NCBI RefSeq assembly: GCF_003285545.1
Contig: NZ_QLNV01000002.1
Location: 1 to 64,000, forward strand
Direction of reading: 5' to 3'
DNA from: Sinomicrobium soli
Lineage (GTDB): Bacteria > Bacteroidota > Bacteroidia > Flavobacteriales > Flavobacteriaceae
Length of the DNA: 64,000 bases
Numbering within the stretch: the stretch's first letter is position 1; the number at the start of each line of letters is the position of its first letter. The notes under the pieces are model-generated. The model worked only from the letters and a program-made list of their open reading frames with translations. It did not search any database and was not told the DNA's origin. Made by a program: the position numbers and the translations under genes. Shown piece after piece: positions 1 to 64,000 of this stretch.

Positions 1-328
1 AACCTGATGCTAAGCTATGTTTTCAAGTCCGTTCGCCCGGAAAATCTCTATAACTAACTATATTTCAAATATTTCAAAGAACTTTTTCAGATTTTAATGG
101 GACAGCAATGATGTTTTTTAATTGATGACCATCCCTTACCGCGATATATTAAAAGTTCAGGACAGTCATTTGCTGCCTATACATAAGCCAGTTTCATGCC
201 ATCCACATAATACATTGTATATCAATCAATTAATTAAAAAAGTAAAAACGAACTTATTCTATTTTATTATAAAATTCTATTATTTTAGAATTTAAAACTA
301 TCTTTACCAAGGTCAAAATGTATAATCG
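1..328. other. AT-rich non-coding leader, no gene seen
   Basis: No convincing reading frame is seen. The last 90 bases before the sigma54-activator gene are very AT-rich and hold an 8-bp inverted repeat (AAATTCTA / TAGAATTT, 272-279 and 286-293, 6-base loop) that could be an operator. A TATCTTTA at 299-306 resembles the Bacteroidota -7 element TAnnTTTG with one mismatch. The first 150 bases may belong to the upstream region of a gene left of the window. Confidence 0.4.
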
Positions 329-2443
329 ATGAGCAATATTACGGATGAATTAGAGTTAAAAGGTTGGTTGATGGACCGACTTCCCTACGAAATGGTCTGG
401 GTCAGGGAAGACAGCCAGATCATATACGCCAATGCCAGGTTTTGTAAGGGAGTAGGCTATAGTCTAAAAGAATGCATGAAACTTAAGGTTTCGGATATCA
501 ATGTTACCGTGACCCCTGAAAGCTGGAAGAATCATTGGGAAGAAGTAATGACGAAGGGCGCCGTCCAATTCAGAGCTGTACATAAAACCAAAAAAGGAAA
601 GTTCTATGAAGTTGAAGTCCATGTACAAAAATTCTCATATAATGGAAATTATTACATCTGCGGAACAACAAATGAATTTTCCGAGTCCAGTTTTTACAAA
701 AACCTGATTGACAATACCCATAGCATAGCCAATGTCGGAGGATGGGAATTGAATCTGCATGACGGCTCTATTTTGGCCACCAATTGTGCACTGGATATTT
801 TAAATGCTGAAAATTCGGAAGAGTTGACCCCGCCTAAGGTCATCTATAAATTTAAAGACAGTGGCAGGTTTAAGTTCTTACTCGGGGAGGTCATCAGAAA
901 AGGGATTGCTTTTGATGAACTGTTCGAAACCAAGGATTCGCCTCCACGTTACATTCGGGCCGTGGCCAAACCTATTTTAAAAGGGGATAAAATTTACAAG
1001 GTCCTGGGAGTTTATCAGGATGTGACCGAGATTAAGCACAAGGAAAATGACGTAACACTCTACAAGACCATCATAGACAACGCCCAGGATTTAATCTATG
1101 TCTATAATGACAAGGGAGATTTGCTTCATTACAGCGAATCGCTGATCGAAAAGCTGGGATTCAGCAAGAAGGAGCTGAATAAGATGAGTATGTTCGATCT
1201 GGATACTTCGGTTACGCGTGAATTTTATAACTCCCATTTTGAAGAACTCAGAGAAAAAGGGTTACATAGATTCGAATGGCTCATTTCCAGGAAGGACGGA
1301 ACCAAATTCCCCGTGGATATTACAGCAAGCCATTTAAAGTATTACGATGAAGATTACAGCTGCGCAGTGGTAAGGGATATTACGGCTAAAAAAATGCGGG
1401 ATCTAAAACTTTATGAAGCCTTAGAAGAAATCAAATCCTTAAAGGAACGTCTCGAAAATGAAAATGAATACTTGCAGGAAGAAATAAGCAATAAAATAAA
1501 CTTTAATAACATAATAGGCCAAAGCCAAGCTTATAAAAGTGTACTTATACAGGTTGACCAGGTGGCTCCTACCGAAGCAACTGTACTGATAACCGGGGAG
1601 TCGGGCACCGGCAAGGAATTACTTGCCCGGGCCATACACAACAGCAGCGGGAGAAAGAACCGCCCGCTCATAAAACTCAACTGTGCCACACTGCCAAAAG
1701 ACCTTATAGAAAGTGAATTGTTCGGCCATAAAAAAGGAGCGTTCACAGGAGCGTTCGCCAATAAGGCAGGTAAATTCACCCTTGCCGATGGTGGAACCAT
1801 TTTCCTGGATGAAATAGGAGAACTGCCCCTGGAATTACAGCCCAAACTCTTAAGAGTATTGCAGGAAGGCGAATATGACGAACTCGGAGGTACAAAGACG
1901 ATTAAAGTCGATGTCCGGATTATTGCAGCAACTAACAGGGATTTAAAGGAGATGATACGGGAAGGCCAGTTCAGGGAAGACCTTTATTACCGCCTGAACG
2001 TATTTCCGATCCACAATATCCCTTTACGGGCCAGAAAAGACGACATTCCCGTATTGGCACAGTTCTTTCTGGAAAAATATTCCGCCAAAGCCGGGAAAGT
2101 ATTCAGACAATTGTCGAAAAGAGCCATTGACAGCCTGGTAAATTATAATTTTCCCGGCAATATCCGGGAACTGGAAAATATGATAGAGCGCGCAGTAATT
2201 ATAGAGAATGGTACTACCCTGAAACCGGGAAACTGGATTCCTGAAAAAGACATCGTATCGGCTACCGGCGACTTTAAATCTTTTGAGGCTGTTCAAAAGG
2301 ATTATATTATCGAAGTGCTCGATCATACCAACTGGCGTGTAAGCGGTCCGAACGGAGCGGCTAAAATTTTAAAGATGAAAGACAAAACCCTGTTTGCCAA
2401 AATGAAACGTTTGGGTATAGAAAAGAAAGTCAGTTTAAAATGA
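329..2443 (+). CDS. PAS-domain sigma54-dependent transcriptional activator
   Basis: Bacterial enhancer-binding protein that would remodel sigma54 RNA polymerase in response to a signal sensed by its N-terminal domains. Residues 1-115, about 120-232 and about 245-350 look like three PAS folds, and a coiled coil (355-392) leads into the AAA+ domain. That domain has Walker A GESGTGKE (423-430), the sigma54-contacting GAFTGA loop (470-475) and Walker B IFLDE (491-495). The C-terminus (about 660-700) is a Fis-type helix-turn-helix. There is no receiver domain, so input is probably a small ligand or redox state bound by PAS. It stands alone: the next gene is convergent, so the target promoters are not evident. 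Family assignment is firm; the signal is unknown. Confidence 0.93.
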
Positions 2444-2509
2444 CAAGAGTTTCTTTTACAGTAATGGTGTAAGATAATAAACCTGTGATATGTTTTCGAG
2501 TGACCAATA

Positions 2510-3016
2510 TTAATCCTTAACCAAATGTAGTTGGATAAAACCATCTTTAACTTTATGTTCTTTATATTTAAATTTTGAATTCAATTCACTGTTATTTCCC
2601 AGAACACCACCTATCCCTGTTATTAAAAGATTGATATTAAAATGAATATCTGTCACCAAATCTTTGTCTATAAAAGCATTAAAAGTATTTGTTCCACCAC
2701 CGACCGCAATTTCATTTATTCCTTTTGCCGAAAGATACTCAATAGCTTCTTCAGGACTCCCAACCACCTTATAATCTTCTGATACATTTGTTTTATTAGA
2801 CAATACTATGATTTTTATCCCGTCAAAAAGTTGCCGAACATCTGGCGGTAAATTCTGAAAATTTTCAAATGTTTTTAATCCTATGACAAGGTTACCAACT
2901 TGTTTTGCAAGCTCGAGATAAAAACTCATCGCTTCAGGAGGCAGATTATGATGAGGATTATCGGATAATAAAACTTTTCCATTGGCCGAAATGTTTGCTA
3001 TTACTGTTACTTTCAT
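2510..3016 (-). CDS. DHFR-like / RibD C-terminal domain reductase
   Basis: A 168-residue protein of the RibD_C/dihydrofolate-reductase-like fold, a family of cytosolic NADPH-dependent reductases whose stand-alone members mostly lack known substrates. The N-terminal strand (MKVTVIANISANGKV), the VIGLKTFENF segment and the AVGGGTNTFNAF glycine-rich loop match the family's cofactor-binding pattern. It is divergent from an HxlR regulator with about 85 bases between the starts, the usual arrangement of an HxlR protein and the reductase gene it controls. Not a housekeeping FolA: the typical FolA N-terminal motif is absent. The family is clear, the substrate unknown. Confidence 0.82.
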   Translation of the reverse strand: MKVTVIANISANGKVLLSDNPHHNLPPEAMSFYLELAKQVGNLVIGLKTFENFQNLPPDVRQLFDGIKIIVLSNKTNVSEDYKVVGSPEEAIEYLSAKGINEIAVGGGTNTFNAFIDKDLVTDIHFNINLLITGIGGVLGNNSELNSKFKYKEHKVKDGFIQLHLVKD

Positions 3017-3039
3017 TATGAATGATTTTTATTTGAATA

Positions 3040-3069
3040 CAAAACTATTGGATATTAGATTTATATTTG
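3040..3069. promoter_or_regulatory. Divergent promoter pair between reductase and HxlR gene
   Basis: Two elements match the Bacteroidota -7 consensus TAnnTTTG: TAGTTTTG on the minus strand (3040-3047), about 24 bases before the reductase start, and TATATTTG on the plus strand (3062-3069), about 31 bases before the HxlR start. No well-spaced -33 TTG is obvious for either. Their closeness means that one bound HxlR dimer could cover both promoters. Confidence 0.5.
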
Positions 3070-3100
3070 CTATTCATTACCTTTAAGAAAGTAACTATCT

Positions 3101-3445
3101 ATGAGCAAAAAAAATGATATAAACAAAGAAAAAATACTGGCTATAAAAGATGCTCTCGAACTTTTGAGTGGCAAGTGGAAATTTTGTATTTTACACAACC
3201 TACACCATTATAAAACCATGAGATTCAAAGATTTACAGGAAAAATCTGTAGGCATCACCCCAAAAGTCCTGTCAAAAGAGTTACAGGAATTAGAAGACAA
3301 TTTACTGATCATAAGAACTGTCAACAATACAAAACCAGTTACTGTAACTTATACACCCACTAAATACGTTGAGGAAATTTATCCGGTGATTGATGCTTTG
3401 CTTAATTTTGGTTTGAAGCATCGAAAAAAAATAAAAGAAAAGTAA
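3101..3445 (+). CDS. HxlR-family transcriptional regulator
   Basis: Winged-helix DNA-binding protein of the HxlR (YodB/HypR) family, 114 residues, the normal length. The family pattern is visible: LLSGKWKFCILHNL (about 21-34), RFKDLQ (41-46), GITPKVLSKELQELE (51-65) forming the recognition helix, and a beta-wing ending in a TPTKY-type motif. A single cysteine near residue 29 sits at the position used for thiol sensing in several HxlR proteins, so redox or electrophile response is possible. It probably controls itself and the divergent reductase. No other gene follows on this strand. Confidence 0.9.
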   Translation: MSKKNDINKEKILAIKDALELLSGKWKFCILHNLHHYKTMRFKDLQEKSVGITPKVLSKELQELEDNLLIIRTVNNTKPVTVTYTPTKYVEEIYPVIDALLNFGLKHRKKIKEK

Positions 3446-3471
3446 TTTGAAAATCGTGCTGAATTAAATTA

Positions 3472-3789
3472 TCAATCAACAATACCGTCCATCCATTTCA
3501 TAAAGTCAGGAACGCGTACTCGACTTACCAGCACTTCAGACGGACATTCAGGCAAAAAGGAAAGTTTTAAACGGCTGTTGAAATATCTGGCAATATTTTC
3601 TATGGCTTTTACATTACCGATGCAGTTGCGAGACACACGGAAAAACAGGCGATTATCCAGCTGTTGTTCTAACCGGTCTAACGTAGAATTAATAATATAA
3701 CGCTTATTTTGAAAAGTATGTAGAAAAACAACTCCTCCCTCACTGTAAAAATGGGCTATATCAATAGTTTCTATATATTCTTTTTTTAC
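3472..3789 (-). pseudogene. LytTR DNA-binding domain remnant
   Basis: An open frame of 105 codons encodes a LytTR DNA-binding domain. Recognisable segments include KKEYIETIDIAHFYSEGG, YIINSTLDRLEQQL, FFRVSRNCIGN and the C-terminal basic strand before a TGA stop. The frame begins directly after an in-frame TGA, has no start codon, and no receiver domain is encoded upstream, so this is the 3' fragment of a LytTR response regulator. The nearby intact LytTR regulator suggests a degenerate relative or an old duplicate, but the two are not closely similar by eye. Confidence 0.7.
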
Positions 3790-3912
3790 TCACCATGTGA
3801 GATTTAAAATACTCCGACCCTGTCCAGGGTTTACGGGGAGATTTGTGTCGAAAAGCTCTTTTTCGGATTTTCCGGTTTATCCCCGGAGATAAAACCCCGG
3901 GGAGAGCTGAGT

Positions 3913-4356
3913 TTATAGATTTCTGAAATTTTCTTTTTTCCGAAAGACCATATTTATTCTGAATTTTGCATTACTTCCTGTTACCTGGATATCATTTCCT
4001 CCTCCGACACCTATTGTTCCCGAAGAGGCATTATACGCGTCTACATAATCGAATCCTAATGTAGACATGGCATTCAGTAAATCCGTCTGATTCCGTATTT
4101 GAAGGTTATTCCTTTTTTGGAGTAATTTTTCCAGGCCCTCCAGGACTTCTTCATACTGTGATTTTTTACTTTCAATGCTTATGTTCATCCCTCCCAAAAA
4201 CTTTGTATTTTCTGAAGTAACAACTACATATTCCGGAAGTTGCCGGATGTTTACAGACGAGGAATTGTCTACATTCAATTCTTGTGCAGACAAGCAAAAC
4301 GTTCCGGATACGACCATTAAAATTAATGCGATTACATTTTTTGTCATTGTTTTCAT
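3913..4356 (-). CDS. Secreted protein of unknown function
   Basis: A 147-residue protein with a clear N-terminal signal peptide (KNVIALILMVVSGTFCLSA, cleavage near AQE), so periplasmic or outer-membrane associated. The mature part has a conserved-looking helix (YEEVLEGLEKLLQKRNN) and a glycine-rich stretch (IGVGGGND) before a basic C-terminus. I do not recognise the family. It reads in the same direction as the small membrane protein and the beta-barrel upstream of it, and the three could be co-transcribed, though the gaps are 60-90 bases. Confidence 0.65.
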   Translation of the reverse strand: MKTMTKNVIALILMVVSGTFCLSAQELNVDNSSSVNIRQLPEYVVVTSENTKFLGGMNISIESKKSQYEEVLEGLEKLLQKRNNLQIRNQTDLLNAMSTLGFDYVDAYNASSGTIGVGGGNDIQVTGSNAKFRINMVFRKKENFRNL

Positions 4357-4447
4357 TTTATGTTAATTTATGGTTTAAGACTTTAATCGCACGGTGCTGT
4401 CTGTGCGAATACTACAATATTTTGAAAAAACAATTAATACTTGTCGC

Positions 4448-4615
4448 TTATATGATATCAAAGAAACATATAGCATTCCCAACTGAAATGCAGCTTGCCC
4501 CGGACAAAAATGACAGGACGAGCATTACCGAAAGTAATAAGAGTAATAGTATAGCTATTTCCAGTAGGTCGCATAACAGGTCAAGGGTTTTGATAAGCTT
4601 TTGTTTTTTCATCAT
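4448..4615 (-). CDS. Small single-pass membrane protein (55 aa)
   Basis: Short reading frame with tandem ATG starts (MMKKQKLIK). A basic N-terminus and an amphipathic stretch (TLDLLCDLLEIA) precede a strongly hydrophobic helix (ILLLLLLSVMLVLSFL) and a short cysteine-containing tail ending CFFDII. Basic residues before the helix predict the N-terminus inside and the tail in the periplasm. It lies between two minus-strand genes of secreted proteins. No function is recognised. A real gene is supported by the clean topology and fitting position, but coding potential was judged by eye only. Confidence 0.45.
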   Translation of the reverse strand: MMKKQKLIKTLDLLCDLLEIAILLLLLLSVMLVLSFLSGASCISVGNAICFFDII

Positions 4616-4676
4616 GCATGTTTTAGGAAAAAATCAAGTTTAAAATAAACCGGGAGGAATCTCATTCCAGAATCGG

Positions 4677-5246
4677 TCAAAAAACTCTTAGGGCGAGCCC
4701 CAGCTGTATTTGGCGACTTTTCACTTCTTTGCCAAACTGCCCGATATCGGAGAATCCCCAGATATAACGACCGTAAATGATAATGGGAAAAAGGTTTAGT
4801 TCGGCTCCAAGGACTGCTGAAAAATCGGTATCCTTAAACAGCTTTTTTCCGTTTTCCAGAACACCGTGGTCATGATTAGCCAGGAAACTAAACTGAGGCC
4901 CCCCGCTTATGGTTAAAACCCCACTTGAATTAAGCCTTAATAAAACTGGAACACTAATGTAATTGAGCGTCTTGTCTTTGTCGAAGGCGTCTTGAATAAT
5001 GTCTTTATAGCTATCACTGATTTCGGTATTTGTTTGACTAAAAAGAATTTCTGTTTGTAAGCCGATAAAATCAGTAATGTCGTAATAAGCAAAACCTCCG
5101 AGCTGATAGCCCAGTTTATAGCTGTCACTGAAAGACTGACCATCCAGTTTGGTAAGATTGGCACCTGCTTTTGCGCCGAGATGAAATTGGGCCTGCCCGG
5201 TATAACCTGTTAAAAAAAGGATCAAAATAAAAAAAATCTTCCTCAT
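4677..5246 (-). CDS. Outer-membrane beta-barrel protein (porin-family, PF13568-like)
   Basis: A 189-residue protein with a signal peptide (MRKIFFILILFLTGYTGQA) followed at once by FHLGAKAGANLTKLDG, the usual first strand of small Bacteroidota barrels. Alternating strands such as YQLGGFAYYDI and IGLQTEILFSQ follow, and it ends RQIQLGLALRVF, a C-terminal beta-signal with terminal aromatic. This size fits an eight-stranded barrel. Function within the family is mostly unknown. It reads away from the two-component system, across a 373-base gap. Confidence 0.82.
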   Translation of the reverse strand: MRKIFFILILFLTGYTGQAQFHLGAKAGANLTKLDGQSFSDSYKLGYQLGGFAYYDITDFIGLQTEILFSQTNTEISDSYKDIIQDAFDKDKTLNYISVPVLLRLNSSGVLTISGGPQFSFLANHDHGVLENGKKLFKDTDFSAVLGAELNLFPIIIYGRYIWGFSDIGQFGKEVKSRQIQLGLALRVF

Positions 5247-5498
5247 ATCTTAAAGTTGAATTGGGAGCGAAATTATAAAAACCGGCAGGTCACGATCCGT
5301 TTTATATACCAACCTGTTGTTTTAATAGACAAAGACATCCCGGAACAAGAGCAGCTGCAATGCGAGTTAACTGGAAATTACGGCATATATTGATCAGGTT
5401 TTCAGATCCTTTTCCGAATCTGTAAGATGCCATGTATCCAAATCCCGGTCCGGAAAGAAACCCGATAGTTTTTTGTCAAGTGAGAAGGAGTACGTAAT

Positions 5499-5530
5499 TA
5501 AAGTGGTTTTTAGGGAAAGCTACCACTTTA
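5499..5530. promoter_or_regulatory. Inverted repeat upstream of the two-component operon
   Basis: TAAAGTGGT (5499-5507) and its exact complement ACCACTTTA (5522-5530) are separated by 14 bases, with about two helical turns between arm centres. The repeat lies about 45 bases upstream of the likely -7 element of the histidine-kinase gene, a fitting place for an activator or autoregulatory site. A terminator is unlikely because the spacer is long and no T-run follows. Confidence 0.4.
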
Positions 5531-5574
5531 TAAAGTAATTTGGTATAGTTTTAAAGAACTTTCGTATATAAGTA

Positions 5575-5582
5575 TAACTTTG
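5575..5582 (+). promoter_or_regulatory. Bacteroidota -7 element (TAACTTTG)
   Basis: Exact match to TAnnTTTG, 37 bases before the kinase start. A TTTG at 5539-5542 lies farther upstream than the usual -33 position, so recognition may depend on an activator. The same octamer occurs before the thioredoxin-like lipoprotein gene near 33.4 kb. Confidence 0.5.
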
Positions 5583-5619
5583 TTAGTGATAAATACGGTT
5601 TTTTGAGCATAAAAAATAT

Positions 5620-6663
5620 ATGAAAAATGCTGATTTAAAAGAAGATACCCTGGAGTTGTACCTTGTCAAAATCCTTATTCAAAACAAGTATAGAATTTAC
5701 AGGCATTTGATCGGGGTCGTGTTTTTGTTTTTAATGTTCATCAGCCTGCAGTCCATAGAAGAATATAATATATACAGACTGGGCATATCACTACTTATTA
5801 TCCTGGGTGTTTTTTATACGAACATATATGTTTTGCTTCCCGCTTTACTTTATAGAAAAAAGTATTTTAAATATCTGGTATCCGTTGTACTGCTGTTATT
5901 GACAAGCCTGGTCGTTTCAGAAATTATAGACGTCTTTTTCGTAGATCCGGATGCACCTCAACCTCAACTATCGTTTTTATTTATATTTCTGGCTTATACC
6001 GTGTTACTCTCTCCTTTCATTTTTGTCTCTACCGGGATAAAAATATTCCAGAAGTGGATAAAATATGATAACAGGATGAAGGAACTGGAAAAAAACACGG
6101 TGGAAATGGAATTGAAGGCATTGAGAAATCAGATTAACCCGCACTTCATATTCAATACGCTTAATAATTTGAATTACATGATCATGAAGGACCAGGAAAA
6201 AGCATCGGTAATACTTTCGAAGTTGTCTGGTTTTTTAAGCCATCACCTACATGAAAACCATCAAAAATATATTTCATTAGCATCGGAAATCAGGTTTATT
6301 CATGATCATCTCGATCTGGAGAGTATCCGAAGAGATTATTTTACTTTTGAAGTTACCCCCCCAAAGGAAACTGACATAGAGATTCCTACAAATATTTTCT
6401 CCGTATTTGTCGAAAATGCGATCAAGCACAGCCTTGACCCCGATGTAGCGTCTTATGTGCGTGTCTCATTTGAGAAAACCGGAGATATGTTAGTTTTTAA
6501 TTGCATTAACACAAAATCATCCAATCTGCCCGTAAAGAATCATAAAGGAGTGGGACTAAAGAATGTGAAAAGGAGATTGGAGTTGATTTATTTAGACCAT
6601 TACACCTTGAAGACAACCAACTCCGAACATATATATAGTGTAGAATTAACTTTCCCGGTATGA
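5620..6663 (+). CDS. LytS/YehU-type membrane sensor histidine kinase
   Basis: A 347-residue kinase with four predicted membrane helices (about 30-45, 56-76, 85-105, 118-140), a short coiled coil (150-168), and the His_kinase (PF06580) box LRNQINPHFIFNTLNN with phospho-accepting His175. The ATP-binding half contains NIFSVFVENAIKHSL (N-box) and a glycine motif near KGVGLKNVKRRLEL. There is no periplasmic sensor domain of size, so sensing is within or near the membrane. Its stop overlaps the start of the response-regulator gene by four bases (ATGA), so translation is coupled. Confidence 0.92.
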   Translation: MKNADLKEDTLELYLVKILIQNKYRIYRHLIGVVFLFLMFISLQSIEEYNIYRLGISLLIILGVFYTNIYVLLPALLYRKKYFKYLVSVVLLLLTSLVVSEIIDVFFVDPDAPQPQLSFLFIFLAYTVLLSPFIFVSTGIKIFQKWIKYDNRMKELEKNTVEMELKALRNQINPHFIFNTLNNLNYMIMKDQEKASVILSKLSGFLSHHLHENHQKYISLASEIRFIHDHLDLESIRRDYFTFEVTPPKETDIEIPTNIFSVFVENAIKHSLDPDVASYVRVSFEKTGDMLVFNCINTKSSNLPVKNHKGVGLKNVKRRLELIYLDHYTLKTTNSEHIYSVELTFPV

Positions 6664-7367
6664 ATTGTATTGTTGTAGATGATGAGCCCATGGCAAGAGA
6701 AGTAATCAAGGGGCTTATTGAAAACAGGTCAGAGTTAAAATTTATCAAGGATTTTAGCAGTGCCTTCAGGGCAAAGGAATTCCTGGAACACCACGATGTA
6801 GATCTCATATTTCTCGATATCGAAATGGCTGGTTTGAACGGATTAAAGTTTGCGCAAAGTGTTCCGGATCATACATTTATCATTTTTACCACGGCATACA
6901 GAGACTACGCGGTTGAAAGCTATGCTTTAAATGCCGTAGACTATTTGTTAAAACCGATATTTGCCGAACGTTTTGAGAAAGCCGTGAACAAGGCCCTTTC
7001 CTTATATAAATTGCTGTTGAGAAAAGATACCGATACCTCAGGGAAAAAAAGAAATTTTTTATTTGTCAAAGCAGACCGAAAGTATTATAAAATAGTATTT
7101 GATAAAATACTATTTATCCGGGGGATGAAAGATTATTCGATTATATATAGCGGTACGGAGAAAATTATAACGCTGCTAAATTTAAAGACCCTGCATAAGC
7201 AATTACCCGATGAAAAATTTTTAAGGGTGAGTAAATCACATATTATCAACGAGGCAGCTGTTGATGCTTTTGACAACAAAACCATTTATATCCGCGAGTA
7301 TGAGATCCCTATTGGCAAAGTCTACCAGGATGATTTTTATAAATATTATATAGACAAAGAGATCTGA
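6660..7367 (+). CDS. LytTR-family response regulator
   Basis: A 235-residue partner of the preceding kinase. The receiver domain shows the acidic pair Asp7/Asp8 (VVDDEP), phospho-acceptor Asp53 in FLDIEMAGLNG, the TT switch (77-78) and Lys98 in LLKPI. The LytTR DNA-binding domain runs from about residue 135 to the end, with FLRVSKSHIIN as its characteristic central segment. LytTR proteins normally bind pairs of direct repeats near promoters. The target genes are not evident here. The 3' side is followed by a gene remnant and an insertion sequence. Confidence 0.93.
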   Translation: MNCIVVDDEPMAREVIKGLIENRSELKFIKDFSSAFRAKEFLEHHDVDLIFLDIEMAGLNGLKFAQSVPDHTFIIFTTAYRDYAVESYALNAVDYLLKPIFAERFEKAVNKALSLYKLLLRKDTDTSGKKRNFLFVKADRKYYKIVFDKILFIRGMKDYSIIYSGTEKIITLLNLKTLHKQLPDEKFLRVSKSHIINEAAVDAFDNKTIYIREYEIPIGKVYQDDFYKYYIDKEI

Positions 7368-7462
7368 ATTTATATTTGACGGCGAGTGGTTAGGATGATA
7401 TTCAATGACTTTTGTGATTTTTTTTTAATAACGGTTTTTGAATAAAAAAAAGAAAATGCCGC

Positions 7463-7555
7463 CTAATATGCTCCAAATTGATGACCTTGGGATGAGATAT
7501 TGAGTACTCTTGCTCCATTGGCCTTTTTTAAGGTCTCCCACAATCCTTGGGTAAG
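7463..7555 (-). pseudogene. Short-chain dehydrogenase (SDR) remnant cut by IS21
   Basis: Thirty codons ending in TAG encode LTQGLWETLKKANGARVLN followed by ISSQGHQFGAY. This matches the segment of classical SDR oxidoreductases that carries the conserved NxSS strand with the catalytic-site serine. The cofactor-binding N-terminus is missing because the frame enters the left end of the insertion sequence. The YxxxK part is also missing, since a stop occurs where it should follow. It is clearly a non-functional fragment. The family call rests on a short stretch but the pattern is distinctive. Confidence 0.55.
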
Positions 7556-7562
7556 TGCAAAA

Positions 7563-7655
7563 AACGGATATAGTATACCACTAAAAACGGGTTAAAGTGA
7601 GCATAGCACAGCGGGTGAAACTGAGCCACCTAAAACGGATGAAAGTGAACCACTA
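7563..7655 (+). repeat. Left-end multiple transposase-binding repeats of IS21 element
   Basis: Four degenerate copies of a unit of the form AACGGRTAAAGTGARCCACTA follow one another, their CGG cores at 7565, 7588, 7612 and 7636 (23, 24 and 24 bp apart). Regular spacing near two helical turns puts all sites on one face of the DNA, as expected for cooperative IstA binding. The second and third copies deviate most (AACGGGTTAAAGTGAGCA; AGCGGGTGAAACTGAGCC). Confidence 0.7.
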
Positions 7656-7708
7656 AAAATCGATTCTATTTGAAGTGTGCGCAATAGTCTTTTTTTGTCA
7701 AAAAGATT

Positions 7709-9253
7709 ATGGCCAACAAACAAATAGAAATGCGAAAAGTAAAGAAGATATTTAAGTTATACAGTGCCGGGGTTAGTAAGCGCCGGATCAGTTCCCAGTT
7801 AGGGGTCTCCCGCAATACCGTAAGCAAATACATCACTTTTTTCCAGCGCTACCAACTGACCTCTTATGAAGTAGAGGCCATGACCCAGGAGGAACTTCAT
7901 CACCTGTTTACTTCCACTGAAAAGCCCAAGAGTGAACGCTTACGCATTCTGGAAAGCTACTTTCCTTATTTTGACAAAGAACTGCGTAAAACCGGGGTGA
8001 CCAAAGAACTACTCTGGCAGGAGTATTATAAAAAACATCCTGAGGGATATCAACTTACACAGTTCCGTTATTGGTACCAACAGTGGACCAAAGAGGTCTC
8101 TCCTGTGATGCATTTTACCCATAAAGTAGGAGATAAACTGTTTATAGATTTTACGGGGAAGAAACTTCCTGTAGTAGATCGACATACCGGGGAAATACAA
8201 GAACTGGAAATCTTTATTTGTGTACTGGGTAGCAGTCAATATACTTATGTTGAAGCCTGTGAGAGCCAGAGCGGGGAAAACTTTATAAGATGTGTAGAGA
8301 ATGCGCTTCGGTTTTATGGGGGTGTTCCTGAAGCTCTTGTTCCAGACAATCTTAAAGCAGCGGTGACCAAAGCCAGTCGGTATGAACCGCGCCTCAATGC
8401 TGCCTTTGCCGATTTTGCGGAATACTACCAAACGGCTGTACTTCCTGCAAGGACCTACAAACCCAGGGATAAAGCTATCGTGGAAAATGCCGTCAGGATT
8501 ATTTACACCAGGGTCTTTGCCCCTTTAAGAAACCAGATCTTTTATGATAAACCTTCATTGAACAAGGCCATTGCTTTTTTGTTGGAACAGCATAACAAGA
8601 TGCCTTTTAGAGGGAGAGAATACTCCCGTTATTCTCTATTTATGGAAATCGAAAAACAAGCCCTCAAACCATTGCCCACAAAGCGGTATGAGGTTAAATC
8701 TTCCGCTAATGGGACCGTTCATAAAAACAGTCATGTGTATCTAAGTAAAGATAAACATTACTATAGTGTGCCCTACAAGCATATAGGAAAGCGTGTCAGG
8801 ATTGTCTATTCTGACAGCCTAGTAGAGATCTACCATAACCAGGAAAGGATGGCTGTCCATGAAAGGGATAAAAAGAAATATGGATATACCACCACTAAAG
8901 AGCACATGCCTTCATATCACAGGTTTGTCAGTGAGTGGAGTTCGGAGAAGTTCATCGCTTGGGCAGGTCATATAGGAGAGGCTTGTAAGGCCTATATCAT
9001 TAAAATACTCGATAAAAAACAACACCCGGAACAATCCTATAAATCATGTCTTGGTATACTCCACCTGGCTAAAAAGGCGGGTAATGAACGCCTGGATAAT
9101 GCCTGTAAAAGAGCCTTGGGCTATGAAGCCTATAATTATAACATGATTGAACGTATCCTTGCAAAGGGATGGGACAAACTCGATGAAGATATCGAAGAAC
9201 ATACCGACATCCCCAACCATAAAAACATCAGGGGCGGTGATTATTATAAGTAA
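7709..9253 (+). CDS. istA: IS21-family transposase IstA
   Basis: DDE transposase of 514 residues, the usual IS21 length. An N-terminal helix-turn-helix (GVSKRRISSQLGVSRNTVSK, 21-40) is followed by the integrase core. Its catalytic triad is visible as Asp147 (FIDFTGK), Asp213 (VPDNLKAAV) and Glu259 (AIVENAV). The C-terminal part has the Mu-transposase-like beta-barrel region (YYSVPYKHIGKRVRI). It cuts and joins the element ends with help from IstB, encoded 11 bases downstream. No frameshift or missing residue is seen, so the enzyme is probably active. Confidence 0.95.
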   Translation: MANKQIEMRKVKKIFKLYSAGVSKRRISSQLGVSRNTVSKYITFFQRYQLTSYEVEAMTQEELHHLFTSTEKPKSERLRILESYFPYFDKELRKTGVTKELLWQEYYKKHPEGYQLTQFRYWYQQWTKEVSPVMHFTHKVGDKLFIDFTGKKLPVVDRHTGEIQELEIFICVLGSSQYTYVEACESQSGENFIRCVENALRFYGGVPEALVPDNLKAAVTKASRYEPRLNAAFADFAEYYQTAVLPARTYKPRDKAIVENAVRIIYTRVFAPLRNQIFYDKPSLNKAIAFLLEQHNKMPFRGREYSRYSLFMEIEKQALKPLPTKRYEVKSSANGTVHKNSHVYLSKDKHYYSVPYKHIGKRVRIVYSDSLVEIYHNQERMAVHERDKKKYGYTTTKEHMPSYHRFVSEWSSEKFIAWAGHIGEACKAYIIKILDKKQHPEQSYKSCLGILHLAKKAGNERLDNACKRALGYEAYNYNMIERILAKGWDKLDEDIEEHTDIPNHKNIRGGDYYK

Positions 9254-9264
9254 ACATCAATACT

Positions 9265-9996
9265 ATGAATACACAAACATTAGAACAAATGAAGGAATTA
9301 AGGCTCTATGGCATGTATAGGGCTTTTACGAGCGCTCTGTCCTCGCAGAGCATCGCTTATACCAATGATGAGCTGATCGCCTATCTCTTGCAATCCGAGT
9401 GGGATGACCGGCAGAACAGAAAAATTGAACGCCTGACCAAGGCCGCAAAGTTCAGGTACAAAGCCGTGATGGAAGACATCGCCTTCGACGCTGCCAGGAA
9501 CATCGATAAAAATCAAATACAGCGCTTTGCTTCCTGTCAATTTATAGATAAAAAGGAAAACATATTGATTACAGGTAGCACAGGGACTGGAAAAAGCTAT
9601 ATCGCTTCAGCCATAGGCCATCAGGCTTGTTCACTGGGATATAAGGTCATGTACTTTAATGCCAATAAACTCTTTACCATGCTCAAAACCTCAAAGGCTG
9701 ACGGGTCTTATATCAAACAGATCAACAAGCTTGAAAAGCAGGACTTGCTAATCCTTGACGATTTTGGACTAAAAGGCTTAGATCATATCAATAGGCAAAC
9801 CTTGATGGAAATCATAGAAGACAGGCACGGAAAACGCTCCACGATTATGGCTTCCCAGCTCCCTATAGAGGCCTGGCATCAAACTATCGGGGAACAGACC
9901 ATTGCTGACGCTATTTTAGACCGCTTGGTACATACGGCCCACCGGGTTGATATCAAAGGGGAATCTATGCGGAAAAAACTAAGAAATAAAAGCTAA
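9265..9996 (+). CDS. istB: IS21-family helper ATPase IstB
   Basis: AAA+ ATPase of 243 residues, related to DnaC, that remodels target DNA and recruits IstA. The N-terminal helical domain (EQMKELRLYGMYRAF) precedes Walker A GSTGTGKS (104-111) and Walker B LLILDDFG (161-168). The C-terminal arginine-rich part (AILDRLVHTAHRV) contains the sensor region. It starts 11 bases after istA, as in most IS21 elements, and ends 91 bases before the right end. It appears intact. Confidence 0.95.
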   Translation: MNTQTLEQMKELRLYGMYRAFTSALSSQSIAYTNDELIAYLLQSEWDDRQNRKIERLTKAAKFRYKAVMEDIAFDAARNIDKNQIQRFASCQFIDKKENILITGSTGTGKSYIASAIGHQACSLGYKVMYFNANKLFTMLKTSKADGSYIKQINKLEKQDLLILDDFGLKGLDHINRQTLMEIIEDRHGKRSTIMASQLPIEAWHQTIGEQTIADAILDRLVHTAHRVDIKGESMRKKLRNKS

Positions 9997-10047
9997 CTTT
10001 ACACCAAGAATGAATCGATTTTAAACACTTCATTTACACTGCTCACT

Positions 10048-10087
10048 TTTATCCGTTTTAGGTGGCTCACTTTGTCCGTTCTTTCCA
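10048..10087 (-). repeat. Right-end transposase-binding repeats of IS21 element
   Basis: Two copies of the same unit lie in inverted orientation relative to the left end, with complementary CCG cores at 10053 and 10076 (23 bp apart). A third, heavily decayed copy may lie just inside. The unequal number of sites (four left, two right) is a known kind of asymmetry in IS21 elements. Confidence 0.7.
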
Positions 10088-10620
10088 GTTGGTTAAGTGA
10101 AACAGCTACCGAAATACCCCAAATCACCAATGACCAATGGAGGCAAGCAGATGCATTGATGCGGATTGACATTGGGAAGCACACCTCCTTTGACAAAAAA
10201 CCTATTGTTCCCATGTACAAAAAATTGACACATTATGCAGTGGCGGCATGTGTGACAGCGGTTATTTTCTTTGCTGGCCGTTACTCCGCAATTGAAAACA
10301 CCCCCCTTAGTGCACAACAAACTATCACACAAGCATCCAACAACCTTTTGGTATATGGAGGCAACGGTGCCTATGCGAAAATACAGGGTAATACGTTTAG
10401 TCTGCAATTTGATGGTCAGCTAAAGCTCTATAACGGTTCCGAAGAGATCAAAATCGTTACCGTAGGTAACAAAACTTATACTCTGGAGCCCATGCAGGGT
10501 TATATTCTAATGGGCGATAACGAAAAATCCACCCTTATAACGGGTCTTGATCTAAAACTTGAACGTGTTGGTTTTGCCAAGTTAAAAGGTGATTTTGGAA
10601 TTAGGGTACTTAAAGCATAA
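10072..10620 (+). CDS. FecR-like membrane-anchored protein, 5' end lost to IS21
   Basis: The reading frame is open into the IS right end. The only start-like codon upstream of host sequence (TTG) lies inside the insertion sequence, so the native N-terminus is missing; an internal ATG at 10159 could restart it. Visible are a short N-terminal piece with two tryptophans, one membrane helix (about 44-62, AVAACVTAVIFFAGRY) and a periplasmic beta-rich domain. Position (6 bases before a TonB receptor) and layout resemble the FecR anti-sigma regulators of Bacteroidota, but the sequence match is weak and no sigma gene remains upstream. It is likely non-functional as a regulator or altered in function. 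Confidence 0.55.
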   Translation: MSVLSSWLSETATEIPQITNDQWRQADALMRIDIGKHTSFDKKPIVPMYKKLTHYAVAACVTAVIFFAGRYSAIENTPLSAQQTITQASNNLLVYGGNGAYAKIQGNTFSLQFDGQLKLYNGSEEIKIVTVGNKTYTLEPMQGYILMGDNEKSTLITGLDLKLERVGFAKLKGDFGIRVLKA

Positions 10621-10626
10621 CTGATT

Positions 10627-13020
10627 TTGAAATATATTTTATTTACACTGCTGCTTATGCAAGTAGGACTACTTACAGCCCAGAACAAAACAAATCATAC
10701 TATAGAGGGAAAGGTTTCCGATGCATCGGGCAACCCTATTGCGTACGCTTCCGTAGTACTAAAAGGGACGAACCATGGAGCGGTCAGTGATGATGGGGGC
10801 GAATTCGTTATACGAGCTCCTTCGGGCCACTACACCTTGCGGGTATCTTTTATCGGTTACACTACGTATCAGGCCCCTATTACTATTAAAGAAGAAGGGA
10901 ATGCTCTTGTTGAAGTAGTGCTCAAGGAAGATAATACAAAGCTGGAGGAAGTAACTGTTGTTGGAAAAACCCAGGCCCAAAGGCTGGAGGAATCAGCCAG
11001 AGCGGTCGGGATCATCGAGACCCGCGAGGTGAAACTCCGATCTGCCGACCTGGGAGAGATCCTGGCCAAAACCGAAGGGATCAGTGTACAACGTGCAGGG
11101 GGACTGGGCTCCGACACCCGTTTTGCCTTAAACGGCCTATCCGGCGACAAGATCCGGTTTTTCCATGATGGCATTCCATTGGACTTTTCACCTTATGCAT
11201 TTGGTATAGCCAATGTACCCGTAAATGCCATTAAGCAGGTCGAGGTGCATAAAGGTGTGGTGCCCATACAATTCGGTGCCGATGCCTTGGGCGGAGCCGT
11301 TAATTTGGTATCGCCTACAATTTTCAACGGTTGGTCGGGGGCGGCATCCTATCAGGTGGGGTCTTTCAATACCCATAGGGCTACCGCAAACATGGCCTAT
11401 GCCAGTGACCAGAGTGGATGGTTTGCTTCGGCAGGTGGCTTTTATGACTATACGGACAATGACTATAAAATAGACGTGGCCATCGATGATGAACAAGGCC
11501 AGCTACACCAACAGACCGTAAAAAGGTTTCATGATGGGTATAAGGCGGTTGGTTTTAACTTTAAAACAGGTATCCGACATAAAAGCTGGGCGAATGAACT
11601 GAGTTTGGAAGGGTATTACGGAAAATATGACAAGGAAGTACAAAACTCCCAATCTCCAGGCCTGGTAGATTACCCTGATTTGGGCATTGACAAGGCCGTG
11701 GCAGGAAAACCTTTCGGAGAGGTTATGTTCAACCGTTTTTCACAGGGCTTGAACCTACACTATAATGTAAATCCGGCCGTAAAGTGGGAGCTTGACCTTA
11801 AAGCAGGATACAATTACAACGAAGCCGAGTCTTTCGATGTTAGCCATAACCTATACAACTGGTATGGAGAAGTGGTTCGTGTAAACAACCAGGCCGGGGA
11901 ATTTGGGCAGGCCGACCATCTCATCACCAAAAGCACAAACTATTTTGCCCGCCAGCAGCTGGGGTATTCCATTTCGGACAAACACAATCTGACGCTGACC
12001 CTGGCCCCTACCTATGCCCATCGTACCGGTGATGACCTGTTGATAGACGGGGAGTATGATCCTGCATTGGACGATGGTTATTTGTTTGATTTTGTTACAG
12101 GTCTGGAATATAGTGGTGAAGTATTGAGAGAAAGATTGCAAATCATTGTCTTTGCCAAAAACTACCGGCAAAACATACGTATAGAGGGCATAGACCCAGG
12201 AGTGGAAGGCCTGCAAGTAGATAAACGTTCGGTGAACAATTTTGGTGCGGGTACGGGGCTACGCTACGCCTGGACTTCCCGTTTCAGCACTAAACTGAGT
12301 TACGAATATGCCTACCGCCTACCTCGACAAAACGAAATATTTGGAAACGGTCAACTTACGAGCAAAAACCTTGGACTAAGACCCGAAAACAGCCATAATG
12401 TAAACCTACAGTGGCTTGTGGAAAGCAAAATTTTGGCTAAAACGGCATGGCAAATCCAGGGAAATTTCTTTTTGCGGAAAGTTAACGACCTTATTTTTTT
12501 GATGACAAATTCTGAAGGTTTTGGTGTTTATGACAATGTATGGAGTGCCACTTCACAAGGAATAGAGCTGGGGGCAAACATAAAGGAGGTGGTCAAGGGT
12601 CTGAGTTTAAGTGCCAATGGCACGTACCAATCGTATTTTAATACCTCTGATGAAGGGCCTTTTGCAAGTTTTAAGGACGACCGTATACCGAACACCCCCT
12701 ATCTCTTTGCCAATGGGGGAGCCTATTACCAATTAAAAAATATGGTCCGGACAAACGGCGAACTTTCCATTTTTTGGAATACACGGTACGTACATCCCTT
12801 TTATATCGGATGGGAAAGTGCCGGTCTGCCCCAGTACAAGGCACAGACCCCAAAGCAATTTACCCATGCCATAGGGGCTACACAAAAAATGAAATTTAAA
12901 ACGGTAGAGACGGCTCTAACGCTGGAAATGCAAAATCTCACCAATGCCAAGGTCTTCGACCTATACGGTGTACAACGTCCCGGCAGGGCGCTTTATCTAA
13001 AACTGACTACGCAATTCTAA
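10627..13020 (+). CDS. TonB-dependent siderophore/iron-type receptor
   Basis: A 797-residue outer-membrane receptor. Signal peptide MKYILFTLLLMQVGLLTAQ, CarboxypepD_reg-like beta-sandwich (about 25-105), plug domain (about 115-225, containing GEILAKTEGISVQRAGGLG and KGVVPIQFGADALGGAVNL), then a barrel ending in the aromatic beta-signal of LYLKLTTQF. The start is a TTG seven bases after the previous stop; that stop lies in the same frame, so no upstream start is possible. At about 800 residues, without the SusC features and with no SusD beside it, this is an iron-chelate type receptor. The neighbouring DUF4374, DUF3325-like and PepSY genes agree. Confidence 0.88.
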   Translation: MKYILFTLLLMQVGLLTAQNKTNHTIEGKVSDASGNPIAYASVVLKGTNHGAVSDDGGEFVIRAPSGHYTLRVSFIGYTTYQAPITIKEEGNALVEVVLKEDNTKLEEVTVVGKTQAQRLEESARAVGIIETREVKLRSADLGEILAKTEGISVQRAGGLGSDTRFALNGLSGDKIRFFHDGIPLDFSPYAFGIANVPVNAIKQVEVHKGVVPIQFGADALGGAVNLVSPTIFNGWSGAASYQVGSFNTHRATANMAYASDQSGWFASAGGFYDYTDNDYKIDVAIDDEQGQLHQQTVKRFHDGYKAVGFNFKTGIRHKSWANELSLEGYYGKYDKEVQNSQSPGLVDYPDLGIDKAVAGKPFGEVMFNRFSQGLNLHYNVNPAVKWELDLKAGYNYNEAESFDVSHNLYNWYGEVVRVNNQAGEFGQADHLITKSTNYFARQQLGYSISDKHNLTLTLAPTYAHRTGDDLLIDGEYDPALDDGYLFDFVTGLEYSGEVLRERLQIIVFAKNYRQNIRIEGIDPGVEGLQVDKRSVNNFGAGTGLRYAWTSRFSTKLSYEYAYRLPRQNEIFGNGQLTSKNLGLRPENSHNVNLQWLVESKILAKTAWQIQGNFFLRKVNDLIFLMTNSEGFGVYDNVWSATSQGIELGANIKEVVKGLSLSANGTYQSYFNTSDEGPFASFKDDRIPNTPYLFANGGAYYQLKNMVRTNGELSIFWNTRYVHPFYIGWESAGLPQYKAQTPKQFTHAIGATQKMKFKTVETALTLEMQNLTNAKVFDLYGVQRPGRALYLKLTTQF

Positions 13021-13230
13021 AACCACATGCCTATGTGAAAAATAAAATCCAAACATAACCGTCATGCTCAACTTGATTCAGCATCTCCATTATGGATATA
13101 TCACGATTAAAATGACCGACAAAAACAAAAAATCTCCCACAACCAAGCAACTTACAGCGCGCAAAACAAGGGAAGCACAAAACCATCCCGAAATATCCGG
13201 GGCAACATTTAAAAATCAAAGTACAAAAAA

Positions 13231-14529
13231 ATGAAATCATTTAAATTACATCACATAACGAAAAAAAGCAACAAGTGGGCAGGAATGGCTTTTCTGTTCC
13301 TTTTAATGATGGCCATAGGAGTTATCTCCTGTAATAGTGACGACAATGGGAATCCGAACACTGGAGGAGAAGAACCCGAAGAAGGGGAAGTAGAAACTGC
13401 ATGGGTCATAGGATACCGTGTAGAAACACCACAAGGTAGAGTTTACTATTTGGAAGCGCATGAGAATATTCCATCGGAAACAAATACAAGTAAAGCGGTT
13501 GAGTTGGGTTTAAACAGTCGGATTTATTCCTATGGTGAAAATCCTTACACCTGGAACGGTGATGCCGCTACAATTACGAAATGGGAAGTGGATAAATCTA
13601 CTTTAGAGTTATCGGCTATAGGCATTTTGAGTTTTGCCAGTACCGGAGTATCGGGAAATATTGCCGCACCGGCATTCATTTCCGAAACACAGGCCTATAC
13701 AACCAACTTGGCCGAGGGTGTGGTAGTCGAATGGAACCCGTCTACCATGGAAATTACAAAAGTTCATAATGTGGATGCCTTCCCTGATTTAGGTGTTGAT
13801 GATCTATTATTTGAATTCAACAAAGAAGTCACGGCTGATGGTAAGATCCTTATACCGATAGAAACCAACGAATTAGGCACTTGTTGTGATTATCCTACGG
13901 GAGCTGCCGGAGCAAGAACAGCTATCTTCGATCCAGAAACAGCAACCGTTACATATCATGTAGATGACCGATTAATTGGATCGGATAATACCCACTTCAC
14001 CGACCCGGTCACGGGTGCCAGATATTGCGTGCCGGTTTGGGCAAATTCCGTTGTTCCTGCTTACTTTAACAACCTGGAAACATTGCCCAATGCACATACT
14101 TTGCTCAAAGTAAACGATGACGGTTCATTTGACGCTGATTATGCGTATAATCTTGATGATATATTGGATATCACATTGTATTATACCACTACTTTTATTT
14201 ATGACAACAAATTGGTGTTCACCTATGTTGGTGATGATTATACCTGGGGCAGCTTTGATGAAAGATATAATATTTTATATACAGGAAACTTCAGGGCGGC
14301 CATGATTGATTTGGAGACCAATGAGGTTCAGCCTTTTGATGCTTTTAGTGGTTATACCGGTGCCATCGCATTCGGCGTTTTGGACGGAAACTCTTATATA
14401 AAAGCGAGCGGTCTTGATTCAGATGGGAATGAAACAAGTTCCTTATTGCAACAAAATGCTATTGATGATTACACGGAGGTTACAAAGCACGTAGGTGGCA
14501 ACATCGAACATTTTAACAAGCTTTGGTAA
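13231..14529 (+). CDS. DUF4374 lipoprotein, probable siderophore-uptake accessory
   Basis: A 432-residue lipoprotein. The lipobox VISC places the modified cysteine at residue 34, and an acidic linker (EEPEEGEVE) follows, favouring surface or outer-membrane location. The mature part has repeated beta-sheet units of the DUF4374 family, which usually lies beside TonB iron receptors in Bacteroidota. Segments typical of it include FISETQAYTTNLAEGVVVEW and a late GNFRAAMIDLETNEV. Two cysteines (LGTCCDYPTGAAGAR) stand out. It probably binds or hands over the ferric chelate; no enzyme activity is known. It lies 210 bases after the receptor and is read in the same direction. Confidence 0.75.
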   Translation: MKSFKLHHITKKSNKWAGMAFLFLLMMAIGVISCNSDDNGNPNTGGEEPEEGEVETAWVIGYRVETPQGRVYYLEAHENIPSETNTSKAVELGLNSRIYSYGENPYTWNGDAATITKWEVDKSTLELSAIGILSFASTGVSGNIAAPAFISETQAYTTNLAEGVVVEWNPSTMEITKVHNVDAFPDLGVDDLLFEFNKEVTADGKILIPIETNELGTCCDYPTGAAGARTAIFDPETATVTYHVDDRLIGSDNTHFTDPVTGARYCVPVWANSVVPAYFNNLETLPNAHTLLKVNDDGSFDADYAYNLDDILDITLYYTTTFIYDNKLVFTYVGDDYTWGSFDERYNILYTGNFRAAMIDLETNEVQPFDAFSGYTGAIAFGVLDGNSYIKASGLDSDGNETSSLLQQNAIDDYTEVTKHVGGNIEHFNKLW

Positions 14530-14623
14530 AAAATCCCAATATTTTATCGATCAAAACCGGTTGCCAAAACCTGAATTATGGAATGGATTTTCAATGGTCC
14601 ATTTCAGGTCGAACATAAAGAAC

Positions 14624-14655
14624 ACTACCAGTCCGGGAAAACCCGGACTGGTAGT
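14624..14655 (+). repeat. Perfect 14-bp hairpin inside the iron operon
   Basis: ACTACCAGTCCGGG (14624-14637), loop AAAA, then the exact complement CCCGGACTGGTAGT (14642-14655). Very stable as RNA, but no T-run follows, so it is a poor intrinsic terminator. It lies 95 bases after the lipoprotein stop and 43 before the first small membrane protein. An mRNA-stability or partial-attenuation element that lowers expression of the downstream genes would fit. Confidence 0.6.
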
Positions 14656-14697
14656 TCCCAATATAATTGATATGGATATGTTATTATTACTTGTGAT

Positions 14698-15015
14698 ATG
14701 GCCATTGTATTGATACTTTCTGGTTGTTTTCTACTTTACGCCAAATCCAAACACATACCGGTATTTCTTGAAAATATTGGAAAGAAAGCGAAGAAAAGGC
14801 CTATGGTCACCAGGGGCGTTGCCTATGTGGTTTTTATTTTGGCATTGCTGGTCCTGGCCTACCGATATGGATTCTTTACCGGGGCGATCATTTTCCTTAC
14901 TGCAGTAATGTTAGGACTTTGCCTGATGGTGATACTTTTGCCGTTGCACAGCAGGTATGCCTACATTTTGACCGCGGTCACCCTCATTATTATCGTTATT
15001 GAAAACAGTATATAA
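14698..15015 (+). CDS. DUF3325-like small membrane protein of iron uptake
   Basis: A 105-residue protein with three hydrophobic helices (about 2-14, 38-58, 62-100) and a basic loop (ENIGKKAKKRPMVTRGVAYV) matching the DUF3325 pattern of a short helix, a basic arginine-containing loop, then two or three helices. This family occurs beside PepSY-TM proteins and siderophore receptors, mainly in Proteobacteria, where it is linked to release of iron from siderophores. The next gene starts at the base after its stop, so the two are translationally coupled. The start is an ATG with no better upstream alternative in frame. Confidence 0.65.
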   Translation: MAIVLILSGCFLLYAKSKHIPVFLENIGKKAKKRPMVTRGVAYVVFILALLVLAYRYGFFTGAIIFLTAVMLGLCLMVILLPLHSRYAYILTAVTLIIIVIENSI

Positions 15016-15297
15016 ATGCCGGCAAACCAGAAATATCTATCCAGCAGCGGACAGCGTTTTTTAAAGATCAGCGCAGGAATTCTAGGGGGGTTCCTGGTCA
15101 TGACCTTCTTTCACAACGCGATTGGAAGTCTATTAGAGGAAAAAACGGGGTTGATTATTACCACAACCTATACCTCGTTTATAATGTGGGCACTCTTGAT
15201 GGTAATTGCCTTTCTGTTCAAAAACGGGTGGAAGGTGTGGGGCATCTACCTTTTGCTTACCGCCGTGTTCGGGGCCATTATTTTTTTGAACAAGTAA
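15016..15297 (+). CDS. DUF3649-like small membrane protein of iron uptake
   Basis: A 93-residue inner-membrane protein with three helices (about 17-34, 46-66, 72-90). Features resembling the DUF3649 family are SGQRFLKISAGILGGFLVM at the N-terminus, where related proteins carry a similar arginine followed by a glycine-rich helix, and a central WALLMVIAFLFKNGWKVW. In other bacteria it is found in a DUF3649 / PepSY / DUF3325 set, and here all three occur together. No enzymatic residues are apparent. It may form a complex with the PepSY protein 18 bases downstream. Confidence 0.6.
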   Translation: MPANQKYLSSSGQRFLKISAGILGGFLVMTFFHNAIGSLLEEKTGLIITTTYTSFIMWALLMVIAFLFKNGWKVWGIYLLLTAVFGAIIFLNK

Positions 15298-15315
15298 GAA
15301 ATCCAACAGCAAAAC

Positions 15316-16986
15316 ATGAAACTCAATTCGCTCAAACCCAGACTGCACAATGTAATGTTCCATACACACACCGTAGCGGGCATCGTCATCAGCTTTGCCC
15401 TGTATGTCATTTTCTTTACAGGTGCCGTGGCCTTGTTCATGGGCGAACTGTACCGTTGGGAAAACCCGGAGGCCCGTTTTGAATCCGTTGACCCCGATCA
15501 GGTGGACTACAACAAAATCTATAATCATGTCAAGGCAGAAGTTCAGGATTTTGACACTGCCCTCCAATTTGGGATCGTGCCCCCCTCCCAAGAGTATCCA
15601 TTTGCATATTTTTACGGCACTACCAAGGATGCCAATGGTAAAACGGAACGTTTTAGCACCAACATAGACCCAAGGACATATAAGGTGACTCCCTTTAAGG
15701 AACCCAAGACCCACATGGCCCAGACCTTATATGAGTTGCATTTTTTTCATCAAATCCCCTTGGTAGGTCTTTATTTATCGGGACTTGTGTCCTTCTTTTT
15801 CATCTTTGTCATCATTACGGGATTGTTGACACACTGGAAAAACATAATCAACAAATTCTATGCTTTTACCACAAAAGGAAAATGGAAACAAATATGGACC
15901 AACAGTCATATTTCACTTGGATTCATAACATTGCCCTTTCAAATCATATATGCGGTTACAGGTGCTCTTTTGGGGTTATCCATCCTGTTATTGGCACCCA
16001 GTTCATTTTTAATCTTTGATGGTAACACGACCGAAGTGTATAAAGCGGTCAAGCCTGCTGCGGGTTTCAAATACGATAGAAATGCCGGAAATTCAGAAAA
16101 TGGGATTGGTTTAAACGCTATTTACCATAAAGCACGCACCTCTTACCCAGATACCAAAGTCACATATCTCTCCGCCACCAATTTTGGGAAAGAAGATGGT
16201 ACCATAACCGTCAATCTGGACGACCATACCGGCATCAGTGGCGATGGAACCATTGTCTACTCGCATAGGGACGGAAGTTTATTGAAAGCCATAGAACCCC
16301 AAAGAAAATCATATACCGAAGGTGCTTTTGGGGTCATGATCAAATTGCATTTCGCCAACTTTGGGGGCATCTTGTTAAAGATCATTTACTTTATTTTGTC
16401 CATGATTACCTGCTATATCATCATAAGTGGCGTCATGATCTGGCGCACTGCACGGGACAATAACAGATATACGAACAGGCAACGGAGGTTCCACCACAGG
16501 GTCACCAAGGTCTATTTGGCCATATGCCTCTCCATGTTCCCGGCTACGGCACTCATATTCCTGGCCAATAAACTGGTTCCCATGGATGTTGCAGGCCGAG
16601 TTGCGTACGTAAACGCTGTTTTCTTTCTGGGGTGGCTGGGATTGACCCTCTTAGGGCTTTTCTGGAACGATTACCGAAAATTGAATCGCAACTACCTCTT
16701 TTTAGGAAGCATTCTGGGCTTAATGGTACCATTGGCAAATGGTTTTGTTACAGGCGATTGGTTCTGGAAAACCTGGATCGACCAACAATATTATGTGTTC
16801 AGTGTAGATGTTACCTGGATTGTGATCGGTGTGTTCGGGTCATTGATCTGGCGCTTCGATTTAAAAGGAAAAAATGGAGCGACGGGATCCATGCATAAAG
16901 AAAAAAAGGGCGATAAAAATACCTTCTCCGGTACAGTTTTGCCCGAATATCCCGAACCGGCCCTGGAAAGTAGGCCCAAAAAATAA
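15316..16986 (+). CDS. PepSY-associated TM protein (iron-chelate reductase type)
   Basis: A 556-residue inner-membrane protein of the PepSY_TM family. A first helix (about 15-40) is followed by a large periplasmic PepSY region with HFFHQIPLVGLYLSG near its end. Further paired helices lie at about 155-175, 200-225 and 355-380, and the C-terminal part (410-510) has four more. Conserved histidines near helix ends (HTHTVAG at 15-21, ELHFFH, IKLHFANFGG) could bind haem, as proposed for siderophore-reducing relatives such as FsrB. It is the last gene of the iron operon. The charged tail after the last helix looks cytoplasmic. Confidence 0.8.
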   Translation: MKLNSLKPRLHNVMFHTHTVAGIVISFALYVIFFTGAVALFMGELYRWENPEARFESVDPDQVDYNKIYNHVKAEVQDFDTALQFGIVPPSQEYPFAYFYGTTKDANGKTERFSTNIDPRTYKVTPFKEPKTHMAQTLYELHFFHQIPLVGLYLSGLVSFFFIFVIITGLLTHWKNIINKFYAFTTKGKWKQIWTNSHISLGFITLPFQIIYAVTGALLGLSILLLAPSSFLIFDGNTTEVYKAVKPAAGFKYDRNAGNSENGIGLNAIYHKARTSYPDTKVTYLSATNFGKEDGTITVNLDDHTGISGDGTIVYSHRDGSLLKAIEPQRKSYTEGAFGVMIKLHFANFGGILLKIIYFILSMITCYIIISGVMIWRTARDNNRYTNRQRRFHHRVTKVYLAICLSMFPATALIFLANKLVPMDVAGRVAYVNAVFFLGWLGLTLLGLFWNDYRKLNRNYLFLGSILGLMVPLANGFVTGDWFWKTWIDQQYYVFSVDVTWIVIGVFGSLIWRFDLKGKNGATGSMHKEKKGDKNTFSGTVLPEYPEPALESRPKK

Positions 16987-17171
16987 CCTTGGTATCTCCC
17001 CTAATTTCAATTTCAGTGATTCCCCAATCCATATTCTCATGAACTCGTATTTTTACCGGGTATCCTTTTTTTTGTTTTGTATCTTTTGTCCAGTATGATT
17101 TCCGCGCTTATCATTTTTTGCAATGGATTTGCAATCAAAAGTGGTAAAAGAAGTTAAAACAACACGTAAAA

Positions 17172-17201
17172 AAAGCGGTAAATCTATTGAAATACCGCTT
17201 T
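17172..17201 (-). terminator. Intrinsic terminator, tRNA-Pro (bidirectional)
   Basis: AAAGCGGTA (17172-17180) pairs with TACCGCTTT (17193-17201). Read on the minus strand, the stem ends directly in a run of seven T, giving a strong terminator 30 bases beyond the 3' end of the tRNA. It may also stop read-through from the iron operon on the plus strand. Confidence 0.75.
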
Positions 17202-17230
17202 CACTAAAACTTAAGTTGTTGATTTTTAAA

Positions 17231-17307
17231 TGGTCGGGGTGACAGGATTCGAACCTACGACCTCGTCGTCCCGAACGACGCGCGCTACCGGGCTGCGCTA
17301 CACCCCG
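17231..17307 (-). tRNA. tRNA-Pro (anticodon CGG)
   Basis: Full cloverleaf: acceptor stem CGGGGTG/CACCCCG, D-stem GCGC/GCGC, anticodon stem CGTCG/CGACG closing loop TTCGGGA with anticodon CGG (codon CCG, proline), T-stem GTAGG/CCTGT with loop TTCGAAT, and an encoded CCA end. The length of 77 is normal. It stands alone, followed by its own terminator. Confidence 0.95.
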
Positions 17308-17463
17308 AATATATTCCCTAAAAGGAAATAAGGCTGCAAATATAGGATTTTTTCCTTAAAAAAATATTTTACGACGATCAGAACTTCCAAAAGTTCGTAA
17401 ATTGTAACATCCCGTACGGGATGCTTGATAATCTGTTTAAAAAACTTTAAAACGAACATTGTG

Positions 17464-18591
17464 ATGTACCCCCTGAAAAAAATCCACACACTACTGTTAC
17501 TGGTGCTTTCCCTGATGGCATGTGCACAGAAAAGAGATCCGGGAATACACGAACCGGAAGAGATCAATTACGAAATAGAAACCGTGGCAGAAGGTATACA
17601 GACCCCGTGGGGCATAGCCTTTCTCCCCGACGGCGATATGCTCGTTACCGAAAGGTCGGGCAAGATCTACCGGATCAGGGACGGGCAGAAAACGGAAATA
17701 AAGGGCGTGCCCGAAGTTTATGCCAGGGGGCAGGGCGGGCTCATGGATATTGTACTGCATCCCCTATACGAAAAAAACGGGTGGATCTACCTCTCCTACT
17801 CTTCTCCCGAAGGAAGTGAAAAAGGGGCGCATACAGCCATTATGAGGACGAAGATCAAAGACAATACACTCACGGAAAAGCAGGTGCTGTACAAGGCTTC
17901 GCCCAATACGGAAACCTCGCATCATTTCGGGTCCAGGATGGTATTTGACAGCGAAGGGTTCCTCTACTTCTCCATTGGAGAACGGGGAGCGCGCGATGTG
18001 AATCCGCAGGATATTACCCGTGACGGGGGTAAGGTATACCGGTTGCAGGACGACGGCACCATCCCGGACGGAAATCCGTTTGCCGGAGACCCGGAAGCCA
18101 GGCAGGCCATATACAGTTATGGTCACCGGAACCCGCAGGGCATGGTCATCCACCCCGAAACGGGACAGGTATGGGTACATGAACACGGACCGAAAGGCGG
18201 CGATGAGATCAATGTGGTGAAAAAGGGAGCCAATTACGGCTGGCCCGTAATCACCTACGGGGTAAATTACAGCGGCACCTCCATCACGGACCTGACGGAA
18301 AAGGAAGGCATGGAACAGCCCCTTTATTACTGGGTACCCTCCATCGCCCCCAGCGGAATGGCCTTTGTCACTTCCGATATCTATCCCGGCTGGAAGGGCA
18401 ATCTACTGGCGGGGTCCCTGGCTTTTCAATACCTCGAACGCCTGGAACTGGACGGCAGCAAAGTGATATACCGCGAAAAACTGCTGCCGGGTATCGGGCG
18501 TGTACGTGATGTCAGGCAGGGTCCGGACGGGTATATCTATGCTGCCGTAGAAGGCAGGGGGATCGTTAAACTCATCCCGGGAAAAAGCTGA
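17464..18591 (+). CDS. PQQ-dependent sugar dehydrogenase-like lipoprotein (GSDH family)
   Basis: Six-bladed beta-propeller of the soluble glucose/sorbosone dehydrogenase family, 375 residues. Start chosen at the ATG giving MYPLKKIHTLLLLVLSLMAC, a lipoprotein signal with lipobox LMAC; an upstream in-frame ATG would spoil it. Family motifs: TPWGIAFLPDGDMLVTER (blade 1), GQGGLMDIVLHP, HHFGSRMVFD, YGHRNPQGMVIHP, EHGPKGGDEIN and GANYGWPVI. The histidine in GQGG..HP and the RNPQG arginine are PQQ-site positions in the soluble enzyme. It probably oxidises sugars in the periplasm or at the outer membrane. No PQQ synthesis genes are in the window. A paralogue lies near 30 kb. Confidence 0.88.
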   Translation: MYPLKKIHTLLLLVLSLMACAQKRDPGIHEPEEINYEIETVAEGIQTPWGIAFLPDGDMLVTERSGKIYRIRDGQKTEIKGVPEVYARGQGGLMDIVLHPLYEKNGWIYLSYSSPEGSEKGAHTAIMRTKIKDNTLTEKQVLYKASPNTETSHHFGSRMVFDSEGFLYFSIGERGARDVNPQDITRDGGKVYRLQDDGTIPDGNPFAGDPEARQAIYSYGHRNPQGMVIHPETGQVWVHEHGPKGGDEINVVKKGANYGWPVITYGVNYSGTSITDLTEKEGMEQPLYYWVPSIAPSGMAFVTSDIYPGWKGNLLAGSLAFQYLERLELDGSKVIYREKLLPGIGRVRDVRQGPDGYIYAAVEGRGIVKLIPGKS

Positions 18592-18756
18592 TCGCATTTC
18601 CGCCAGCCATAAAATGATCCGCGTCCGGCAGTACGGGATCACAAACAGGTGATCCCTCCCTGTAAAACCCTTCATTATATGACCGGGCCATTCCCGAATT
18701 TAAAACTAATTGCGTACCTTCGTAACCGAATTTTTTCGGTCAAAAAAACATTACAA

Positions 18757-20148
18757 ATGAGCAAATACGATATCATAGTTGTGGGCAGCGGCCCCGGAGG
18801 ATATGTTACTGCTATCAGGGCCTCTCAGTTGGGCTTTAAGACGGCTATTGTAGAAAAGGAAAACCTGGGGGGCGTATGTCTTAACTGGGGATGTATCCCC
18901 ACCAAGGCCCTGCTTAAAAGTGCACAGGTATTCGAATACCTCAAACATGCGGAAGACTACGGACTGAGTGTTAAGGAATACGACAAGGATTTCGGTGCCG
19001 TAATAAAAAGAAGCAGGAATGTAGCCGAAGGCATGAGCAAGGGAGTCCAGTTCCTGATGAAAAAGAATAAAATAGATGTTATCAATGGTTACGGTAAGGT
19101 AAAACCGGGCAAAAAAGTAGAAGTAACCGGGAGTGACAACAAGAAAACCGAGTACCAGGCAGACCACATCATCATTGCTACCGGGGCGCGTTCCAGGGAA
19201 TTGCCGAGCCTGCCGCAGGACGGCAAAAAAGTGATCGGCTACCGCGAGGCCATGAGCCTTCCGGAACAGCCCAAAAAGCTTATCGTGGTAGGTTCCGGAG
19301 CCATCGGTATTGAGTTTGCCTACTTCTACAATGCCATTGGCACCGAAGTGACCGTAGTAGAATATTTGCCGAACATCGTTCCGGTAGAAGACGAAGAAGT
19401 GTCCAAACAACTGGAAAGAAGCTTCAAAAAAGCCGGGGTCAAGATCATGACCTCTGCAGAAGTGACCAAGGTGGATACTTCCGGTAAAGGTGTAAAAGCT
19501 ACCGTAAAAACCAAAAAAGGGGAAGAAGTACTGGAAGCCGACATCGTACTCTCTGCAGTAGGGATCAAAACCAATATAGAAAGCATAGGCCTCGAAGATG
19601 TAGGTATTGCCACTGACCGCGACAAGATACTGGTAAACGATTACTACCAGACCAATATCCCCGGTTACTACGCTATAGGTGACGTTACTCCCGGACAGGC
19701 GCTGGCACACGTGGCCTCTGCCGAAGGGATACTGTGTGTGGAAAAAATAGCCGGCATGCATGTAGAACCCCTCGATTACGGCAATATCCCGGGATGTACC
19801 TACTGTATGCCCGAGGTGGCTTCCGTGGGGCTTACCGAAAAACAGGCCAAAGAAAAAGGATACGATATCAAGGTAGGCAAATTTCCTTTTTCCGCATCCG
19901 GTAAGGCAAAAGCCAGTGGTAATGCCGACGGTTTTGTAAAAGTGATCTTCGATGCCAAATACGGCGAATGGCTCGGTTGTCACATGATCGGTGCCGGCGT
20001 TACCGATATGATCGCCGAGGCCGTGGTAGCGAGAAAACTCGAGACTACCGGTCATGAAGTGCTCAAGGCCGTACACCCGCACCCCACCATGAGTGAGGCT
20101 GTGATGGAAGCCGTTGCCGATGCCTATGACGAAGTGATCCACCTCTGA
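18757..20148 (+). CDS. lpdA: Dihydrolipoyl dehydrogenase (E3)
   Basis: Flavoprotein that reoxidises lipoamide for the 2-oxoacid dehydrogenase complexes and glycine cleavage. Start set at the ATG giving MSKYDIIVVGSGPGGYVTAI, where the FAD-binding GxGxxG begins at residue 10. The redox disulfide is in GGVCLNWGCIPTK (Cys41, Cys46). The NAD-binding GSGAIGIEFAYF, the second FAD motif YAIGDVTPGQALAH and the C-terminal HPHPTMSEAVMEA with catalytic His-Glu are all present. Length 463 is normal. A TACCTTCG 35 bases upstream may be its -7 element. It is not next to the E1/E2 genes and stands as a single unit with its own terminator. Confidence 0.95.
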   Translation: MSKYDIIVVGSGPGGYVTAIRASQLGFKTAIVEKENLGGVCLNWGCIPTKALLKSAQVFEYLKHAEDYGLSVKEYDKDFGAVIKRSRNVAEGMSKGVQFLMKKNKIDVINGYGKVKPGKKVEVTGSDNKKTEYQADHIIIATGARSRELPSLPQDGKKVIGYREAMSLPEQPKKLIVVGSGAIGIEFAYFYNAIGTEVTVVEYLPNIVPVEDEEVSKQLERSFKKAGVKIMTSAEVTKVDTSGKGVKATVKTKKGEEVLEADIVLSAVGIKTNIESIGLEDVGIATDRDKILVNDYYQTNIPGYYAIGDVTPGQALAHVASAEGILCVEKIAGMHVEPLDYGNIPGCTYCMPEVASVGLTEKQAKEKGYDIKVGKFPFSASGKAKASGNADGFVKVIFDAKYGEWLGCHMIGAGVTDMIAEAVVARKLETTGHEVLKAVHPHPTMSEAVMEAVADAYDEVIHL

Positions 20149-20174
20149 GGTTAAAAAACATAATGTACAGTTAT

Positions 20175-20210
20175 GGCTTCCGCAATCCGTTTGGTTTGCG
20201 GAAGCCTTTT
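20175..20210 (+). terminator. Intrinsic terminator after lpdA
   Basis: GGCTTCCGCAA (20175-20185) pairs with TTGCGGAAGCC (20196-20206) and is followed by TTTTT. It overlaps an upstream in-frame ATG of the next gene and so decides that the next gene starts at 20224. Confidence 0.88.
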
Positions 20211-20223
20211 TAAAAACCCGGTC

Positions 20224-20502
20224 ATGCTTAAAAGTTTTCGTATCACAGCCATTCTCGAAGGTATATCATACCTGCTGCTCTTCTTTGTCGGAATGCCCCT
20301 GAAGTACCTGGCAGACCATGCCACGACCAATATGGCGGTAGGTTATGCCCACGGCATATTATTTATACTATATGTCATACTGGCTGTTGTGGTATGCCTG
20401 GAAAAGTCATGGGGCCTGAAGCGCTTTGCCATATTGTTTGTCGCTGCCCTCCTGCCTTTCGGGACTTTTTATGCCGAGAAAAAATATTTGAGGGAAAATT
20501 GA
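20224..20502 (+). CDS. DUF3817 small membrane protein
   Basis: A 92-residue integral membrane protein with three helices. The opening MLKSFRITAILEGISYLLLFF and the following GMPLKYLADH, HGILFILYV and ALLPFGTFYAEKKYL are hallmark segments of DUF3817, including the conserved EG..Y and HG motifs. The function of the family is unknown. The start at the second ATG is preferred because the first lies inside the terminator hairpin of lpdA. Confidence 0.85.
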   Translation: MLKSFRITAILEGISYLLLFFVGMPLKYLADHATTNMAVGYAHGILFILYVILAVVVCLEKSWGLKRFAILFVAALLPFGTFYAEKKYLREN

Positions 20503-20610
20503 GTTATCTATAAACTTTATCGCCATGCGTTCGTCGGTAAAAACAGATGTTACAACGGTGATTCCGGAGATTTTAACGGAAAAGATATTACCCGGAACAG
20601 CGATAAATCT

Positions 20611-20618
20611 TATTTTTG
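20611..20618 (+). promoter_or_regulatory. Bacteroidota -7 element (TATTTTTG)
   Basis: Exact TAnnTTTG match 29 bases before the start of the beta-barrel gene. No clear -33 TTG is seen at standard spacing. Confidence 0.5.
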
Positions 20619-20646
20619 CACAGATAACACTTAAATCAGTTTTATT

Positions 20647-21189
20647 ATGAAGAAGTTAGTTTTATTTGCAGCTGTAGCACTGTTTAGCTGCGCAGGATTG
20701 TTTGCACAGGAAGACCAGGAACCCCTTAAGGGAAAATGGCTGATAGGAGGGTCTTTCGGATTCGAGAAGGATAAGACCGGTAGCTCAGAAAGAACCGACT
20801 TCTCCTTACTGCCCTCTGTCGGTGTTTTTCTTGAAAACGACATAGCGGTCGGGCTCAGCGCCGGTTATGAACAGACCAAAATAAACAGTGAAAAAAAAGA
20901 ATTCTACGGCGTTATTCCTTATGCCAGAAAGTACTGGTTTCCCCAGTCCAAACTGATGCCTTTCGCACAAGGTGACGTAAGGCTCGGATGGGCCAAAGAC
21001 AGCGCAGACGACACATTTGCCTGGGGGATCAACGTACGTCCCGGTTTAACCTACAGGCTCAACGAGAGCATCGCCTTTGATGCTACCGTAGGCCGTTTCG
21101 GTTATGACAATGAAGGGGAAGATTCCGACAATTACGGAATAGGGCTCAATCTCAACGACGTAAGGCTCGGGATCATTATTTTCCTGTAG
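20647..21189 (+). CDS. Outer-membrane beta-barrel protein
   Basis: A 180-residue protein with signal peptide MKKLVLFAAVALFSCAGLFAQ and alternating amphipathic strands such as WLIGGSFGFEKDK, DFSLLPSVGVFLENDIAVG, FAWGINVRPGLTYRL and a last strand ending RLGIIIFL. Size and pattern fit an eight-stranded barrel similar to many Bacteroidota porin-family proteins. The cysteine in the signal region is not followed by a good lipoprotein context. Substrate or role unknown. It has its own promoter and reads towards purB with 45 bases between. Confidence 0.8.
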   Translation: MKKLVLFAAVALFSCAGLFAQEDQEPLKGKWLIGGSFGFEKDKTGSSERTDFSLLPSVGVFLENDIAVGLSAGYEQTKINSEKKEFYGVIPYARKYWFPQSKLMPFAQGDVRLGWAKDSADDTFAWGINVRPGLTYRLNESIAFDATVGRFGYDNEGEDSDNYGIGLNLNDVRLGIIIFL

Positions 21190-21234
21190 TCCATAGTATT
21201 TTACAAAAACCAATCTCTTTTACAGTCTAAGACA

Positions 21235-22578
21235 ATGCAACTCACCGAACTAAACGCCATTTCTCCCATAGACGGGAGGTACAGAAATAAAACCCGTGAC
21301 CTCGCCCCCTTCTTTTCTGAAGAGGCCCTGATCAGGTACCGGGTAAGGGTAGAGATCGAATATTTCATAGCGTTGTGCAATATTCCCCTGCCCCAGTTAA
21401 AGGAATTCGACAAAGCACTTTTCGGGGACCTGAAAACCATCTATACGGCGTTTTCGGCTGAAGATGCACAGGCTGTAAAAGAGATTGAAAAGACCACCAA
21501 TCACGATGTGAAAGCGGTGGAGTATTTTATAAAACAGAAATTCGACACCCTCGGGCTGTCGGAATACAAGGAATTCATACACTTCGGGCTCACTTCCCAG
21601 GATATCAATAACACTTCCGTGCCGTTGTCACTGAAGGAAGCCGTTTCCGAAGTGTATTTTCCCTGTTTAAAACAGGTTACCGGCAAGCTGAAGGCCCTGG
21701 CTACCGAATGGGCAGATATTCCCATGCTGGCCCGTACTCACGGCCAACCGGCCTCACCTACCCGCCTGGGTAAGGAAATACAGGTGTTCGTTACCCGTAT
21801 AGAAGAACAGCTTTCCGTACTGGAAAAAGTTCCTCATGCCGCCAAATTCGGGGGAGCTACGGGTAATTACAACGCGCACCACGTCGCCTACCCGGAAACA
21901 GACTGGAAAGCATTCGGGACGAATTTCGTGGAAGAGGTCCTCGGCCTCCATCATTCCTTCCCCACCACCCAGATTGAACATTACGACCATATCGCCGCAC
22001 TGTTTGATGCCGTAAAGAGGATAAATACCATACTCATCGACCTGGACAGGGATATATGGACGTATATCTCTATGGATTATTTCAAACAGAAAATAAAAGC
22101 GGGAGAAGTCGGTTCCTCGGCCATGCCGCACAAGGTAAACCCGATAGACTTCGAAAATTCGGAAGGCAACCTGGGCATCGCCAATGCCGTATTCGAACAT
22201 CTCGCCGCCAAGCTGCCGCTGTCGCGGTTACAGCGCGACCTTACCGACAGCACCGTACTGCGTAACATAGGCGTACCTTTCGGGCATACGGTGATTGGAC
22301 TGCTATCTACCCTCAAGGGGCTGAACAAGCTGCTTCTCAACCAGGAAAAATTCGAAGCAGACCTGGAAAACAACTGGGCCGTAGTCGCAGAAGCCATACA
22401 GACCATCCTGAGAAGAGAAGGATATCCCAATCCGTATGAGGCCCTCAAGGGACTCACCCGGACCAATGAAAAGATAAACAGGGAATCCATCGCAGGGTTT
22501 ATAGACACCCTCGATGTTTCCGATGCCGTAAAAAGTGAGCTCAAGAAGATCTCACCGGCCAGTTATACCGGGATATAA
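21235..22578 (+). CDS. purB: Adenylosuccinate lyase
   Basis: Fumarase/aspartase-superfamily enzyme of purine synthesis. It cleaves SAICAR to AICAR and adenylosuccinate to AMP, releasing fumarate in both cases. The signature SSAMPHKVNPIDFE begins near residue 294 and holds the catalytic serine. The other active-site segments are TTNHDVKAVEYF (87-98), HFGLTSQDINNT (116-127) and ARTHGQPASPT (166-176). Length 447 with the N-terminal ELNAISPIDGRYR is typical of the E. coli-like PurB. It is followed by a strong terminator. Housekeeping gene, no anomalies. Confidence 0.96.
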   Translation: MQLTELNAISPIDGRYRNKTRDLAPFFSEEALIRYRVRVEIEYFIALCNIPLPQLKEFDKALFGDLKTIYTAFSAEDAQAVKEIEKTTNHDVKAVEYFIKQKFDTLGLSEYKEFIHFGLTSQDINNTSVPLSLKEAVSEVYFPCLKQVTGKLKALATEWADIPMLARTHGQPASPTRLGKEIQVFVTRIEEQLSVLEKVPHAAKFGGATGNYNAHHVAYPETDWKAFGTNFVEEVLGLHHSFPTTQIEHYDHIAALFDAVKRINTILIDLDRDIWTYISMDYFKQKIKAGEVGSSAMPHKVNPIDFENSEGNLGIANAVFEHLAAKLPLSRLQRDLTDSTVLRNIGVPFGHTVIGLLSTLKGLNKLLLNQEKFEADLENNWAVVAEAIQTILRREGYPNPYEALKGLTRTNEKINRESIAGFIDTLDVSDAVKSELKKISPASYTGI

Positions 22579-22618
22579 GTCTGCCGGACAAAAACATAAA
22601 TGACATTATCGAAAAATG

Positions 22619-22658
22619 AAAAGAGACCGTTTCTTAATGCGGTCTCTTTTTCGTTTTT
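22619..22658 (+). terminator. Bidirectional terminator between purB and DUF4252 gene
   Basis: AAAAGAGACCG (22619-22629) and CGGTCTCTTTT (22640-22650) form an 11-bp stem followed by TCGTTTTTT. The A-rich left flank gives a T-run on the minus strand as well, so it can end both convergent transcripts. Confidence 0.85.
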
Positions 22659-22688
22659 TATCATCCGGATATCCCCGTATTTCTATAG

Positions 22689-23246
22689 TCAGCTTCCCAG
22701 AAGCTCCTTGAGGCTTCCCAGTTGTCCTTCGTCAATATCGGAATTTTCCATGAGTTTGACGAACTCTACCATGCGCTCCGGGCTCATGTCTTTTCCCAGT
22801 ATGCGCACCAGTACAAACCCTCTTTCGTCATCAGCCCCGAAAAACACCACCTCGTCTATGGCTTCTTCATCTCCGAGGTATTTGAGCACGGCTCTTTTAT
22901 CTTTGTCAGATAAACGGAACAGCTCCTCGAAGTTGTCATCGGCAAGGATAGTATTTATCTTTTCCTTTTCCTCCCGGAACACGGCCTCGTTTTCAGCGGT
23001 TACCGGCAAGGCCAGTACATTCAGTTTTTTAATGGATGTATAGGCTTCCTTCTGCTCCGGGGTCAGTTCCAGTTTCGATACATCCAGCATCCCGGCAGGA
23101 AGTTCGAGGTTGATAAACCCCTCTTTTTCTGCACTGTTTACATAATACTGCTGCAAACTCTCTTTCTTGCCGCAACCAGCAACCATCAGGGCAAAAAACC
23201 CCAATACCGCCCCGGCATACACTACTTTATCTATACTTATCTTCAT
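22689..23246 (-). CDS. DUF4252 lipoprotein (second copy of pair)
   Basis: A 185-residue lipoprotein with lipobox VAGC (Cys25) followed by GKKE. The mature domain (about 40-180) matches the DUF4252 layout: SIKKLNVLALPV, an acidic EEKEKINTILADDNFEEL, then GFVLVRILGKDMSPERMVEF. Family function is unknown; members usually sit in sigma / anti-sigma operons as here. It starts 23 bases after the stop of its paralogue and is the last gene of the operon. It lacks the longer N-terminal extension of the first copy. Confidence 0.8.
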   Translation of the reverse strand: MKISIDKVVYAGAVLGFFALMVAGCGKKESLQQYYVNSAEKEGFINLELPAGMLDVSKLELTPEQKEAYTSIKKLNVLALPVTAENEAVFREEKEKINTILADDNFEELFRLSDKDKRAVLKYLGDEEAIDEVVFFGADDERGFVLVRILGKDMSPERMVEFVKLMENSDIDEGQLGSLKELLGS

Positions 23247-23269
23247 GAGATTATATTTAAATTAAGCCC

Positions 23270-23890
23270 TTATTTCCCACCGGCCTCGCCGAGTTCCGAA
23301 GGAAGGTTCATCTTCTGTGTAAGCAGGCTGATCTTGTTCAGGTCTATATCACCGGTGAGTGACAACAATACCGTTTCAAACTTCCTGCCGTTTACATCAA
23401 CATCCTTGATCCCGGAAACAAACATCAGCAATTCACTGACGTGGTCCGCATCCTTACCGGGACGGATATAGAACTTTACATTAGACTCCTTATCCTTCAC
23501 CCGCATGAGCTCTTCCAGGTCTTCCTTTTTGATATATCCGTCCATCGTCGATCTCATTTCTTCGGAGATATCCTTGTCTTCCGTAGTAAACACCTTGAGG
23601 TTTTTAAGCGACTTCACCATATCCATAAACGCTACGGCCTCCGGATCGTCTGCCTGTATCCTGGAAAACAGCTTGAACATGTTCTGGTTGACCACCACGG
23701 TAGTCACATCGTCCATCGCTTCAAAACGATCGAATATGGATTGGGAAAAACCGAATACCGGCATGAGGAGCAAACACACTCCCGTTATCCAGGCATATGG
23801 AAATGTCTTTCCTTTTCCAACTTTGGCTCCTGTATCTTTTTTGCCGGCCACCACTCCCGGAAGTCCGGCAAAATTCCTGTTCTTTTTCAT
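23270..23890 (-). CDS. DUF4252 secreted protein (first copy of pair)
   Basis: A 206-residue protein. A basic N-terminal extension (about 32 residues) precedes a signal helix (WITGVCLLLMPVFGFSQ). The mature part shows DUF4252 features: MFKLFSRIQ, MVKSLKNLKVFTTED, YIKKEDLEELMRVKDKESN and KFETVLLSLTGDIDLNKIS. The export start may be internal, but no better in-frame methionine lies close to the hydrophobic stretch. Co-transcribed with the sigma factor and anti-sigma genes; possibly an effector or target of that stress regulon. Confidence 0.8.
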   Translation of the reverse strand: MKKNRNFAGLPGVVAGKKDTGAKVGKGKTFPYAWITGVCLLLMPVFGFSQSIFDRFEAMDDVTTVVVNQNMFKLFSRIQADDPEAVAFMDMVKSLKNLKVFTTEDKDISEEMRSTMDGYIKKEDLEELMRVKDKESNVKFYIRPGKDADHVSELLMFVSGIKDVDVNGRKFETVLLSLTGDIDLNKISLLTQKMNLPSELGEAGGK

Positions 23891-23948
23891 AATTTTTTAT
23901 CCTTTTTTACTGTGTTTTATAATCTGTTATTCCGGCGATAGCCAGGCA

Positions 23949-24398
23949 CTACTGCAACTCCCGTTCCGGCAAAATACGCTTTTTTGTCTGGTCGAACTCT
24001 TCGAGGTATTCCATCCTGGCCGTACCCTTGTTCAGGTTCTCACCGATCATGTACAACGCCTGTACGGTCTCTTCATAAGCCAGCCTGGCTTCCGCTTCCT
24101 TATCCCTGGAAGTATACCCGGAAAACCATATCCCCGCGGCGATGGCTACCACAGCAGCTGCCGACAGCCAGCCGTACACGTGTTTTTTACGTCTTCCCGT
24201 GCCAATCCTGATCTCCCTTGTGGAAGTTTCGTCCCTGCTCCGGGAAAAATACCGGAACACGGGAGCGTACTCCCGGAGGTGAGGTGCGATATGCTCTTCC
24301 GCCCCGGCAAAATAATCCTGCAAGGCCTTTTCTTCAGCTATGCTGCTGCTTCCCTCAAAGTACTTTTCCAGGTACCGTTCTATGTTATCCAACTCCAT
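23949..24398 (-). CDS. Putative anti-sigma factor, single-pass membrane protein
   Basis: A 149-residue protein. The cytoplasmic N-terminus (MELDNIERYLEKYFEGSSSIAEE...) carries the short helical motif seen in Bacteroidota anti-sigma proteins that bind ECF sigma factors, and a central arginine-rich segment (GTGRRKKHVYGW) precedes one membrane helix (about 76-92). The periplasmic tail is helical (LAYEETVQALYMIGENLNKG). It overlaps the sigma gene by 14 bases, strong evidence for a sigma/anti-sigma pair. No zinc-binding HxxxCxxC motif is present, so it is not of the ZAS type. Confidence 0.75.
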   Translation of the reverse strand: MELDNIERYLEKYFEGSSSIAEEKALQDYFAGAEEHIAPHLREYAPVFRYFSRSRDETSTREIRIGTGRRKKHVYGWLSAAAVVAIAAGIWFSGYTSRDKEAEARLAYEETVQALYMIGENLNKGTARMEYLEEFDQTKKRILPERELQ

Positions 24399-24894
24399 AA
24401 TTGTGTTTTTTAATCAGTTCTTCCCGTACAGCCTTCCTCGCCCTGGAGAGCGCTACCCTTACCGAAGCGGGATTCATTTCCAGCATATCCCCTATTTCTT
24501 CAAATTCATACTGCTCCACGTCCCTGAGCTGCAATACCATTTTCTGCTGTTCAGGCAGTCCCTGCATGATCTTGTGCATCAGGGACACACTGTCCCTGGC
24601 CTCCACCTGCCGTTGCAGCGAGCTCGCCTCATCCGTATAATTGCTGTGTGCCAGCTTCAGGTTCGAGGCCTGTTTGGAGCGAAGCCGGTCGAGGCAGTAA
24701 TTCCTGGTTGTGGTCACCGCAAAGGCTTCCACACTGCGGTAAGCGGTTATCTTGCCCTTATTTACCCAGAGTTTCAGCAATACCTCCTGTAACGCGTCCT
24801 CCGCTTCCTCGGTAGAGGTCAGCAATCGTTTGGCCAGCCGGAACAACTTGTCCTTAAAGGGCATTACCGTATGCAAAAACTCTGCCTGTTTCAT
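24385..24894 (-). CDS. ECF-type RNA polymerase sigma factor
   Basis: A 169-residue sigma-70-family factor with only regions 2 and 4. Region 2 shows KRLLTSTEEAEDALQEVLLK and the following LWVNKGKI; region 4 shows QQKMVLQLRDVEQYEFEEIG then MNPASVRVALSRARKAV as the DNA-recognition helix. It is the first gene of an operon with its anti-sigma factor and two DUF4252 genes. It probably transcribes its own operon, but no promoter motif could be fixed by eye in the 263-base gap upstream. Confidence 0.92.
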   Translation of the reverse strand: MKQAEFLHTVMPFKDKLFRLAKRLLTSTEEAEDALQEVLLKLWVNKGKITAYRSVEAFAVTTTRNYCLDRLRSKQASNLKLAHSNYTDEASSLQRQVEARDSVSLMHKIMQGLPEQQKMVLQLRDVEQYEFEEIGDMLEMNPASVRVALSRARKAVREELIKKHNYGVG

Positions 24895-25157
24895 TTTTCA
24901 TCGATTAGTCTTTCTGTGCCTGTGAAAACCGTTTTTACCATTCTGCCTGCCCGGGCTGCCTCCGGAAGCTTTCCGGGCGGGCTTTCCGGGGTTCTCAAAA
25001 GGGAGACGAACAAGCTTAAAAAATGTTACAAAAAATTTTTAAAAGCCAATAATTACAGTAATTTTAACGTTACATATCACGGTAACCGCCCGTTATTTCA
25101 ACCGAAACAACCGGATCTTTTGACTATATCCGGGGGCCATACCCAAAACACAAACCT

Positions 25158-26627
25158 ATGAAAAAGTTTTTTTACTTCCTCTTAACCGGCATGGTCCTGT
25201 GGAGTTGTTCTGATAATGATGATGAAACCTTTATCCCCCATCCTTCCGAAGAATATGAAATCCAGGATTTCGTATGGAAGGGGCTCAATGAATGGTATTT
25301 CTGGCAGGAAGATGTGGAGAACCTCGGAGACGGCAGGTTTGCGTCCAATAAAGCTTATGAAGATTTCCTGAACACACACAACAGTCCGGAAGCTCTCTTC
25401 GAAGACCTGCTGTACCGGAAAGACGAGATAGACCGCTTTTCCTGGATCGTAGACGACTACGAGGTACTGCTGGGGTCGTTCCGGGGAGAAAGCGAATCGT
25501 TCGGGTTTGAGATCGGGGACCTCGTCAAGGCGTACCAGGATGACGATGCCGTGATCATGTATGTAGGTTATGTGATCCCCAACTCTCCCGCCTCCGAGGC
25601 TGGAATAAAAAGGGGCGATATCATATACAAGGTAGACGACGTAGAACTCAATACGTCGAACTACCAGGTGGTCAACAACTTTTACAACAATACCTCCATA
25701 AAACTCGGGTTCGCCACCGTGGAAGACAATGTGATTACCCCTACCGGGAACACCCAGATACTGAACACCCGTACCGTCCTGGAAAACCCGGTACATCACA
25801 GTGAAGTTATATCGTATAACAACAAAAAAATAGGATACCTGGTGTATAACGGTTTCAGAAATACCTATAACGGCGAACTAAATGATATATTCGAAGATTT
25901 CAAGGGTGAAAATATAGACGAACTCGTACTCGACCTGCGCTATAACGGCGGCGGATCGGTAGAGACCTGTACCTACCTGGCCAGCATGATCTATGGCAAG
26001 GCGTCTGCTTCGGATGTTTTTGCCGAATCGATATTCAACACCAAAAATACCGGGGAGAACACAACGGATACTTTTGCCGACAAAGCCAGGATATTTGATA
26101 AGAGTTCGGGGAATGACACCGGGGATAAAATAGAGATCAACCGTATTTCTTCCCTCAGCAGGCTCTACGTACTGACCAGTGCAGCTACCGCTTCGGCCAG
26201 TGAAATGATCATTAACGGGCTCCGCCCGTATATGGAGGTCGTCGTTGTAGGCGATACCACCTATGGTAAAAATGTAGGGTCCTTTACACTGTTCGACTCC
26301 CCCACTTTTGATTATAAGGACGTAAACCCGAACCATTTGTATGCCATGCAGCCCATCACCTTTACCATCTACAACAAGGACGGGGAAAGCGATTACACGC
26401 ATGGTTTTACTCCCGATATACCGGTATTCGAATACAACTACTGGGACGATATCAGGCCATTCGGAGATACTGACGAAGCATTGCTGGCCACAGCATTACA
26501 GGATATCTCCGGATTACAGGCAAGAAGCGCTGCCCAACCGGAAGAAGCGAGCCGGATGAAGGGGATCAGAAAGAAGCCTTTCTCCAGGGAAATGTATATC
26601 ACCCCGGGAGAAATGAAATCTGAGTGA
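25158..26627 (+). CDS. S41-family peptidase lipoprotein with PDZ domain
   Basis: A 489-residue C-terminal-processing-type serine protease. The lipobox LWSC gives lipidated Cys17. An N-terminal helical cap (WKGLNEWYFWQEDVENLGDG) precedes a PDZ domain (about 115-195, YVIPNSPASEAGIKRGDIIY). The S41 catalytic core follows from about 215, with ELVLDLRYNGGGSV and the catalytic serine in SAATASASEMIINGL, and the lysine further on in TYGKNVGSF. The first and last parts resemble secreted Bacteroidota S41 lipoproteins rather than periplasmic Prc. Substrate unknown. Single gene. Confidence 0.9.
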   Translation: MKKFFYFLLTGMVLWSCSDNDDETFIPHPSEEYEIQDFVWKGLNEWYFWQEDVENLGDGRFASNKAYEDFLNTHNSPEALFEDLLYRKDEIDRFSWIVDDYEVLLGSFRGESESFGFEIGDLVKAYQDDDAVIMYVGYVIPNSPASEAGIKRGDIIYKVDDVELNTSNYQVVNNFYNNTSIKLGFATVEDNVITPTGNTQILNTRTVLENPVHHSEVISYNNKKIGYLVYNGFRNTYNGELNDIFEDFKGENIDELVLDLRYNGGGSVETCTYLASMIYGKASASDVFAESIFNTKNTGENTTDTFADKARIFDKSSGNDTGDKIEINRISSLSRLYVLTSAATASASEMIINGLRPYMEVVVVGDTTYGKNVGSFTLFDSPTFDYKDVNPNHLYAMQPITFTIYNKDGESDYTHGFTPDIPVFEYNYWDDIRPFGDTDEALLATALQDISGLQARSAAQPEEASRMKGIRKKPFSREMYITPGEMKSE

Positions 26628-26682
26628 CGGTTGCTGTCAGGGATATTATAAATTCTGAATTTTGAATTTGATCACACTAACA

Positions 26683-26722
26683 AACTAACAACTAAGAACT
26701 AACAACTAAGAACTAAAAACTC
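26683..26722 (+). repeat. Short tandem repeat (14-bp unit)
   Basis: AACTAACAACTAAG occurs twice in direct succession (26683-26696, 26697-26710), followed by a decayed third copy (AACTAAAAACTC). It lies between convergent genes, and its last two bases reach the stop codon of the acyltransferase gene. A related array in inverse orientation is found at 30989-31034. Both are accompanied by a TTCTGAATTnTGAA-like stretch (26651-26668 and 31078-31093). Confidence 0.7.
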
Positions 26723-27842
26723 ATCTCTCTTTTTTCAGCGCTTTCATCCCGAAGGGAATACGAAGAAAATTAACTTTCATAATAACAAAACGGATCAGCA
26801 CAAAGCAGCTGACAAACGTAAAGATGGCCACAAAGCAGAATTTTGTGAGGATCGGCCATGAAAGGTCCCTGATGTAGTATCCCAGAACGACAATAACCGT
26901 CTGGTGAAGGATATAGAAAGGATAAACCAGTTCGTTCAACATCCTGAGATAAGGCGTATTGGCCTTCAGGTACCGGAGGGAAAACCCGAGAATGGCCATC
27001 ATCCAGCACCAGCGGTTTATGGAAACCAGGTAATAGTATGTTGTGCTCCCGAGGTATTCCCATCCTGTAGAGGAAAACCAGAATAACCCGTAGAGCAGGA
27101 CAACCGCAATCAGGGCCAGGGCCAGGCTGTAACGGCAGGTCTGCCTGATCTTTTCCTGCAGGCGGGCAGAGGAGACTATTAAAAAACCGAAAATAAAAAT
27201 ACTGACATAAAGATAATGTGCAGCCCAGTCGTTATAAAAAGCGCCGCTGATGGGAAACAGGGGTTTTAACAAGCTTTCGCCCATACCCAGCCACAATCCG
27301 GGCAACAGGAGTAACATCCAGCCCCTGGTCCGTTCGAAGCGGAACGTCCTTCGCTTTATCACAAACAACAGCGGGAGCAATAAAACACTGTAAACCAGTA
27401 TATACGTCAGGAACCACAAGTGATGCCAACTGAAATTACCGTCCGGATATGGCTCAAATTCCAGAAAGGTCATAAAAAATGAGAAGTAATGATCTTCTGC
27501 TCCCTGGGCCATCCGTTCGAAATAAACCTGTGGTGCAACCACCAGGAAGATTCCCGCAAGCAGGGGGAGCAGTATCCTCCTGAACCTGTCCTGCAGAAAA
27601 ACCCTCGGGCTTCGGAAATCCAAAGCATAATACACCCCTACTCCCGAGATCAGGAAAATAAGGGGCATCCTCCATTGACTGAGAAAGATCATGGGCCATT
27701 CGATGCCATCGCTTATTTCGTTGTTCTTAATATGCCATTCCCAGCTCACAAACAGCATTCCGGTATGAAAAAACACAAGTAAGGTAAAGGCCAGCACCCT
27801 TAACCAGTCGAACTCGTAACGTCTTATCTTTGTCTGCATCAT
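26721..27842 (-). CDS. Acyltransferase-3 family membrane protein
   Basis: A 373-residue integral membrane protein with about ten helices. Start set at tandem ATGs giving MMQTKIRRYEFDWLRVLAF; an upstream ATG would add ten residues without family support. The opening FDWLRVLAFTLLVFFHTG carries the conserved arginine and histidine of the family (OafA/OpgC-like), thought to transfer acyl groups to extracytoplasmic glycans. Later conserved blocks are WRMPLIFLISGVGVYYAL and, near the end, YPFYILHQTVIV. Target glycan unknown. It is convergent with the protease gene and 72 bases downstream of the AraC regulator. Confidence 0.85.
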   Translation of the reverse strand: MMQTKIRRYEFDWLRVLAFTLLVFFHTGMLFVSWEWHIKNNEISDGIEWPMIFLSQWRMPLIFLISGVGVYYALDFRSPRVFLQDRFRRILLPLLAGIFLVVAPQVYFERMAQGAEDHYFSFFMTFLEFEPYPDGNFSWHHLWFLTYILVYSVLLLPLLFVIKRRTFRFERTRGWMLLLLPGLWLGMGESLLKPLFPISGAFYNDWAAHYLYVSIFIFGFLIVSSARLQEKIRQTCRYSLALALIAVVLLYGLFWFSSTGWEYLGSTTYYYLVSINRWCWMMAILGFSLRYLKANTPYLRMLNELVYPFYILHQTVIVVLGYYIRDLSWPILTKFCFVAIFTFVSCFVLIRFVIMKVNFLRIPFGMKALKKER

Positions 27843-27914
27843 GTTTCTTTTGCGACAAAGAAAGAGCGGCAAGGCCGGTTACAGCGAATGTTCCGGCCGG
27901 ATAGAAGTACTGTT

Positions 27915-29081
27915 TTATAAGCGAGAACTTTTGTTTTCGGCAGATTTCCTGAATGCCCCGGGAGTGGTACCCGTCATTTTCTTAAAGGCCGTAGTGAAGG
28001 CCGACTTTGACAGGTAACCGCTCCTTTCGGCGATTTCTTCGATCTTAAAATGCCAGGTGGCGGGGTCCGACAGCATTTCCCGGGCTTTTCTGATCCTGAG
28101 ATCCGCTATATATTCAAAATACGTTTTGCCAAGGGCCTCGTTGAGTACCTGCGACAAATGATGAGGAGTGGCCCCCAGTTGCTTCGCCAGCTTTGCCAGG
28201 CTCAGTGTTTCTGCAGTGTAAAATTCCGTTTGTTCCAGCCCTTCTAATTTCTCGAGGATGTCCTGCTTGTTCCGGTCATCTAAACCGGACCTCTCGTATT
28301 TCAACCTGACTACCGGCTGGAAAAAACCGGAATCCGTAAGCATTTTATAACTGAAGAAAAATAACCAGGCCGTTATAAAAACAGCCATAAAATGATCTCC
28401 GAGGTCATTCTCATAGCTGAACTTCACAACCAGGTAAAACAGGCTGGTAATCACAAAAAAAACTAAAAAAAATCTTATCCACCCGAAAAAATAAGGATTG
28501 TCCAGTTCCTCCCTTTTCAGGTTCCGCACCCTTAAATACGCCAGCAAAAGATAGATCCCGAAATGAAGTATAATAAAATAAGGCAGATTTCTCCGGAGGT
28601 ATATCGGGTCGAACGGAAATTTCCTGTCGGCTTCGGAAAATGGTACCTCCGGGTGAAAGGCCCACAAAAAGGAATTGTACTTAACGGCATCACTTTCCAT
28701 CAGGAAAGGCACATGATAGAAAAAGTACAGGAGGAATGGTAAAAAATGTAACCAGTCCTTTTTCCTGAACCACGTCCCGCCCATACTCCGTATCAACAGG
28801 TATATCAGCGGCCCGATCAAAAACACCAGAGGTTCGGAAAAATCCACCAGGAACAGGGCCTGTACGATCAGCCCGCTATACCCCAGGAATATCTCCGTAA
28901 GTATCAGTGTACAGGATAAAACAAGTATTGCCAGGATCAGGTTATTAAAAGGTTGTCTGAAGGGCTTCGACTGTAGCAATACGAACAGGAATATTCCCTG
29001 AATGATCCCGGCCGACATCAATCCCGCAAAAAGATCAAAGTGAAAAAAATCCTGTATGGTCAGTATCTGTGTATTCTGCAT
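27915..29081 (-). CDS. Membrane-bound AraC-family regulator
   Basis: A 388-residue fusion of a multi-helix membrane region (about 1-240, seven or eight helices) and a C-terminal AraC helix-turn-helix domain (about 280-385). The latter shows LSLAKLAKQLGATPHHLSQV in the first HTH and IAERSGYLSKSAFTTAFKKM (352-371) in the second, ending TGTTPGAFRK. Such membrane-tethered AraC proteins are common in Bacteroidota and probably sense signals in the envelope. The acyltransferase gene follows on the same strand and may be its target or partner. Confidence 0.9.
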   Translation of the reverse strand: MQNTQILTIQDFFHFDLFAGLMSAGIIQGIFLFVLLQSKPFRQPFNNLILAILVLSCTLILTEIFLGYSGLIVQALFLVDFSEPLVFLIGPLIYLLIRSMGGTWFRKKDWLHFLPFLLYFFYHVPFLMESDAVKYNSFLWAFHPEVPFSEADRKFPFDPIYLRRNLPYFIILHFGIYLLLAYLRVRNLKREELDNPYFFGWIRFFLVFFVITSLFYLVVKFSYENDLGDHFMAVFITAWLFFFSYKMLTDSGFFQPVVRLKYERSGLDDRNKQDILEKLEGLEQTEFYTAETLSLAKLAKQLGATPHHLSQVLNEALGKTYFEYIADLRIRKAREMLSDPATWHFKIEEIAERSGYLSKSAFTTAFKKMTGTTPGAFRKSAENKSSRL

Positions 29082-29219
29082 ATTTATGCCAAACTACGGT
29101 TATTAATCGAAAAAAAAGCACTTTCGTCCACAATAGTCTAAAACTACAAGCGTTCTATGCTATAGATATATTCAAAATTATTTATTTTCGCCATTCATTG
29201 TTTAAAATTAATAAATCAC

Positions 29220-29396
29220 ATGAAAAAGTTATTAGAAAACATTCAGACCCAGATCGAGTCATTCAACACCGAAGCCCAGGCACAAGTAGAAAAAGGAAAC
29301 AAGGCTGCAGGGACCAGAGCGCGTAAAGCCGCACTGGAGATCAGCAAGCTCATGAAAGAATTCCGTAAAGTTTCGCTGGAAGAGTCTAAAAAATAA
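29220..29396 (+). CDS. Histone-H1-like DNA-binding protein (Hc1 type, 58 aa)
   Basis: Short gene encoding MKKLLENIQTQIESFNTEA followed by a lysine/alanine-rich helix with KGNKAAGTRARKAALEISKL and KEFRKVSLEESKK. This is the pattern of the small histone-H1-like proteins common in Flavobacteria (PF07432), which coat DNA and affect compaction. Composition is highly basic with no hydrophobic core. A TATTTTCG 30 bases upstream resembles a -7 element, and an intrinsic terminator follows 43 bases after the stop, so it is a single-gene transcript. Confidence 0.85.
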   Translation: MKKLLENIQTQIESFNTEAQAQVEKGNKAAGTRARKAALEISKLMKEFRKVSLEESKK

Positions 29397-29439
29397 GACT
29401 TTCTTTTCAGAGAGATCTTTCAGTATACTTTCGTCAAGA

Positions 29440-29478
29440 AAAAAACAGGCTCTCCTGCTTCGGGAAGCCTGTTTTTTT
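29440..29478 (+). terminator. Intrinsic terminator after histone-like gene
   Basis: AAAAAACAGGCT (29440-29451) pairs with AGCCTGTTTTTT (29466-29477), with a 14-base loop and continuing T-run. The A-run on the left makes it work in both directions, but only the plus-strand gene is near. Confidence 0.88.
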
Positions 29479-29640
29479 ATTTCATTCAAGAAAAGATGCT
29501 GCAACCCCATGCCGGTCTTCGGGATTTACAGGCCGGAAAAGTTCCGGGTACGGCATTTTCCGCCATTATTTTACTCCAGGCTTATGGCGATCAGTAATTT
29601 TTTTTATAACTTAACCTCTTGCAACCAAAAAAATCGTGCT

Positions 29641-30969
29641 ATGATATCATTTTCTTACAGAATCCGCCCGCTGTACGGTCTGTCTGTGGTACTGCTGGCT
29701 TTCGGGGCCCTTTCCTGTGCTCCGGACAACAATAAAAAGGAAAAGGGGATACTCCCCGACCCCGACAATGCAGCCTTAAAACTCCCCGAAGGCTTTGCCG
29801 CCCTGAAAGTTACCGATAGTATAGGCAAGGCAAGGCATCTTGCCGTCAACAGGAACGGGGATATTATCGTAAAGCTGGAACGTCCGGACGAGGGTAACGG
29901 AATTATCATCCTCCAGGACGAGGACGGAGACGGCCGCGCCGACCGGCAGACCGGTTTCGGAAGTTACGGGGGAACGGGCATCGCCCTGCATGGGGATTAC
30001 CTCTACGCATCGTCGAATACTTCTGTTTTCCGGTACCCGCTCAACGACCGCCAGCTCCCGGAAAGTACCAATGCCCCCGATACGATAATACACGGACTTA
30101 TAGACCAGGGTCAGCACAACTCCAAATCTATCGTGCTGGACGACAAGGGCAGTATTTATGTAAATATAGGCGCGTATTCCAATGCCTGCCAGGAAAAAGA
30201 CCGCACCAAGGGATCTCCCGGAATGTACCCCTGCCCTATCCTGGATTCCGCCGGGGGAATATGGCAGTTCAGGGCCAACGAACTGAAACAGTCGTACGGC
30301 GAAGGCAAACGGTATGCCACCGGGCTCCGGAATGTAGTAGGGCTCGACTGGAACCGCCAGGACCAGTCGCTCTATGTCATGCAGCACGGACGTGACAACC
30401 TCTCTGATCTTTTCCCCGAATTTTTCGACGCCACGGCTTCCGCCAACCTGCCTGCCGAAGTCATGTATAAGATAGAAGAAGGAGATAATGCCGGATGGCC
30501 CTATGTCTATTACGACCAGGAACAGGGCAAATACGTACTTGCCCCGGAATACGGAGGCGACGGAAAAAAAGACCCTGAAGAAGGAAAAGGCGCAGGGGCC
30601 ATTCCTCCGAAAGTGGCCTTTCCCGCACATATGGCCCCTAACGGTTTGCTTTTTTATACCGGCGATATGTTCCCCGAAAAATATAAAAACGGTGCTTTTG
30701 TAGCCTTTCACGGTTCCTGGAACCGCGTCCCGGAGGAACAAACCGGCTATATGGTGGCTTTCGTACCGTTTAAGAACGGGGAACCCGCCGGGGAGTGGGA
30801 GGTCTTCGCCGACGGTTTTGCCGGTACTGCTCCCGTAATGGCCCCCGGCGATGCCCTGCACCGCCCCTGCGGACTGGCACAGGGGCCCGACGGATCGTTA
30901 TATGTTTCGGATGATGTTACCGGTGCCATCTATCGTATCATGTATGACCGGCAGGAAAATAAAAGCTGA
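29641..30969 (+). CDS. PQQ-dependent sugar dehydrogenase-like lipoprotein (sorbosone DH type)
   Basis: A 442-residue lipoprotein of the GSDH beta-propeller superfamily. Start set at the ATG giving MISFSYRIRPLYGLSVVLL with lipobox ALSC; longer in-frame starts add unlikely sequence. Motifs: GFAALKVTDSIGKARHLAVN, GQHNSKSIVLDD, YATGLRNVVGLDW, MQHGRDNL, DNAGWPYVYYD, APNGLLFYTGDMFP and FHGSWNR, all typical of the sorbosone-dehydrogenase branch. The insertion CQEKDRTKGSPGMYPCP has two cysteines that may form a disulfide. It is likely a periplasmic or surface sugar oxidase, but cofactor use is not shown. It differs clearly from the 17.5-kb paralogue. Confidence 0.85.
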   Translation: MISFSYRIRPLYGLSVVLLAFGALSCAPDNNKKEKGILPDPDNAALKLPEGFAALKVTDSIGKARHLAVNRNGDIIVKLERPDEGNGIIILQDEDGDGRADRQTGFGSYGGTGIALHGDYLYASSNTSVFRYPLNDRQLPESTNAPDTIIHGLIDQGQHNSKSIVLDDKGSIYVNIGAYSNACQEKDRTKGSPGMYPCPILDSAGGIWQFRANELKQSYGEGKRYATGLRNVVGLDWNRQDQSLYVMQHGRDNLSDLFPEFFDATASANLPAEVMYKIEEGDNAGWPYVYYDQEQGKYVLAPEYGGDGKKDPEEGKGAGAIPPKVAFPAHMAPNGLLFYTGDMFPEKYKNGAFVAFHGSWNRVPEEQTGYMVAFVPFKNGEPAGEWEVFADGFAGTAPVMAPGDALHRPCGLAQGPDGSLYVSDDVTGAIYRIMYDRQENKS

Positions 30970-30988
30970 GACTGGTTGCAGGTTTATA

Positions 30989-31034
30989 TAGTTTTTTAGT
31001 TTTTTAGTTGGTAGTTCTTAGTTGTTGTTAGTTG
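30989..31034 (+). repeat. Dispersed simple repeat (inverse copy of the 26.7-kb array)
   Basis: A stretch rich in TTAGTT units (AGTTTTTTAGTTTTTTAGTT, then GGTAGTTCTTAGTTGTTGTT) is the reverse complement type of the AACTAACAACTAAG array at 26.7 kb. It lies between the sugar dehydrogenase and aldo/keto reductase genes. About 45 bases later, CTCTGAATTCTGAACTC echoes the sequence that accompanies the other copy. Confidence 0.6.
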
Positions 31035-31190
31035 CATTGAATTGCGAAGTCACAGACATTCGCAGGGCAGTTACATAACTCTGAATTCTGAACTCATAAC
31101 TGGTTGCTTGTTGGGGCTTCGGAGAAAAAGAAGTTCCTTAAAACACATACAATACATGGTTTATAAATAATTCAATATAAATTTATTCAA

Positions 31191-32186
31191 TTGAAATACA
31201 GAACTTTAGGAGATACGGAATTAAAGCTGTCGGTAATCACCTTCGGGGCATGGGCTGCCGGCGGATGGATGTGGGGAGGTACCGAAAGAAAAGAGGCGGT
31301 CAATGCCATAAAAGCGTCATACGATGCCGGGGTGACTTCCATAGATACGGCTCCCATTTACGGACAGGGGACCAGCGAAGAGATCGTGGGAGAAGCCATA
31401 AAAGACATTCCCAGGGACAAGGTACAGCTACTCACCAAATTCGGTATGCGATGGGACCTCGCAAAGGGAGATTTTGCCACGCACAGCCAGGACAATTCGG
31501 GCAGGGACATCGATATTTACAAATATGCGGGAAAGGAAAGTATTATCAAAGAATGTGAAGACAGCCTGAAAAGACTGGGCACCGACTATATAGACCTATA
31601 CCAGATACACTGGCCCGACAGGACCACTCCCATACAGGAGACCATGGAAGCGGTAGACCTGCTTATCCGTCAGGGAAAGGTACGCTATGCAGGGGTATGT
31701 AACTACAGTGCCGCACAAATGGCCGAAGCTGAAAAATACGTTTCCCTCGCTTCCAACCAGGTGCCGTACAGCATGGTGCTCCGGGATATCGAAAAGGACG
31801 TGGTGCCGTATTGCCAGGAACACGGTAAGGGCATCCTGGCCTATAGCCCCATGCAGCGCGGACTGCTTACCGGAAAAATAAAGCCCGGGCACCGGTTTGC
31901 CGGGGGAGACCACCGCGCATCCAATGTGTTTTTCCGGGAAGAGAACCTCGTTCGTACCAATGCCTTCCTCAACAGTATAAAACCCCTTGCCGACAGTAAA
32001 GGGCTCACACTGGGGCAGCTGGTGCTATTGTGGACCCTGGAACAGCCCGGTATTACCATAGCTCTCGCAGGTGCACGTAACGAAGCTCAGGCCGTACAGA
32101 ATGCCGGCGCCGTGGAACAAAATCTCTCCGAAGATGAAATCAGGGAGATCACGGAAAAACTGGAGCAGATCGAACTGGTGTTGTAA
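31191..32186 (+). CDS. Aldo/keto reductase
   Basis: NADPH-dependent (beta/alpha)8 oxidoreductase of 331 residues. It starts with TTG giving MKYRTLGDTELKLSVITFGA; no ATG lies nearby in frame. The catalytic tetrad is visible as Asp52 and Tyr57 (SIDTAPIYGQG), Lys83 (LLTKFG) and the histidine of YQIHWPD. The cofactor-binding C-terminus contains ALAGARNEAQAVQN. Sequence is closest in style to the general AKR/YhdN group acting on carbonyls of unknown identity. Single gene. Confidence 0.92.
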   Translation: MKYRTLGDTELKLSVITFGAWAAGGWMWGGTERKEAVNAIKASYDAGVTSIDTAPIYGQGTSEEIVGEAIKDIPRDKVQLLTKFGMRWDLAKGDFATHSQDNSGRDIDIYKYAGKESIIKECEDSLKRLGTDYIDLYQIHWPDRTTPIQETMEAVDLLIRQGKVRYAGVCNYSAAQMAEAEKYVSLASNQVPYSMVLRDIEKDVVPYCQEHGKGILAYSPMQRGLLTGKIKPGHRFAGGDHRASNVFFREENLVRTNAFLNSIKPLADSKGLTLGQLVLLWTLEQPGITIALAGARNEAQAVQNAGAVEQNLSEDEIREITEKLEQIELVL

Positions 32187-32197
32187 GTAGTTAAAAT

Positions 32198-32230
32198 GGG
32201 TTATTGGGTTAATAGGTTACTGGGTTATTC
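32198..32230 (+). repeat. GGGTTA-type degenerate tandem repeat
   Basis: Four degenerate copies of a roughly 8-base unit (GGGTTATT, GGGTTAAT, AGGTTACT, GGGTTATT) lie between the aldo/keto reductase and the convergent hydrolase. It is intergenic, with no coding or hairpin function seen. Confidence 0.55.
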
Positions 32231-32295
32231 AGGCGATAACTACAACCTGTACTCCTTTCCGGCCAACGCCACCGGAATACCAGGTAGCAAAGGCT

Positions 32296-33147
32296 TTATT
32301 TATCCTTTGCGATCCTTGCAGCCTGCTTTTTGACCTCATCAACCAGTAGCGGGAATGCCGGGTAAACCATATTATGCCCGTAGCCGTCCATTTCGTAAAG
32401 CGTGGTATGCTCATGCCCTGCGATCTTCATCATCCGGGCCATATAGGCGTTTTCTTCATACCTGCCGAGCATTTCCTTTTCCCGGTCTCCCGTGATCAGC
32501 AATACGGGAGGGGCATCGGCCCGGACATGCCATAACGGGGCCATGCGGTCTATAACGGGTTGCGTGTCTTTTATCCCATTTTCCTTCCGGATGTTAAAAT
32601 GTGTGATTACCTGGCCGCTGAAAGGGATGATCCCCGCTATATCATTGGCATCGATGCCGTGAGATGACAGGTAATGCTTATCGAGGATGGCCATAAGGGC
32701 GAGATACCCCCCGGCGGAATGACCGGATACGAAAACGAGATCCGGGTCTCCCCCGTATGCTTCTATATGCTCAAACACCCAGGTTATGGCTGCAGCCGCA
32801 TCTTCGATACACTGTTCCGATCTTACTTTCGGCGACAGGCGATACCCTGCCCCGGCCACTGCGATCCCACTGTTTTTCAGGGCTTCCGGTATTTCCCGGT
32901 GCCCTGCCGTAAGGCCTCCGCCATGAAACCATATTACCGTAGGGAATTTCTCCCCACCCGCAGGATAATACAGATCGAGCCGGCACTGCTGTTCCGTATA
33001 TGTATCCTTCTCAACGCTATTACCGTAATACGCAATATCCGATGCTGTCTTATAATCGCTCTGGGCATACGAAAACATATTGAAAACCAGCAGGAAAAAC
33101 ATTGTCGCGGTCCTGTGGTCAGAAAGTGAGGCAAACAGTGCAGTCAT
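32296..33147 (-). CDS. Secreted alpha/beta hydrolase (esterase/lipase type)
   Basis: A 283-residue hydrolase of the BD-FAE/hormone-sensitive-lipase-like group. The oxyanion motif WFHGGGLTAGH, nucleophile Ser in SGHSAGGYLALM, aspartate in LLITGDREKE and histidine in DGYGHNMVYP form the catalytic set. The N-terminus has a signal-like helix (MFFLLVFNMFSYAQ), preceded by a longer basic region; a start a little upstream or downstream is possible. A short-chain carboxyl ester substrate is likely, perhaps acetylated sugars. It is convergent with the reductase gene and divergent from the thioredoxin lipoprotein. Confidence 0.85.
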   Translation of the reverse strand: MTALFASLSDHRTATMFFLLVFNMFSYAQSDYKTASDIAYYGNSVEKDTYTEQQCRLDLYYPAGGEKFPTVIWFHGGGLTAGHREIPEALKNSGIAVAGAGYRLSPKVRSEQCIEDAAAAITWVFEHIEAYGGDPDLVFVSGHSAGGYLALMAILDKHYLSSHGIDANDIAGIIPFSGQVITHFNIRKENGIKDTQPVIDRMAPLWHVRADAPPVLLITGDREKEMLGRYEENAYMARMMKIAGHEHTTLYEMDGYGHNMVYPAFPLLVDEVKKQAARIAKDK

Positions 33148-33402
33148 GATAAAATATTTAGGTCTGATTTCTGAGTACATGGCCAAAATACGTTATCTTC
33201 CGGTAAAGGAAAAGAAGAATCCCTGATTTTTACAAGGCTCCATCTTTCCGGGAGGGCGGGCCCGTATAAAGACAGGTGTGCTGCCGTTCCCGTTCCATGC
33301 CCATCCCGGTGAGAATGCACCTCCCTTTTCGCAATACGGTGACGTTCACCGCCGTTTCCCTTAATTTTATACTAAAGCCCGAGGTTATATGGCTGGAAAT
33401 TT

Positions 33403-33410
33403 TAACTTTG
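33403..33410 (+). promoter_or_regulatory. Bacteroidota -7 element (TAACTTTG)
   Basis: Exact TAnnTTTG match 27 bases upstream of the chosen start of the TlpA-like gene. It lies inside a possible longer reading frame, which argues that the downstream ATG is the true start. Confidence 0.55.
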
Positions 33411-33436
33411 CATCTGAACCAATAAATTCAGGATTA

Positions 33437-34546
33437 ATGAAAAAATTAGGCGTTTTATTTTTAATAGCATCCGCTATAGTCGCCTGCAACCAGCAGAACA
33501 AGGACAGCTATACCATTACCGTAAAGGCCGACGGCCTGGAAGACGGCAAACAGGTATTTTTGAAGAAGGCAGATGAAAACAACCAGCCTATAGATGTGGA
33601 TACTACCGAGGTTGCCAACGGTACCTTTACGTTTACCGGTAAGGCAGACAGCCCTGAAATACACTATCTTTTCATAGACCAGGTAGGGAATGTTCCCGTG
33701 ATCGTGGAAAACGGGGATATCGAAATAGAGGCTTACAAAGACAGCCTGAACTATTCCAAAATGGGGGGTACGCCTTCCAACGACGATTTTTACGAGTTTA
33801 TTTCCGGTACGCGCAGTATCAGCGACAAGATAGGTGCCTTGCGCGAACAGATGATGAAGGCCTCCCAGGAAAGGGACACCGTGACCATTGCCACCTTACA
33901 GGATGCCTACGGAGACATTCAGGAAGAAGCCGGGGCCTATGAACTCGAATTCGTGGAAAACCATTCCGATTCCTATATCTCTGCCCTGGTACTGGAGAAA
34001 ATGCTGATGTCGCAGTCGCAAACCCCGGAAAAAGTAAAAGAATTACTCGCCGGGCTTTCTGAGAATGTAAAGCAAACCAAGGTGGCACAAAAACTTACGG
34101 AACAGATCGAAAACATGACCAAGGTATCCGTAGGTGCCATAGCCCCCGATTTCTCTGCACCCACCCCCGAAGGAAAAGAACTGGCCCTGAACGACATCAA
34201 GGGCAAGGTAACCATCATCGATTTCTGGGCCGCATGGTGCAAGCCCTGCAGGGCTGAAAACCCTCATGTGGTACAACTCTATGAAAAATACAAAGACAAG
34301 GGACTGAGCATTATAGGGGTATCGCTCGACAGGAAAAAAGAAGACTGGGAAAAAGCCATCGCAGAAGACCAGCTTCCCTGGCATCACGTATCCAACCTGC
34401 AGTTCTGGCAAGACCCCATAGCGCAGCTCTACAACATAAGGGCCATCCCCGCCACATTTATTCTCGACGAGAACGGAAAGATCCTGGCCAGGGACCTCAG
34501 GGGTGATGCCCTCGACGCCAAACTGGCAGAGCTTTTTGAGATGTAG
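33437..34546 (+). CDS. TlpA-like thioredoxin-fold lipoprotein with DUF4369 domain
   Basis: A 369-residue lipoprotein. MKKLGVLFLIASAIVAC is the signal with lipobox IVAC. An N-terminal DUF4369 beta-sandwich (about 25-125, TITVKADGLEDGKQVFLKKA) and a helical linker precede a C-terminal AhpC/TSA-TlpA domain (about 235-369) with redox motif WCKPC in DFWAAWCKPCRAENPH and the cis-proline in RAIPATFILD. It probably reduces disulfides of periplasmic proteins. The start is fixed by the promoter element just upstream. It is followed by a strong terminator. Function is inferred from the fold only. Confidence 0.9.
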   Translation: MKKLGVLFLIASAIVACNQQNKDSYTITVKADGLEDGKQVFLKKADENNQPIDVDTTEVANGTFTFTGKADSPEIHYLFIDQVGNVPVIVENGDIEIEAYKDSLNYSKMGGTPSNDDFYEFISGTRSISDKIGALREQMMKASQERDTVTIATLQDAYGDIQEEAGAYELEFVENHSDSYISALVLEKMLMSQSQTPEKVKELLAGLSENVKQTKVAQKLTEQIENMTKVSVGAIAPDFSAPTPEGKELALNDIKGKVTIIDFWAAWCKPCRAENPHVVQLYEKYKDKGLSIIGVSLDRKKEDWEKAIAEDQLPWHHVSNLQFWQDPIAQLYNIRAIPATFILDENGKILARDLRGDALDAKLAELFEM

Positions 34547-34574
34547 GTCTTAGTGACTGCAGGTGATATCAACG

Positions 34575-34611
34575 AGCCCTCTCCCGGATCTTTTTATACC
34601 GGGAGAGGGCT
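34575..34611 (+). terminator. Intrinsic terminator after thioredoxin-like gene
   Basis: AGCCCTCTCCCGG (34575-34587) and CCGGGAGAGGGCT (34599-34611) form a perfect 13-bp GC-rich stem followed by TTGTGTTTC. It separates the gene from the polysaccharide locus read on the other strand. Confidence 0.85.
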
Positions 34612-34629
34612 TTGTGTTTCTCCTCTTTA

Positions 34630-36042
34630 TCAATGGAATTCTATACGGTCTGTATGCCCGAGAATTTTTATGTGCTGTGACCCTTCCATAAGTTTTTCTC
34701 CGTTTATAATAACATTCTCGAAACTGACATTCCGGACCCTCCTGTCCGCATCAAAACCTTCTATGACCGAAGGAGTACCGTTTTTTCCGTCATAGTGAAT
34801 GTTTTTAAAGCTTATGTCCTCTATGCCACGACCGGGGACCTTATTAAACGCCCCGTTTTTAACAATGCGGAGATTAAACAATTGCCCTTCTTCAAAGTCC
34901 TCTACCCGTATATCTTCGAAGCTCACCTCTTTCACCAGGGTATTATCCCCGGAATTGATCGCCATACATCCCTGAAAGATCCTGCTGTCTTCGTCGTGCT
35001 CCAGGATATCTATATCTCTGAAGCTGAAATTCTGAAGTGTATCCACTTCTGCCGGGTTGCCGTGAATCCCTATAAATACAGGATGTGCCACATCTGCCCA
35101 TAAGACAGCATTGGTTATGTTGTAATTTTTTGCCCCTCCGTAATAATCCCAGCGATGCCCGTAAAAAGCCAGGCAATCATCAGAGTTCCTGAGGAACACA
35201 TTACTGATATTTACTTCATTACAACTCATCAGGTCTATGCCGTCGCTGTACCTGTCGGAACTTATCGACTTTATATTGTCTATATGAATATGGTTGCTGT
35301 TTCCTCCGAAAACCGTATAACTTCTTATATTCATAAAAATAAGATCCTTAATACTTACTCTGTCGGTATTGTGTATTTTAAGCCCGTATTTACCCCCGTC
35401 TATAATACCGCGTCCCATAAGTTTGACATTGCTGGCATCACTGGCGACAAAAGTAGTCCTTACCACTGCCCCCCCGGCTATATACACGGTCTTGTTTTCC
35501 GGAATTCTATAAATTTTGGCAGGATCGTCTCCGGGTGTGTGAATACCGGGTCCGAAATAGATCACATCCGGGTCTGAGGGATCAGGCCCGGACGTTTCCA
35601 TACCGTTGGCAAACAAATGAAGGTTGTGAAAACGGTCGCCATTAAATTCAACAGACAATTTACGGGGTTGATCCAGTGTAAAGGTAATGGTATTCTTTTT
35701 CTGTTTATGGGAAATATCACAGGAGAACGGCCTTATGGCAACATCCTCAATTTTTCCCGTATTTCCGGTTACCGAGACTTCTACCGTCCCTTCAAAATCG
35801 AAATACGCCAGGGAGGCTTCCTGTGGATCGTCGAGATCCACACGGACCTTATAGGTAAATACGTCCTGCCATTTACCGCCGGGGGTTCTCACCTTCACGG
35901 TATAGGCCGGATTGTGCATACTTTGCCTGATCTCATCATCAACCGGGTAAACTTCCAGCTTGTCGCTCTTTTGAAAAGCATGAGCTTTAAAAAAGAACAC
36001 GGACAGGATAACCAAAACACTCAACTTTTGCTTTCTATTCAT
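34630..36042 (-). CDS. GH28/GH49-like right-handed beta-helix glycoside hydrolase
   Basis: A 470-residue secreted enzyme candidate. Signal peptide (1-22), N-terminal beta-sandwich (about 28-165), then parallel beta-helix coils (about 180-450; VYIAGGAVVRTTFV, NVKLMGRGIIDGGKYGLKI and others). Acidic motifs in the GH28 order are YSDGID (265-270), NSDDC (286-290, two aspartates) and PVFIGIHGN (321-329) where GH28 enzymes carry their histidine. A beta-sandwich before the helix is the layout of GH49 dextranases and some Bacteroides GH28 proteins. It probably cleaves glycosidic bonds of the locus substrate, and is the last gene of the locus. Exact family is uncertain. Confidence 0.75.
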   Translation of the reverse strand: MNRKQKLSVLVILSVFFFKAHAFQKSDKLEVYPVDDEIRQSMHNPAYTVKVRTPGGKWQDVFTYKVRVDLDDPQEASLAYFDFEGTVEVSVTGNTGKIEDVAIRPFSCDISHKQKKNTITFTLDQPRKLSVEFNGDRFHNLHLFANGMETSGPDPSDPDVIYFGPGIHTPGDDPAKIYRIPENKTVYIAGGAVVRTTFVASDASNVKLMGRGIIDGGKYGLKIHNTDRVSIKDLIFMNIRSYTVFGGNSNHIHIDNIKSISSDRYSDGIDLMSCNEVNISNVFLRNSDDCLAFYGHRWDYYGGAKNYNITNAVLWADVAHPVFIGIHGNPAEVDTLQNFSFRDIDILEHDEDSRIFQGCMAINSGDNTLVKEVSFEDIRVEDFEEGQLFNLRIVKNGAFNKVPGRGIEDISFKNIHYDGKNGTPSVIEGFDADRRVRNVSFENVIINGEKLMEGSQHIKILGHTDRIEFH

Positions 36043-36045
36043 GGC

Positions 36046-38001
36046 TTAACGTTTATAAACATAGAAATGACCATCAGAAGCGCCTATTAACAAATACGGT
36101 TCCTCCTCGTCTCCCCAGATCACTTTGGTAGGATTACTGGTATGTCCTGCAAGCCTTAGGTTAGTTACCCTCTCGATATTTTTCAGATAAACATTTCCGT
36201 CTTCCTCTTTTACATTTTCATAGATCACGGCATTCAGGGCATTTAATACAAAATCAGGATCACCGTCATTATCCCAGTCCATGATCGTAAACTTTCTTCT
36301 CCCGCTTTTACCGTATTTTTCAGAATTAAGCTGCAGCAGTCCCTGTTCGTCTTTTTCGCTCATCAACCGGTTCCACGAATTGTATGCCACACCGTTCACC
36401 CCGTAAAAGATACGCTCTCCGGGTTTTAACATCAATTCCCCCTGTTTATTTTTAAAACGTTCGAAATAGGCCAGGTAACCTTCGTGGTCAAGCATGATCA
36501 GGTCCATTAGCCCGTCTTTGTTCCAGTCTGTCATATAGGGAGTGGTCCTCCATTGGGTTACCAGGTCATTAGCCTCCGGGGTCCACCATACCCATTCCGG
36601 TTTCCGGGGAGCCCCCTGCCAGTCTATTTTAACCTTCTTCCGTTCGGAAAGCCTCGGTGCTGTCGGGGTACCTGTATTTTTATACCATTCTATGTTTCCC
36701 CATATCGAATTGACAACGATATCCTTCAGGCCATCACCATCCCAGTCTTCTACCGAGAGTACCGTATATCCCCATTTTGCCTCTGCCGGCCCCTGTATGG
36801 AACCGTTCTCCCCGGCCAATATCCTGATAGGTTTACCTTCTGATTCCAGTAATACCGGGGCTGCCCATTTGGGAGGATTACCCCCGAGGTTTTCTATAAA
36901 CCCTATTTGCCCGGCAGAATTCCCTACGATAAGGTCTTCATCGCCATCATTGTCCCAGTCAACGCTATAGGGAGTGGCCAATACCCCGAATTTAAGGTCG
37001 TCTGCTTCCTGTTTAAGGTAAAACGGAGCTTCGAAAACGGGCATATTGTCTTTTACTTCACCGGTGTTTCTTATCAGCGCTACCCGCCCGTCTTCATCGC
37101 CTACCAGAAGATCTGTATGGCCATCGCGGTCCCAGTCAAAAGCTACCGGGTAAATTTTCTGAAGGTCCAGGCGGATCTCCGTTCCCCCGCTGTCTGTCAA
37201 TCGCCTCCCTTCGGCATACTCGGGGTTTTCACGGGTCCCTGTGTTTTCGAACCAGGTCAGTTTATCCATAAACTCCCCGCAGATTATGTCAAGGTCACCG
37301 TCACCGTCAAAATCGGCAAAATTGGGAGTGGGCATTCCGTAGGTATCAATATCCTTACCCCCGGCCTGTATTTTTCCCTGATTTACATATTTTCCGTTCT
37401 CATTTTTATAAAGGATTACATAACCGTGCAGCGGACCACGGGTCCACTCCCCTTTTTCGTTAAAAGCATTGTCCCAGCCGTAATCCGACCAATCGGAGAC
37501 GCCGACAAAAATATCCTTGTCTCCGTCACCGTCGTAATCCACATAGCCTATATGCCCGCTGTCATGCGCTATGTCAACTTCTTTGGTCTTTTTGTCAAGG
37601 CTTTTTCTGAAGTCGGTCAGCTCTTCCCTTTTCATAAAAACCACAGGTTCACCCTTGCCCTCCATATAGGAAACACTGAAGCTCTTTATACCCTCTCCCA
37701 AAAGCCGGGGTTTGGCGAATACGGGAATATCTTCTCCCGATACATTTTCAAATAAATATACGCCGTAATAAGGTTTATTGGGAGAATTGACCAGCAGGTC
37801 CATATCACCATCACCGTCATAATCCACGGGAATAGGATGCCCGTAAAGCCCTACCCCCAAATCTACTTCGAGGCCCGGATTATTGTATTTCACGATCTGG
37901 AATTCTTTTTTTTCCGGAGATGCTTTCTTCCTTTGTGCATTTACCACAGCTATGGTACAAAAGAATAAGGCAAGCCAGAGGGTATTCTTAAAATGTTTCA
38001 T
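36046..38001 (-). CDS. FG-GAP/VCBS beta-propeller protein 1
   Basis: A 651-residue secreted protein built from about eight FG-GAP-like repeats with calcium-binding motifs such as DYDGDGDMDLLV, DFDGDGDLDIICGEF, DWDNDGDEDLIVG and DWDGDGLKDIVV. Start set at MKHFKNTLWLALFFCTIAVV, a good signal peptide. Long non-repeat stretches are shared nearly unchanged with its paralogue at 56.7 kb, including GENGSIQGPAE and LDHEGYLA. It lies four bases before the beta-helix hydrolase gene. Usually annotated as VCBS-repeat protein; role in glycan binding or cleavage is unproven. Confidence 0.8.
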   Translation of the reverse strand: MKHFKNTLWLALFFCTIAVVNAQRKKASPEKKEFQIVKYNNPGLEVDLGVGLYGHPIPVDYDGDGDMDLLVNSPNKPYYGVYLFENVSGEDIPVFAKPRLLGEGIKSFSVSYMEGKGEPVVFMKREELTDFRKSLDKKTKEVDIAHDSGHIGYVDYDGDGDKDIFVGVSDWSDYGWDNAFNEKGEWTRGPLHGYVILYKNENGKYVNQGKIQAGGKDIDTYGMPTPNFADFDGDGDLDIICGEFMDKLTWFENTGTRENPEYAEGRRLTDSGGTEIRLDLQKIYPVAFDWDRDGHTDLLVGDEDGRVALIRNTGEVKDNMPVFEAPFYLKQEADDLKFGVLATPYSVDWDNDGDEDLIVGNSAGQIGFIENLGGNPPKWAAPVLLESEGKPIRILAGENGSIQGPAEAKWGYTVLSVEDWDGDGLKDIVVNSIWGNIEWYKNTGTPTAPRLSERKKVKIDWQGAPRKPEWVWWTPEANDLVTQWRTTPYMTDWNKDGLMDLIMLDHEGYLAYFERFKNKQGELMLKPGERIFYGVNGVAYNSWNRLMSEKDEQGLLQLNSEKYGKSGRRKFTIMDWDNDGDPDFVLNALNAVIYENVKEEDGNVYLKNIERVTNLRLAGHTSNPTKVIWGDEEEPYLLIGASDGHFYVYKR

Positions 38002-38051
38002 TGCTTTATTACTATTTTTGCGTGTTACAGTTGTCACTGTTTTTTCAGTAT

Positions 38052-39812
38052 CTATTCTTCTACCGGAATTATCTGCATTGCATTGAGGTAGAAAAAGCCA
38101 TTGCCATTATTGTTATTGTCCCCTGCCGTAATATCAATGACGATCTTCCCTTGAGCATCAGGCGATATTTCGTCGGTACAAGCTGTTTCCGAACTATTGC
38201 CGGCAGTTTGTAAACTGACCGCTTCTTCATTGGCTCCGGAAACGGTGTACCTGGTCTCCCTGTTGTCGCTAACTCCCGATCGGGCACCAAAAAAACAGAA
38301 TTTATACGTTTTACCGGTATCCAGTCCTGATAAAGTCAATTGACTTTGTGTTATTTCCATATTTTCCCATACCCCTTTTGCATTTCCGAAGTAAGATTGT
38401 GAAGACACCTCCCCCGGTATAGTCCAATTACCGGTATCGGTAGTATTGGGGCCGCCTGTATTAATTCCATTAAAGCGTTGCGTTATCGTCACCGATATAC
38501 CCGTAAATTCATCATCGCTGTTTTTCAGGTCTTCAATGGAAGTACCTTCTACATGATTATCAAGGGTATTCCACACAGGAGCGGTTCTGGTCCCCAAATT
38601 TATATAAATTGCCGCTCCCGAAGGTACCTCTTCTTCTTCCTCCTCTTCGGGCTGGTAGTCCTCAAGAACAGTAACCGCATAAGGCTGTAAAATGGCTGCA
38701 TGGGCCGAATGTTGTGCAATTTCCTTTTGTATCCCGCTTACACTTTCGGGAGCATAAGCATTTCCTGTCACATTAATTCCCGTAAGTGCTTCAAACCAGG
38801 TACAGGCTGCAGTATATCTTCCGATCCCCATATCCAGGTGGTATCCGTCCCTGTTAAAATAGTCCCCGACAAGGGTGTTCCTGCCATTCTGAATAGCGGT
38901 TCCGGAAGGTATGACAAGGTCAAATTCAAACTCGTTTTCAATCCGGCTTACCGTTTCCATGATCGCCTGGTACATCTGTTCCTGGTCCCGGTCATACCTC
39001 GGGAAATCGGCGTGAGTGGAATTTTGTGCATAGGCCCATGTCTGATGTAAAATATACCCGGTTTCCGTATTCGTGGCTTTTTCTTTGGCATATTCCAGCA
39101 ATCCAGTAAGCGGGGTGATGTAGGTATCGTACTCTCCGGAATGGCCGCTTACCTGTTGAAAGCTTATATAATCCCAGTTCTCATCCAATATCGCCATTTC
39201 TATACTGGCACCAGGCGTTCTCGTTTTATTCCCGTCTGTCGAGATCTTTCTGTAATTATAGGCCGTAGCATTCGATTGTGCATTGTTCCAGTGCCGTTCC
39301 AGGGAAGCCCCCCCTATATAAAGGTTACCAATAACCATGGTTACCCCTTCGGCCCGGGCGAGTTCGTACAGGTTGTTCTCCACCGCATCTTCAGAAAAAC
39401 TGTTCCCGATAGCAAGTACCTTGAGAATACCGTCGTCCCCTCCTACAGTTTCTACATGTATCTCGAAAGACGTGCTTACCGCCCCGTCATTCGAGGAGAA
39501 TTCTACAGTGGTACTACCGTTTCTCAAAGCGGTAATGATGGAAGATTTGTCGTGATTTACAAAAATATCGACAAGGCTCGAATCGCTGGATTTCCACGTA
39601 TACGAACGCCTGGGTTCGGAAACAGGCTCAAATATCGGTCTGACCAATATCTTGTCCCCTATCCCCATGTCTACTGCACTTTCTACACTTAATGTGACCG
39701 ATTGTTCTACTTCTCCATCATCATTGTTGTCGCAGGAAACCATTCCCAGGCAGAAAACACCTATCGCTATTAACCATAACGATAACCTGTGTTTAAAGTA
39801 TAATTGCATCAT
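38052..39812 (-). CDS. Lipoprotein with DUF4886 (SGNH-like) domain
   Basis: A 586-residue lipoprotein (lipobox MVSC). After the N-terminal acidic linker comes an Ig-like domain (about 40-120, bacterial BIG2-type), then a DUF4886 domain (about 130-390) with VLAIGNSFSEDAVENNLYEL, where GNSFS holds the serine of SGNH hydrolases, and later GYHLDMGIGRYTAA with a conserved histidine. A glutamate-rich linker (EEEEEEE) leads to a C-terminal beta-sandwich (about 405-586) with many Asn/Gly. Possible carbohydrate esterase, with the last domain for glycan binding. It is between SusD and FG-GAP protein 1. Confidence 0.8.
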   Translation of the reverse strand: MMQLYFKHRLSLWLIAIGVFCLGMVSCDNNDDGEVEQSVTLSVESAVDMGIGDKILVRPIFEPVSEPRRSYTWKSSDSSLVDIFVNHDKSSIITALRNGSTTVEFSSNDGAVSTSFEIHVETVGGDDGILKVLAIGNSFSEDAVENNLYELARAEGVTMVIGNLYIGGASLERHWNNAQSNATAYNYRKISTDGNKTRTPGASIEMAILDENWDYISFQQVSGHSGEYDTYITPLTGLLEYAKEKATNTETGYILHQTWAYAQNSTHADFPRYDRDQEQMYQAIMETVSRIENEFEFDLVIPSGTAIQNGRNTLVGDYFNRDGYHLDMGIGRYTAACTWFEALTGINVTGNAYAPESVSGIQKEIAQHSAHAAILQPYAVTVLEDYQPEEEEEEEVPSGAAIYINLGTRTAPVWNTLDNHVEGTSIEDLKNSDDEFTGISVTITQRFNGINTGGPNTTDTGNWTIPGEVSSQSYFGNAKGVWENMEITQSQLTLSGLDTGKTYKFCFFGARSGVSDNRETRYTVSGANEEAVSLQTAGNSSETACTDEISPDAQGKIVIDITAGDNNNNGNGFFYLNAMQIIPVEE

Positions 39813-39836
39813 GATTTATGTTTTTATCTTATTGAT

Positions 39837-41654
39837 TTACCAACCCGGGTTTTGTGTCATGTTGTGATTGACCGATAATTCCCAGTTCGGGATGGGCATA
39901 TAAATATGTTTTTCCTCTACGTTATTACCGGCCTTTGCGGCATGCTGAAAGTTATTGGGGGCGGTTTGTTCTACATATTCCGCCAGTTCCTTCATATGTT
40001 CTACCAGGATCCCCCAACGGATGAGGTCCAGCCTTCTGCAACCTTCAAATGCCAGTTCCCTGGACCTTTCTTCCCGGATAATCCGGCGGAACTCTTCTTT
40101 GCTCCCCGCTGTGACCAGCATATCACTATCCGAAGCCAACACGATCTCTGCCTGGGCCCCTTCCCCGGTATCTGAAGTGATGGTCACCGAGGGTTGTGCG
40201 TCATACATGGTCCCTCTTGACACGATCCTGATATCCGTAATGGCCCCTCCGTTGATTACCGGCTGAAGGCTTAAGGTATCCTGCCCTGCGGAATAGCTGG
40301 CACTGCCCTGTACTTCAATGGAAATATTGGAATTATTGGTATATCCGCTTCCGCCATCGGTTACTACGATGTCTTTTACGGATTTCCCGTCGGCAAAGGC
40401 TCTTCTCCTTACCTGGTTGATATAATCCAGGGCTTTTGAGGTAGGGCCATTGATCTCGTTTTCTGCCTCCGCCGCCATCAAAAGGACGTCGGCATACCTG
40501 AGTAGGGGGAAATTGGTCCCGTTCCAGTTTCCGGGGTTTTGAATTTGTTCAAACTCCCTGCGGTATTTCCCGATATACCGGGAATATATAGCATCCTCCT
40601 GGGCATAATTCTTATCCGGGGCCCTGTTGTTGGCATAAGAATACGGGGCTATGGCCCAGTCCCTTCGCATATCGGCATCATTGTATTTATCGTATAAAAA
40701 AGCATGTATCCTGTGAGCCGGATTGGCAACACCATAGGAGGTTTCCCTGTTTAAAATGCCATTCTGTATCCCCAAAAATCCACGGTTATTGTATATTTCT
40801 CCTGAACCGGTAGTGAAAAATTCCACCTCCCATATACTTTCTCTGGTATCGTATTTATCCTGAATTAAATTGATAAACACCTGGGAATAATCCGGATTCA
40901 GTTCATGATAGCCTCCATTGATCACCTCTTCCGCCCAGTGCAATGCATCTTCATACTTCCCTTCAATATTATTCGGATAGCCTGCCATAAACAGGGAAAC
41001 CCTTGCCAGCATGCCCTGCACGGCAGACCGGGTTACCCTACCCGCATGGTCATAAGCTGTAATTTCAGGCACCATCCCTTCTGCCTCTACCATTTCATTA
41101 TAAATAAACTCATATACCTCACTGGCGGGTACGCGTTCATTAAAAACATCGCTTACAGAAGCCGTAGGTTCCGTCCTCAAGGGGATATCCCCGAAATTCT
41201 GGACCAGGATGAAATGATAAAACGCCCTTAAAAATTTGGCTTCCCCTTTGATGATCTCTCTTTTATCTTCATCCATATCGGGCTTATCTGCATTCACCAG
41301 TACCAGATTGGCCCTTTCCACACCCCGGTATAATGCTCCCCATACACTGTTGGAATTTTCATCGGTTGCACTATAGCTGTAGATTGCCGTACTGTTTACG
41401 GCATTACTGTTAGTCAGATACATTTCATCGGCGGCGTCAAAATCAGTCACCAATGATTTCCCGGCTGCTGAAAACAGGAAGCGTTCTCCCAGAACATTAT
41501 ACACACCAACAAGGGCAGAACTCAATTCTTCTTCCGTGTTGTAATAGTGTGTTGTAGAAATAAAATCTTCAGGATCTCTGTCTAAAGAGCAGCTATGAAA
41601 TACTGTACACAGAAGCAACAGGATACAATATAGTTTTGTTTTCATAATTGACAT
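39837..41654 (-). CDS. SusD/RagB-type surface glycan-binding lipoprotein 1
   Basis: A 605-residue lipoprotein (lipobox FHSC, MKTKLYCILLLLCTVFHSC) that caps the neighbouring SusC barrel and binds oligosaccharide. SusD features are the TPR-like helical N-terminus (ALVGVYNVLGERFLF, AKFLRAFYHFILVQNFGDIP) and the C-terminal segment with EERSRELAFEGCRRLDLIRW. About 80 residues are inserted between the RRRAF helix and EEFRRIIREERSRE, containing GGSGYTNNSNISIEV and SRGTMYDAQPSVTIT repeats, unusual for a SusD. Longer than average (typical 500-550). Confidence 0.92.
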   Translation of the reverse strand: MSIMKTKLYCILLLLCTVFHSCSLDRDPEDFISTTHYYNTEEELSSALVGVYNVLGERFLFSAAGKSLVTDFDAADEMYLTNSNAVNSTAIYSYSATDENSNSVWGALYRGVERANLVLVNADKPDMDEDKREIIKGEAKFLRAFYHFILVQNFGDIPLRTEPTASVSDVFNERVPASEVYEFIYNEMVEAEGMVPEITAYDHAGRVTRSAVQGMLARVSLFMAGYPNNIEGKYEDALHWAEEVINGGYHELNPDYSQVFINLIQDKYDTRESIWEVEFFTTGSGEIYNNRGFLGIQNGILNRETSYGVANPAHRIHAFLYDKYNDADMRRDWAIAPYSYANNRAPDKNYAQEDAIYSRYIGKYRREFEQIQNPGNWNGTNFPLLRYADVLLMAAEAENEINGPTSKALDYINQVRRRAFADGKSVKDIVVTDGGSGYTNNSNISIEVQGSASYSAGQDTLSLQPVINGGAITDIRIVSRGTMYDAQPSVTITSDTGEGAQAEIVLASDSDMLVTAGSKEEFRRIIREERSRELAFEGCRRLDLIRWGILVEHMKELAEYVEQTAPNNFQHAAKAGNNVEEKHIYMPIPNWELSVNHNMTQNPGW

Positions 41655-41740
41655 TTATTTTGTTTTTCGACGGTCTGATGAAATACCCGGATTGATCTGA
41701 CAGTATCGGGTCGGACGGGTATTTCACAATATTTTAAAGA

Positions 41741-44700
41741 TTAAAACGATACATTAACTCCCATAATAATGGTTCTCATCCTCGGATAGGGCGATAGGTC
41801 AAATCCGGGAGTAAGAGGGGTGTGCCTGGTCGAAACTTCGGGGTCTACCCCGGTATACTTGGTCCAGGTATAAAGGTTTTGTCCCGAGACATATATCCGC
41901 AAGGCATTCAGTTGAAGCGTCTCCAGAATGTGATCTCCGAAATTGTATCCCAGGGAAACCGTTTTCAGCCGGATAAAAGATCCGTCCTCAACCAGCCTTG
42001 AAGAATAAAAATTAGCCCCCAGACCATTGAGCCTGGGAATGTCGGTATCCTGGTTATCAAAAGTCCACCGATCTGCCATACTGGCAAACTGGTTGGAGTT
42101 TGTTCCTATAAACCTGCCGTTTTCAAAATTGACCTTATTGGCATTGAAAACATCATTCCCGTAAGAATACTGAAACAACACATTCAGGTCAAATCCCTTA
42201 AACCTAAAATTATTGGAAAACCCCCCGTAGAAATCAGGGTTTGGGTTCCCTATTACCGTATAATCGTCAAGATTGATCTCCCCGTCACCGTTCTGATCTA
42301 CATATTTCGCATCTCCGGGTTGAATATTTGCCCGGGGTGCCCCGTTGGCCGGAAATTCATCCCTCAGCACAAAATCGCCTTCCTCGGTAAGATCGAAATC
42401 ACCGACCTGATAAAGCCCGTCAGCTTCCAGTCCGTAAAACTGGGCAACAGGTTCCCCGATTTTTGCAGTATACACCGAATTATTAACAGACCCTACTATG
42501 GTTATACTCGAGGTTAATTCTTCCTGGTTTTCGGTCAGGGCCAGGACTTTATTCCTGTTAAATGAAATATTGAAATTGGTAGACCACTGAAATTCGGGTT
42601 TACTGATGTTAATGGAGTTGAAAGAAAATTCCAGGCCTTCGTTAGAAACAGAACCCACATTTTTAAAGGCCCGCAAATACCCTGAAGAATTGGGTAATTG
42701 TGCCCGTAACAGAAGATCATTGGTTTCCTTGTAATAATAATCCGCCGTAAAGTTAAAGCGGCCATTCCACAAAGACAGGTCTACCCCGGTATCTACCTGA
42801 TCGGTCGTTTCCCATTTTAATTCCGGATTGGTCAGAACATTAGTGATCGCTCCCAACCGGGGAATTTCATTGCCGAAAGAGTACCCGTTATTAAGTCCGC
42901 TGTTTAATTCTGATAAATAGGCAAAGGTCGAAACCCTGTTATTTCCTGTTTTACCATAACTGACCCTCAGTTTCAGGTCTGATATCACATTGCTCTTTTT
43001 TATAAAGTCTTCCTGTCCCAGTTTATAGGCAAAAGCTCCGGAAGGAAAATAGGCCCATCGGTTTCCCGGCGCAAATTTAGAAGAGCCATCTGCACGAAAA
43101 GAAGCCGTGAACAAGAATTTGTCCATCAAGGTATAATTTACCCTTCCCAGAAAACTTTGTAAACTGAAGCTGTTCTTCTCTGCAAAAATTTCCCTCGGGG
43201 TTCCCTGGTCAAGACCATTCAGGCCCAGATTTTCATTAGGCAACTGGAAAGCACTCATGCCCGAGAGCTCAAACTTATCCAACTGCTGTGTGAAACCGAT
43301 AACGGCATTGAGCTTATGCTTCCTGTTATCCCATTGTTTGTCATAGGTCAATGTGTTTTCATTGGTAAAGACCTTCTTTTTTATGAATCGCCTGCTCCCG
43401 TTTACTCCGATGGAAAAAGGAAAAATAGTACTTCCGGAACGGGTTTTGGAATTGTCAAAAGCATTGTTTTCCTGGTTTATCATATTCACCCCTCCGGTAA
43501 TACTTAACTTCAACCCGTCCAGCAACCTGTAATTTAACCTGATGTTCGTAAAAAGATTTTCACTGATTCTTTCCCTGAATGAATTTTCAAGTTGTAGCTT
43601 GGGGTTGACCCTGAACTGCACCCCCGGGTTAACCTCGGGATCCAGCAACTGGTCTTCAAATTCTATATCATCCTCCAAAGGTGTCGTAACCGGCCTGTAA
43701 GCCCAGATATTATTCATAATATTTGCATTGGCACCTCCATCATCTTCAGAAACAATAGTCCCTTTTCTGTTTACATTGGCATAATTTACATTCAAGTTAA
43801 TATCTACTTTATCATTGATCTTCTGGTCCAGCCTCAGGCGTGCCTGATATCTTTTAAAACCGGTATTTATAAAAATCCCTTTTTGATCAAAAAAAGAGCC
43901 CGATACAGAGTACCTGGTTTGTTTTGTTCCGCCTCTCATAGACAAATTATAGCTTTGAATAGGTGCTGTTTGCATCGATTCTTTATACCAGTCTATGGTT
44001 TTCAGGTTTTTATAGTCGTCCAATGTCCTGCCTACACTGTCGAGATAAATTCTTGTTGCGTATTCCGGGCTGAGTTCCTGTTGCAGTTTTACAAATTCAT
44101 ATCCATCCAGAAGTTCCAGCCTGTTGAGGTCTTCCTGAAATCCCGTATAAGTATCAAACTCTATAACCGGTTTGCCTACATTTCCCGATTTAGTGGTGAT
44201 GACCACTACCCCGTTGGCTCCCCTGGCCCCGTAAATGGCAGTAGCAGAAGCATCTTTAAGAATATCTATGGATGCGATATCGTCCGGATTTAAAAAGCTG
44301 TTGTCATTATCCTCTACAGGGAAACCGTCTACCACATACAAAGGAGAATTATCCTGGGTGATGGAATTTCCTCCACGGATAACTATATTGGGTACACTAC
44401 CCGGTTGCCCGTCATTGGAAGTTACCAGAACCCCGGCAATACGTCCCGCAAGGGCTTCATCGTAGGAAGAAACAGGGGCCTTCTTCAGTTCATCTACATT
44501 TACCTGCCCCACAGAGCCCGTAAGGTCCTTGCGGTTTACCTCACCATAACCTATCACCACTACCTCATCGAGTACATTCAGGTCACTTTTCATAATGGCA
44601 TTGATAACGGCCTTTCCGTTAACCTGTATTTCCTGGGGAACAAATCCCATATACGAAAATACCAGGGTTGCATCAGAAGCGACATTGTCAAGGCTGTAAT

Positions 44701-45010
44701 AACCGTCCATATCTGTCACGGCTCCTTTAGGAACCCCCTTTACAACAACGTTTACTCCGGGTAATGGCATTCCGTCTTCCTCAGCAACAACCTGCCCCCT
44801 GATATCGAGGTGATCCTGCTGGTACAGGAAAGCAGCAGCTCCAGAAACACTTTCGCCTGCGGTAAAGGAAAAAACAGGTAAACTCAACATTCCGAAGACA
44901 AAAAGAATAATGTATTTTCCTTTGAACGAAACTTTCGACAAAACATCAAAACACATCTTCTCCAGTGAGAGAGTATCAATGTTTTCCTGATTGTAATAAT
45001 TTTTTTTCAT
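41741..45010 (-). CDS. SusC/RagA-type TonB-dependent transporter 1
   Basis: A 1,089-residue outer-membrane importer. An unusual 30-residue N-terminal part precedes the signal helix (YIILFVFGMLSLPVFSFTA). Then come a CarboxypepD_reg domain (about 68-150, GQVVAEEDGMPLPGVNVVVK), the SusC signature (LNVLDEVVVIGYGEVNRKD), a plug (ILKDASATAIYGARGANGVV) and a 22-stranded barrel ending in an aromatic-rich strand (IIMGVNVSF). Forms a pair with the SusD encoded after it. It is the first gene of the second module of the locus, preceded by a 357-base regulatory region. Confidence 0.95.
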   Translation of the reverse strand: MKKNYYNQENIDTLSLEKMCFDVLSKVSFKGKYIILFVFGMLSLPVFSFTAGESVSGAAAFLYQQDHLDIRGQVVAEEDGMPLPGVNVVVKGVPKGAVTDMDGYYSLDNVASDATLVFSYMGFVPQEIQVNGKAVINAIMKSDLNVLDEVVVIGYGEVNRKDLTGSVGQVNVDELKKAPVSSYDEALAGRIAGVLVTSNDGQPGSVPNIVIRGGNSITQDNSPLYVVDGFPVEDNDNSFLNPDDIASIDILKDASATAIYGARGANGVVVITTKSGNVGKPVIEFDTYTGFQEDLNRLELLDGYEFVKLQQELSPEYATRIYLDSVGRTLDDYKNLKTIDWYKESMQTAPIQSYNLSMRGGTKQTRYSVSGSFFDQKGIFINTGFKRYQARLRLDQKINDKVDINLNVNYANVNRKGTIVSEDDGGANANIMNNIWAYRPVTTPLEDDIEFEDQLLDPEVNPGVQFRVNPKLQLENSFRERISENLFTNIRLNYRLLDGLKLSITGGVNMINQENNAFDNSKTRSGSTIFPFSIGVNGSRRFIKKKVFTNENTLTYDKQWDNRKHKLNAVIGFTQQLDKFELSGMSAFQLPNENLGLNGLDQGTPREIFAEKNSFSLQSFLGRVNYTLMDKFLFTASFRADGSSKFAPGNRWAYFPSGAFAYKLGQEDFIKKSNVISDLKLRVSYGKTGNNRVSTFAYLSELNSGLNNGYSFGNEIPRLGAITNVLTNPELKWETTDQVDTGVDLSLWNGRFNFTADYYYKETNDLLLRAQLPNSSGYLRAFKNVGSVSNEGLEFSFNSINISKPEFQWSTNFNISFNRNKVLALTENQEELTSSITIVGSVNNSVYTAKIGEPVAQFYGLEADGLYQVGDFDLTEEGDFVLRDEFPANGAPRANIQPGDAKYVDQNGDGEINLDDYTVIGNPNPDFYGGFSNNFRFKGFDLNVLFQYSYGNDVFNANKVNFENGRFIGTNSNQFASMADRWTFDNQDTDIPRLNGLGANFYSSRLVEDGSFIRLKTVSLGYNFGDHILETLQLNALRIYVSGQNLYTWTKYTGVDPEVSTRHTPLTPGFDLSPYPRMRTIIMGVNVSF

Positions 45011-45071
45011 TAAAGCCCACTTTTATAATTTACATACTTATTAATTCTTTATTTGGGGTATCCGAAACAAT

Positions 45072-45083
45072 TTAATCGATTAA
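45072..45083. promoter_or_regulatory. Palindrome TTAATCGATTAA, possible LacI-type operator
   Basis: Perfect 12-bp palindrome 62 bases upstream of the SusC1 start. The AATCGATT core with central CG resembles sites of LacI/GalR-family repressors. No LacI-type gene is present in the window, so the binding protein is unknown. Confidence 0.35.
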
Positions 45084-45152
45084 GTAGCATTAAACAAAAA
45101 ACCCCTCAGGACAAAAATATAAATAATATGAAATATATTTTTATATCAAATC

Positions 45153-45177
45153 GACATTTTTTTCACAAAAAAATGTC
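45153..45177 (-). terminator. AT-rich perfect hairpin after the esterase homologue
   Basis: GACATTTTTTT (45153-45163), loop CAC, and its exact complement AAAAAAATGTC (45167-45177). It lies about 190 bases downstream of the esterase stop on the minus strand. The stem is weak in GC, so it could be a terminator for the long sulfatase operon or a protein-binding palindrome. Confidence 0.4.
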
Positions 45178-45367
45178 AAATACTTAAAAAACCTTCCTGA
45201 GAATGGCAAAAGACGCTTATAAGATTTCATCCCTGCCAACAGACATCGAGAATTTGTCTGCATCCTGTCCTTTCGGCTTGCCCGGGATCTTGCCTTCGGT
45301 TCCTTTTTGCATATTTTTTTCCGTTCGCCATTATTCAATTACTTCCCGAACAATGGGGTAGCGATAG

Positions 45368-46078
45368 TTATCCTTTATTTTTTTCGATTAACGCAATGGC
45401 CTTTTCAAATAAGCGTTCGCCCAGTGTCTGATAATTATGAGGCCTTATCTTCAGGACATTTTCATCCCTTCCGTCATTCAGGTCATCCGTATCCACCCAA
45501 TCATACCGGTCATCCGACTCGGCAACTTTTACCTGAATATCCCTGATCATATCCCAATCGACGTACTCCTTTTTTTTATCTGATCCGAAGTCGTTTAACC
45601 GGCCTATCACCACATTGATATCTTCCCGTTTCAACTGGTCCCTGAACTGCTGGAACAAACCTTTTAAACTTCGTTCATAAACATTTCCGAAACCTTCTTC
45701 AGCATCCGTCTCACCTCCCATCCAGATCACGGTAACGGTTTTCAGGTCCTGCCCTTTTATAAGCGGGTTTACTTCATTGAAAATGGCCCGGAAAAGCGCC
45801 GGTTGGGCTTTAGGCTCATTCCCTGTCAGGGGTTTCCAGTCTTTATACCATCGCCTGATGGCCTGACCTCCCAGGGCACTGCGGACTACTATCACATTAT
45901 CCTTGCCAAATTCCTCTTCCACCAGGGGAGTAAAAAAACTTTCGTAATCAAAAAGGGCCATATTGACCTGACCGGAAAGGATAAACAGGTGTTTTCCTTC
46001 TTCCTCCTGTCCAGAGACAAACGCGGAGCACATAAGGGTTAAGACACATATCAGTAAAGTGGTTGTTCGTGTTTTCAT
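45368..46078 (-). CDS. SGNH / sialate-O-acetylesterase-like protein lacking the usual catalytic Ser
   Basis: A 236-residue secreted protein (signal peptide to residue 22) resembling the SASA/DUF303 carbohydrate-esterase family (PF03629). Block I reads LSGQVNM (34-40), where active members have GQSNM, so the nucleophilic serine is a valine (Val38). Block III reads WMGGETDAEEG in place of WxQGESDA. The Asp...His region is partly kept (VDTDDLNDG and RPHNYQTLGER). It may be an inactive homologue or a binding protein. It is the last gene of the long operon. Confidence 0.7.
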   Translation of the reverse strand: MKTRTTTLLICVLTLMCSAFVSGQEEEGKHLFILSGQVNMALFDYESFFTPLVEEEFGKDNVIVVRSALGGQAIRRWYKDWKPLTGNEPKAQPALFRAIFNEVNPLIKGQDLKTVTVIWMGGETDAEEGFGNVYERSLKGLFQQFRDQLKREDINVVIGRLNDFGSDKKKEYVDWDMIRDIQVKVAESDDRYDWVDTDDLNDGRDENVLKIRPHNYQTLGERLFEKAIALIEKNKG

Positions 46079-46139
46079 AATTCGTCGTTTTTAAGTTAGT
46101 GGTTAAATGGTTTTAAATTTATAATCGGGTATTATTGCA

Positions 46140-48254
46140 TTATTTCTCTAACGATAATGTGATCACTTCGTCAGCCGACCAGTCGGAATACGTGATCAGC
46201 CCGTCATGTATATAGCCTATTTTATATACTCTTCGCAATTTTCTGCTTCCTTCGGTCTGTTTTATCTCTACCCTTACCTCATTATCATCTGCGCTACCGG
46301 TAAAACGATGTAGGGAATATATGCCTTTCTCAAATCCGAAACCGTTCCCTTCATCATCATACAGTGTTCCGGAGGCTTTTCCCTCTTCGTCGGGATTGAT
46401 CAGGAGCACGATTTTCCGGGTGTTGTAATCTTCCGTACTTTGAAAAACCTCATCCGCTATGGGCACAATAGCTCCCGGTCTCAGTTTTACGGTAGCCTGG
46501 TAATCATCCTGTTCTTCTTCAAAAGGAATGGTTTCCCATTTACCTCCGGGCAAATGGGGCCTTTCAGCCCATTGGGGGATGATCAACAGGTCTTCACCTA
46601 ACAAAAAGGTTTCCTCCTCCCCTCTTAAGGACAGGTCTTTTACATCCGCAAAAAAAACAGGCTGCATGACAGGTGTTCCTGCGGTATGGGCCTTTCTGAA
46701 CAGGGTATAGAGATAGGGAAGCAGTTTATACCTTCTGTTGATGGCTTTCCTCGATGCATCTTCTATGGTCTCCCCGAATGCCCAGGGTTCCTGCGAGGTC
46801 GTATTTTTGGAGCTGTGATTCCTGCAAAACGGAAAATACACCCCTATGGCGGTCCAGTGCGCCAGCAGGTCTCCGTCGGCATTTTTGGAAAATCCCCCGA
46901 TATCAGGCCCGTTAAAAGGCTGGCCGGACAGGCTCAGGTTCAGTGACATGGGAACAGACAGTTTCAGATATTCCCATGAAGACAGGTTATCCCCGGTCCA
47001 CGTCGCCGCATATCGCTGCCCGCCGAGGAAATTGGCCCTCGACAGCACAAACGGCCGCTTGCCGGGACTGGCCTTCAATATCCCTTCCCTGCTGGCCTTT
47101 ACCATAAGCATTCCATAAACGTTGTGATAGCGCCGGTGAATATCCTGTGGTAAATCACCCCCGCCCCTATGCAGGTTGGTTTCGGGCATGGTGAAATTAT
47201 CGCTGTCGAAAACCGCCGGCTCATTCATGTCGTTCCATACCCCGTCTATACCCAGTTTCATAAAATCCCCGTACAGGGAGGCCCACCATTTTTGTGTTTC
47301 CGGCCTCGTATAATCGGGAAATACGCAATCTCCCGGCCATACCTCACCAACAAAAGCATTGCCGCTTTGGTCCAGAACCCAATGGCTGCCTTCGGTTCCT
47401 TGCTGATATATACCGTAATCCTCATCGGCCTTTACCCCGGGATCTATCATATACACCGATTTAAAATCCAGTTTATGCAGGTCGCGATTGAGCTTCCGGG
47501 GGTCCGGGAATCCCTGCTTATCAAAAGTGAAAATACGGTATCCGTCCATATAATCGATATCCATCCAGATCACATCGGCCGGTATTTTCCGCTTCCTGAA
47601 TTCCCTGGCAATATAACGCACACTGTCGGAAGGATAGTAAGAATACCGTGATTGCTGATATCCCAAGGCCCAGAGCGGCGGCATAGGAATAGTACCGATC
47701 AGGTCTGCCAGGGCATGCATGACTTCCTGGGGAGAATTCTTTTCGATAATGACCATTCTGAAAGGGGGTCCGTAACTGGTGATCGCGATATCGTCTTTCA
47801 GGTCAAAATCCTGTTTCCATGTATTGTCCGCAAGCACCCCGAACGCAGTGCCGTCAGGCCTTACCCCCAACAACCAGGGATGTGACTGGTACAACCGTTT
47901 TCCTTCGTGCTTTTTATACACATAATTATCGGTATTCCAAAGTTCCACCGAGGTCCCGTTTCTCCGGAGGCTACCCGTAACCTCCCCGTTCCCGTAGAGG
48001 TCGACATCTTCATCAATATCAATTTTTACGGTGCTGTTCTCCCCGTCATAACCAAACTGCGGTATTAACGTCCACTGCCGGGGTATTTTCCCCCTGATCT
48101 CCAATTCTCTTTTTATGGCAAACGAAGGCTGATGACGTTCTGCTTCATAATTTTCGGGATAGAAAACAGCTATATCGTCAGCTATCAGTCCGGACGACTG
48201 GCCCCGGAGCACTAACTGAGCGCCCAAAAACAGTAATAATATGTATTTTTTCAT
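46140..48254 (-). CDS. GH31-family alpha-glycosidase
   Basis: A 704-residue secreted enzyme (signal peptide MKKYILLLFLGAQLVLRG). The N-terminal beta-sandwich (about 20-185) precedes the (beta/alpha)8 barrel, with nucleophile Asp342 in GVWNDMNEP and acid/base Asp422 in ATWTGDNLSSW. WALGYQQSRYSY and DVIWMDIDYMDGYRIF are further GH31 landmarks, and a C-terminal beta-domain ends the chain. GH31 enzymes act on alpha-glucosides, alpha-xylosides and others, so the target sugar is not fixed by sequence. Operon neighbours suggest removal of alpha-linked side residues from a sulfated glycan. Confidence 0.93.
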   Translation of the reverse strand: MKKYILLLFLGAQLVLRGQSSGLIADDIAVFYPENYEAERHQPSFAIKRELEIRGKIPRQWTLIPQFGYDGENSTVKIDIDEDVDLYGNGEVTGSLRRNGTSVELWNTDNYVYKKHEGKRLYQSHPWLLGVRPDGTAFGVLADNTWKQDFDLKDDIAITSYGPPFRMVIIEKNSPQEVMHALADLIGTIPMPPLWALGYQQSRYSYYPSDSVRYIAREFRKRKIPADVIWMDIDYMDGYRIFTFDKQGFPDPRKLNRDLHKLDFKSVYMIDPGVKADEDYGIYQQGTEGSHWVLDQSGNAFVGEVWPGDCVFPDYTRPETQKWWASLYGDFMKLGIDGVWNDMNEPAVFDSDNFTMPETNLHRGGGDLPQDIHRRYHNVYGMLMVKASREGILKASPGKRPFVLSRANFLGGQRYAATWTGDNLSSWEYLKLSVPMSLNLSLSGQPFNGPDIGGFSKNADGDLLAHWTAIGVYFPFCRNHSSKNTTSQEPWAFGETIEDASRKAINRRYKLLPYLYTLFRKAHTAGTPVMQPVFFADVKDLSLRGEEETFLLGEDLLIIPQWAERPHLPGGKWETIPFEEEQDDYQATVKLRPGAIVPIADEVFQSTEDYNTRKIVLLINPDEEGKASGTLYDDEGNGFGFEKGIYSLHRFTGSADDNEVRVEIKQTEGSRKLRRVYKIGYIHDGLITYSDWSADEVITLSLEK

Positions 48255-48329
48255 GTATGATTATTTATAATTCAACCATTGCAAAACAAGCCCGCCAGGC
48301 ATAAAGACCATCTTTCCCGCCATACGGTT

Positions 48330-49826
48330 TCACTTCGAAACCGGCACCTGCCTTCCGGAAAAAAGCAGGGTTAAAACAAATCCCGTAAATAAGATGGTTA
48401 CTGTTCCCAGGACTATGGTCAGGTTGGCGTGAAAAGTACTTTTCATCCCTTCCCACGCTGCGGGAAAGAAAGGAGAAAGGCTCATCCAGCAAATGACCAG
48501 TATCCCGGTTACCACGCTTACAAACGCAAACTTGCCGGTAACCTTCCGGGAAATGAATCCCAATAGAAAAAGTCCCAGTATCCCACCGCTGAAAATAGAG
48601 GATAACGCCCACCAGGCATCCAGTGCGCTGGTTACTCCGTTTAAAAGCAGGGCTGCTCCTATCCCCGTACTCCCCATGATCAGGGAAGATACGAGCAATA
48701 CCTTCATTTCTCCCCCGGCAGACAGGTTTTTCTTAATATAACGCTTGTAATGGTCGGTCAGGATAACGGTTGCCGAACTGTTTATACTTGTCGATATGGT
48801 ACTCATTCCCGCGGCAAAGATCGAAGCTATCAGTAAGCCTGTTATCCCCCTGGGGAGTTCATTAACTATAAAATAGGGATAGATCTTATCAGCATTCTCC
48901 AGCCCCCTCAGATCTTCGGGCAACAGTCCGGGCATACTCTGATAATAGGCAAAAAGCGCGGTCCCGATAAAAAAGAAGAGCAGGGAAACGGGAATATAGA
49001 GCAAACTCCCGAACAAGGTGGAACGCACCGCCTCCTTATTGTTCCTGGCGGTGATATAGCGCTGGATATAGCTCTGGTCTATCCCGAAGTTCTGGAGGTT
49101 GATAAACAACCCGTAAACGAAGATCAGCCAGAAGGTCGATTCCACAAAGTTAAAATCAAAACTTCCCAGGCTCATCTTGTGTTGCTCTTCTGCTATACGA
49201 AAAATTTCCCCTGCCCCTCCGGGTATGGAAAAACAGATCACCAACACCGTAGCGATAGCCCCGCCTATAAGGATGATCCCCTGTATCGCATCGGTCCAGA
49301 TCACCGCTTCTATCCCGCCAAACATGGCATAAATGGTGACGCTCACCCCCGTGAGTATGATTATGGTACTGATATCCCATCCCAGCAGGGCGTTCATGGG
49401 CAGGGCCAGCAGGTAGAGAATTGCCCCCATACGCGCAATTTGTGTAAGCAGGTAAAATGCGGAAGCATATATCCTGGCCCAGAGGCCGAACCTCTGTTCG
49501 AGATAATAATAGGCAGAATTGCTCTGTAAACTTCTGTATAAAGGGACAAAAAACACAACAGCAAGGATTGCCGCCAGGGGAATGGAAAGGCTGAAGACAA
49601 ATCCGTTCCAATCCGACAAATAGGCCTTGCCCGGCAATGCCAGGAAACTGATACTGCTTACAAAAGTGGCAAAAACAGACATTCCGATAGCCCAGGAGGG
49701 TATTTTCCCCCCTCCCTTGACATAGTCATCAGAGGATCTTTTCCTGAACGAAAAGGAAATACCAAAAAGAATTATGGCAAGCATATATATAAAAAAGACA
49801 CTCAGGTCTGCAACGGGTAGCTTCAT
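48330..49826 (-). CDS. Sodium:solute symporter (SSS family)
   Basis: A 498-residue inner-membrane transporter with 13 predicted helices. SSS features include the start (LPVADLSVFFIYMLAIILFG), AIGMSVFATFVSSISFLALP near helix 2 and SIFAAGMSTISTSINSSATV in the Na+-site helix. It imports sugars, sugar acids or sialic acid in other bacteria, driven by sodium. Between the aldolase and GH31 genes, it probably brings monosaccharide products of the locus into the cytoplasm. The start is just four bases after the aldolase stop. Confidence 0.93.
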   Translation of the reverse strand: MKLPVADLSVFFIYMLAIILFGISFSFRKRSSDDYVKGGGKIPSWAIGMSVFATFVSSISFLALPGKAYLSDWNGFVFSLSIPLAAILAVVFFVPLYRSLQSNSAYYYLEQRFGLWARIYASAFYLLTQIARMGAILYLLALPMNALLGWDISTIIILTGVSVTIYAMFGGIEAVIWTDAIQGIILIGGAIATVLVICFSIPGGAGEIFRIAEEQHKMSLGSFDFNFVESTFWLIFVYGLFINLQNFGIDQSYIQRYITARNNKEAVRSTLFGSLLYIPVSLLFFFIGTALFAYYQSMPGLLPEDLRGLENADKIYPYFIVNELPRGITGLLIASIFAAGMSTISTSINSSATVILTDHYKRYIKKNLSAGGEMKVLLVSSLIMGSTGIGAALLLNGVTSALDAWWALSSIFSGGILGLFLLGFISRKVTGKFAFVSVVTGILVICWMSLSPFFPAAWEGMKSTFHANLTIVLGTVTILFTGFVLTLLFSGRQVPVSK

Positions 49827-49829
49827 TAT

Positions 49830-50768
49830 CTATTTATTATTGTTTATATGTGCATTTACTTTATCCCTGAGAAAATCCAGATGATTGCATATGATACGAT
49901 ATTCCTTTTCCCGGAATGCCTGTAAAGGCAAAGCCATAATATTCCTGCACAATCCCAGACCATCAAGAGCGGCTTTTACCCCTTTCAGATAACTGGACTG
50001 GTGTTTTCCTACCGTATACAGATGGTTACTGATCTCCATAACGAGCCGCTGTAGTTCCATAACCCGTACATATTCCTTTTGTACCACGCTTTCATAAAGC
50101 TGCACATACAATTCCGGAAAGAGGTTGGCTCCTCCGCAAATTCCTCCCGATCCTCCCATAAGGGCTGTTTCCGCCAGAATTTCCTCCGGGCCTACATACA
50201 GTGAAAAACCCGGTATTTCCTTTAAATTGAATATGAGGTTCTGAAAATATTTGGAATCTCCCGAACTGTCCTTCAGTCCGATAATATTCGGATGCTGTGC
50301 CAGCCGCATGACGGTTTTAAGCTCGAAATAAATCTTGGTATTGGAAGGCATATTGTAAAGAAACACGGGAAGAGGAGATCTGTCTGCCAGTCCTTCGTAA
50401 TAATCAATGAGTTCTTCCTGCCCCAATGTATAGTAAAAGGGAGGAGCGGAAACTACGGCAGAAGCTCCCAGTTCACCGGCTTTTTCGGCAATTTCCAGGC
50501 TAACCTCGTGAATGGAATCGGTTATGCCCACCAGTACGGGAACCTTATTGTCCACAAGTTGCAGGACTTCCTGCATAAAACGAAGCCTTTTTTCAAGGCT
50601 CAGGCTTGCAGCCTCCCCGGTCGTTCCCAATATAAATATACCGTGTACCCCGCCGTTGACAAGGTGCTCAACCAGTTTCTGTGTTCCCTCCAGGTCTATT
50701 TCCTGTTCCGAAGTCAAAGGAGTTACCATAGGTGGTATAATTCCTTTTATATTTAAAGTATCCTGCAT
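49830..50768 (-). CDS. DHDPS/N-acetylneuraminate-lyase family aldolase
   Basis: A 312-residue class I aldolase-fold protein. Schiff-base lysine Lys166 is in NIIGLKDSSGD, catalytic Tyr138 in FLYNMPSNT, and the GTTGE loop (48-52) binds the pyruvyl carboxylate. This family includes DapA, sialic-acid lyase, KDG aldolase and L-2-keto-3-deoxyarabonate dehydratase. Position beside a sugar symporter and in a glycan locus argues against lysine synthesis and for sugar-acid breakdown. Substrate unresolved. Confidence 0.88.
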   Translation of the reverse strand: MQDTLNIKGIIPPMVTPLTSEQEIDLEGTQKLVEHLVNGGVHGIFILGTTGEAASLSLEKRLRFMQEVLQLVDNKVPVLVGITDSIHEVSLEIAEKAGELGASAVVSAPPFYYTLGQEELIDYYEGLADRSPLPVFLYNMPSNTKIYFELKTVMRLAQHPNIIGLKDSSGDSKYFQNLIFNLKEIPGFSLYVGPEEILAETALMGGSGGICGGANLFPELYVQLYESVVQKEYVRVMELQRLVMEISNHLYTVGKHQSSYLKGVKAALDGLGLCRNIMALPLQAFREKEYRIICNHLDFLRDKVNAHINNNK

Positions 50769-50774
50769 AATTTA

Positions 50775-52199
50775 TTACATATTAATAAGCTTCTCATCTT
50801 TAAAATCAGTATTCTTCAGGCGGTCCTTTTCCACCCGCGCACTCCATTTTTCCAGCATTTTCAACATCTGCCTTACCTTACCGGGATATTTGGCAGAGAG
50901 GTCACCGGATTCCGAAGCATCTTCCCTTATATGGTAAAGTAAAGGCTTAAGGCCGGATTCCCCTGTGATATGATCCAGGTCTTTAAAAGGCCGGACCAGT
51001 TTCCAGTCTCCAAGCCTTACTGCTGCATTATGACTGTAAAACGGTTTATGCCGGTTCCACTGCCAGAATCTGGCTTCGGGCAATTTACTTCCTGAAGTTC
51101 CCTGTAGGATTGCCGAAAGACTTACTCCGTCAAAATCTTTTTTCACCCGCCCGGCAGCCTTCAGCCCGCATATATCTACAAGAGTCGGGAATATATCTGT
51201 AAAGTGTACTACATCGTCAACCTGTCCCGGAGCAAAATGCCCGGGCCAGTAAAACAGCAGGGGAATGTGAATCCCTCCCTCGTATACCGTGTATTTTTTT
51301 CCCTTCTGATCCATGTTGAACCGGGTACCGGCGCCGGGATCCTGACCGTTGTCACTTGCAAAAATGACAAGTGTGTTCTCACTGATCCCAAGCTCTTCCA
51401 GGGTATTTACCAGTTTCTGAAGCCCTTTATCCATGGCCTCTATCATGGCGTACACCTTGGCCGTTTTATCATCAAATCCCTTTTCAAGGTAATGATTTAC
51501 CAGTTCCCGGGGGCCTCCCAGCGGACGGTGAGGGGCAGAGTAGGCCAAATGCATGAAAAAGGGAGTTTCCTTATTGCTTTTTATAAAATTTACGGCATGC
51601 TCCGTAAGCACATCATCGAGATACTCGTTTTTATATTTTTTCCTGTTACCGTTTTCGTCCAGTGTAAAATTGTAATACGTTTTTAAATCGGGGCCAACAA
51701 AGTGATAACTTTCATCAAAACCGCGTTTCAGCGGATGAAAAGGCGGTAACATTCCCAGGTGCCATTTTCCTACCAACGCGGTTTTGTAATTGTTGGCCCT
51801 GAACACATCGGCCATAGTGACTTCACTGGTCTTTAAACTGGTAAACCACGGTTCCGTAGCCATACTCAGACTTACCACCCCGGTCCTGTGCGGGTACTTC
51901 CCGGTGAGCAGGGAGGCCCTTGCGGGAGCACATACCGCCGAACCGGAGTAAGCGGCATTACACCATATTCCTCCATCTTTCAGGGCATCCAGGGCAGGGG
52001 TCCTGTTCAATCCGCCGTTTACCGAAGAAACGTCTCCTATCCCCATATCATCAACCAGGATCAGTATGACATTGGGAGGGTCCTGTGCATATGCTCCGGA
52101 AAACATCCCCAGAAAAACGGTTATCCATAAAATATATTTCAAGCACATATCATTTGTATTAATTCGACTCATTTCCTTTTCCGACATGATCTTTTTCAC
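50775..52199 (-). CDS. Secreted sulfatase, CAPAR-type
   Basis: A 474-residue type I sulfatase. The formylglycine cysteine is Cys90 in VCAPARASLLTG; Ala instead of Ser at the fourth position of CxPxR is uncommon but known. Metal ligands are seen early (LILVDDMGIGD, Asp50/51) and later (FASDNGQDPGAG). It starts with GTG overlapping the previous stop (GTGA), although internal ATGs nearer the signal helix (YILWITVFLGMFSGAYAQ) are possible. Fourth of four sulfatase genes in transcription order, next to the aldolase. Sulfate position cleaved unknown. Confidence 0.9.
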   Translation of the reverse strand: MKKIMSEKEMSRINTNDMCLKYILWITVFLGMFSGAYAQDPPNVILILVDDMGIGDVSSVNGGLNRTPALDALKDGGIWCNAAYSGSAVCAPARASLLTGKYPHRTGVVSLSMATEPWFTSLKTSEVTMADVFRANNYKTALVGKWHLGMLPPFHPLKRGFDESYHFVGPDLKTYYNFTLDENGNRKKYKNEYLDDVLTEHAVNFIKSNKETPFFMHLAYSAPHRPLGGPRELVNHYLEKGFDDKTAKVYAMIEAMDKGLQKLVNTLEELGISENTLVIFASDNGQDPGAGTRFNMDQKGKKYTVYEGGIHIPLLFYWPGHFAPGQVDDVVHFTDIFPTLVDICGLKAAGRVKKDFDGVSLSAILQGTSGSKLPEARFWQWNRHKPFYSHNAAVRLGDWKLVRPFKDLDHITGESGLKPLLYHIREDASESGDLSAKYPGKVRQMLKMLEKWSARVEKDRLKNTDFKDEKLINM

Positions 52200-53647
52200 C
52201 TTTTCACGAGAGGCTCAACAATGGCACCCTGAAGTTTCCGGTGTAGCTCATCCACCACCTTCCGGAATCTTTTTTCACGGGCCAGGTTAATACTCTCTTT
52301 ATCATCGTAGTAATGATCGTAAAGTTCCCGGTCTACAATTTCCCGGGTATCAAAATCGAGCCATTCCGTATACCGCCAGCGGTCGGTCCTTACCGAATAT
52401 CCCATGACATCCGGCTTACCTTTGTAATACATGGGCCGGGGATGCTGGGTAAAAACGGCATCGTTTACTGTTGCATTGCCGTCTTTTAAAACGGGCACAA
52501 GGCTCTTTCCCTGTATACCTTCGGGTTCTTCAATACCGCATAATTCAAGAAGCGTGGGATAAATATCGAGTAATTCTGCCAAAGACCCGGTTTTATGACC
52601 TTTCATGCCTTCTCCGGGCACGGAGATGATAAAGGGTACCCTGGCATCATTCTCAAAATTCGAGTTTTTCCCCCATAAGGAGTGTTCCCCCAGCTGAAAC
52701 CCGTGATCTGACCAGAACACGACAATGGTATTTTTATCCAGCTGCAACCGTTTCAGTTCGCTTAATACCTTTCCCACCTGGGCATCCAGAAACGAGACAG
52801 CCGCCAGGTAACCATGACGAAGTTCCAGTACATCGCTTTCACTCAGCGTATTGGGTTCGCCCCGGAAAAACTCCCAGCTGTCGTGCAGGGCAATTTCCGG
52901 TATCCTTTTGGGCGGATCTCCGTTATATACTGCCGGGATAAGGTCTTTATCATACATGTCCCAATATTTTTCGGGAGCGTTAAAAGGCAGATGCGGTTTC
53001 CAGAAACCCACCGCCAGAAAGAAAGGTTGACCGGGATTTCCTGAAAACCCCTGTAAAGCTTCTACCGCTTTTTGTGCTATACGGCCGTCATAATACGCTT
53101 CATCGGGAACATCAAGTCTTTTTGTCCATTTGGTTCCGGCAGTATTTTCAGGCAGTTTTCCCCTTACCTGCGGCACATCGTCATTGTGTGTCCCGTAATG
53201 CATGACCGGCTCTACACTCCACGATTCCGGGTAATCGGCATGTCCGTCCACATGCCAGTTATGGTATATCTTGCCGATGTCCTGCGTAAAATAGCCGTTC
53301 TTTTTAAATTGTTCGGGAAGTGTTACCACATCATCCGTACGGCGAATGGGAGCCGTCAGATTCCACGATCTTGTATTATCAGGCCTTCTCCCTGTCATCA
53401 CCGATATCCTTGAAGGGGCACAGAGCGCCTGTTGACAATAAGCCTTGTCAAACAAAACACCTTCCCTGGCCAGCTGATCTATATGAGGAGATTTAACCAG
53501 GTCATTACCATAACACCCGAGATCTGTTCTCAGGTCGTCACAGGCAATAAACAGGACGTTATACTTCTCCTGTGCTTTTATGGTCATGGTAAGGCTGAAG
53601 AACAGTACCATCACCTTAAACAATCCGTATCTTGTTTTGTTCATCAT
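52196..53647 (-). CDS. Secreted sulfatase, iduronate-2-sulfatase-like
   Basis: A 483-residue sulfatase. Signal peptide to about residue 25, then FIACDDLRTDLGCYGND, the pattern of the iduronate-2-sulfatase branch. The formylglycine site is Cys76 in LCAPSRISVMTG. Metal-site features are VFWSDHGFQLGEH and an early DD pair (37-38). The end (PLVKR) is short with no extra domain. IDS-like sequence does not by itself prove an iduronate substrate in marine bacteria. Overlaps the next sulfatase by four bases. Confidence 0.9.
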   Translation of the reverse strand: MMNKTRYGLFKVMVLFFSLTMTIKAQEKYNVLFIACDDLRTDLGCYGNDLVKSPHIDQLAREGVLFDKAYCQQALCAPSRISVMTGRRPDNTRSWNLTAPIRRTDDVVTLPEQFKKNGYFTQDIGKIYHNWHVDGHADYPESWSVEPVMHYGTHNDDVPQVRGKLPENTAGTKWTKRLDVPDEAYYDGRIAQKAVEALQGFSGNPGQPFFLAVGFWKPHLPFNAPEKYWDMYDKDLIPAVYNGDPPKRIPEIALHDSWEFFRGEPNTLSESDVLELRHGYLAAVSFLDAQVGKVLSELKRLQLDKNTIVVFWSDHGFQLGEHSLWGKNSNFENDARVPFIISVPGEGMKGHKTGSLAELLDIYPTLLELCGIEEPEGIQGKSLVPVLKDGNATVNDAVFTQHPRPMYYKGKPDVMGYSVRTDRWRYTEWLDFDTREIVDRELYDHYYDDKESINLAREKRFRKVVDELHRKLQGAIVEPLVKR

Positions 53648-53672
53648 TTAGTTATTAGTTGGTTTTAGAAGC

Positions 53673-55187
53673 CTACTTCCCGTTTTTCCTCGGAAACCTG
53701 GCTTCCCTGTCATTTAGGGTTTTTAACAATTCGTTTTTTAACGCTTCCCCTTCGTCTGATTTTATCCTCACTGATTCCGAATGATCCCTGTTCAGGTCGT
53801 ATAACTCGGAGCTTTCACCTTCATAAAAATAGATTAATTTGTGATGGCCTTTTCTGATAGAAGACTGGGGCCTGGTCTGACTGATGTATCCGTCATTAAC
53901 CCCTATTTGTGATCTTGCCTCATCAAATTTTTTTCCTTCGGGATGATAATAGGGAAAATGCCATATAAAAGTTCTGTTTTTTAATGCTTCGGGGGCGTCT
54001 TTATCCAGGAATAAGGAGGTCACGGAAACCCCGTCCAGTTCCGGCCCGGTATTGAGATCATTCACAGACCCCCCGGCCAGTTCTATAAAAGTGGGAAAAA
54101 AATCGGTTTGTATCAAAGGTGTGTCACATACCGATCCCTTTTCGATTTTTCCCGGCCATCGGGCAATCATGGGCACCCTGACCCCGCCTTCATACAGGTT
54201 CCATTTGCTTCCCCGGAACGGACCGTTACAGGCAAAAGCGGGGTTACCCCCATTGTCTGACGTAAACACAATCAAGGTATTTTCATCAAGCCCCAGCACA
54301 TCTACCGCTTCCAGTAATTGCCCTACGTAATGATCGAACAGCTCTACAAAAGCAGCATATCTCGCCTGCTTTCCCGGTATTTTCCTTCCTTGTTTTTTTC
54401 CTTTCTCTATATATTTATCGATCAGCCACTCTACATTATCACCTATAGGGGTATGTACATAATAATGGCTTACATACAAAAAGAAAGGGGTTGTATCGTC
54501 TTTGTGATCTTTTAGGAACTGAATGGCTCCTTCGGTCAGAGCATCTGTCGGAAAGTCTCCTTCCCGGGTATATTTTTTCAGTTCCCTTTTCAATATACTC
54601 TTTTGATAGGGATGTGAACCGTAAGTCTCCCTGCCCCAGTCAAACCCCTGTTGAAGGGGGCCGTGAGTCGGGCTCCAGCCCAGGTACCTCTTATAATGGG
54701 GCGCTACATGCCATTTACCTGCTATCCCCGTAGTATACCCGTATTTTTTCAAGGCTTCGGCTATCGTGACCTCATCCAGAGGCAAGGTCAATGTATATGG
54801 TGGCGGTATTAAAGCCTTATCCGCAAAACGCTGTAACCAGCCGGGATCATCCCATGAGTATTTCTCACCTTCACTCATGGTCACAAATTCGAAACCCAAT
54901 CGTGCGGGCGATTTTCCGGTTAATATCGCTGCCCGCGAAGCCGTGCATATAGGCGCAGGAGCATAGGCACTCCTGAAACGCATTCCCTGCGTGGCCAGCC
55001 GGTCTATATTGGGGGTTTCTATAAAATCATAACCGTATTCCTTCCCGAAGGCAGCTACGTCAGAATACCCCAGGTCATCGGCATAGATCAGTATAATATT
55101 AGGTTTTTCTCCATGCTGTGCATATCCGTTTATTACCATAAGCAGCAAACACACCAGACCAAAAATTTTATCCGATACCCGTATCAT
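53673..55187 (-). CDS. Secreted sulfatase, CTASR-type
   Basis: A 504-residue sulfatase with signal peptide (cleavage near GYAQ, residue 24). Formylglycine site Cys81 in ICTASRAAILTG, a CxASR form also processed by maturases. Metal and sulfate residues are in LIYADDLGYSD (Asp37/38) and VFTSDNGGNPAF. C-terminal Trp/His-rich loop RTFIWHFPYYHPEGKKF may contact the glycan. It follows the first sulfatase after only three bases, so they are probably translated from the same message. Confidence 0.92.
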   Translation of the reverse strand: MIRVSDKIFGLVCLLLMVINGYAQHGEKPNIILIYADDLGYSDVAAFGKEYGYDFIETPNIDRLATQGMRFRSAYAPAPICTASRAAILTGKSPARLGFEFVTMSEGEKYSWDDPGWLQRFADKALIPPPYTLTLPLDEVTIAEALKKYGYTTGIAGKWHVAPHYKRYLGWSPTHGPLQQGFDWGRETYGSHPYQKSILKRELKKYTREGDFPTDALTEGAIQFLKDHKDDTTPFFLYVSHYYVHTPIGDNVEWLIDKYIEKGKKQGRKIPGKQARYAAFVELFDHYVGQLLEAVDVLGLDENTLIVFTSDNGGNPAFACNGPFRGSKWNLYEGGVRVPMIARWPGKIEKGSVCDTPLIQTDFFPTFIELAGGSVNDLNTGPELDGVSVTSLFLDKDAPEALKNRTFIWHFPYYHPEGKKFDEARSQIGVNDGYISQTRPQSSIRKGHHKLIYFYEGESSELYDLNRDHSESVRIKSDEGEALKNELLKTLNDREARFPRKNGK

Positions 55188-55190
55188 GTC

Positions 55191-56735
55191 CTAATAGAAT
55201 TTCCCGGTTACTTTCAGATCCTTGTCCAAATGCCCCAAAAGCGGGTCTTTGATCTCTTTCATCTTTTCCAGTATCTGTTCCGTCAGTTCCTTTTTTACCT
55301 GTTTTATTTCCGGCCTTTCCCCTGAAAAAAGATTGATGTGTTCCTCCGGATCTTCGGCTATATGATACAGCTCATCTCTTCCGGGATTCAAAAAATCTTT
55401 CACCAGTTTCCATTCCGGAGTCCTGTAGGTACGCATATAGGCCTGACTGTAATTGATCTGGCTGTACTCCGCATAGAAATCATCCGGCCAGTTCTCTGCC
55501 TTTCCCTTCAGCAGGGGCACCAGGCTTCTTCCCCTTAATATCTTCCCGGAGGGAATATCGGATTGTGTCATTTCCGCCAGGGTGGGATACCAATCGAGAT
55601 TGGATATGATCTCGTCGTAAACAGTTCCGGGTCTGATCACTCCGGGCCATTTGATAATGGCCGGCACCTTTAAGGAAGTGTCGTACATGTTCGGACGTGA
55701 CCTTTTGGCCAGGTTGCCCTTTGCAGGGTGTGGCCCTTTGGTAACCCAGAAACCATTTCCCTTATGTTCGATACCGTTATGCCCCATATTATACCCGTTG
55801 TCGGAAGTAAATATGACTATAGTGTTGTCTTCTATCCCCAATTCTTTCAGCAGGTCTGAAATACGCCCCAGATTCCTGTCCACGCCACTGGTACTGGACA
55901 TATATTCCCTGATCCTCTTTTTGACCACTTCCGTCAATAAACCGGGATAATCGGGATTGGGAATCTCCGGGTCCAGGTTTTCATAAGGCTTCCAGTCCTT
56001 ATCGTTTAAGGGCAGCCAGGGCCCGTGGGGTGCCCGGTAATGCAAGCTCAATAAAAATGGCCGACCGGCATTTTCCCTGATAAAACCTATGGCATGTTCC
56101 GTTAAGATATCACTGGTATATCCTTCAAAACGTTGAAGTTTTCCTTCTTTCTCCAGTTTGGGATCTTTCGGGGATATTCCTCCACCGGTCAGCCCCATAA
56201 AATAATCGTACCCGTTATTGGTGGGATGGTATTTTTTCATGGTTTCTTTCTGCCAGTCTCCCACATGCCATTTTCCGACCAGGGCAGTGGCATACCCGTT
56301 ATTTTTCAGTACTTCCGCAAAGGTCAGGCTATCCGGGGACATTCCTATCTCTTTATCGGGCTCGTACAGTTTATGCCCCGGTGGCGGTATAAAATCATAT
56401 ACGCCGTATTCGCTGGCGTATTGCCCCGTCAGTAAGCTGACCCGTGACGGACTACATACGGGGGTGCTGACAAAAGAGTTTGTAAAATAAGCGCCTTCTT
56501 CTGCCAGCTTGTCCAGGTTGGGCGAATAGGTCTGATAGGCCCCGTTCACATTTTTCCGCGTGATATAGTCCGGACCTTCCTCGTTGTAATTATTTCCGAC
56601 ACCTATGTCCCAGGCTGCCTGGTCATCGGTATAGATAAAAAGGATATTGGGTTTTTGCTGTTGGCCGTACCCCAGGTAATACCCCCCGATAAGGAATACA
56701 CTCAAAAGTGAAGTTATTTTTCTGTTGAGTACCAT
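55191..56735 (-). CDS. Secreted sulfatase, CSPSR-type
   Basis: A 514-residue sulfatase and the first of the four in the transcript. Signal peptide (MVLNRKITSLLSVFLIGGYY) followed by KPNILFIYTDDQAAWDIG, with metal-binding Asp37/38. The formylglycine site is Cys94 in VCSPSRVSLLTG, the standard CxPSR form. FTSDNGYNMGHNG carries later metal ligands. An N-terminal insertion NNYNEEGPDYITRKNVNGAY (about 48-67) is longer than in the other three. It lies three bases after the FG-GAP gene. Confidence 0.92.
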   Translation of the reverse strand: MVLNRKITSLLSVFLIGGYYLGYGQQQKPNILFIYTDDQAAWDIGVGNNYNEEGPDYITRKNVNGAYQTYSPNLDKLAEEGAYFTNSFVSTPVCSPSRVSLLTGQYASEYGVYDFIPPPGHKLYEPDKEIGMSPDSLTFAEVLKNNGYATALVGKWHVGDWQKETMKKYHPTNNGYDYFMGLTGGGISPKDPKLEKEGKLQRFEGYTSDILTEHAIGFIRENAGRPFLLSLHYRAPHGPWLPLNDKDWKPYENLDPEIPNPDYPGLLTEVVKKRIREYMSSTSGVDRNLGRISDLLKELGIEDNTIVIFTSDNGYNMGHNGIEHKGNGFWVTKGPHPAKGNLAKRSRPNMYDTSLKVPAIIKWPGVIRPGTVYDEIISNLDWYPTLAEMTQSDIPSGKILRGRSLVPLLKGKAENWPDDFYAEYSQINYSQAYMRTYRTPEWKLVKDFLNPGRDELYHIAEDPEEHINLFSGERPEIKQVKKELTEQILEKMKEIKDPLLGHLDKDLKVTGKFY

Positions 56736-56738
56736 TGT

Positions 56739-58706
56739 TTATTTGCCTTTATTTTCCAACCAATACAGATGTCCGTCTTCTGCTCCTACCAGAAGGTCCC
56801 TGACCCCGTCGCCGTCCCAATCTACCGTTGTAGGGCTTGTGGTATGTCCGGCCAGTCGTTGCGGGGATACCGGTCCCCTGTTCTCAAACCGTACCTGGCC
56901 GTCCTTATCACCGGTATTTTCATAAAAATCCACATTTTTACCGTTTACCAGCAAATCGAGGTCCCCATCACCATCCCAGTCCGTAAAGGTCAGTTTTCTC
57001 CTCCCGCTGCCTCCGGCCTTATTGGCAGACAGTCTTAAATCGCTCCCGTTTTCGTCTTTAAAGATACGTTTTCCGGGTTTTAGGTATAACTCACCGTCAT
57101 CGTTTTTAAACCGCTCATAAAAGGCGAGGTAACCTTCGTGATCCAGCATGATCAGGTCTGTCAGGCCATTCCTGTTCCAGTCTGTAGCGAAAGGAGTGGT
57201 CCTCCACTGTGTGGAAAGTTCTTCCTTTCCCGGATTCCACCAGTTCCAGGCGGGTTTGGGAATATCGCTATCTCCCCAGGCTACTTTTACGCTTTCACGT
57301 TTGGCCAGCCGGGGTTCTTTTCGGGTTCCCACATTCTTGTACCATTCCACTTTACCCCAGATAGAATTGATGATAATATCGTGCAAACCATCACCGTCCC
57401 AATCGGCAACACTTAAGGTGGTATACCCCCATTTTCTTTCTGCGGGGCCTTGGATGGAGCCGTTCTCTCCCGCAAGAATACGAATGATCTCCCCGTCTGC
57501 CTTCAGATATTCGGGGGCCGCCCATTTGGGGAAACCATCGTTACCGTTACCGAGGTTCTCAATAAAGCCAATATACCCGGCGGTATTTCCACAGATAAGA
57601 TCCTCATCTCCGTCCCCGTCCCAGTCTACACTATAGGGAGTAACAAGCCCCCCGAATTTCACATCGTCTGCCTTTTGTTTCAAATATACGGGCGATTTAA
57701 ATACCGGCATGTTATCTTCTTTTTTCCCGGTATTCTCTATAAAGGCAACCCGTCCGTCTTCATCTCCTACAATCAGGTCTATGGTGCCGTCGCCGTTCCA
57801 GTCCAGGGCAACGGGTTTCATCATCTCCAGGTCCATGGCTACCAGGCCGTCTTCATTGCTCAACAGCCTTCCTTCTGCATATTCCGGGTTTTCTCTCGAA
57901 CCGGTATTTTCAAACCAGGTAAAGGTGTCTACAAACTCCCCGCAAATAATATCGAGATCGCCGTCGCCGTCAAAATCTTCTATATTCGGGGTGGTATTCC
58001 CGTACACATCCAACGGCTTTCCTTTTGCAGTCTTTAGTTTTCCCTTGTTGACCATTTTCCCGTTTTCATTGGTAATCAGGTAAACATAACCGTGCAGATC
58101 CCCTTTTTTCCATTTGCCATTCTCATCGAAACCCTCGTCCCAGCCATATGGTTCCCAATCGTCGACACCCATGATAAGGTCCAGGTCACCATCGTTTTCA
58201 TAATCCACATACTGCCACTGGCTGAAACGCCTTTTGGGAAAGTCTTTCAGAATACTGTGGGCATTGAAAATACCCAGGGGCTGGTTGTAAAGCTGCTTGC
58301 GGAAATCTTCATATTCAAGACCAGGCCCCAGTATTCTGGGCTCATCACCGATATAGGAAACAGAAACGTTTCTAATACCTTCGGCAACGCGGACAGGTTT
58401 TTCGAAAACCGTACTGCCATCGGTCTGTTCCGATTTGTTTTCAAACAGATAGGTACCGGAATAAGGGGCATCGGTACACGATACGAGAAGATCGAGGTCA
58501 CCGTCACCATCAAAATCCATCGGGATGGGACTTGCCCATAAGCCCACTCCCAGATCAACCTCCAGTCCGGGATTGTTGAACTTTATAATTTTAAAGTTAT
58601 CCGGGCCGGACTGATCTTCTGTAGTTTGTGCGGGTTTTGATCTGTCCGGCTCATTGCAACTGCTCAACCCCAGTAGTAAAAACAAGCTTATTTTAAATAT
58701 TCGCAT
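56739..58706 (-). CDS. FG-GAP/VCBS beta-propeller lipoprotein 2
   Basis: A 655-residue lipoprotein; start set at MRIFKISLFLLLGLSSC with lipobox LSSC, a clean lipoprotein signal. It holds about eight calcium-motif repeats (DFDGDGDLDLLV, DYENDGDLDLIMG, DFDGDGDLDIICGEF, DWDGDGLHDIII). Long stretches are shared with FG-GAP protein 1, including RILAGENGSIQGPAE, LIMLDHEGYLA and RTTPFATDWN, well beyond repeat consensus. It lies between SusD2 and the sulfatases, the place often held by a surface glycan-binding protein or endo-enzyme. Function unproven. Confidence 0.82.
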   Translation of the reverse strand: MRIFKISLFLLLGLSSCNEPDRSKPAQTTEDQSGPDNFKIIKFNNPGLEVDLGVGLWASPIPMDFDGDGDLDLLVSCTDAPYSGTYLFENKSEQTDGSTVFEKPVRVAEGIRNVSVSYIGDEPRILGPGLEYEDFRKQLYNQPLGIFNAHSILKDFPKRRFSQWQYVDYENDGDLDLIMGVDDWEPYGWDEGFDENGKWKKGDLHGYVYLITNENGKMVNKGKLKTAKGKPLDVYGNTTPNIEDFDGDGDLDIICGEFVDTFTWFENTGSRENPEYAEGRLLSNEDGLVAMDLEMMKPVALDWNGDGTIDLIVGDEDGRVAFIENTGKKEDNMPVFKSPVYLKQKADDVKFGGLVTPYSVDWDGDGDEDLICGNTAGYIGFIENLGNGNDGFPKWAAPEYLKADGEIIRILAGENGSIQGPAERKWGYTTLSVADWDGDGLHDIIINSIWGKVEWYKNVGTRKEPRLAKRESVKVAWGDSDIPKPAWNWWNPGKEELSTQWRTTPFATDWNRNGLTDLIMLDHEGYLAFYERFKNDDGELYLKPGKRIFKDENGSDLRLSANKAGGSGRRKLTFTDWDGDGDLDLLVNGKNVDFYENTGDKDGQVRFENRGPVSPQRLAGHTTSPTTVDWDGDGVRDLLVGAEDGHLYWLENKGK

Positions 58707-58731
58707 GGGTACAATATTATAATTTATGGTA

Positions 58732-60210
58732 TTATCTGTAACCTGGATTCTGTTCCAGCAAAGGATTGGCATTCATGGCAAAATCAGGTATCGGGTAGCG
58801 CACCTGATGATCCCTTGCCGGAAGCCCTCTTTGCTGTGCCCTTTCGATGAACTTTCCATGACGGACCAGATCGTCCCTTCGTTGTTCTTCAAGATAAAAC
58901 TCCCAGCCTCTTTCCTCAAGGATAGCATCATTGAGTTCTTCTGAGGAGGTAAAATCGGATAACTCCAGTTCTTTTACATTTGCACGTTCCCTTATCTCAT
59001 TGATCAGGTCTATGGATTCCTGGTTCGGTCCGTTCAGGCGGTTTAATGCTTCTGCCCTGGACAGGAGGATGTCGGCATACCTTATCACCGGTATGTCATT
59101 GCCGTATGACGGCCCCGCAAAATCCTCACCCGGCCAGTATTTAAACGGCCTGGGATTATCATTCGGCGGCATGAGATCTATCAGTTCACCATCGGTATTG
59201 ATATATTCTGTAATAATAAGTGATTTTCTCTCATCATCCTCATCAAAAGAGTTAAAGAAATCGTCCCTCATCCTCAGGTCCGTACCGAAAATCCTGCACC
59301 CTTCACACATTGTCAGCCCGGAGGCAGGGTGACTGGCAAAATTGACGGGATATGCATAATTCATATAACTGATACTGGCTGTCCTGTCTAAATCGGCTTT
59401 AGAGGTGCGCACCCAGATAAATTCATTATTTCTTTCGTTTCCTTCCTGAAAAAGCTCGAAATAACCGGGGTATATCCCATAATGTCCGAGATCTGTTACC
59501 TCCTGGGCCATATCTGCACATTTCTGCCATTGCCCTGTATTCAGATAAAATTTGGTCAGAAAAGCCATGGCCGCTCCCTTATGAGCCCTTCCGTATGCCT
59601 GTTCTTCTCCCGGATCGGGCAGGTCGTCGATCACTTCAAGAAATTCCGTTTCTATGAACTCCTTCATTTCTTCTTCAGTAGCCCTCGGTATACTCTGTGG
59701 CTGTTCCGAACTCGTTCTCAGTGGTGTGGGGCCGAACCGGAGATAGAGATTATAATATCCCCATGCCCGAACAAATCTCGCCTCGGCCGATATCAGGGTT
59801 TTCTCCTCTTCGGAAATATTGGCCTCCCCGATATTCTCCAGGATGACATTGGCATTGCGGATTCCCTGATAGGGTTGGTTCCAGTATACCCCGTATATCA
59901 CGCTGCCCACACCGTCCAGAACAAAATCCTGAAAATTAGTGGCCCAGTTATTAATGGCCCCGTCGGTCACAAACATGACATCTGTCATCGTTTCACTGGT
60001 TATTAATCCCTCTGCTGCCTCATTGATATTCATTGCCGAAACACTGGAATACGCGCCGTAAAGTACGGATTCCACTCCGTCTATAGAGTTAAACAGCTGT
60101 TCGGGGGTGGTCTCCGAAAAGATATCGGGATCGAGGGAAGATTCACAGCCGTTAAGCAGCAGCAATACCGTGAAGAAAATTCCCAGAGATGATATTTTTA
60201 TAGCTTTCAT
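58732..60210 (-). CDS. SusD/RagB-type surface glycan-binding lipoprotein 2
   Basis: A 492-residue lipoprotein of normal SusD length. Lipobox LNGC (KISSLGIFFTVLLLLNGC) gives the modified cysteine near residue 22. TPR-like helices (YGAYSSVSAMNINEAAEGLI, AEARFVRAWGYYNLYLRFG) and the C-terminal EERGWEFYLEEQRRDDLVRH block are typical, the end being PNPGYR-like. It lacks the insertion seen in SusD1. It starts 12 bases after SusC2. Confidence 0.94.
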   Translation of the reverse strand: MKAIKISSLGIFFTVLLLLNGCESSLDPDIFSETTPEQLFNSIDGVESVLYGAYSSVSAMNINEAAEGLITSETMTDVMFVTDGAINNWATNFQDFVLDGVGSVIYGVYWNQPYQGIRNANVILENIGEANISEEEKTLISAEARFVRAWGYYNLYLRFGPTPLRTSSEQPQSIPRATEEEMKEFIETEFLEVIDDLPDPGEEQAYGRAHKGAAMAFLTKFYLNTGQWQKCADMAQEVTDLGHYGIYPGYFELFQEGNERNNEFIWVRTSKADLDRTASISYMNYAYPVNFASHPASGLTMCEGCRIFGTDLRMRDDFFNSFDEDDERKSLIITEYINTDGELIDLMPPNDNPRPFKYWPGEDFAGPSYGNDIPVIRYADILLSRAEALNRLNGPNQESIDLINEIRERANVKELELSDFTSSEELNDAILEERGWEFYLEEQRRDDLVRHGKFIERAQQRGLPARDHQVRYPIPDFAMNANPLLEQNPGYR

Positions 60211-60222
60211 AAATGTTATAAT

Positions 60223-63200
60223 TTAAAATCCAACCTTTAGGCCCATAAGAAATGTTGTCGCCGAAGGGTATCCGTTCCAGTCCACATTAAAATTGGATAC
60301 GCCATACGGATTCAGCGCGGGGTCAAAACCTTCGTAATCAGATAGGGTAAACAGGTTTAATCCCGATACATATACCTGCAATGACCGCAACTTGTCCTTC
60401 AGTATCTTATCAGAAAAATTATAGGACAGCCTCACCGACTGCAACTTGATATATGCCCCGTCCACAACAGTCCGGGAATTGACGGCCTGTGACCTGTCAT
60501 TATTCAAATAAGAAGGCTGATCATTCGTCGGGTTCTCCGGGGTCCATCTGTTCAGGAAAGGCTTTCTGAACCTGTTGGACCGCAAACCGGAGATCGGGAA
60601 ATATTGTTCGATAAGATTTCCGTTCACCATTTTAACTCCTTCCACTCCGGTAAACATGAAATTGAGATTAAAGTTTTTGTATGTGATGTCGTTGGTAAAC
60701 CCCCACTGGAATTTCGGAAAGGAATTTCCCAGGATAACCCGGTCGTCAGTATTGATAATACCGTCATTGTTTATATCCCTGAACTTGAAATCACCGGGCT
60801 GTACATTGTTGGATACCGAAGAAAAATCATCTCCTTCCTGCCAGATTCCCAGAACCTCGTACCCGTAAAAAGACATCAGGGGCTTGCCGGGGACAATGAT
60901 CCCGGCGGGGCTTGGAGACGGGGGAAGTCCTCCCGTATAGATCTCCTCTATCCCTCCCAGGTCGAGCACCTTATTCCTGATGGTGGAAAAGTTGAAATTC
61001 GAACTCCACTTAAAATTATCACTGTCAATATTATAACTGTTAACCATAAACTCGACCCCGTGATTTTCCATACTTCCTATATTCACATACTGCGAATTAA
61101 ACCCTGTGGAAGACGGGATCGGCAAATCGAGTAACATGTCTTTTGTCTTCTTTTTGTACCAGGCCAATGACCCGGATATCCTGTTCCTGAACAAGCCGAA
61201 ATCCACCCCTATATCTATTTGTTCGGTGGTCTCCCATTTCAGGTCGGGGTTGGCTATTCTTTCCGGGTTCAGGACGGTGACAAACTGATTGTCTATCACA
61301 TAACTGTCTCCCACATTATAGGTAGACAATGCCTGATAATTCCCTATCTCCTGGTTTCCCGTCTGCCCCCAGCTCGCCCGGAGTTTCAGGGTGTTAAACA
61401 CACTGTCGTCAAGAAACGATTCCTGGTCGATAAGCCATCCTGCGGATACCGAAGGGAAAAAACCGAACCGCTTGCCTTCTCCGAACCTGCTGGACCCGTC
61501 TATACGGTAGGTAGCCGTAAGGAGATATTTATCCTTGAATTTATAGTTCAACCGCCCCAGGTAAGACAACAGCTGGTAATTGTATTTGGAGCTGCTGTTC
61601 ACCAGGGTACTCCGGTCGGCCAGCCCGAAATTGTCTGCACCCGTTGCATCCGTCGGAAAGTTATTGGCCTGTTGTTCATTGTATCGTGTCAGGTATTTCT
61701 GGGTTGTAATACCCGCCAGCAGATTGAACGAGTGATCTTTTATTTCCTGGTTGTAATTGATGGTTCCTTCTACCAGGTAATTGGATTGGGTTGCCGAAAA
61801 TGCCGTGGCCACCCCTCCGAGGGATTTACCTATAATGGTCGTACGGTCTTTGTAAACCGATTTGTCTTCGTTATTGATATCGGTTCCCACGTTAACCTTG
61901 GCACTCAGATTGGGAAGAAAAAAGTACTCCAGAAAAACGGAAACAAGAGACCGGTACCTGTTCCCTGTAATATGATTCCCGCTGATAATGGCCCGGGGGT
62001 TATCGATCTCGTAAAAATTGGAAGTCGTAAAATTCCCTTCTTCATCCCTGACAGGCAGGGTAGGGTCCCACAGTTTGGCTGCATTAATTGCACCACCCGC
62101 CGAATTTACCGTAATGCCGTTCGGGATAAAATTATCCTTGATATAACTCGTTGTCGAGCTGATCCCGAAGTGAACCTTGTCTGTTCGGTGATTGAGATTA
62201 AAACGCGCACTATATCGGTTAAATTTTGAATTTTTGACCAATCCTTCCTCACGGGTATTATTAATGGAAGCCATGTAGGTAGTCGTCTCATTACCCCATG
62301 AAAAATTAAAATTGTGGTTGACAAACAATGCCGCATCATTAAATACGACATCCTGCCAGTCTGTCCCGTTTCCCTCAAATTCCGCCACCCGCTGAACATC
62401 GGTTCCGTTCCCGGCATCTATAAGCGCATTGATCCCCGTCCTGTATTGTTCGGCATTCAGAAGGTCCAATCGCTGGTGCACTCTGTTAAATCCTACCTGG
62501 GTGCTGTAGTCTACCGCCAACTGACCCGATTTACCTTTTTTGGTAGTGATCATGACCACTCCGTTGGCTCCCCTGGCCCCGTAAATCGCTGTCGCAGAAG
62601 CATCCTTTAAAATATCTATGGATTCTATATCCGAAGGGTTCAGAAAACTTATGGGGTTTCTCGGGGTCCTGCTCACCGATATCTGGCTCCCGGCAGAGGT
62701 GATGGCAGGAGAATTATCAATAGGAACACCGTCAATAACATACAAGGGGCTGCTACCGGCATTGATAGATCCTACCCCCCTTATGTTAACCGACATTCCT
62801 CCTCCCGGCTCACCGCTATTCTTAACGATCTGTACCCCGGAAGCTTTCCCCAGTATCATATCGTCTACATTGGAGTTGGTATTTGTACTAAAGCTCTCTT
62901 CATTCAGGGAAGAAACAGATCCTGTGATTTCCTTTCTCACCTGGGTACCATATCCCACAACCACCACTTCATCCAGAAGGTCCATATCCTCTTTCATGAC
63001 GATTTCCAGGTCGGACTGAGCGGAGGCTACTTCTATGTTCTGTGTCACATATCCCACATACGACAAAACAAGTACGTCTCCCGGTTGGGCCTCGATAGAA
63101 AAATTTCCGTCGAAATCGGTCACAACTCCCCTTTGGGTACCGCTAACCACAACATTGACCCCGGGCATGGAAACTCCCTGCCCGTCTTTTACATTTCCTC

Positions 63201-63363
63201 TTACAGTATTTTGCTGCAATACCGTAAAACTTTCATCTTTATTCAGATAATCGGCAGCGTATCCACGAGTTGACATTCCCATACAACCTGTAATCATTAA
63301 CAGGTACATCAGACTGTTCCGATATCTAAAAAACGTCTTCACTTTTAAAGGTTTGTTTTCCAT
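60223..63363 (-). CDS. SusC/RagA-type TonB-dependent transporter 2
   Basis: A 1,046-residue importer. Signal region near residues 15-36 (MYLLMITGCMGMSTRGYA type), CarboxypepD_reg domain (about 52-135, GNVKDGQGVSMPGVNVVVSG), SusC box (LDEVVVVGYGTQVRKEITGS), plug with DILKDASATAIYGARGANGV, and a barrel finishing TTFLMGLKVGF. Pairs with SusD2. It is distinct from SusC1 in the barrel, so the two pairs probably import different oligosaccharides. It lies 59 bases after the kinase gene. Confidence 0.95.
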   Translation of the reverse strand: MENKPLKVKTFFRYRNSLMYLLMITGCMGMSTRGYAADYLNKDESFTVLQQNTVRGNVKDGQGVSMPGVNVVVSGTQRGVVTDFDGNFSIEAQPGDVLVLSYVGYVTQNIEVASAQSDLEIVMKEDMDLLDEVVVVGYGTQVRKEITGSVSSLNEESFSTNTNSNVDDMILGKASGVQIVKNSGEPGGGMSVNIRGVGSINAGSSPLYVIDGVPIDNSPAITSAGSQISVSRTPRNPISFLNPSDIESIDILKDASATAIYGARGANGVVMITTKKGKSGQLAVDYSTQVGFNRVHQRLDLLNAEQYRTGINALIDAGNGTDVQRVAEFEGNGTDWQDVVFNDAALFVNHNFNFSWGNETTTYMASINNTREEGLVKNSKFNRYSARFNLNHRTDKVHFGISSTTSYIKDNFIPNGITVNSAGGAINAAKLWDPTLPVRDEEGNFTTSNFYEIDNPRAIISGNHITGNRYRSLVSVFLEYFFLPNLSAKVNVGTDINNEDKSVYKDRTTIIGKSLGGVATAFSATQSNYLVEGTINYNQEIKDHSFNLLAGITTQKYLTRYNEQQANNFPTDATGADNFGLADRSTLVNSSSKYNYQLLSYLGRLNYKFKDKYLLTATYRIDGSSRFGEGKRFGFFPSVSAGWLIDQESFLDDSVFNTLKLRASWGQTGNQEIGNYQALSTYNVGDSYVIDNQFVTVLNPERIANPDLKWETTEQIDIGVDFGLFRNRISGSLAWYKKKTKDMLLDLPIPSSTGFNSQYVNIGSMENHGVEFMVNSYNIDSDNFKWSSNFNFSTIRNKVLDLGGIEEIYTGGLPPSPSPAGIIVPGKPLMSFYGYEVLGIWQEGDDFSSVSNNVQPGDFKFRDINNDGIINTDDRVILGNSFPKFQWGFTNDITYKNFNLNFMFTGVEGVKMVNGNLIEQYFPISGLRSNRFRKPFLNRWTPENPTNDQPSYLNNDRSQAVNSRTVVDGAYIKLQSVRLSYNFSDKILKDKLRSLQVYVSGLNLFTLSDYEGFDPALNPYGVSNFNVDWNGYPSATTFLMGLKVGF

Positions 63364-63422
63364 AATAGGTTTTTAATGATTATTCTGCATTCGAAAAAAA
63401 CGTACTGATCAATTACATCAGA

Positions 63423-64000
63423 CTATAGATAATCCGATTGATTGATCTCCTGATACCTGTCTTCTTCTGCAAGCTTTTCACTAAAACTGCACAGTTTAAG
63501 GTATTGTTCATACCGGTTCCTGAGAAAAGGAGCCAGATCCGTATTCGGTTCATACCGTATGCTGCCTGGCATTGTCATATGTTCCACCGCTTCATCAACC
63601 CGGTCATACGCTCCGGATACTACGGCGGCAAAAATTCCCGCTCCGAGTGCGGAAGCCTGTCTCGAGGCACCTATATACACCGGCAATTCCAGGATATCGG
63701 ACAGGGTCTGCATGATATACCTCGATTTGTGTGCTATACCTCCCACTCCGAGAACGCTGTTTATCTCCAAACCCTCCTTCCTGAAATGTTCTACAATATG
63801 TTTCGCACCGAAACAGGAAGCTTCGACCAGTCCCTTATAAACATGCCCCGGTGCTATGCCCAGGTCGATATTGCTCAATGTCGCTTTTAAAAAGTTTTTT
63901 GCTTCCGGGGTTCTTCTCCCGTTAAACCAGTCTGTAGCGACCATATAACTATCGGCAGGAGCAATACGCTCTGCCTCCTGTTCCAGTATCCTGAGCACTT
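63423..64000 (-). CDS. AraB-like (ribulokinase) FGGY carbohydrate kinase, partial
   Basis: Only the C-terminal 190 or so residues are in the window; the gene continues past the right edge. The visible part is typical of L-ribulokinase: TDWFNGRRTPEAKNF near the start, YKGLVEASCFGAKHIVEHF, a GVGGIAHKSRYIMQTLSDIL block (AraB-type GGIA-K), and ASALGAGIFAAVVSGAY. Family members phosphorylate ribulose or related ketoses, so L-arabinose may be a product of this locus, but some FGGY kinases of this group act on other ketoses. The most upstream gene visible of the sulfatase operon. Confidence 0.85.
   Translation of the reverse strand, partial: VLRILEQEAERIAPADSYMVATDWFNGRRTPEAKNFLKATLSNIDLGIAPGHVYKGLVEASCFGAKHIVEHFRKEGLEINSVLGVGGIAHKSRYIMQTLSDILELPVYIGASRQASALGAGIFAAVVSGAYDRVDEAVEHMTMPGSIRYEPNTDLAPFLRNRYEQYLKLCSFSEKLAEEDRYQEINQSDYL

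Follow-up and report, generated by a model that had tools for sequence, protein, structure and literature searches.

A phage-tail-type beta domain inserted in a loop of a SusD-family lid protein from Sinomicrobium soli

Introduction

In the usual picture, SusD forms a bare lid, and extra glycan capture is attributed to separate lipoproteins. The described SusD/RagB proteins (PF07980 and PF14322; for example BT1762 and 3ihv) share with the protein studied here their fold, a lipobox, a susC gene located directly upstream, and conserved positions of the forms LRY.DVLL and ER..E...R.DL.RW. For BT1762, the published account gives D41, N43, D67, W85, R368, and Y395 as ligand contacts (PMC7782687). 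In BT_3984, TPR4 belongs to the group of variable TPRs for which contacts with other members of the PUL were proposed (PMC2954216). An additional module within a Sus surface protein is described for the amylase SusG, which carries an inserted CBM58 and for which a mutant lacking CBM58 has been assayed (PMC11267923).

The other described proteins that bear on this work are GSGYT-repeat proteins of cyanophages (phrog_2885, phrog_5342, phrog_460, and phrog_701), which are baseplate wedge, tail fiber, head closure, and virion structural proteins. Here we analyze a SusD-family protein encoded within a 64,000-nucleotide stretch of Sinomicrobium soli DNA (contig NZ_QLNV01000002.1, hereafter the window), in which the SusD lid itself holds a module that it shares with phage tails and that was repeatedly acquired and/or lost at one particular loop. 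The locus connects a repeat domain that is widespread but little described with a machine that has been studied in depth.

Results and discussion

A SusD protein with an extra beta domain

The host protein is a member of the SusD/RagB family, as established by Pfam scores above cut-off, its fold, its lipobox Cys, and the adjoining susC gene (Table 1). It matches SusD_RagB with an E value of 8.6e-43 (147.5 bits; cut-off 23.1) and SusD-like_3 with an E value of 6.5e-28 (98.7 bits; cut-off 27), and Cys22 of the lipobox is invariant across a 25-row alignment. An AlphaFold2 model of the whole protein based on a 25-row alignment (pLDDT 85.0, pTM 0.87) retrieved SusD entries when compared with solved structures by using Foldseek, with 3ihv as the best match (E 4.2e-27, TMt 0.83). 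A SusC-like gene is located directly upstream of the susD gene in 20 of 20 stretches from relatives.

Table 1. Positions of the features discussed in the text. Positions refer to the window except for L092 and L093, which belong to genomes G712 and G668, respectively.
Feature	Position	Strand	Basis or remark
Overlapping long open frame, 499 aa	18649-20148	+	
Overlapping long open frame, 463 aa	18751-20142	-	
PUL-like block with two SusCD pairs	34630-63363		
GH28	34630-36042	-	Pfam
FG-GAP protein	36046-38037	-	Pfam
DUF4886 protein, directly downstream of susD (24 bp gap)	38052..39812	-	Pfam, E 6.4e-105
Predicted SusD-family lipoprotein, 605 aa, insert host	39837..41654	-	Pfam, Foldseek, lipobox Cys22
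Two-unit GSGYT-type beta domain, residues ~424-508	40131..40385	-	PHROGs, leave-one-out profile, AlphaFold2, viral structure matches
Repeat unit 1 (KSVKDIVVTDGGSGYTNN...)	40257..40385	-	Alignment A1; long low-confidence loop ~451-460
Repeat unit 2 (GGAITDIRIVSRGTMYDAQPSVTI...EGAQAEIVL)	40131..40256	-	Alignments A1 and A3
susC-susD gap, 86 bases	41655-41740	-	Inverted repeat GAAATACCCG/CGGGTATTTC
SusC-type TonB-dependent transporter, presumed partner barrel	41741..45010	-	Plug and CarbopepD_reg_2 domains
Upstream PUL genes	45368..63363	-	Pfam: SASA esterase, GH31, SSF symporter, DHDPS-like, four sulfatases, FG-GAP, second SusCD
Site-B SusD L092	8710-10641	+	
Site-B SusD L093	9029-10915	-	

The original prediction, made without database searches, held that the region between the RRRAF helix and the EFRRIIREERSRE helix of this protein forms an extra domain that resembles beta-rich GSGYT-type repeat units of surface and phage tail proteins and that would lie on the outer face of the SusCD lid, where it could add glycan contacts; it quoted three motifs from that region. 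The two helices correspond to residues 406-419 and 519-533 of the AlphaFold2 model, respectively, and all three motifs indeed reside between them, within about 85 extra residues whose strands span positions 426-506. BT1762 has a loop of only about 24 residues at the equivalent place (about chain positions 461-484 of 5lx8), whereas the window SusD holds its 85-residue beta domain there. The BT1762 ligand contacts given above fall outside this loop, although an offset between the numberings of the two sources is possible, and by our own mapping onto BT_3984 the loop follows TPR4.

The insert is predicted to be well ordered, as opposed to the unstructured state that would have spoken against the domain. 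Blocks covering residues 421-510 have an average pLDDT of about 87, with a weak loop at residues 451-460 (pLDDT 61), and the insert modeled by itself (pLDDT 84.2, pTM 0.73) adopts nearly the same strand pattern as in the full-length model. When the insert model was compared with predicted viral structures (BFVD), 11 matches were obtained at E values up to 0.001 (best 9.2e-5; TMq 0.63-0.73), including a baseplate hub and tail lysozyme as well as a right-handed beta-helix protein. Comparison of the same model with solved structures yielded a best E value of 2.7 with Foldseek and a best Z of 2.3 with VIA-align, which does not imply that the fold is novel. AlphaFold2 confidently predicts the insert to be an all-beta domain, and its model resembles predicted phage tail proteins.

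Sequence searches agree with this assignment. In PHROGs, the insert matches families of phage tail, baseplate, and connector proteins and of virion proteins (best E 8.1e-9), and a tblastn search matched 35 phage records (best E 7e-6). Among the 30 of these 35 records that were listed, the phages are named Synechococcus, Prochlorococcus, Cyanophage, or Marine, and the matched genes are mostly tail-fiber, baseplate, and structural genes. Phage and bacterial repeat sequences in alignment A1 are 26-43% identical to the window insert, and the cyanophage proteins resemble it in having two tandem units, the same motif order, and a similar predicted fold; however, they are virion parts, whereas the window protein is a transporter lid. 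The insert matched nothing in NCBIfam, and sequence comparison with solved structures gave nothing convincing (best E 0.057).

We also considered whether the insert could be an artefact, arising by a fusion error or by a chance match of low-complexity sequence. The sequence is rich in Gly, Ser, and Thr, and a direct comparison of units 1 and 2 gave a score that was reached by 419 of 2000 shuffles, which is not significant, such that the two-unit repeat structure is visible only through the family alignment (A1). However, a leave-one-out repeat profile, built from ten other repeat sequences with the window SusD excluded, scored the insert at 55.7 bits, whereas the best of 500 shuffled inserts reached 10.9 bits and the reversed insert 7.6 bits. 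This profile matched none of 28 insert-free SusDs, and its scores for 22 carriers range from 92.7 down to 2.1. Given also the single open frame, the confidently predicted fold, and the recurrence of the same architecture in a second family, where at least 16 genomes show it (see below), an artefact is extremely improbable, and we take this explanation to be refuted. The GC content of the insert is 51.4% compared with 46.2% for the whole susD gene, a difference that could reflect the abundance of Gly in the insert.

Distribution of carriers

The genome of S. soli has 80 PF07980 matches and one repeat match, and thus the insert is far from being present in most SusD proteins, an outcome that would have undercut its proposed special character. 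The insert profile finds matches in four of 299 genomes sampled from its own family, and only in the window genome is the match in a SusD; the other three lie in frames 3546, 805/806, and 1265 residues long, which were classed by frame length alone. We rejected the idea that the insert is general in SusDs of Bacteroidia, as the repeat was found by profile A1 in 18 of 395 genomes of the class, and in a SusD only in the window genome and in genome G307, with one frame per genome examined.

The family of G307, which may be Chitinophagaceae, is considerably richer in carriers. The repeat occurs in 33 of its 244 genomes and resides in a SusD-like frame in at least 16 of the 244 (G307, G594, G615, G629, G668, G687, G689, G712, G728, G792, G794, G795, G807, G810, G816, and G818). 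In 14 of these 16 genomes, the insert occupies the same loop as in the window SusD, and in two it occupies another loop; the matched frame of G792 has only 342 residues. Matched frames of 669-707 residues in G631 (contig C18), G716 (C10 and C210), and G719 (C12) stand outside the count of at least 16.

Searching with the N-terminal part of SusD revealed one more carrier, L118 in G597. Its 714-residue frame holds a diverged GSGYT insert and, by eye, a CBM5/12-like stretch. With the repeat profile, L118 reaches just 2.1 bits, so that counts based on profile searches are too low for inserts of this sort. Of the 28 sequences that best match the N-terminal part across 116 genomes of the G307 family, five have frames exceeding 600 residues, and all five are carriers. 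An insert of this kind is absent, as judged by eye, from one distant SusD of Chitinophaga varians. Plasmid records with SusD relatives number 76, and of the ten listed, nine stop at residues 419-438 of the window SusD and one spans residues 3-605 at 21% identity.

Carriers are few within each genome. Relative to PF07980 matches, they number 1/80 in the window genome, 1/33 in G307, 4/119 in G810, 2/111 in G795, and 2/50 in G818, where the values for G810 and G795 rest on 119 first-look candidates that were scored. The insertion of a phage-tail-type domain in the window SusD is thus real, rare, and recurring. We found no description of a GSGYT-type insert in SusD in the open-access literature searched. 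Separately, several contigs of G716 hold 17 repeat matches, many in frames of 2000-4000 residues, indicating that the repeat also serves in very large proteins of this family.

Insertion sites and evolutionary history

In the loop used by the window SusD and most carriers (site A), the insert is preceded by the RRRA helix, whose end is of the (F/Y/W)-G/S type, and in most carriers it is followed by a D-A-D-(L/V)-type stretch that precedes the C-terminal helix. An ADLPAGL-type stretch is found at the corresponding place in many non-carriers. The corresponding loop comprises 14-36 residues in 20 of 28 non-carriers, whereas the remaining eight were labeled by a corrected rule under which fewer than 70 residues counts as no insert; the homologs L003 (42% identical), L010, and L011 have a short loop at the insert position. 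Two SusDs, L092 and L093, hold repeats in an earlier loop (site B), between RRDWNI(A/S)P and GKWRREYE.

Carrier labels were taken from the insert, and trees were built on the SusD core. A quick tree of 50 cores needs nine state changes for the insert. A careful tree of 46 cores, which leaves out window_492, L011, L053, and L009 as long or near-duplicate rows (L053 being a carrier), needs eight, and with the site-A label its well-supported branches alone force three; L063 (G792) is absent from both trees. A single clade of the 19 site-A carriers is rejected (p-AU 0.002), as is a single clade of 21 carriers of both sites (p-AU 0.005). Because the core trees reject one carrier clade, the insert has been gained and/or lost several times.

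The core of the window SusD (P0001) is placed next to those of the two site-B SusDs, L092 and L093, at moderate support (88/77); the sequence most similar to it, at 45% identity, is a non-carrier. Close relatives were found in 17 of 116 genomes of the G307 family (E 1e-75, N-terminal part as query) and in two of 199 genomes of its own family, itself included (E 1e-60, whole protein as query). This excess in the other family fits horizontal transfer, with the proviso that queries and limits differed, and falls short of proof. Recent transposition was considered and rejected, as no direct repeats of 14 nt or more bracket the insert.

We also compared the divergence of the insert, measured together with some 20 flanking residues, with that of the core. 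In close pairs, insert and core identities are 71.4 versus 78.0%, 73.9 versus 77.7%, 71.2 versus 73.4%, 63.6 versus 68.5%, 69.1 versus 59.5%, 63.6 versus 69.6%, 60.0 versus 63.2%, and 59.4 versus 58.6%, and thus the insert appears to diverge about as slowly as the core. In three distant pairs, insert identity falls below that of the core (37.6 versus 46.5%, 35.0 versus 45.7%, and 30.8 versus 43.2%), and in a fourth the order is reversed (61.8 versus 53.1%). The near-core conservation in close pairs argues for a kept function over a drifting spacer, although insert identity is partly held up by the repeat's own motif.

These data bear on the proposal that the insert is merely tolerated as a decoration and hardly affects transport, perhaps being beneficial through surface variability, such as by altering recognition by phages or predators. 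The patchy distribution with repeated gain and/or loss, the use of two insertion loops, and the few carriers per genome are what this proposal would predict. However, the slow divergence seen in close pairs, together with the retention of an open reading frame and of the repeat motifs in the aligned site-A carriers, points the other way, and we consider it quite unlikely.

A candidate glycan contact module

Some relatives carry inserts of a longer type (eight inserts, 161-181 residues with flanks). A weak match to CBM_5_12 (PF02839) is nested inside the second unit in all five of these eight that were tested (E 3e-4 to 6e-3; 17-21.1 bits, below the cut-off of 26.2), at a place corresponding to a loop within unit 2 of the window SusD. 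In contrast, none of four short relatives tested has such a match, nor has the window insert, which matched no Pfam family at E values up to 10. The long-type insert of L078 yielded no matches to phage records by tblastn at E 1e-3.

We favor a reading in which a normal SusD lid carries a self-contained GSGYT domain as an accessory contact module that helps to catch or hold glycan, and we assign it a probability of roughly 0.4. The insert is most likely an accessory contact domain on the lid, and its target is probably glycan. The folded extra domain, computed to sit in a loop of the lid between two helices, would be exposed and project from the lid, and could there add contacts that help to capture or retain glycan chains, with import itself left to SusC and the SusD core. 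Cyanophages use the same class of domain in tail fibers, baseplates, and connectors, and bacteria also carry it in large proteins.

Glycan contact is favored by the nested CBM5/12-like match of the long inserts, by the near-core conservation of the insert in close pairs, and, by analogy, by the SusG-CBM58 precedent (PMC11267923), where an extra module likewise lies within a Sus surface protein. Note that SusG is an enzyme with a CBM of another family, whereas the window protein is a lid. Several observations count against glycan contact. Trp is missing from the window insert, and Phe and Tyr occur once and three times, respectively (counted over a 96-residue stretch), which leaves no obvious aromatic platform for sugar; the CBM5/12 matches do not reach the Pfam cut-off, and the short inserts tested lack them; the phage proteins with the repeat are largely annotated as structural; and in three of four distant pairs the core is better conserved than the insert.

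The insert looks like a reusable surface part that is common to distant bacteria at one loop. A bolder extension, which we think unlikely, is that SusCD lids of Bacteroidota carry a swappable specificity slot, in which adhesive domains of the phage-tail type, some with a nested CBM, would be repeatedly transplanted into fixed SusD loops to serve as the importer's own capture arm in place of a separate glycan-binding lipoprotein. Carriers and non-carriers offer a natural comparison for testing the role of such additions to the lid.

Gene neighborhood

The susD gene belongs to a block that resembles a single PUL, and the insert is present in one SusD of two; the second SusD has no repeat match. 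The presence of four sulfatases, GH28, GH31, a SASA esterase, a DHDPS-like protein, and a second SusCD pair suggests that the target of the PUL is a sulfated, acetylated glycan with uronic acids. By its position, the DUF4886 gene shares an operon with susD.

In many relatives, the gene that follows susD encodes a DUF5017 protein. Using a profile made from the genes of nine carriers, we found DUF5017 after SusD in 14 of 20 site-A carriers, two of two site-B carriers, and 25 of 28 non-carriers, most of the latter being checked over approximately 1.1 kb downstream. A link between the insert and a partner gene was therefore rejected: DUF5017 follows carriers and non-carriers alike, and so it marks a SusD clade. 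The carriers without DUF5017 in the stretch examined are L074, L079, L081, L085, L086, and the window SusD, which has DUF4886 in its place. The next gene encodes a BNR-type protein in L079, a beta-helix protein in L086, and a DUF4838 protein in L074 and L085. No paper on DUF5017 together with SusD was found in the open-access literature searched.

These neighborhoods are relevant to another explanation, namely that the insert is a protein-docking or spacer element that brings the lid into contact with other surface lipoproteins of the utilisome or restricts how the lid moves, with no contact to sugar. Consistent with docking, DUF5017 is missing somewhat more often in site-A carriers (6/20) than in non-carriers (3/28), most phage matches to the repeat carry structural annotations, and TPR4 of BT_3984, which precedes the mapped loop, is one of the variable TPRs proposed to contact PUL members (PMC2954216). 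However, no partner gene tracks the insert, most carriers keep the downstream gene of non-carriers, and the CBM5/12-like match in the long versions suggests sugar over protein contact. We find docking or spacing rather doubtful, and retain the accessory glycan contact module as the preferred reading.

The gap between susC and susD contains an inverted repeat that folds at -18.2 kcal/mol (z -3.0 versus shuffles) and perhaps tunes the expression of SusC relative to that of SusD. Elsewhere in the window, two long open frames overlap on opposite strands (Table 1).
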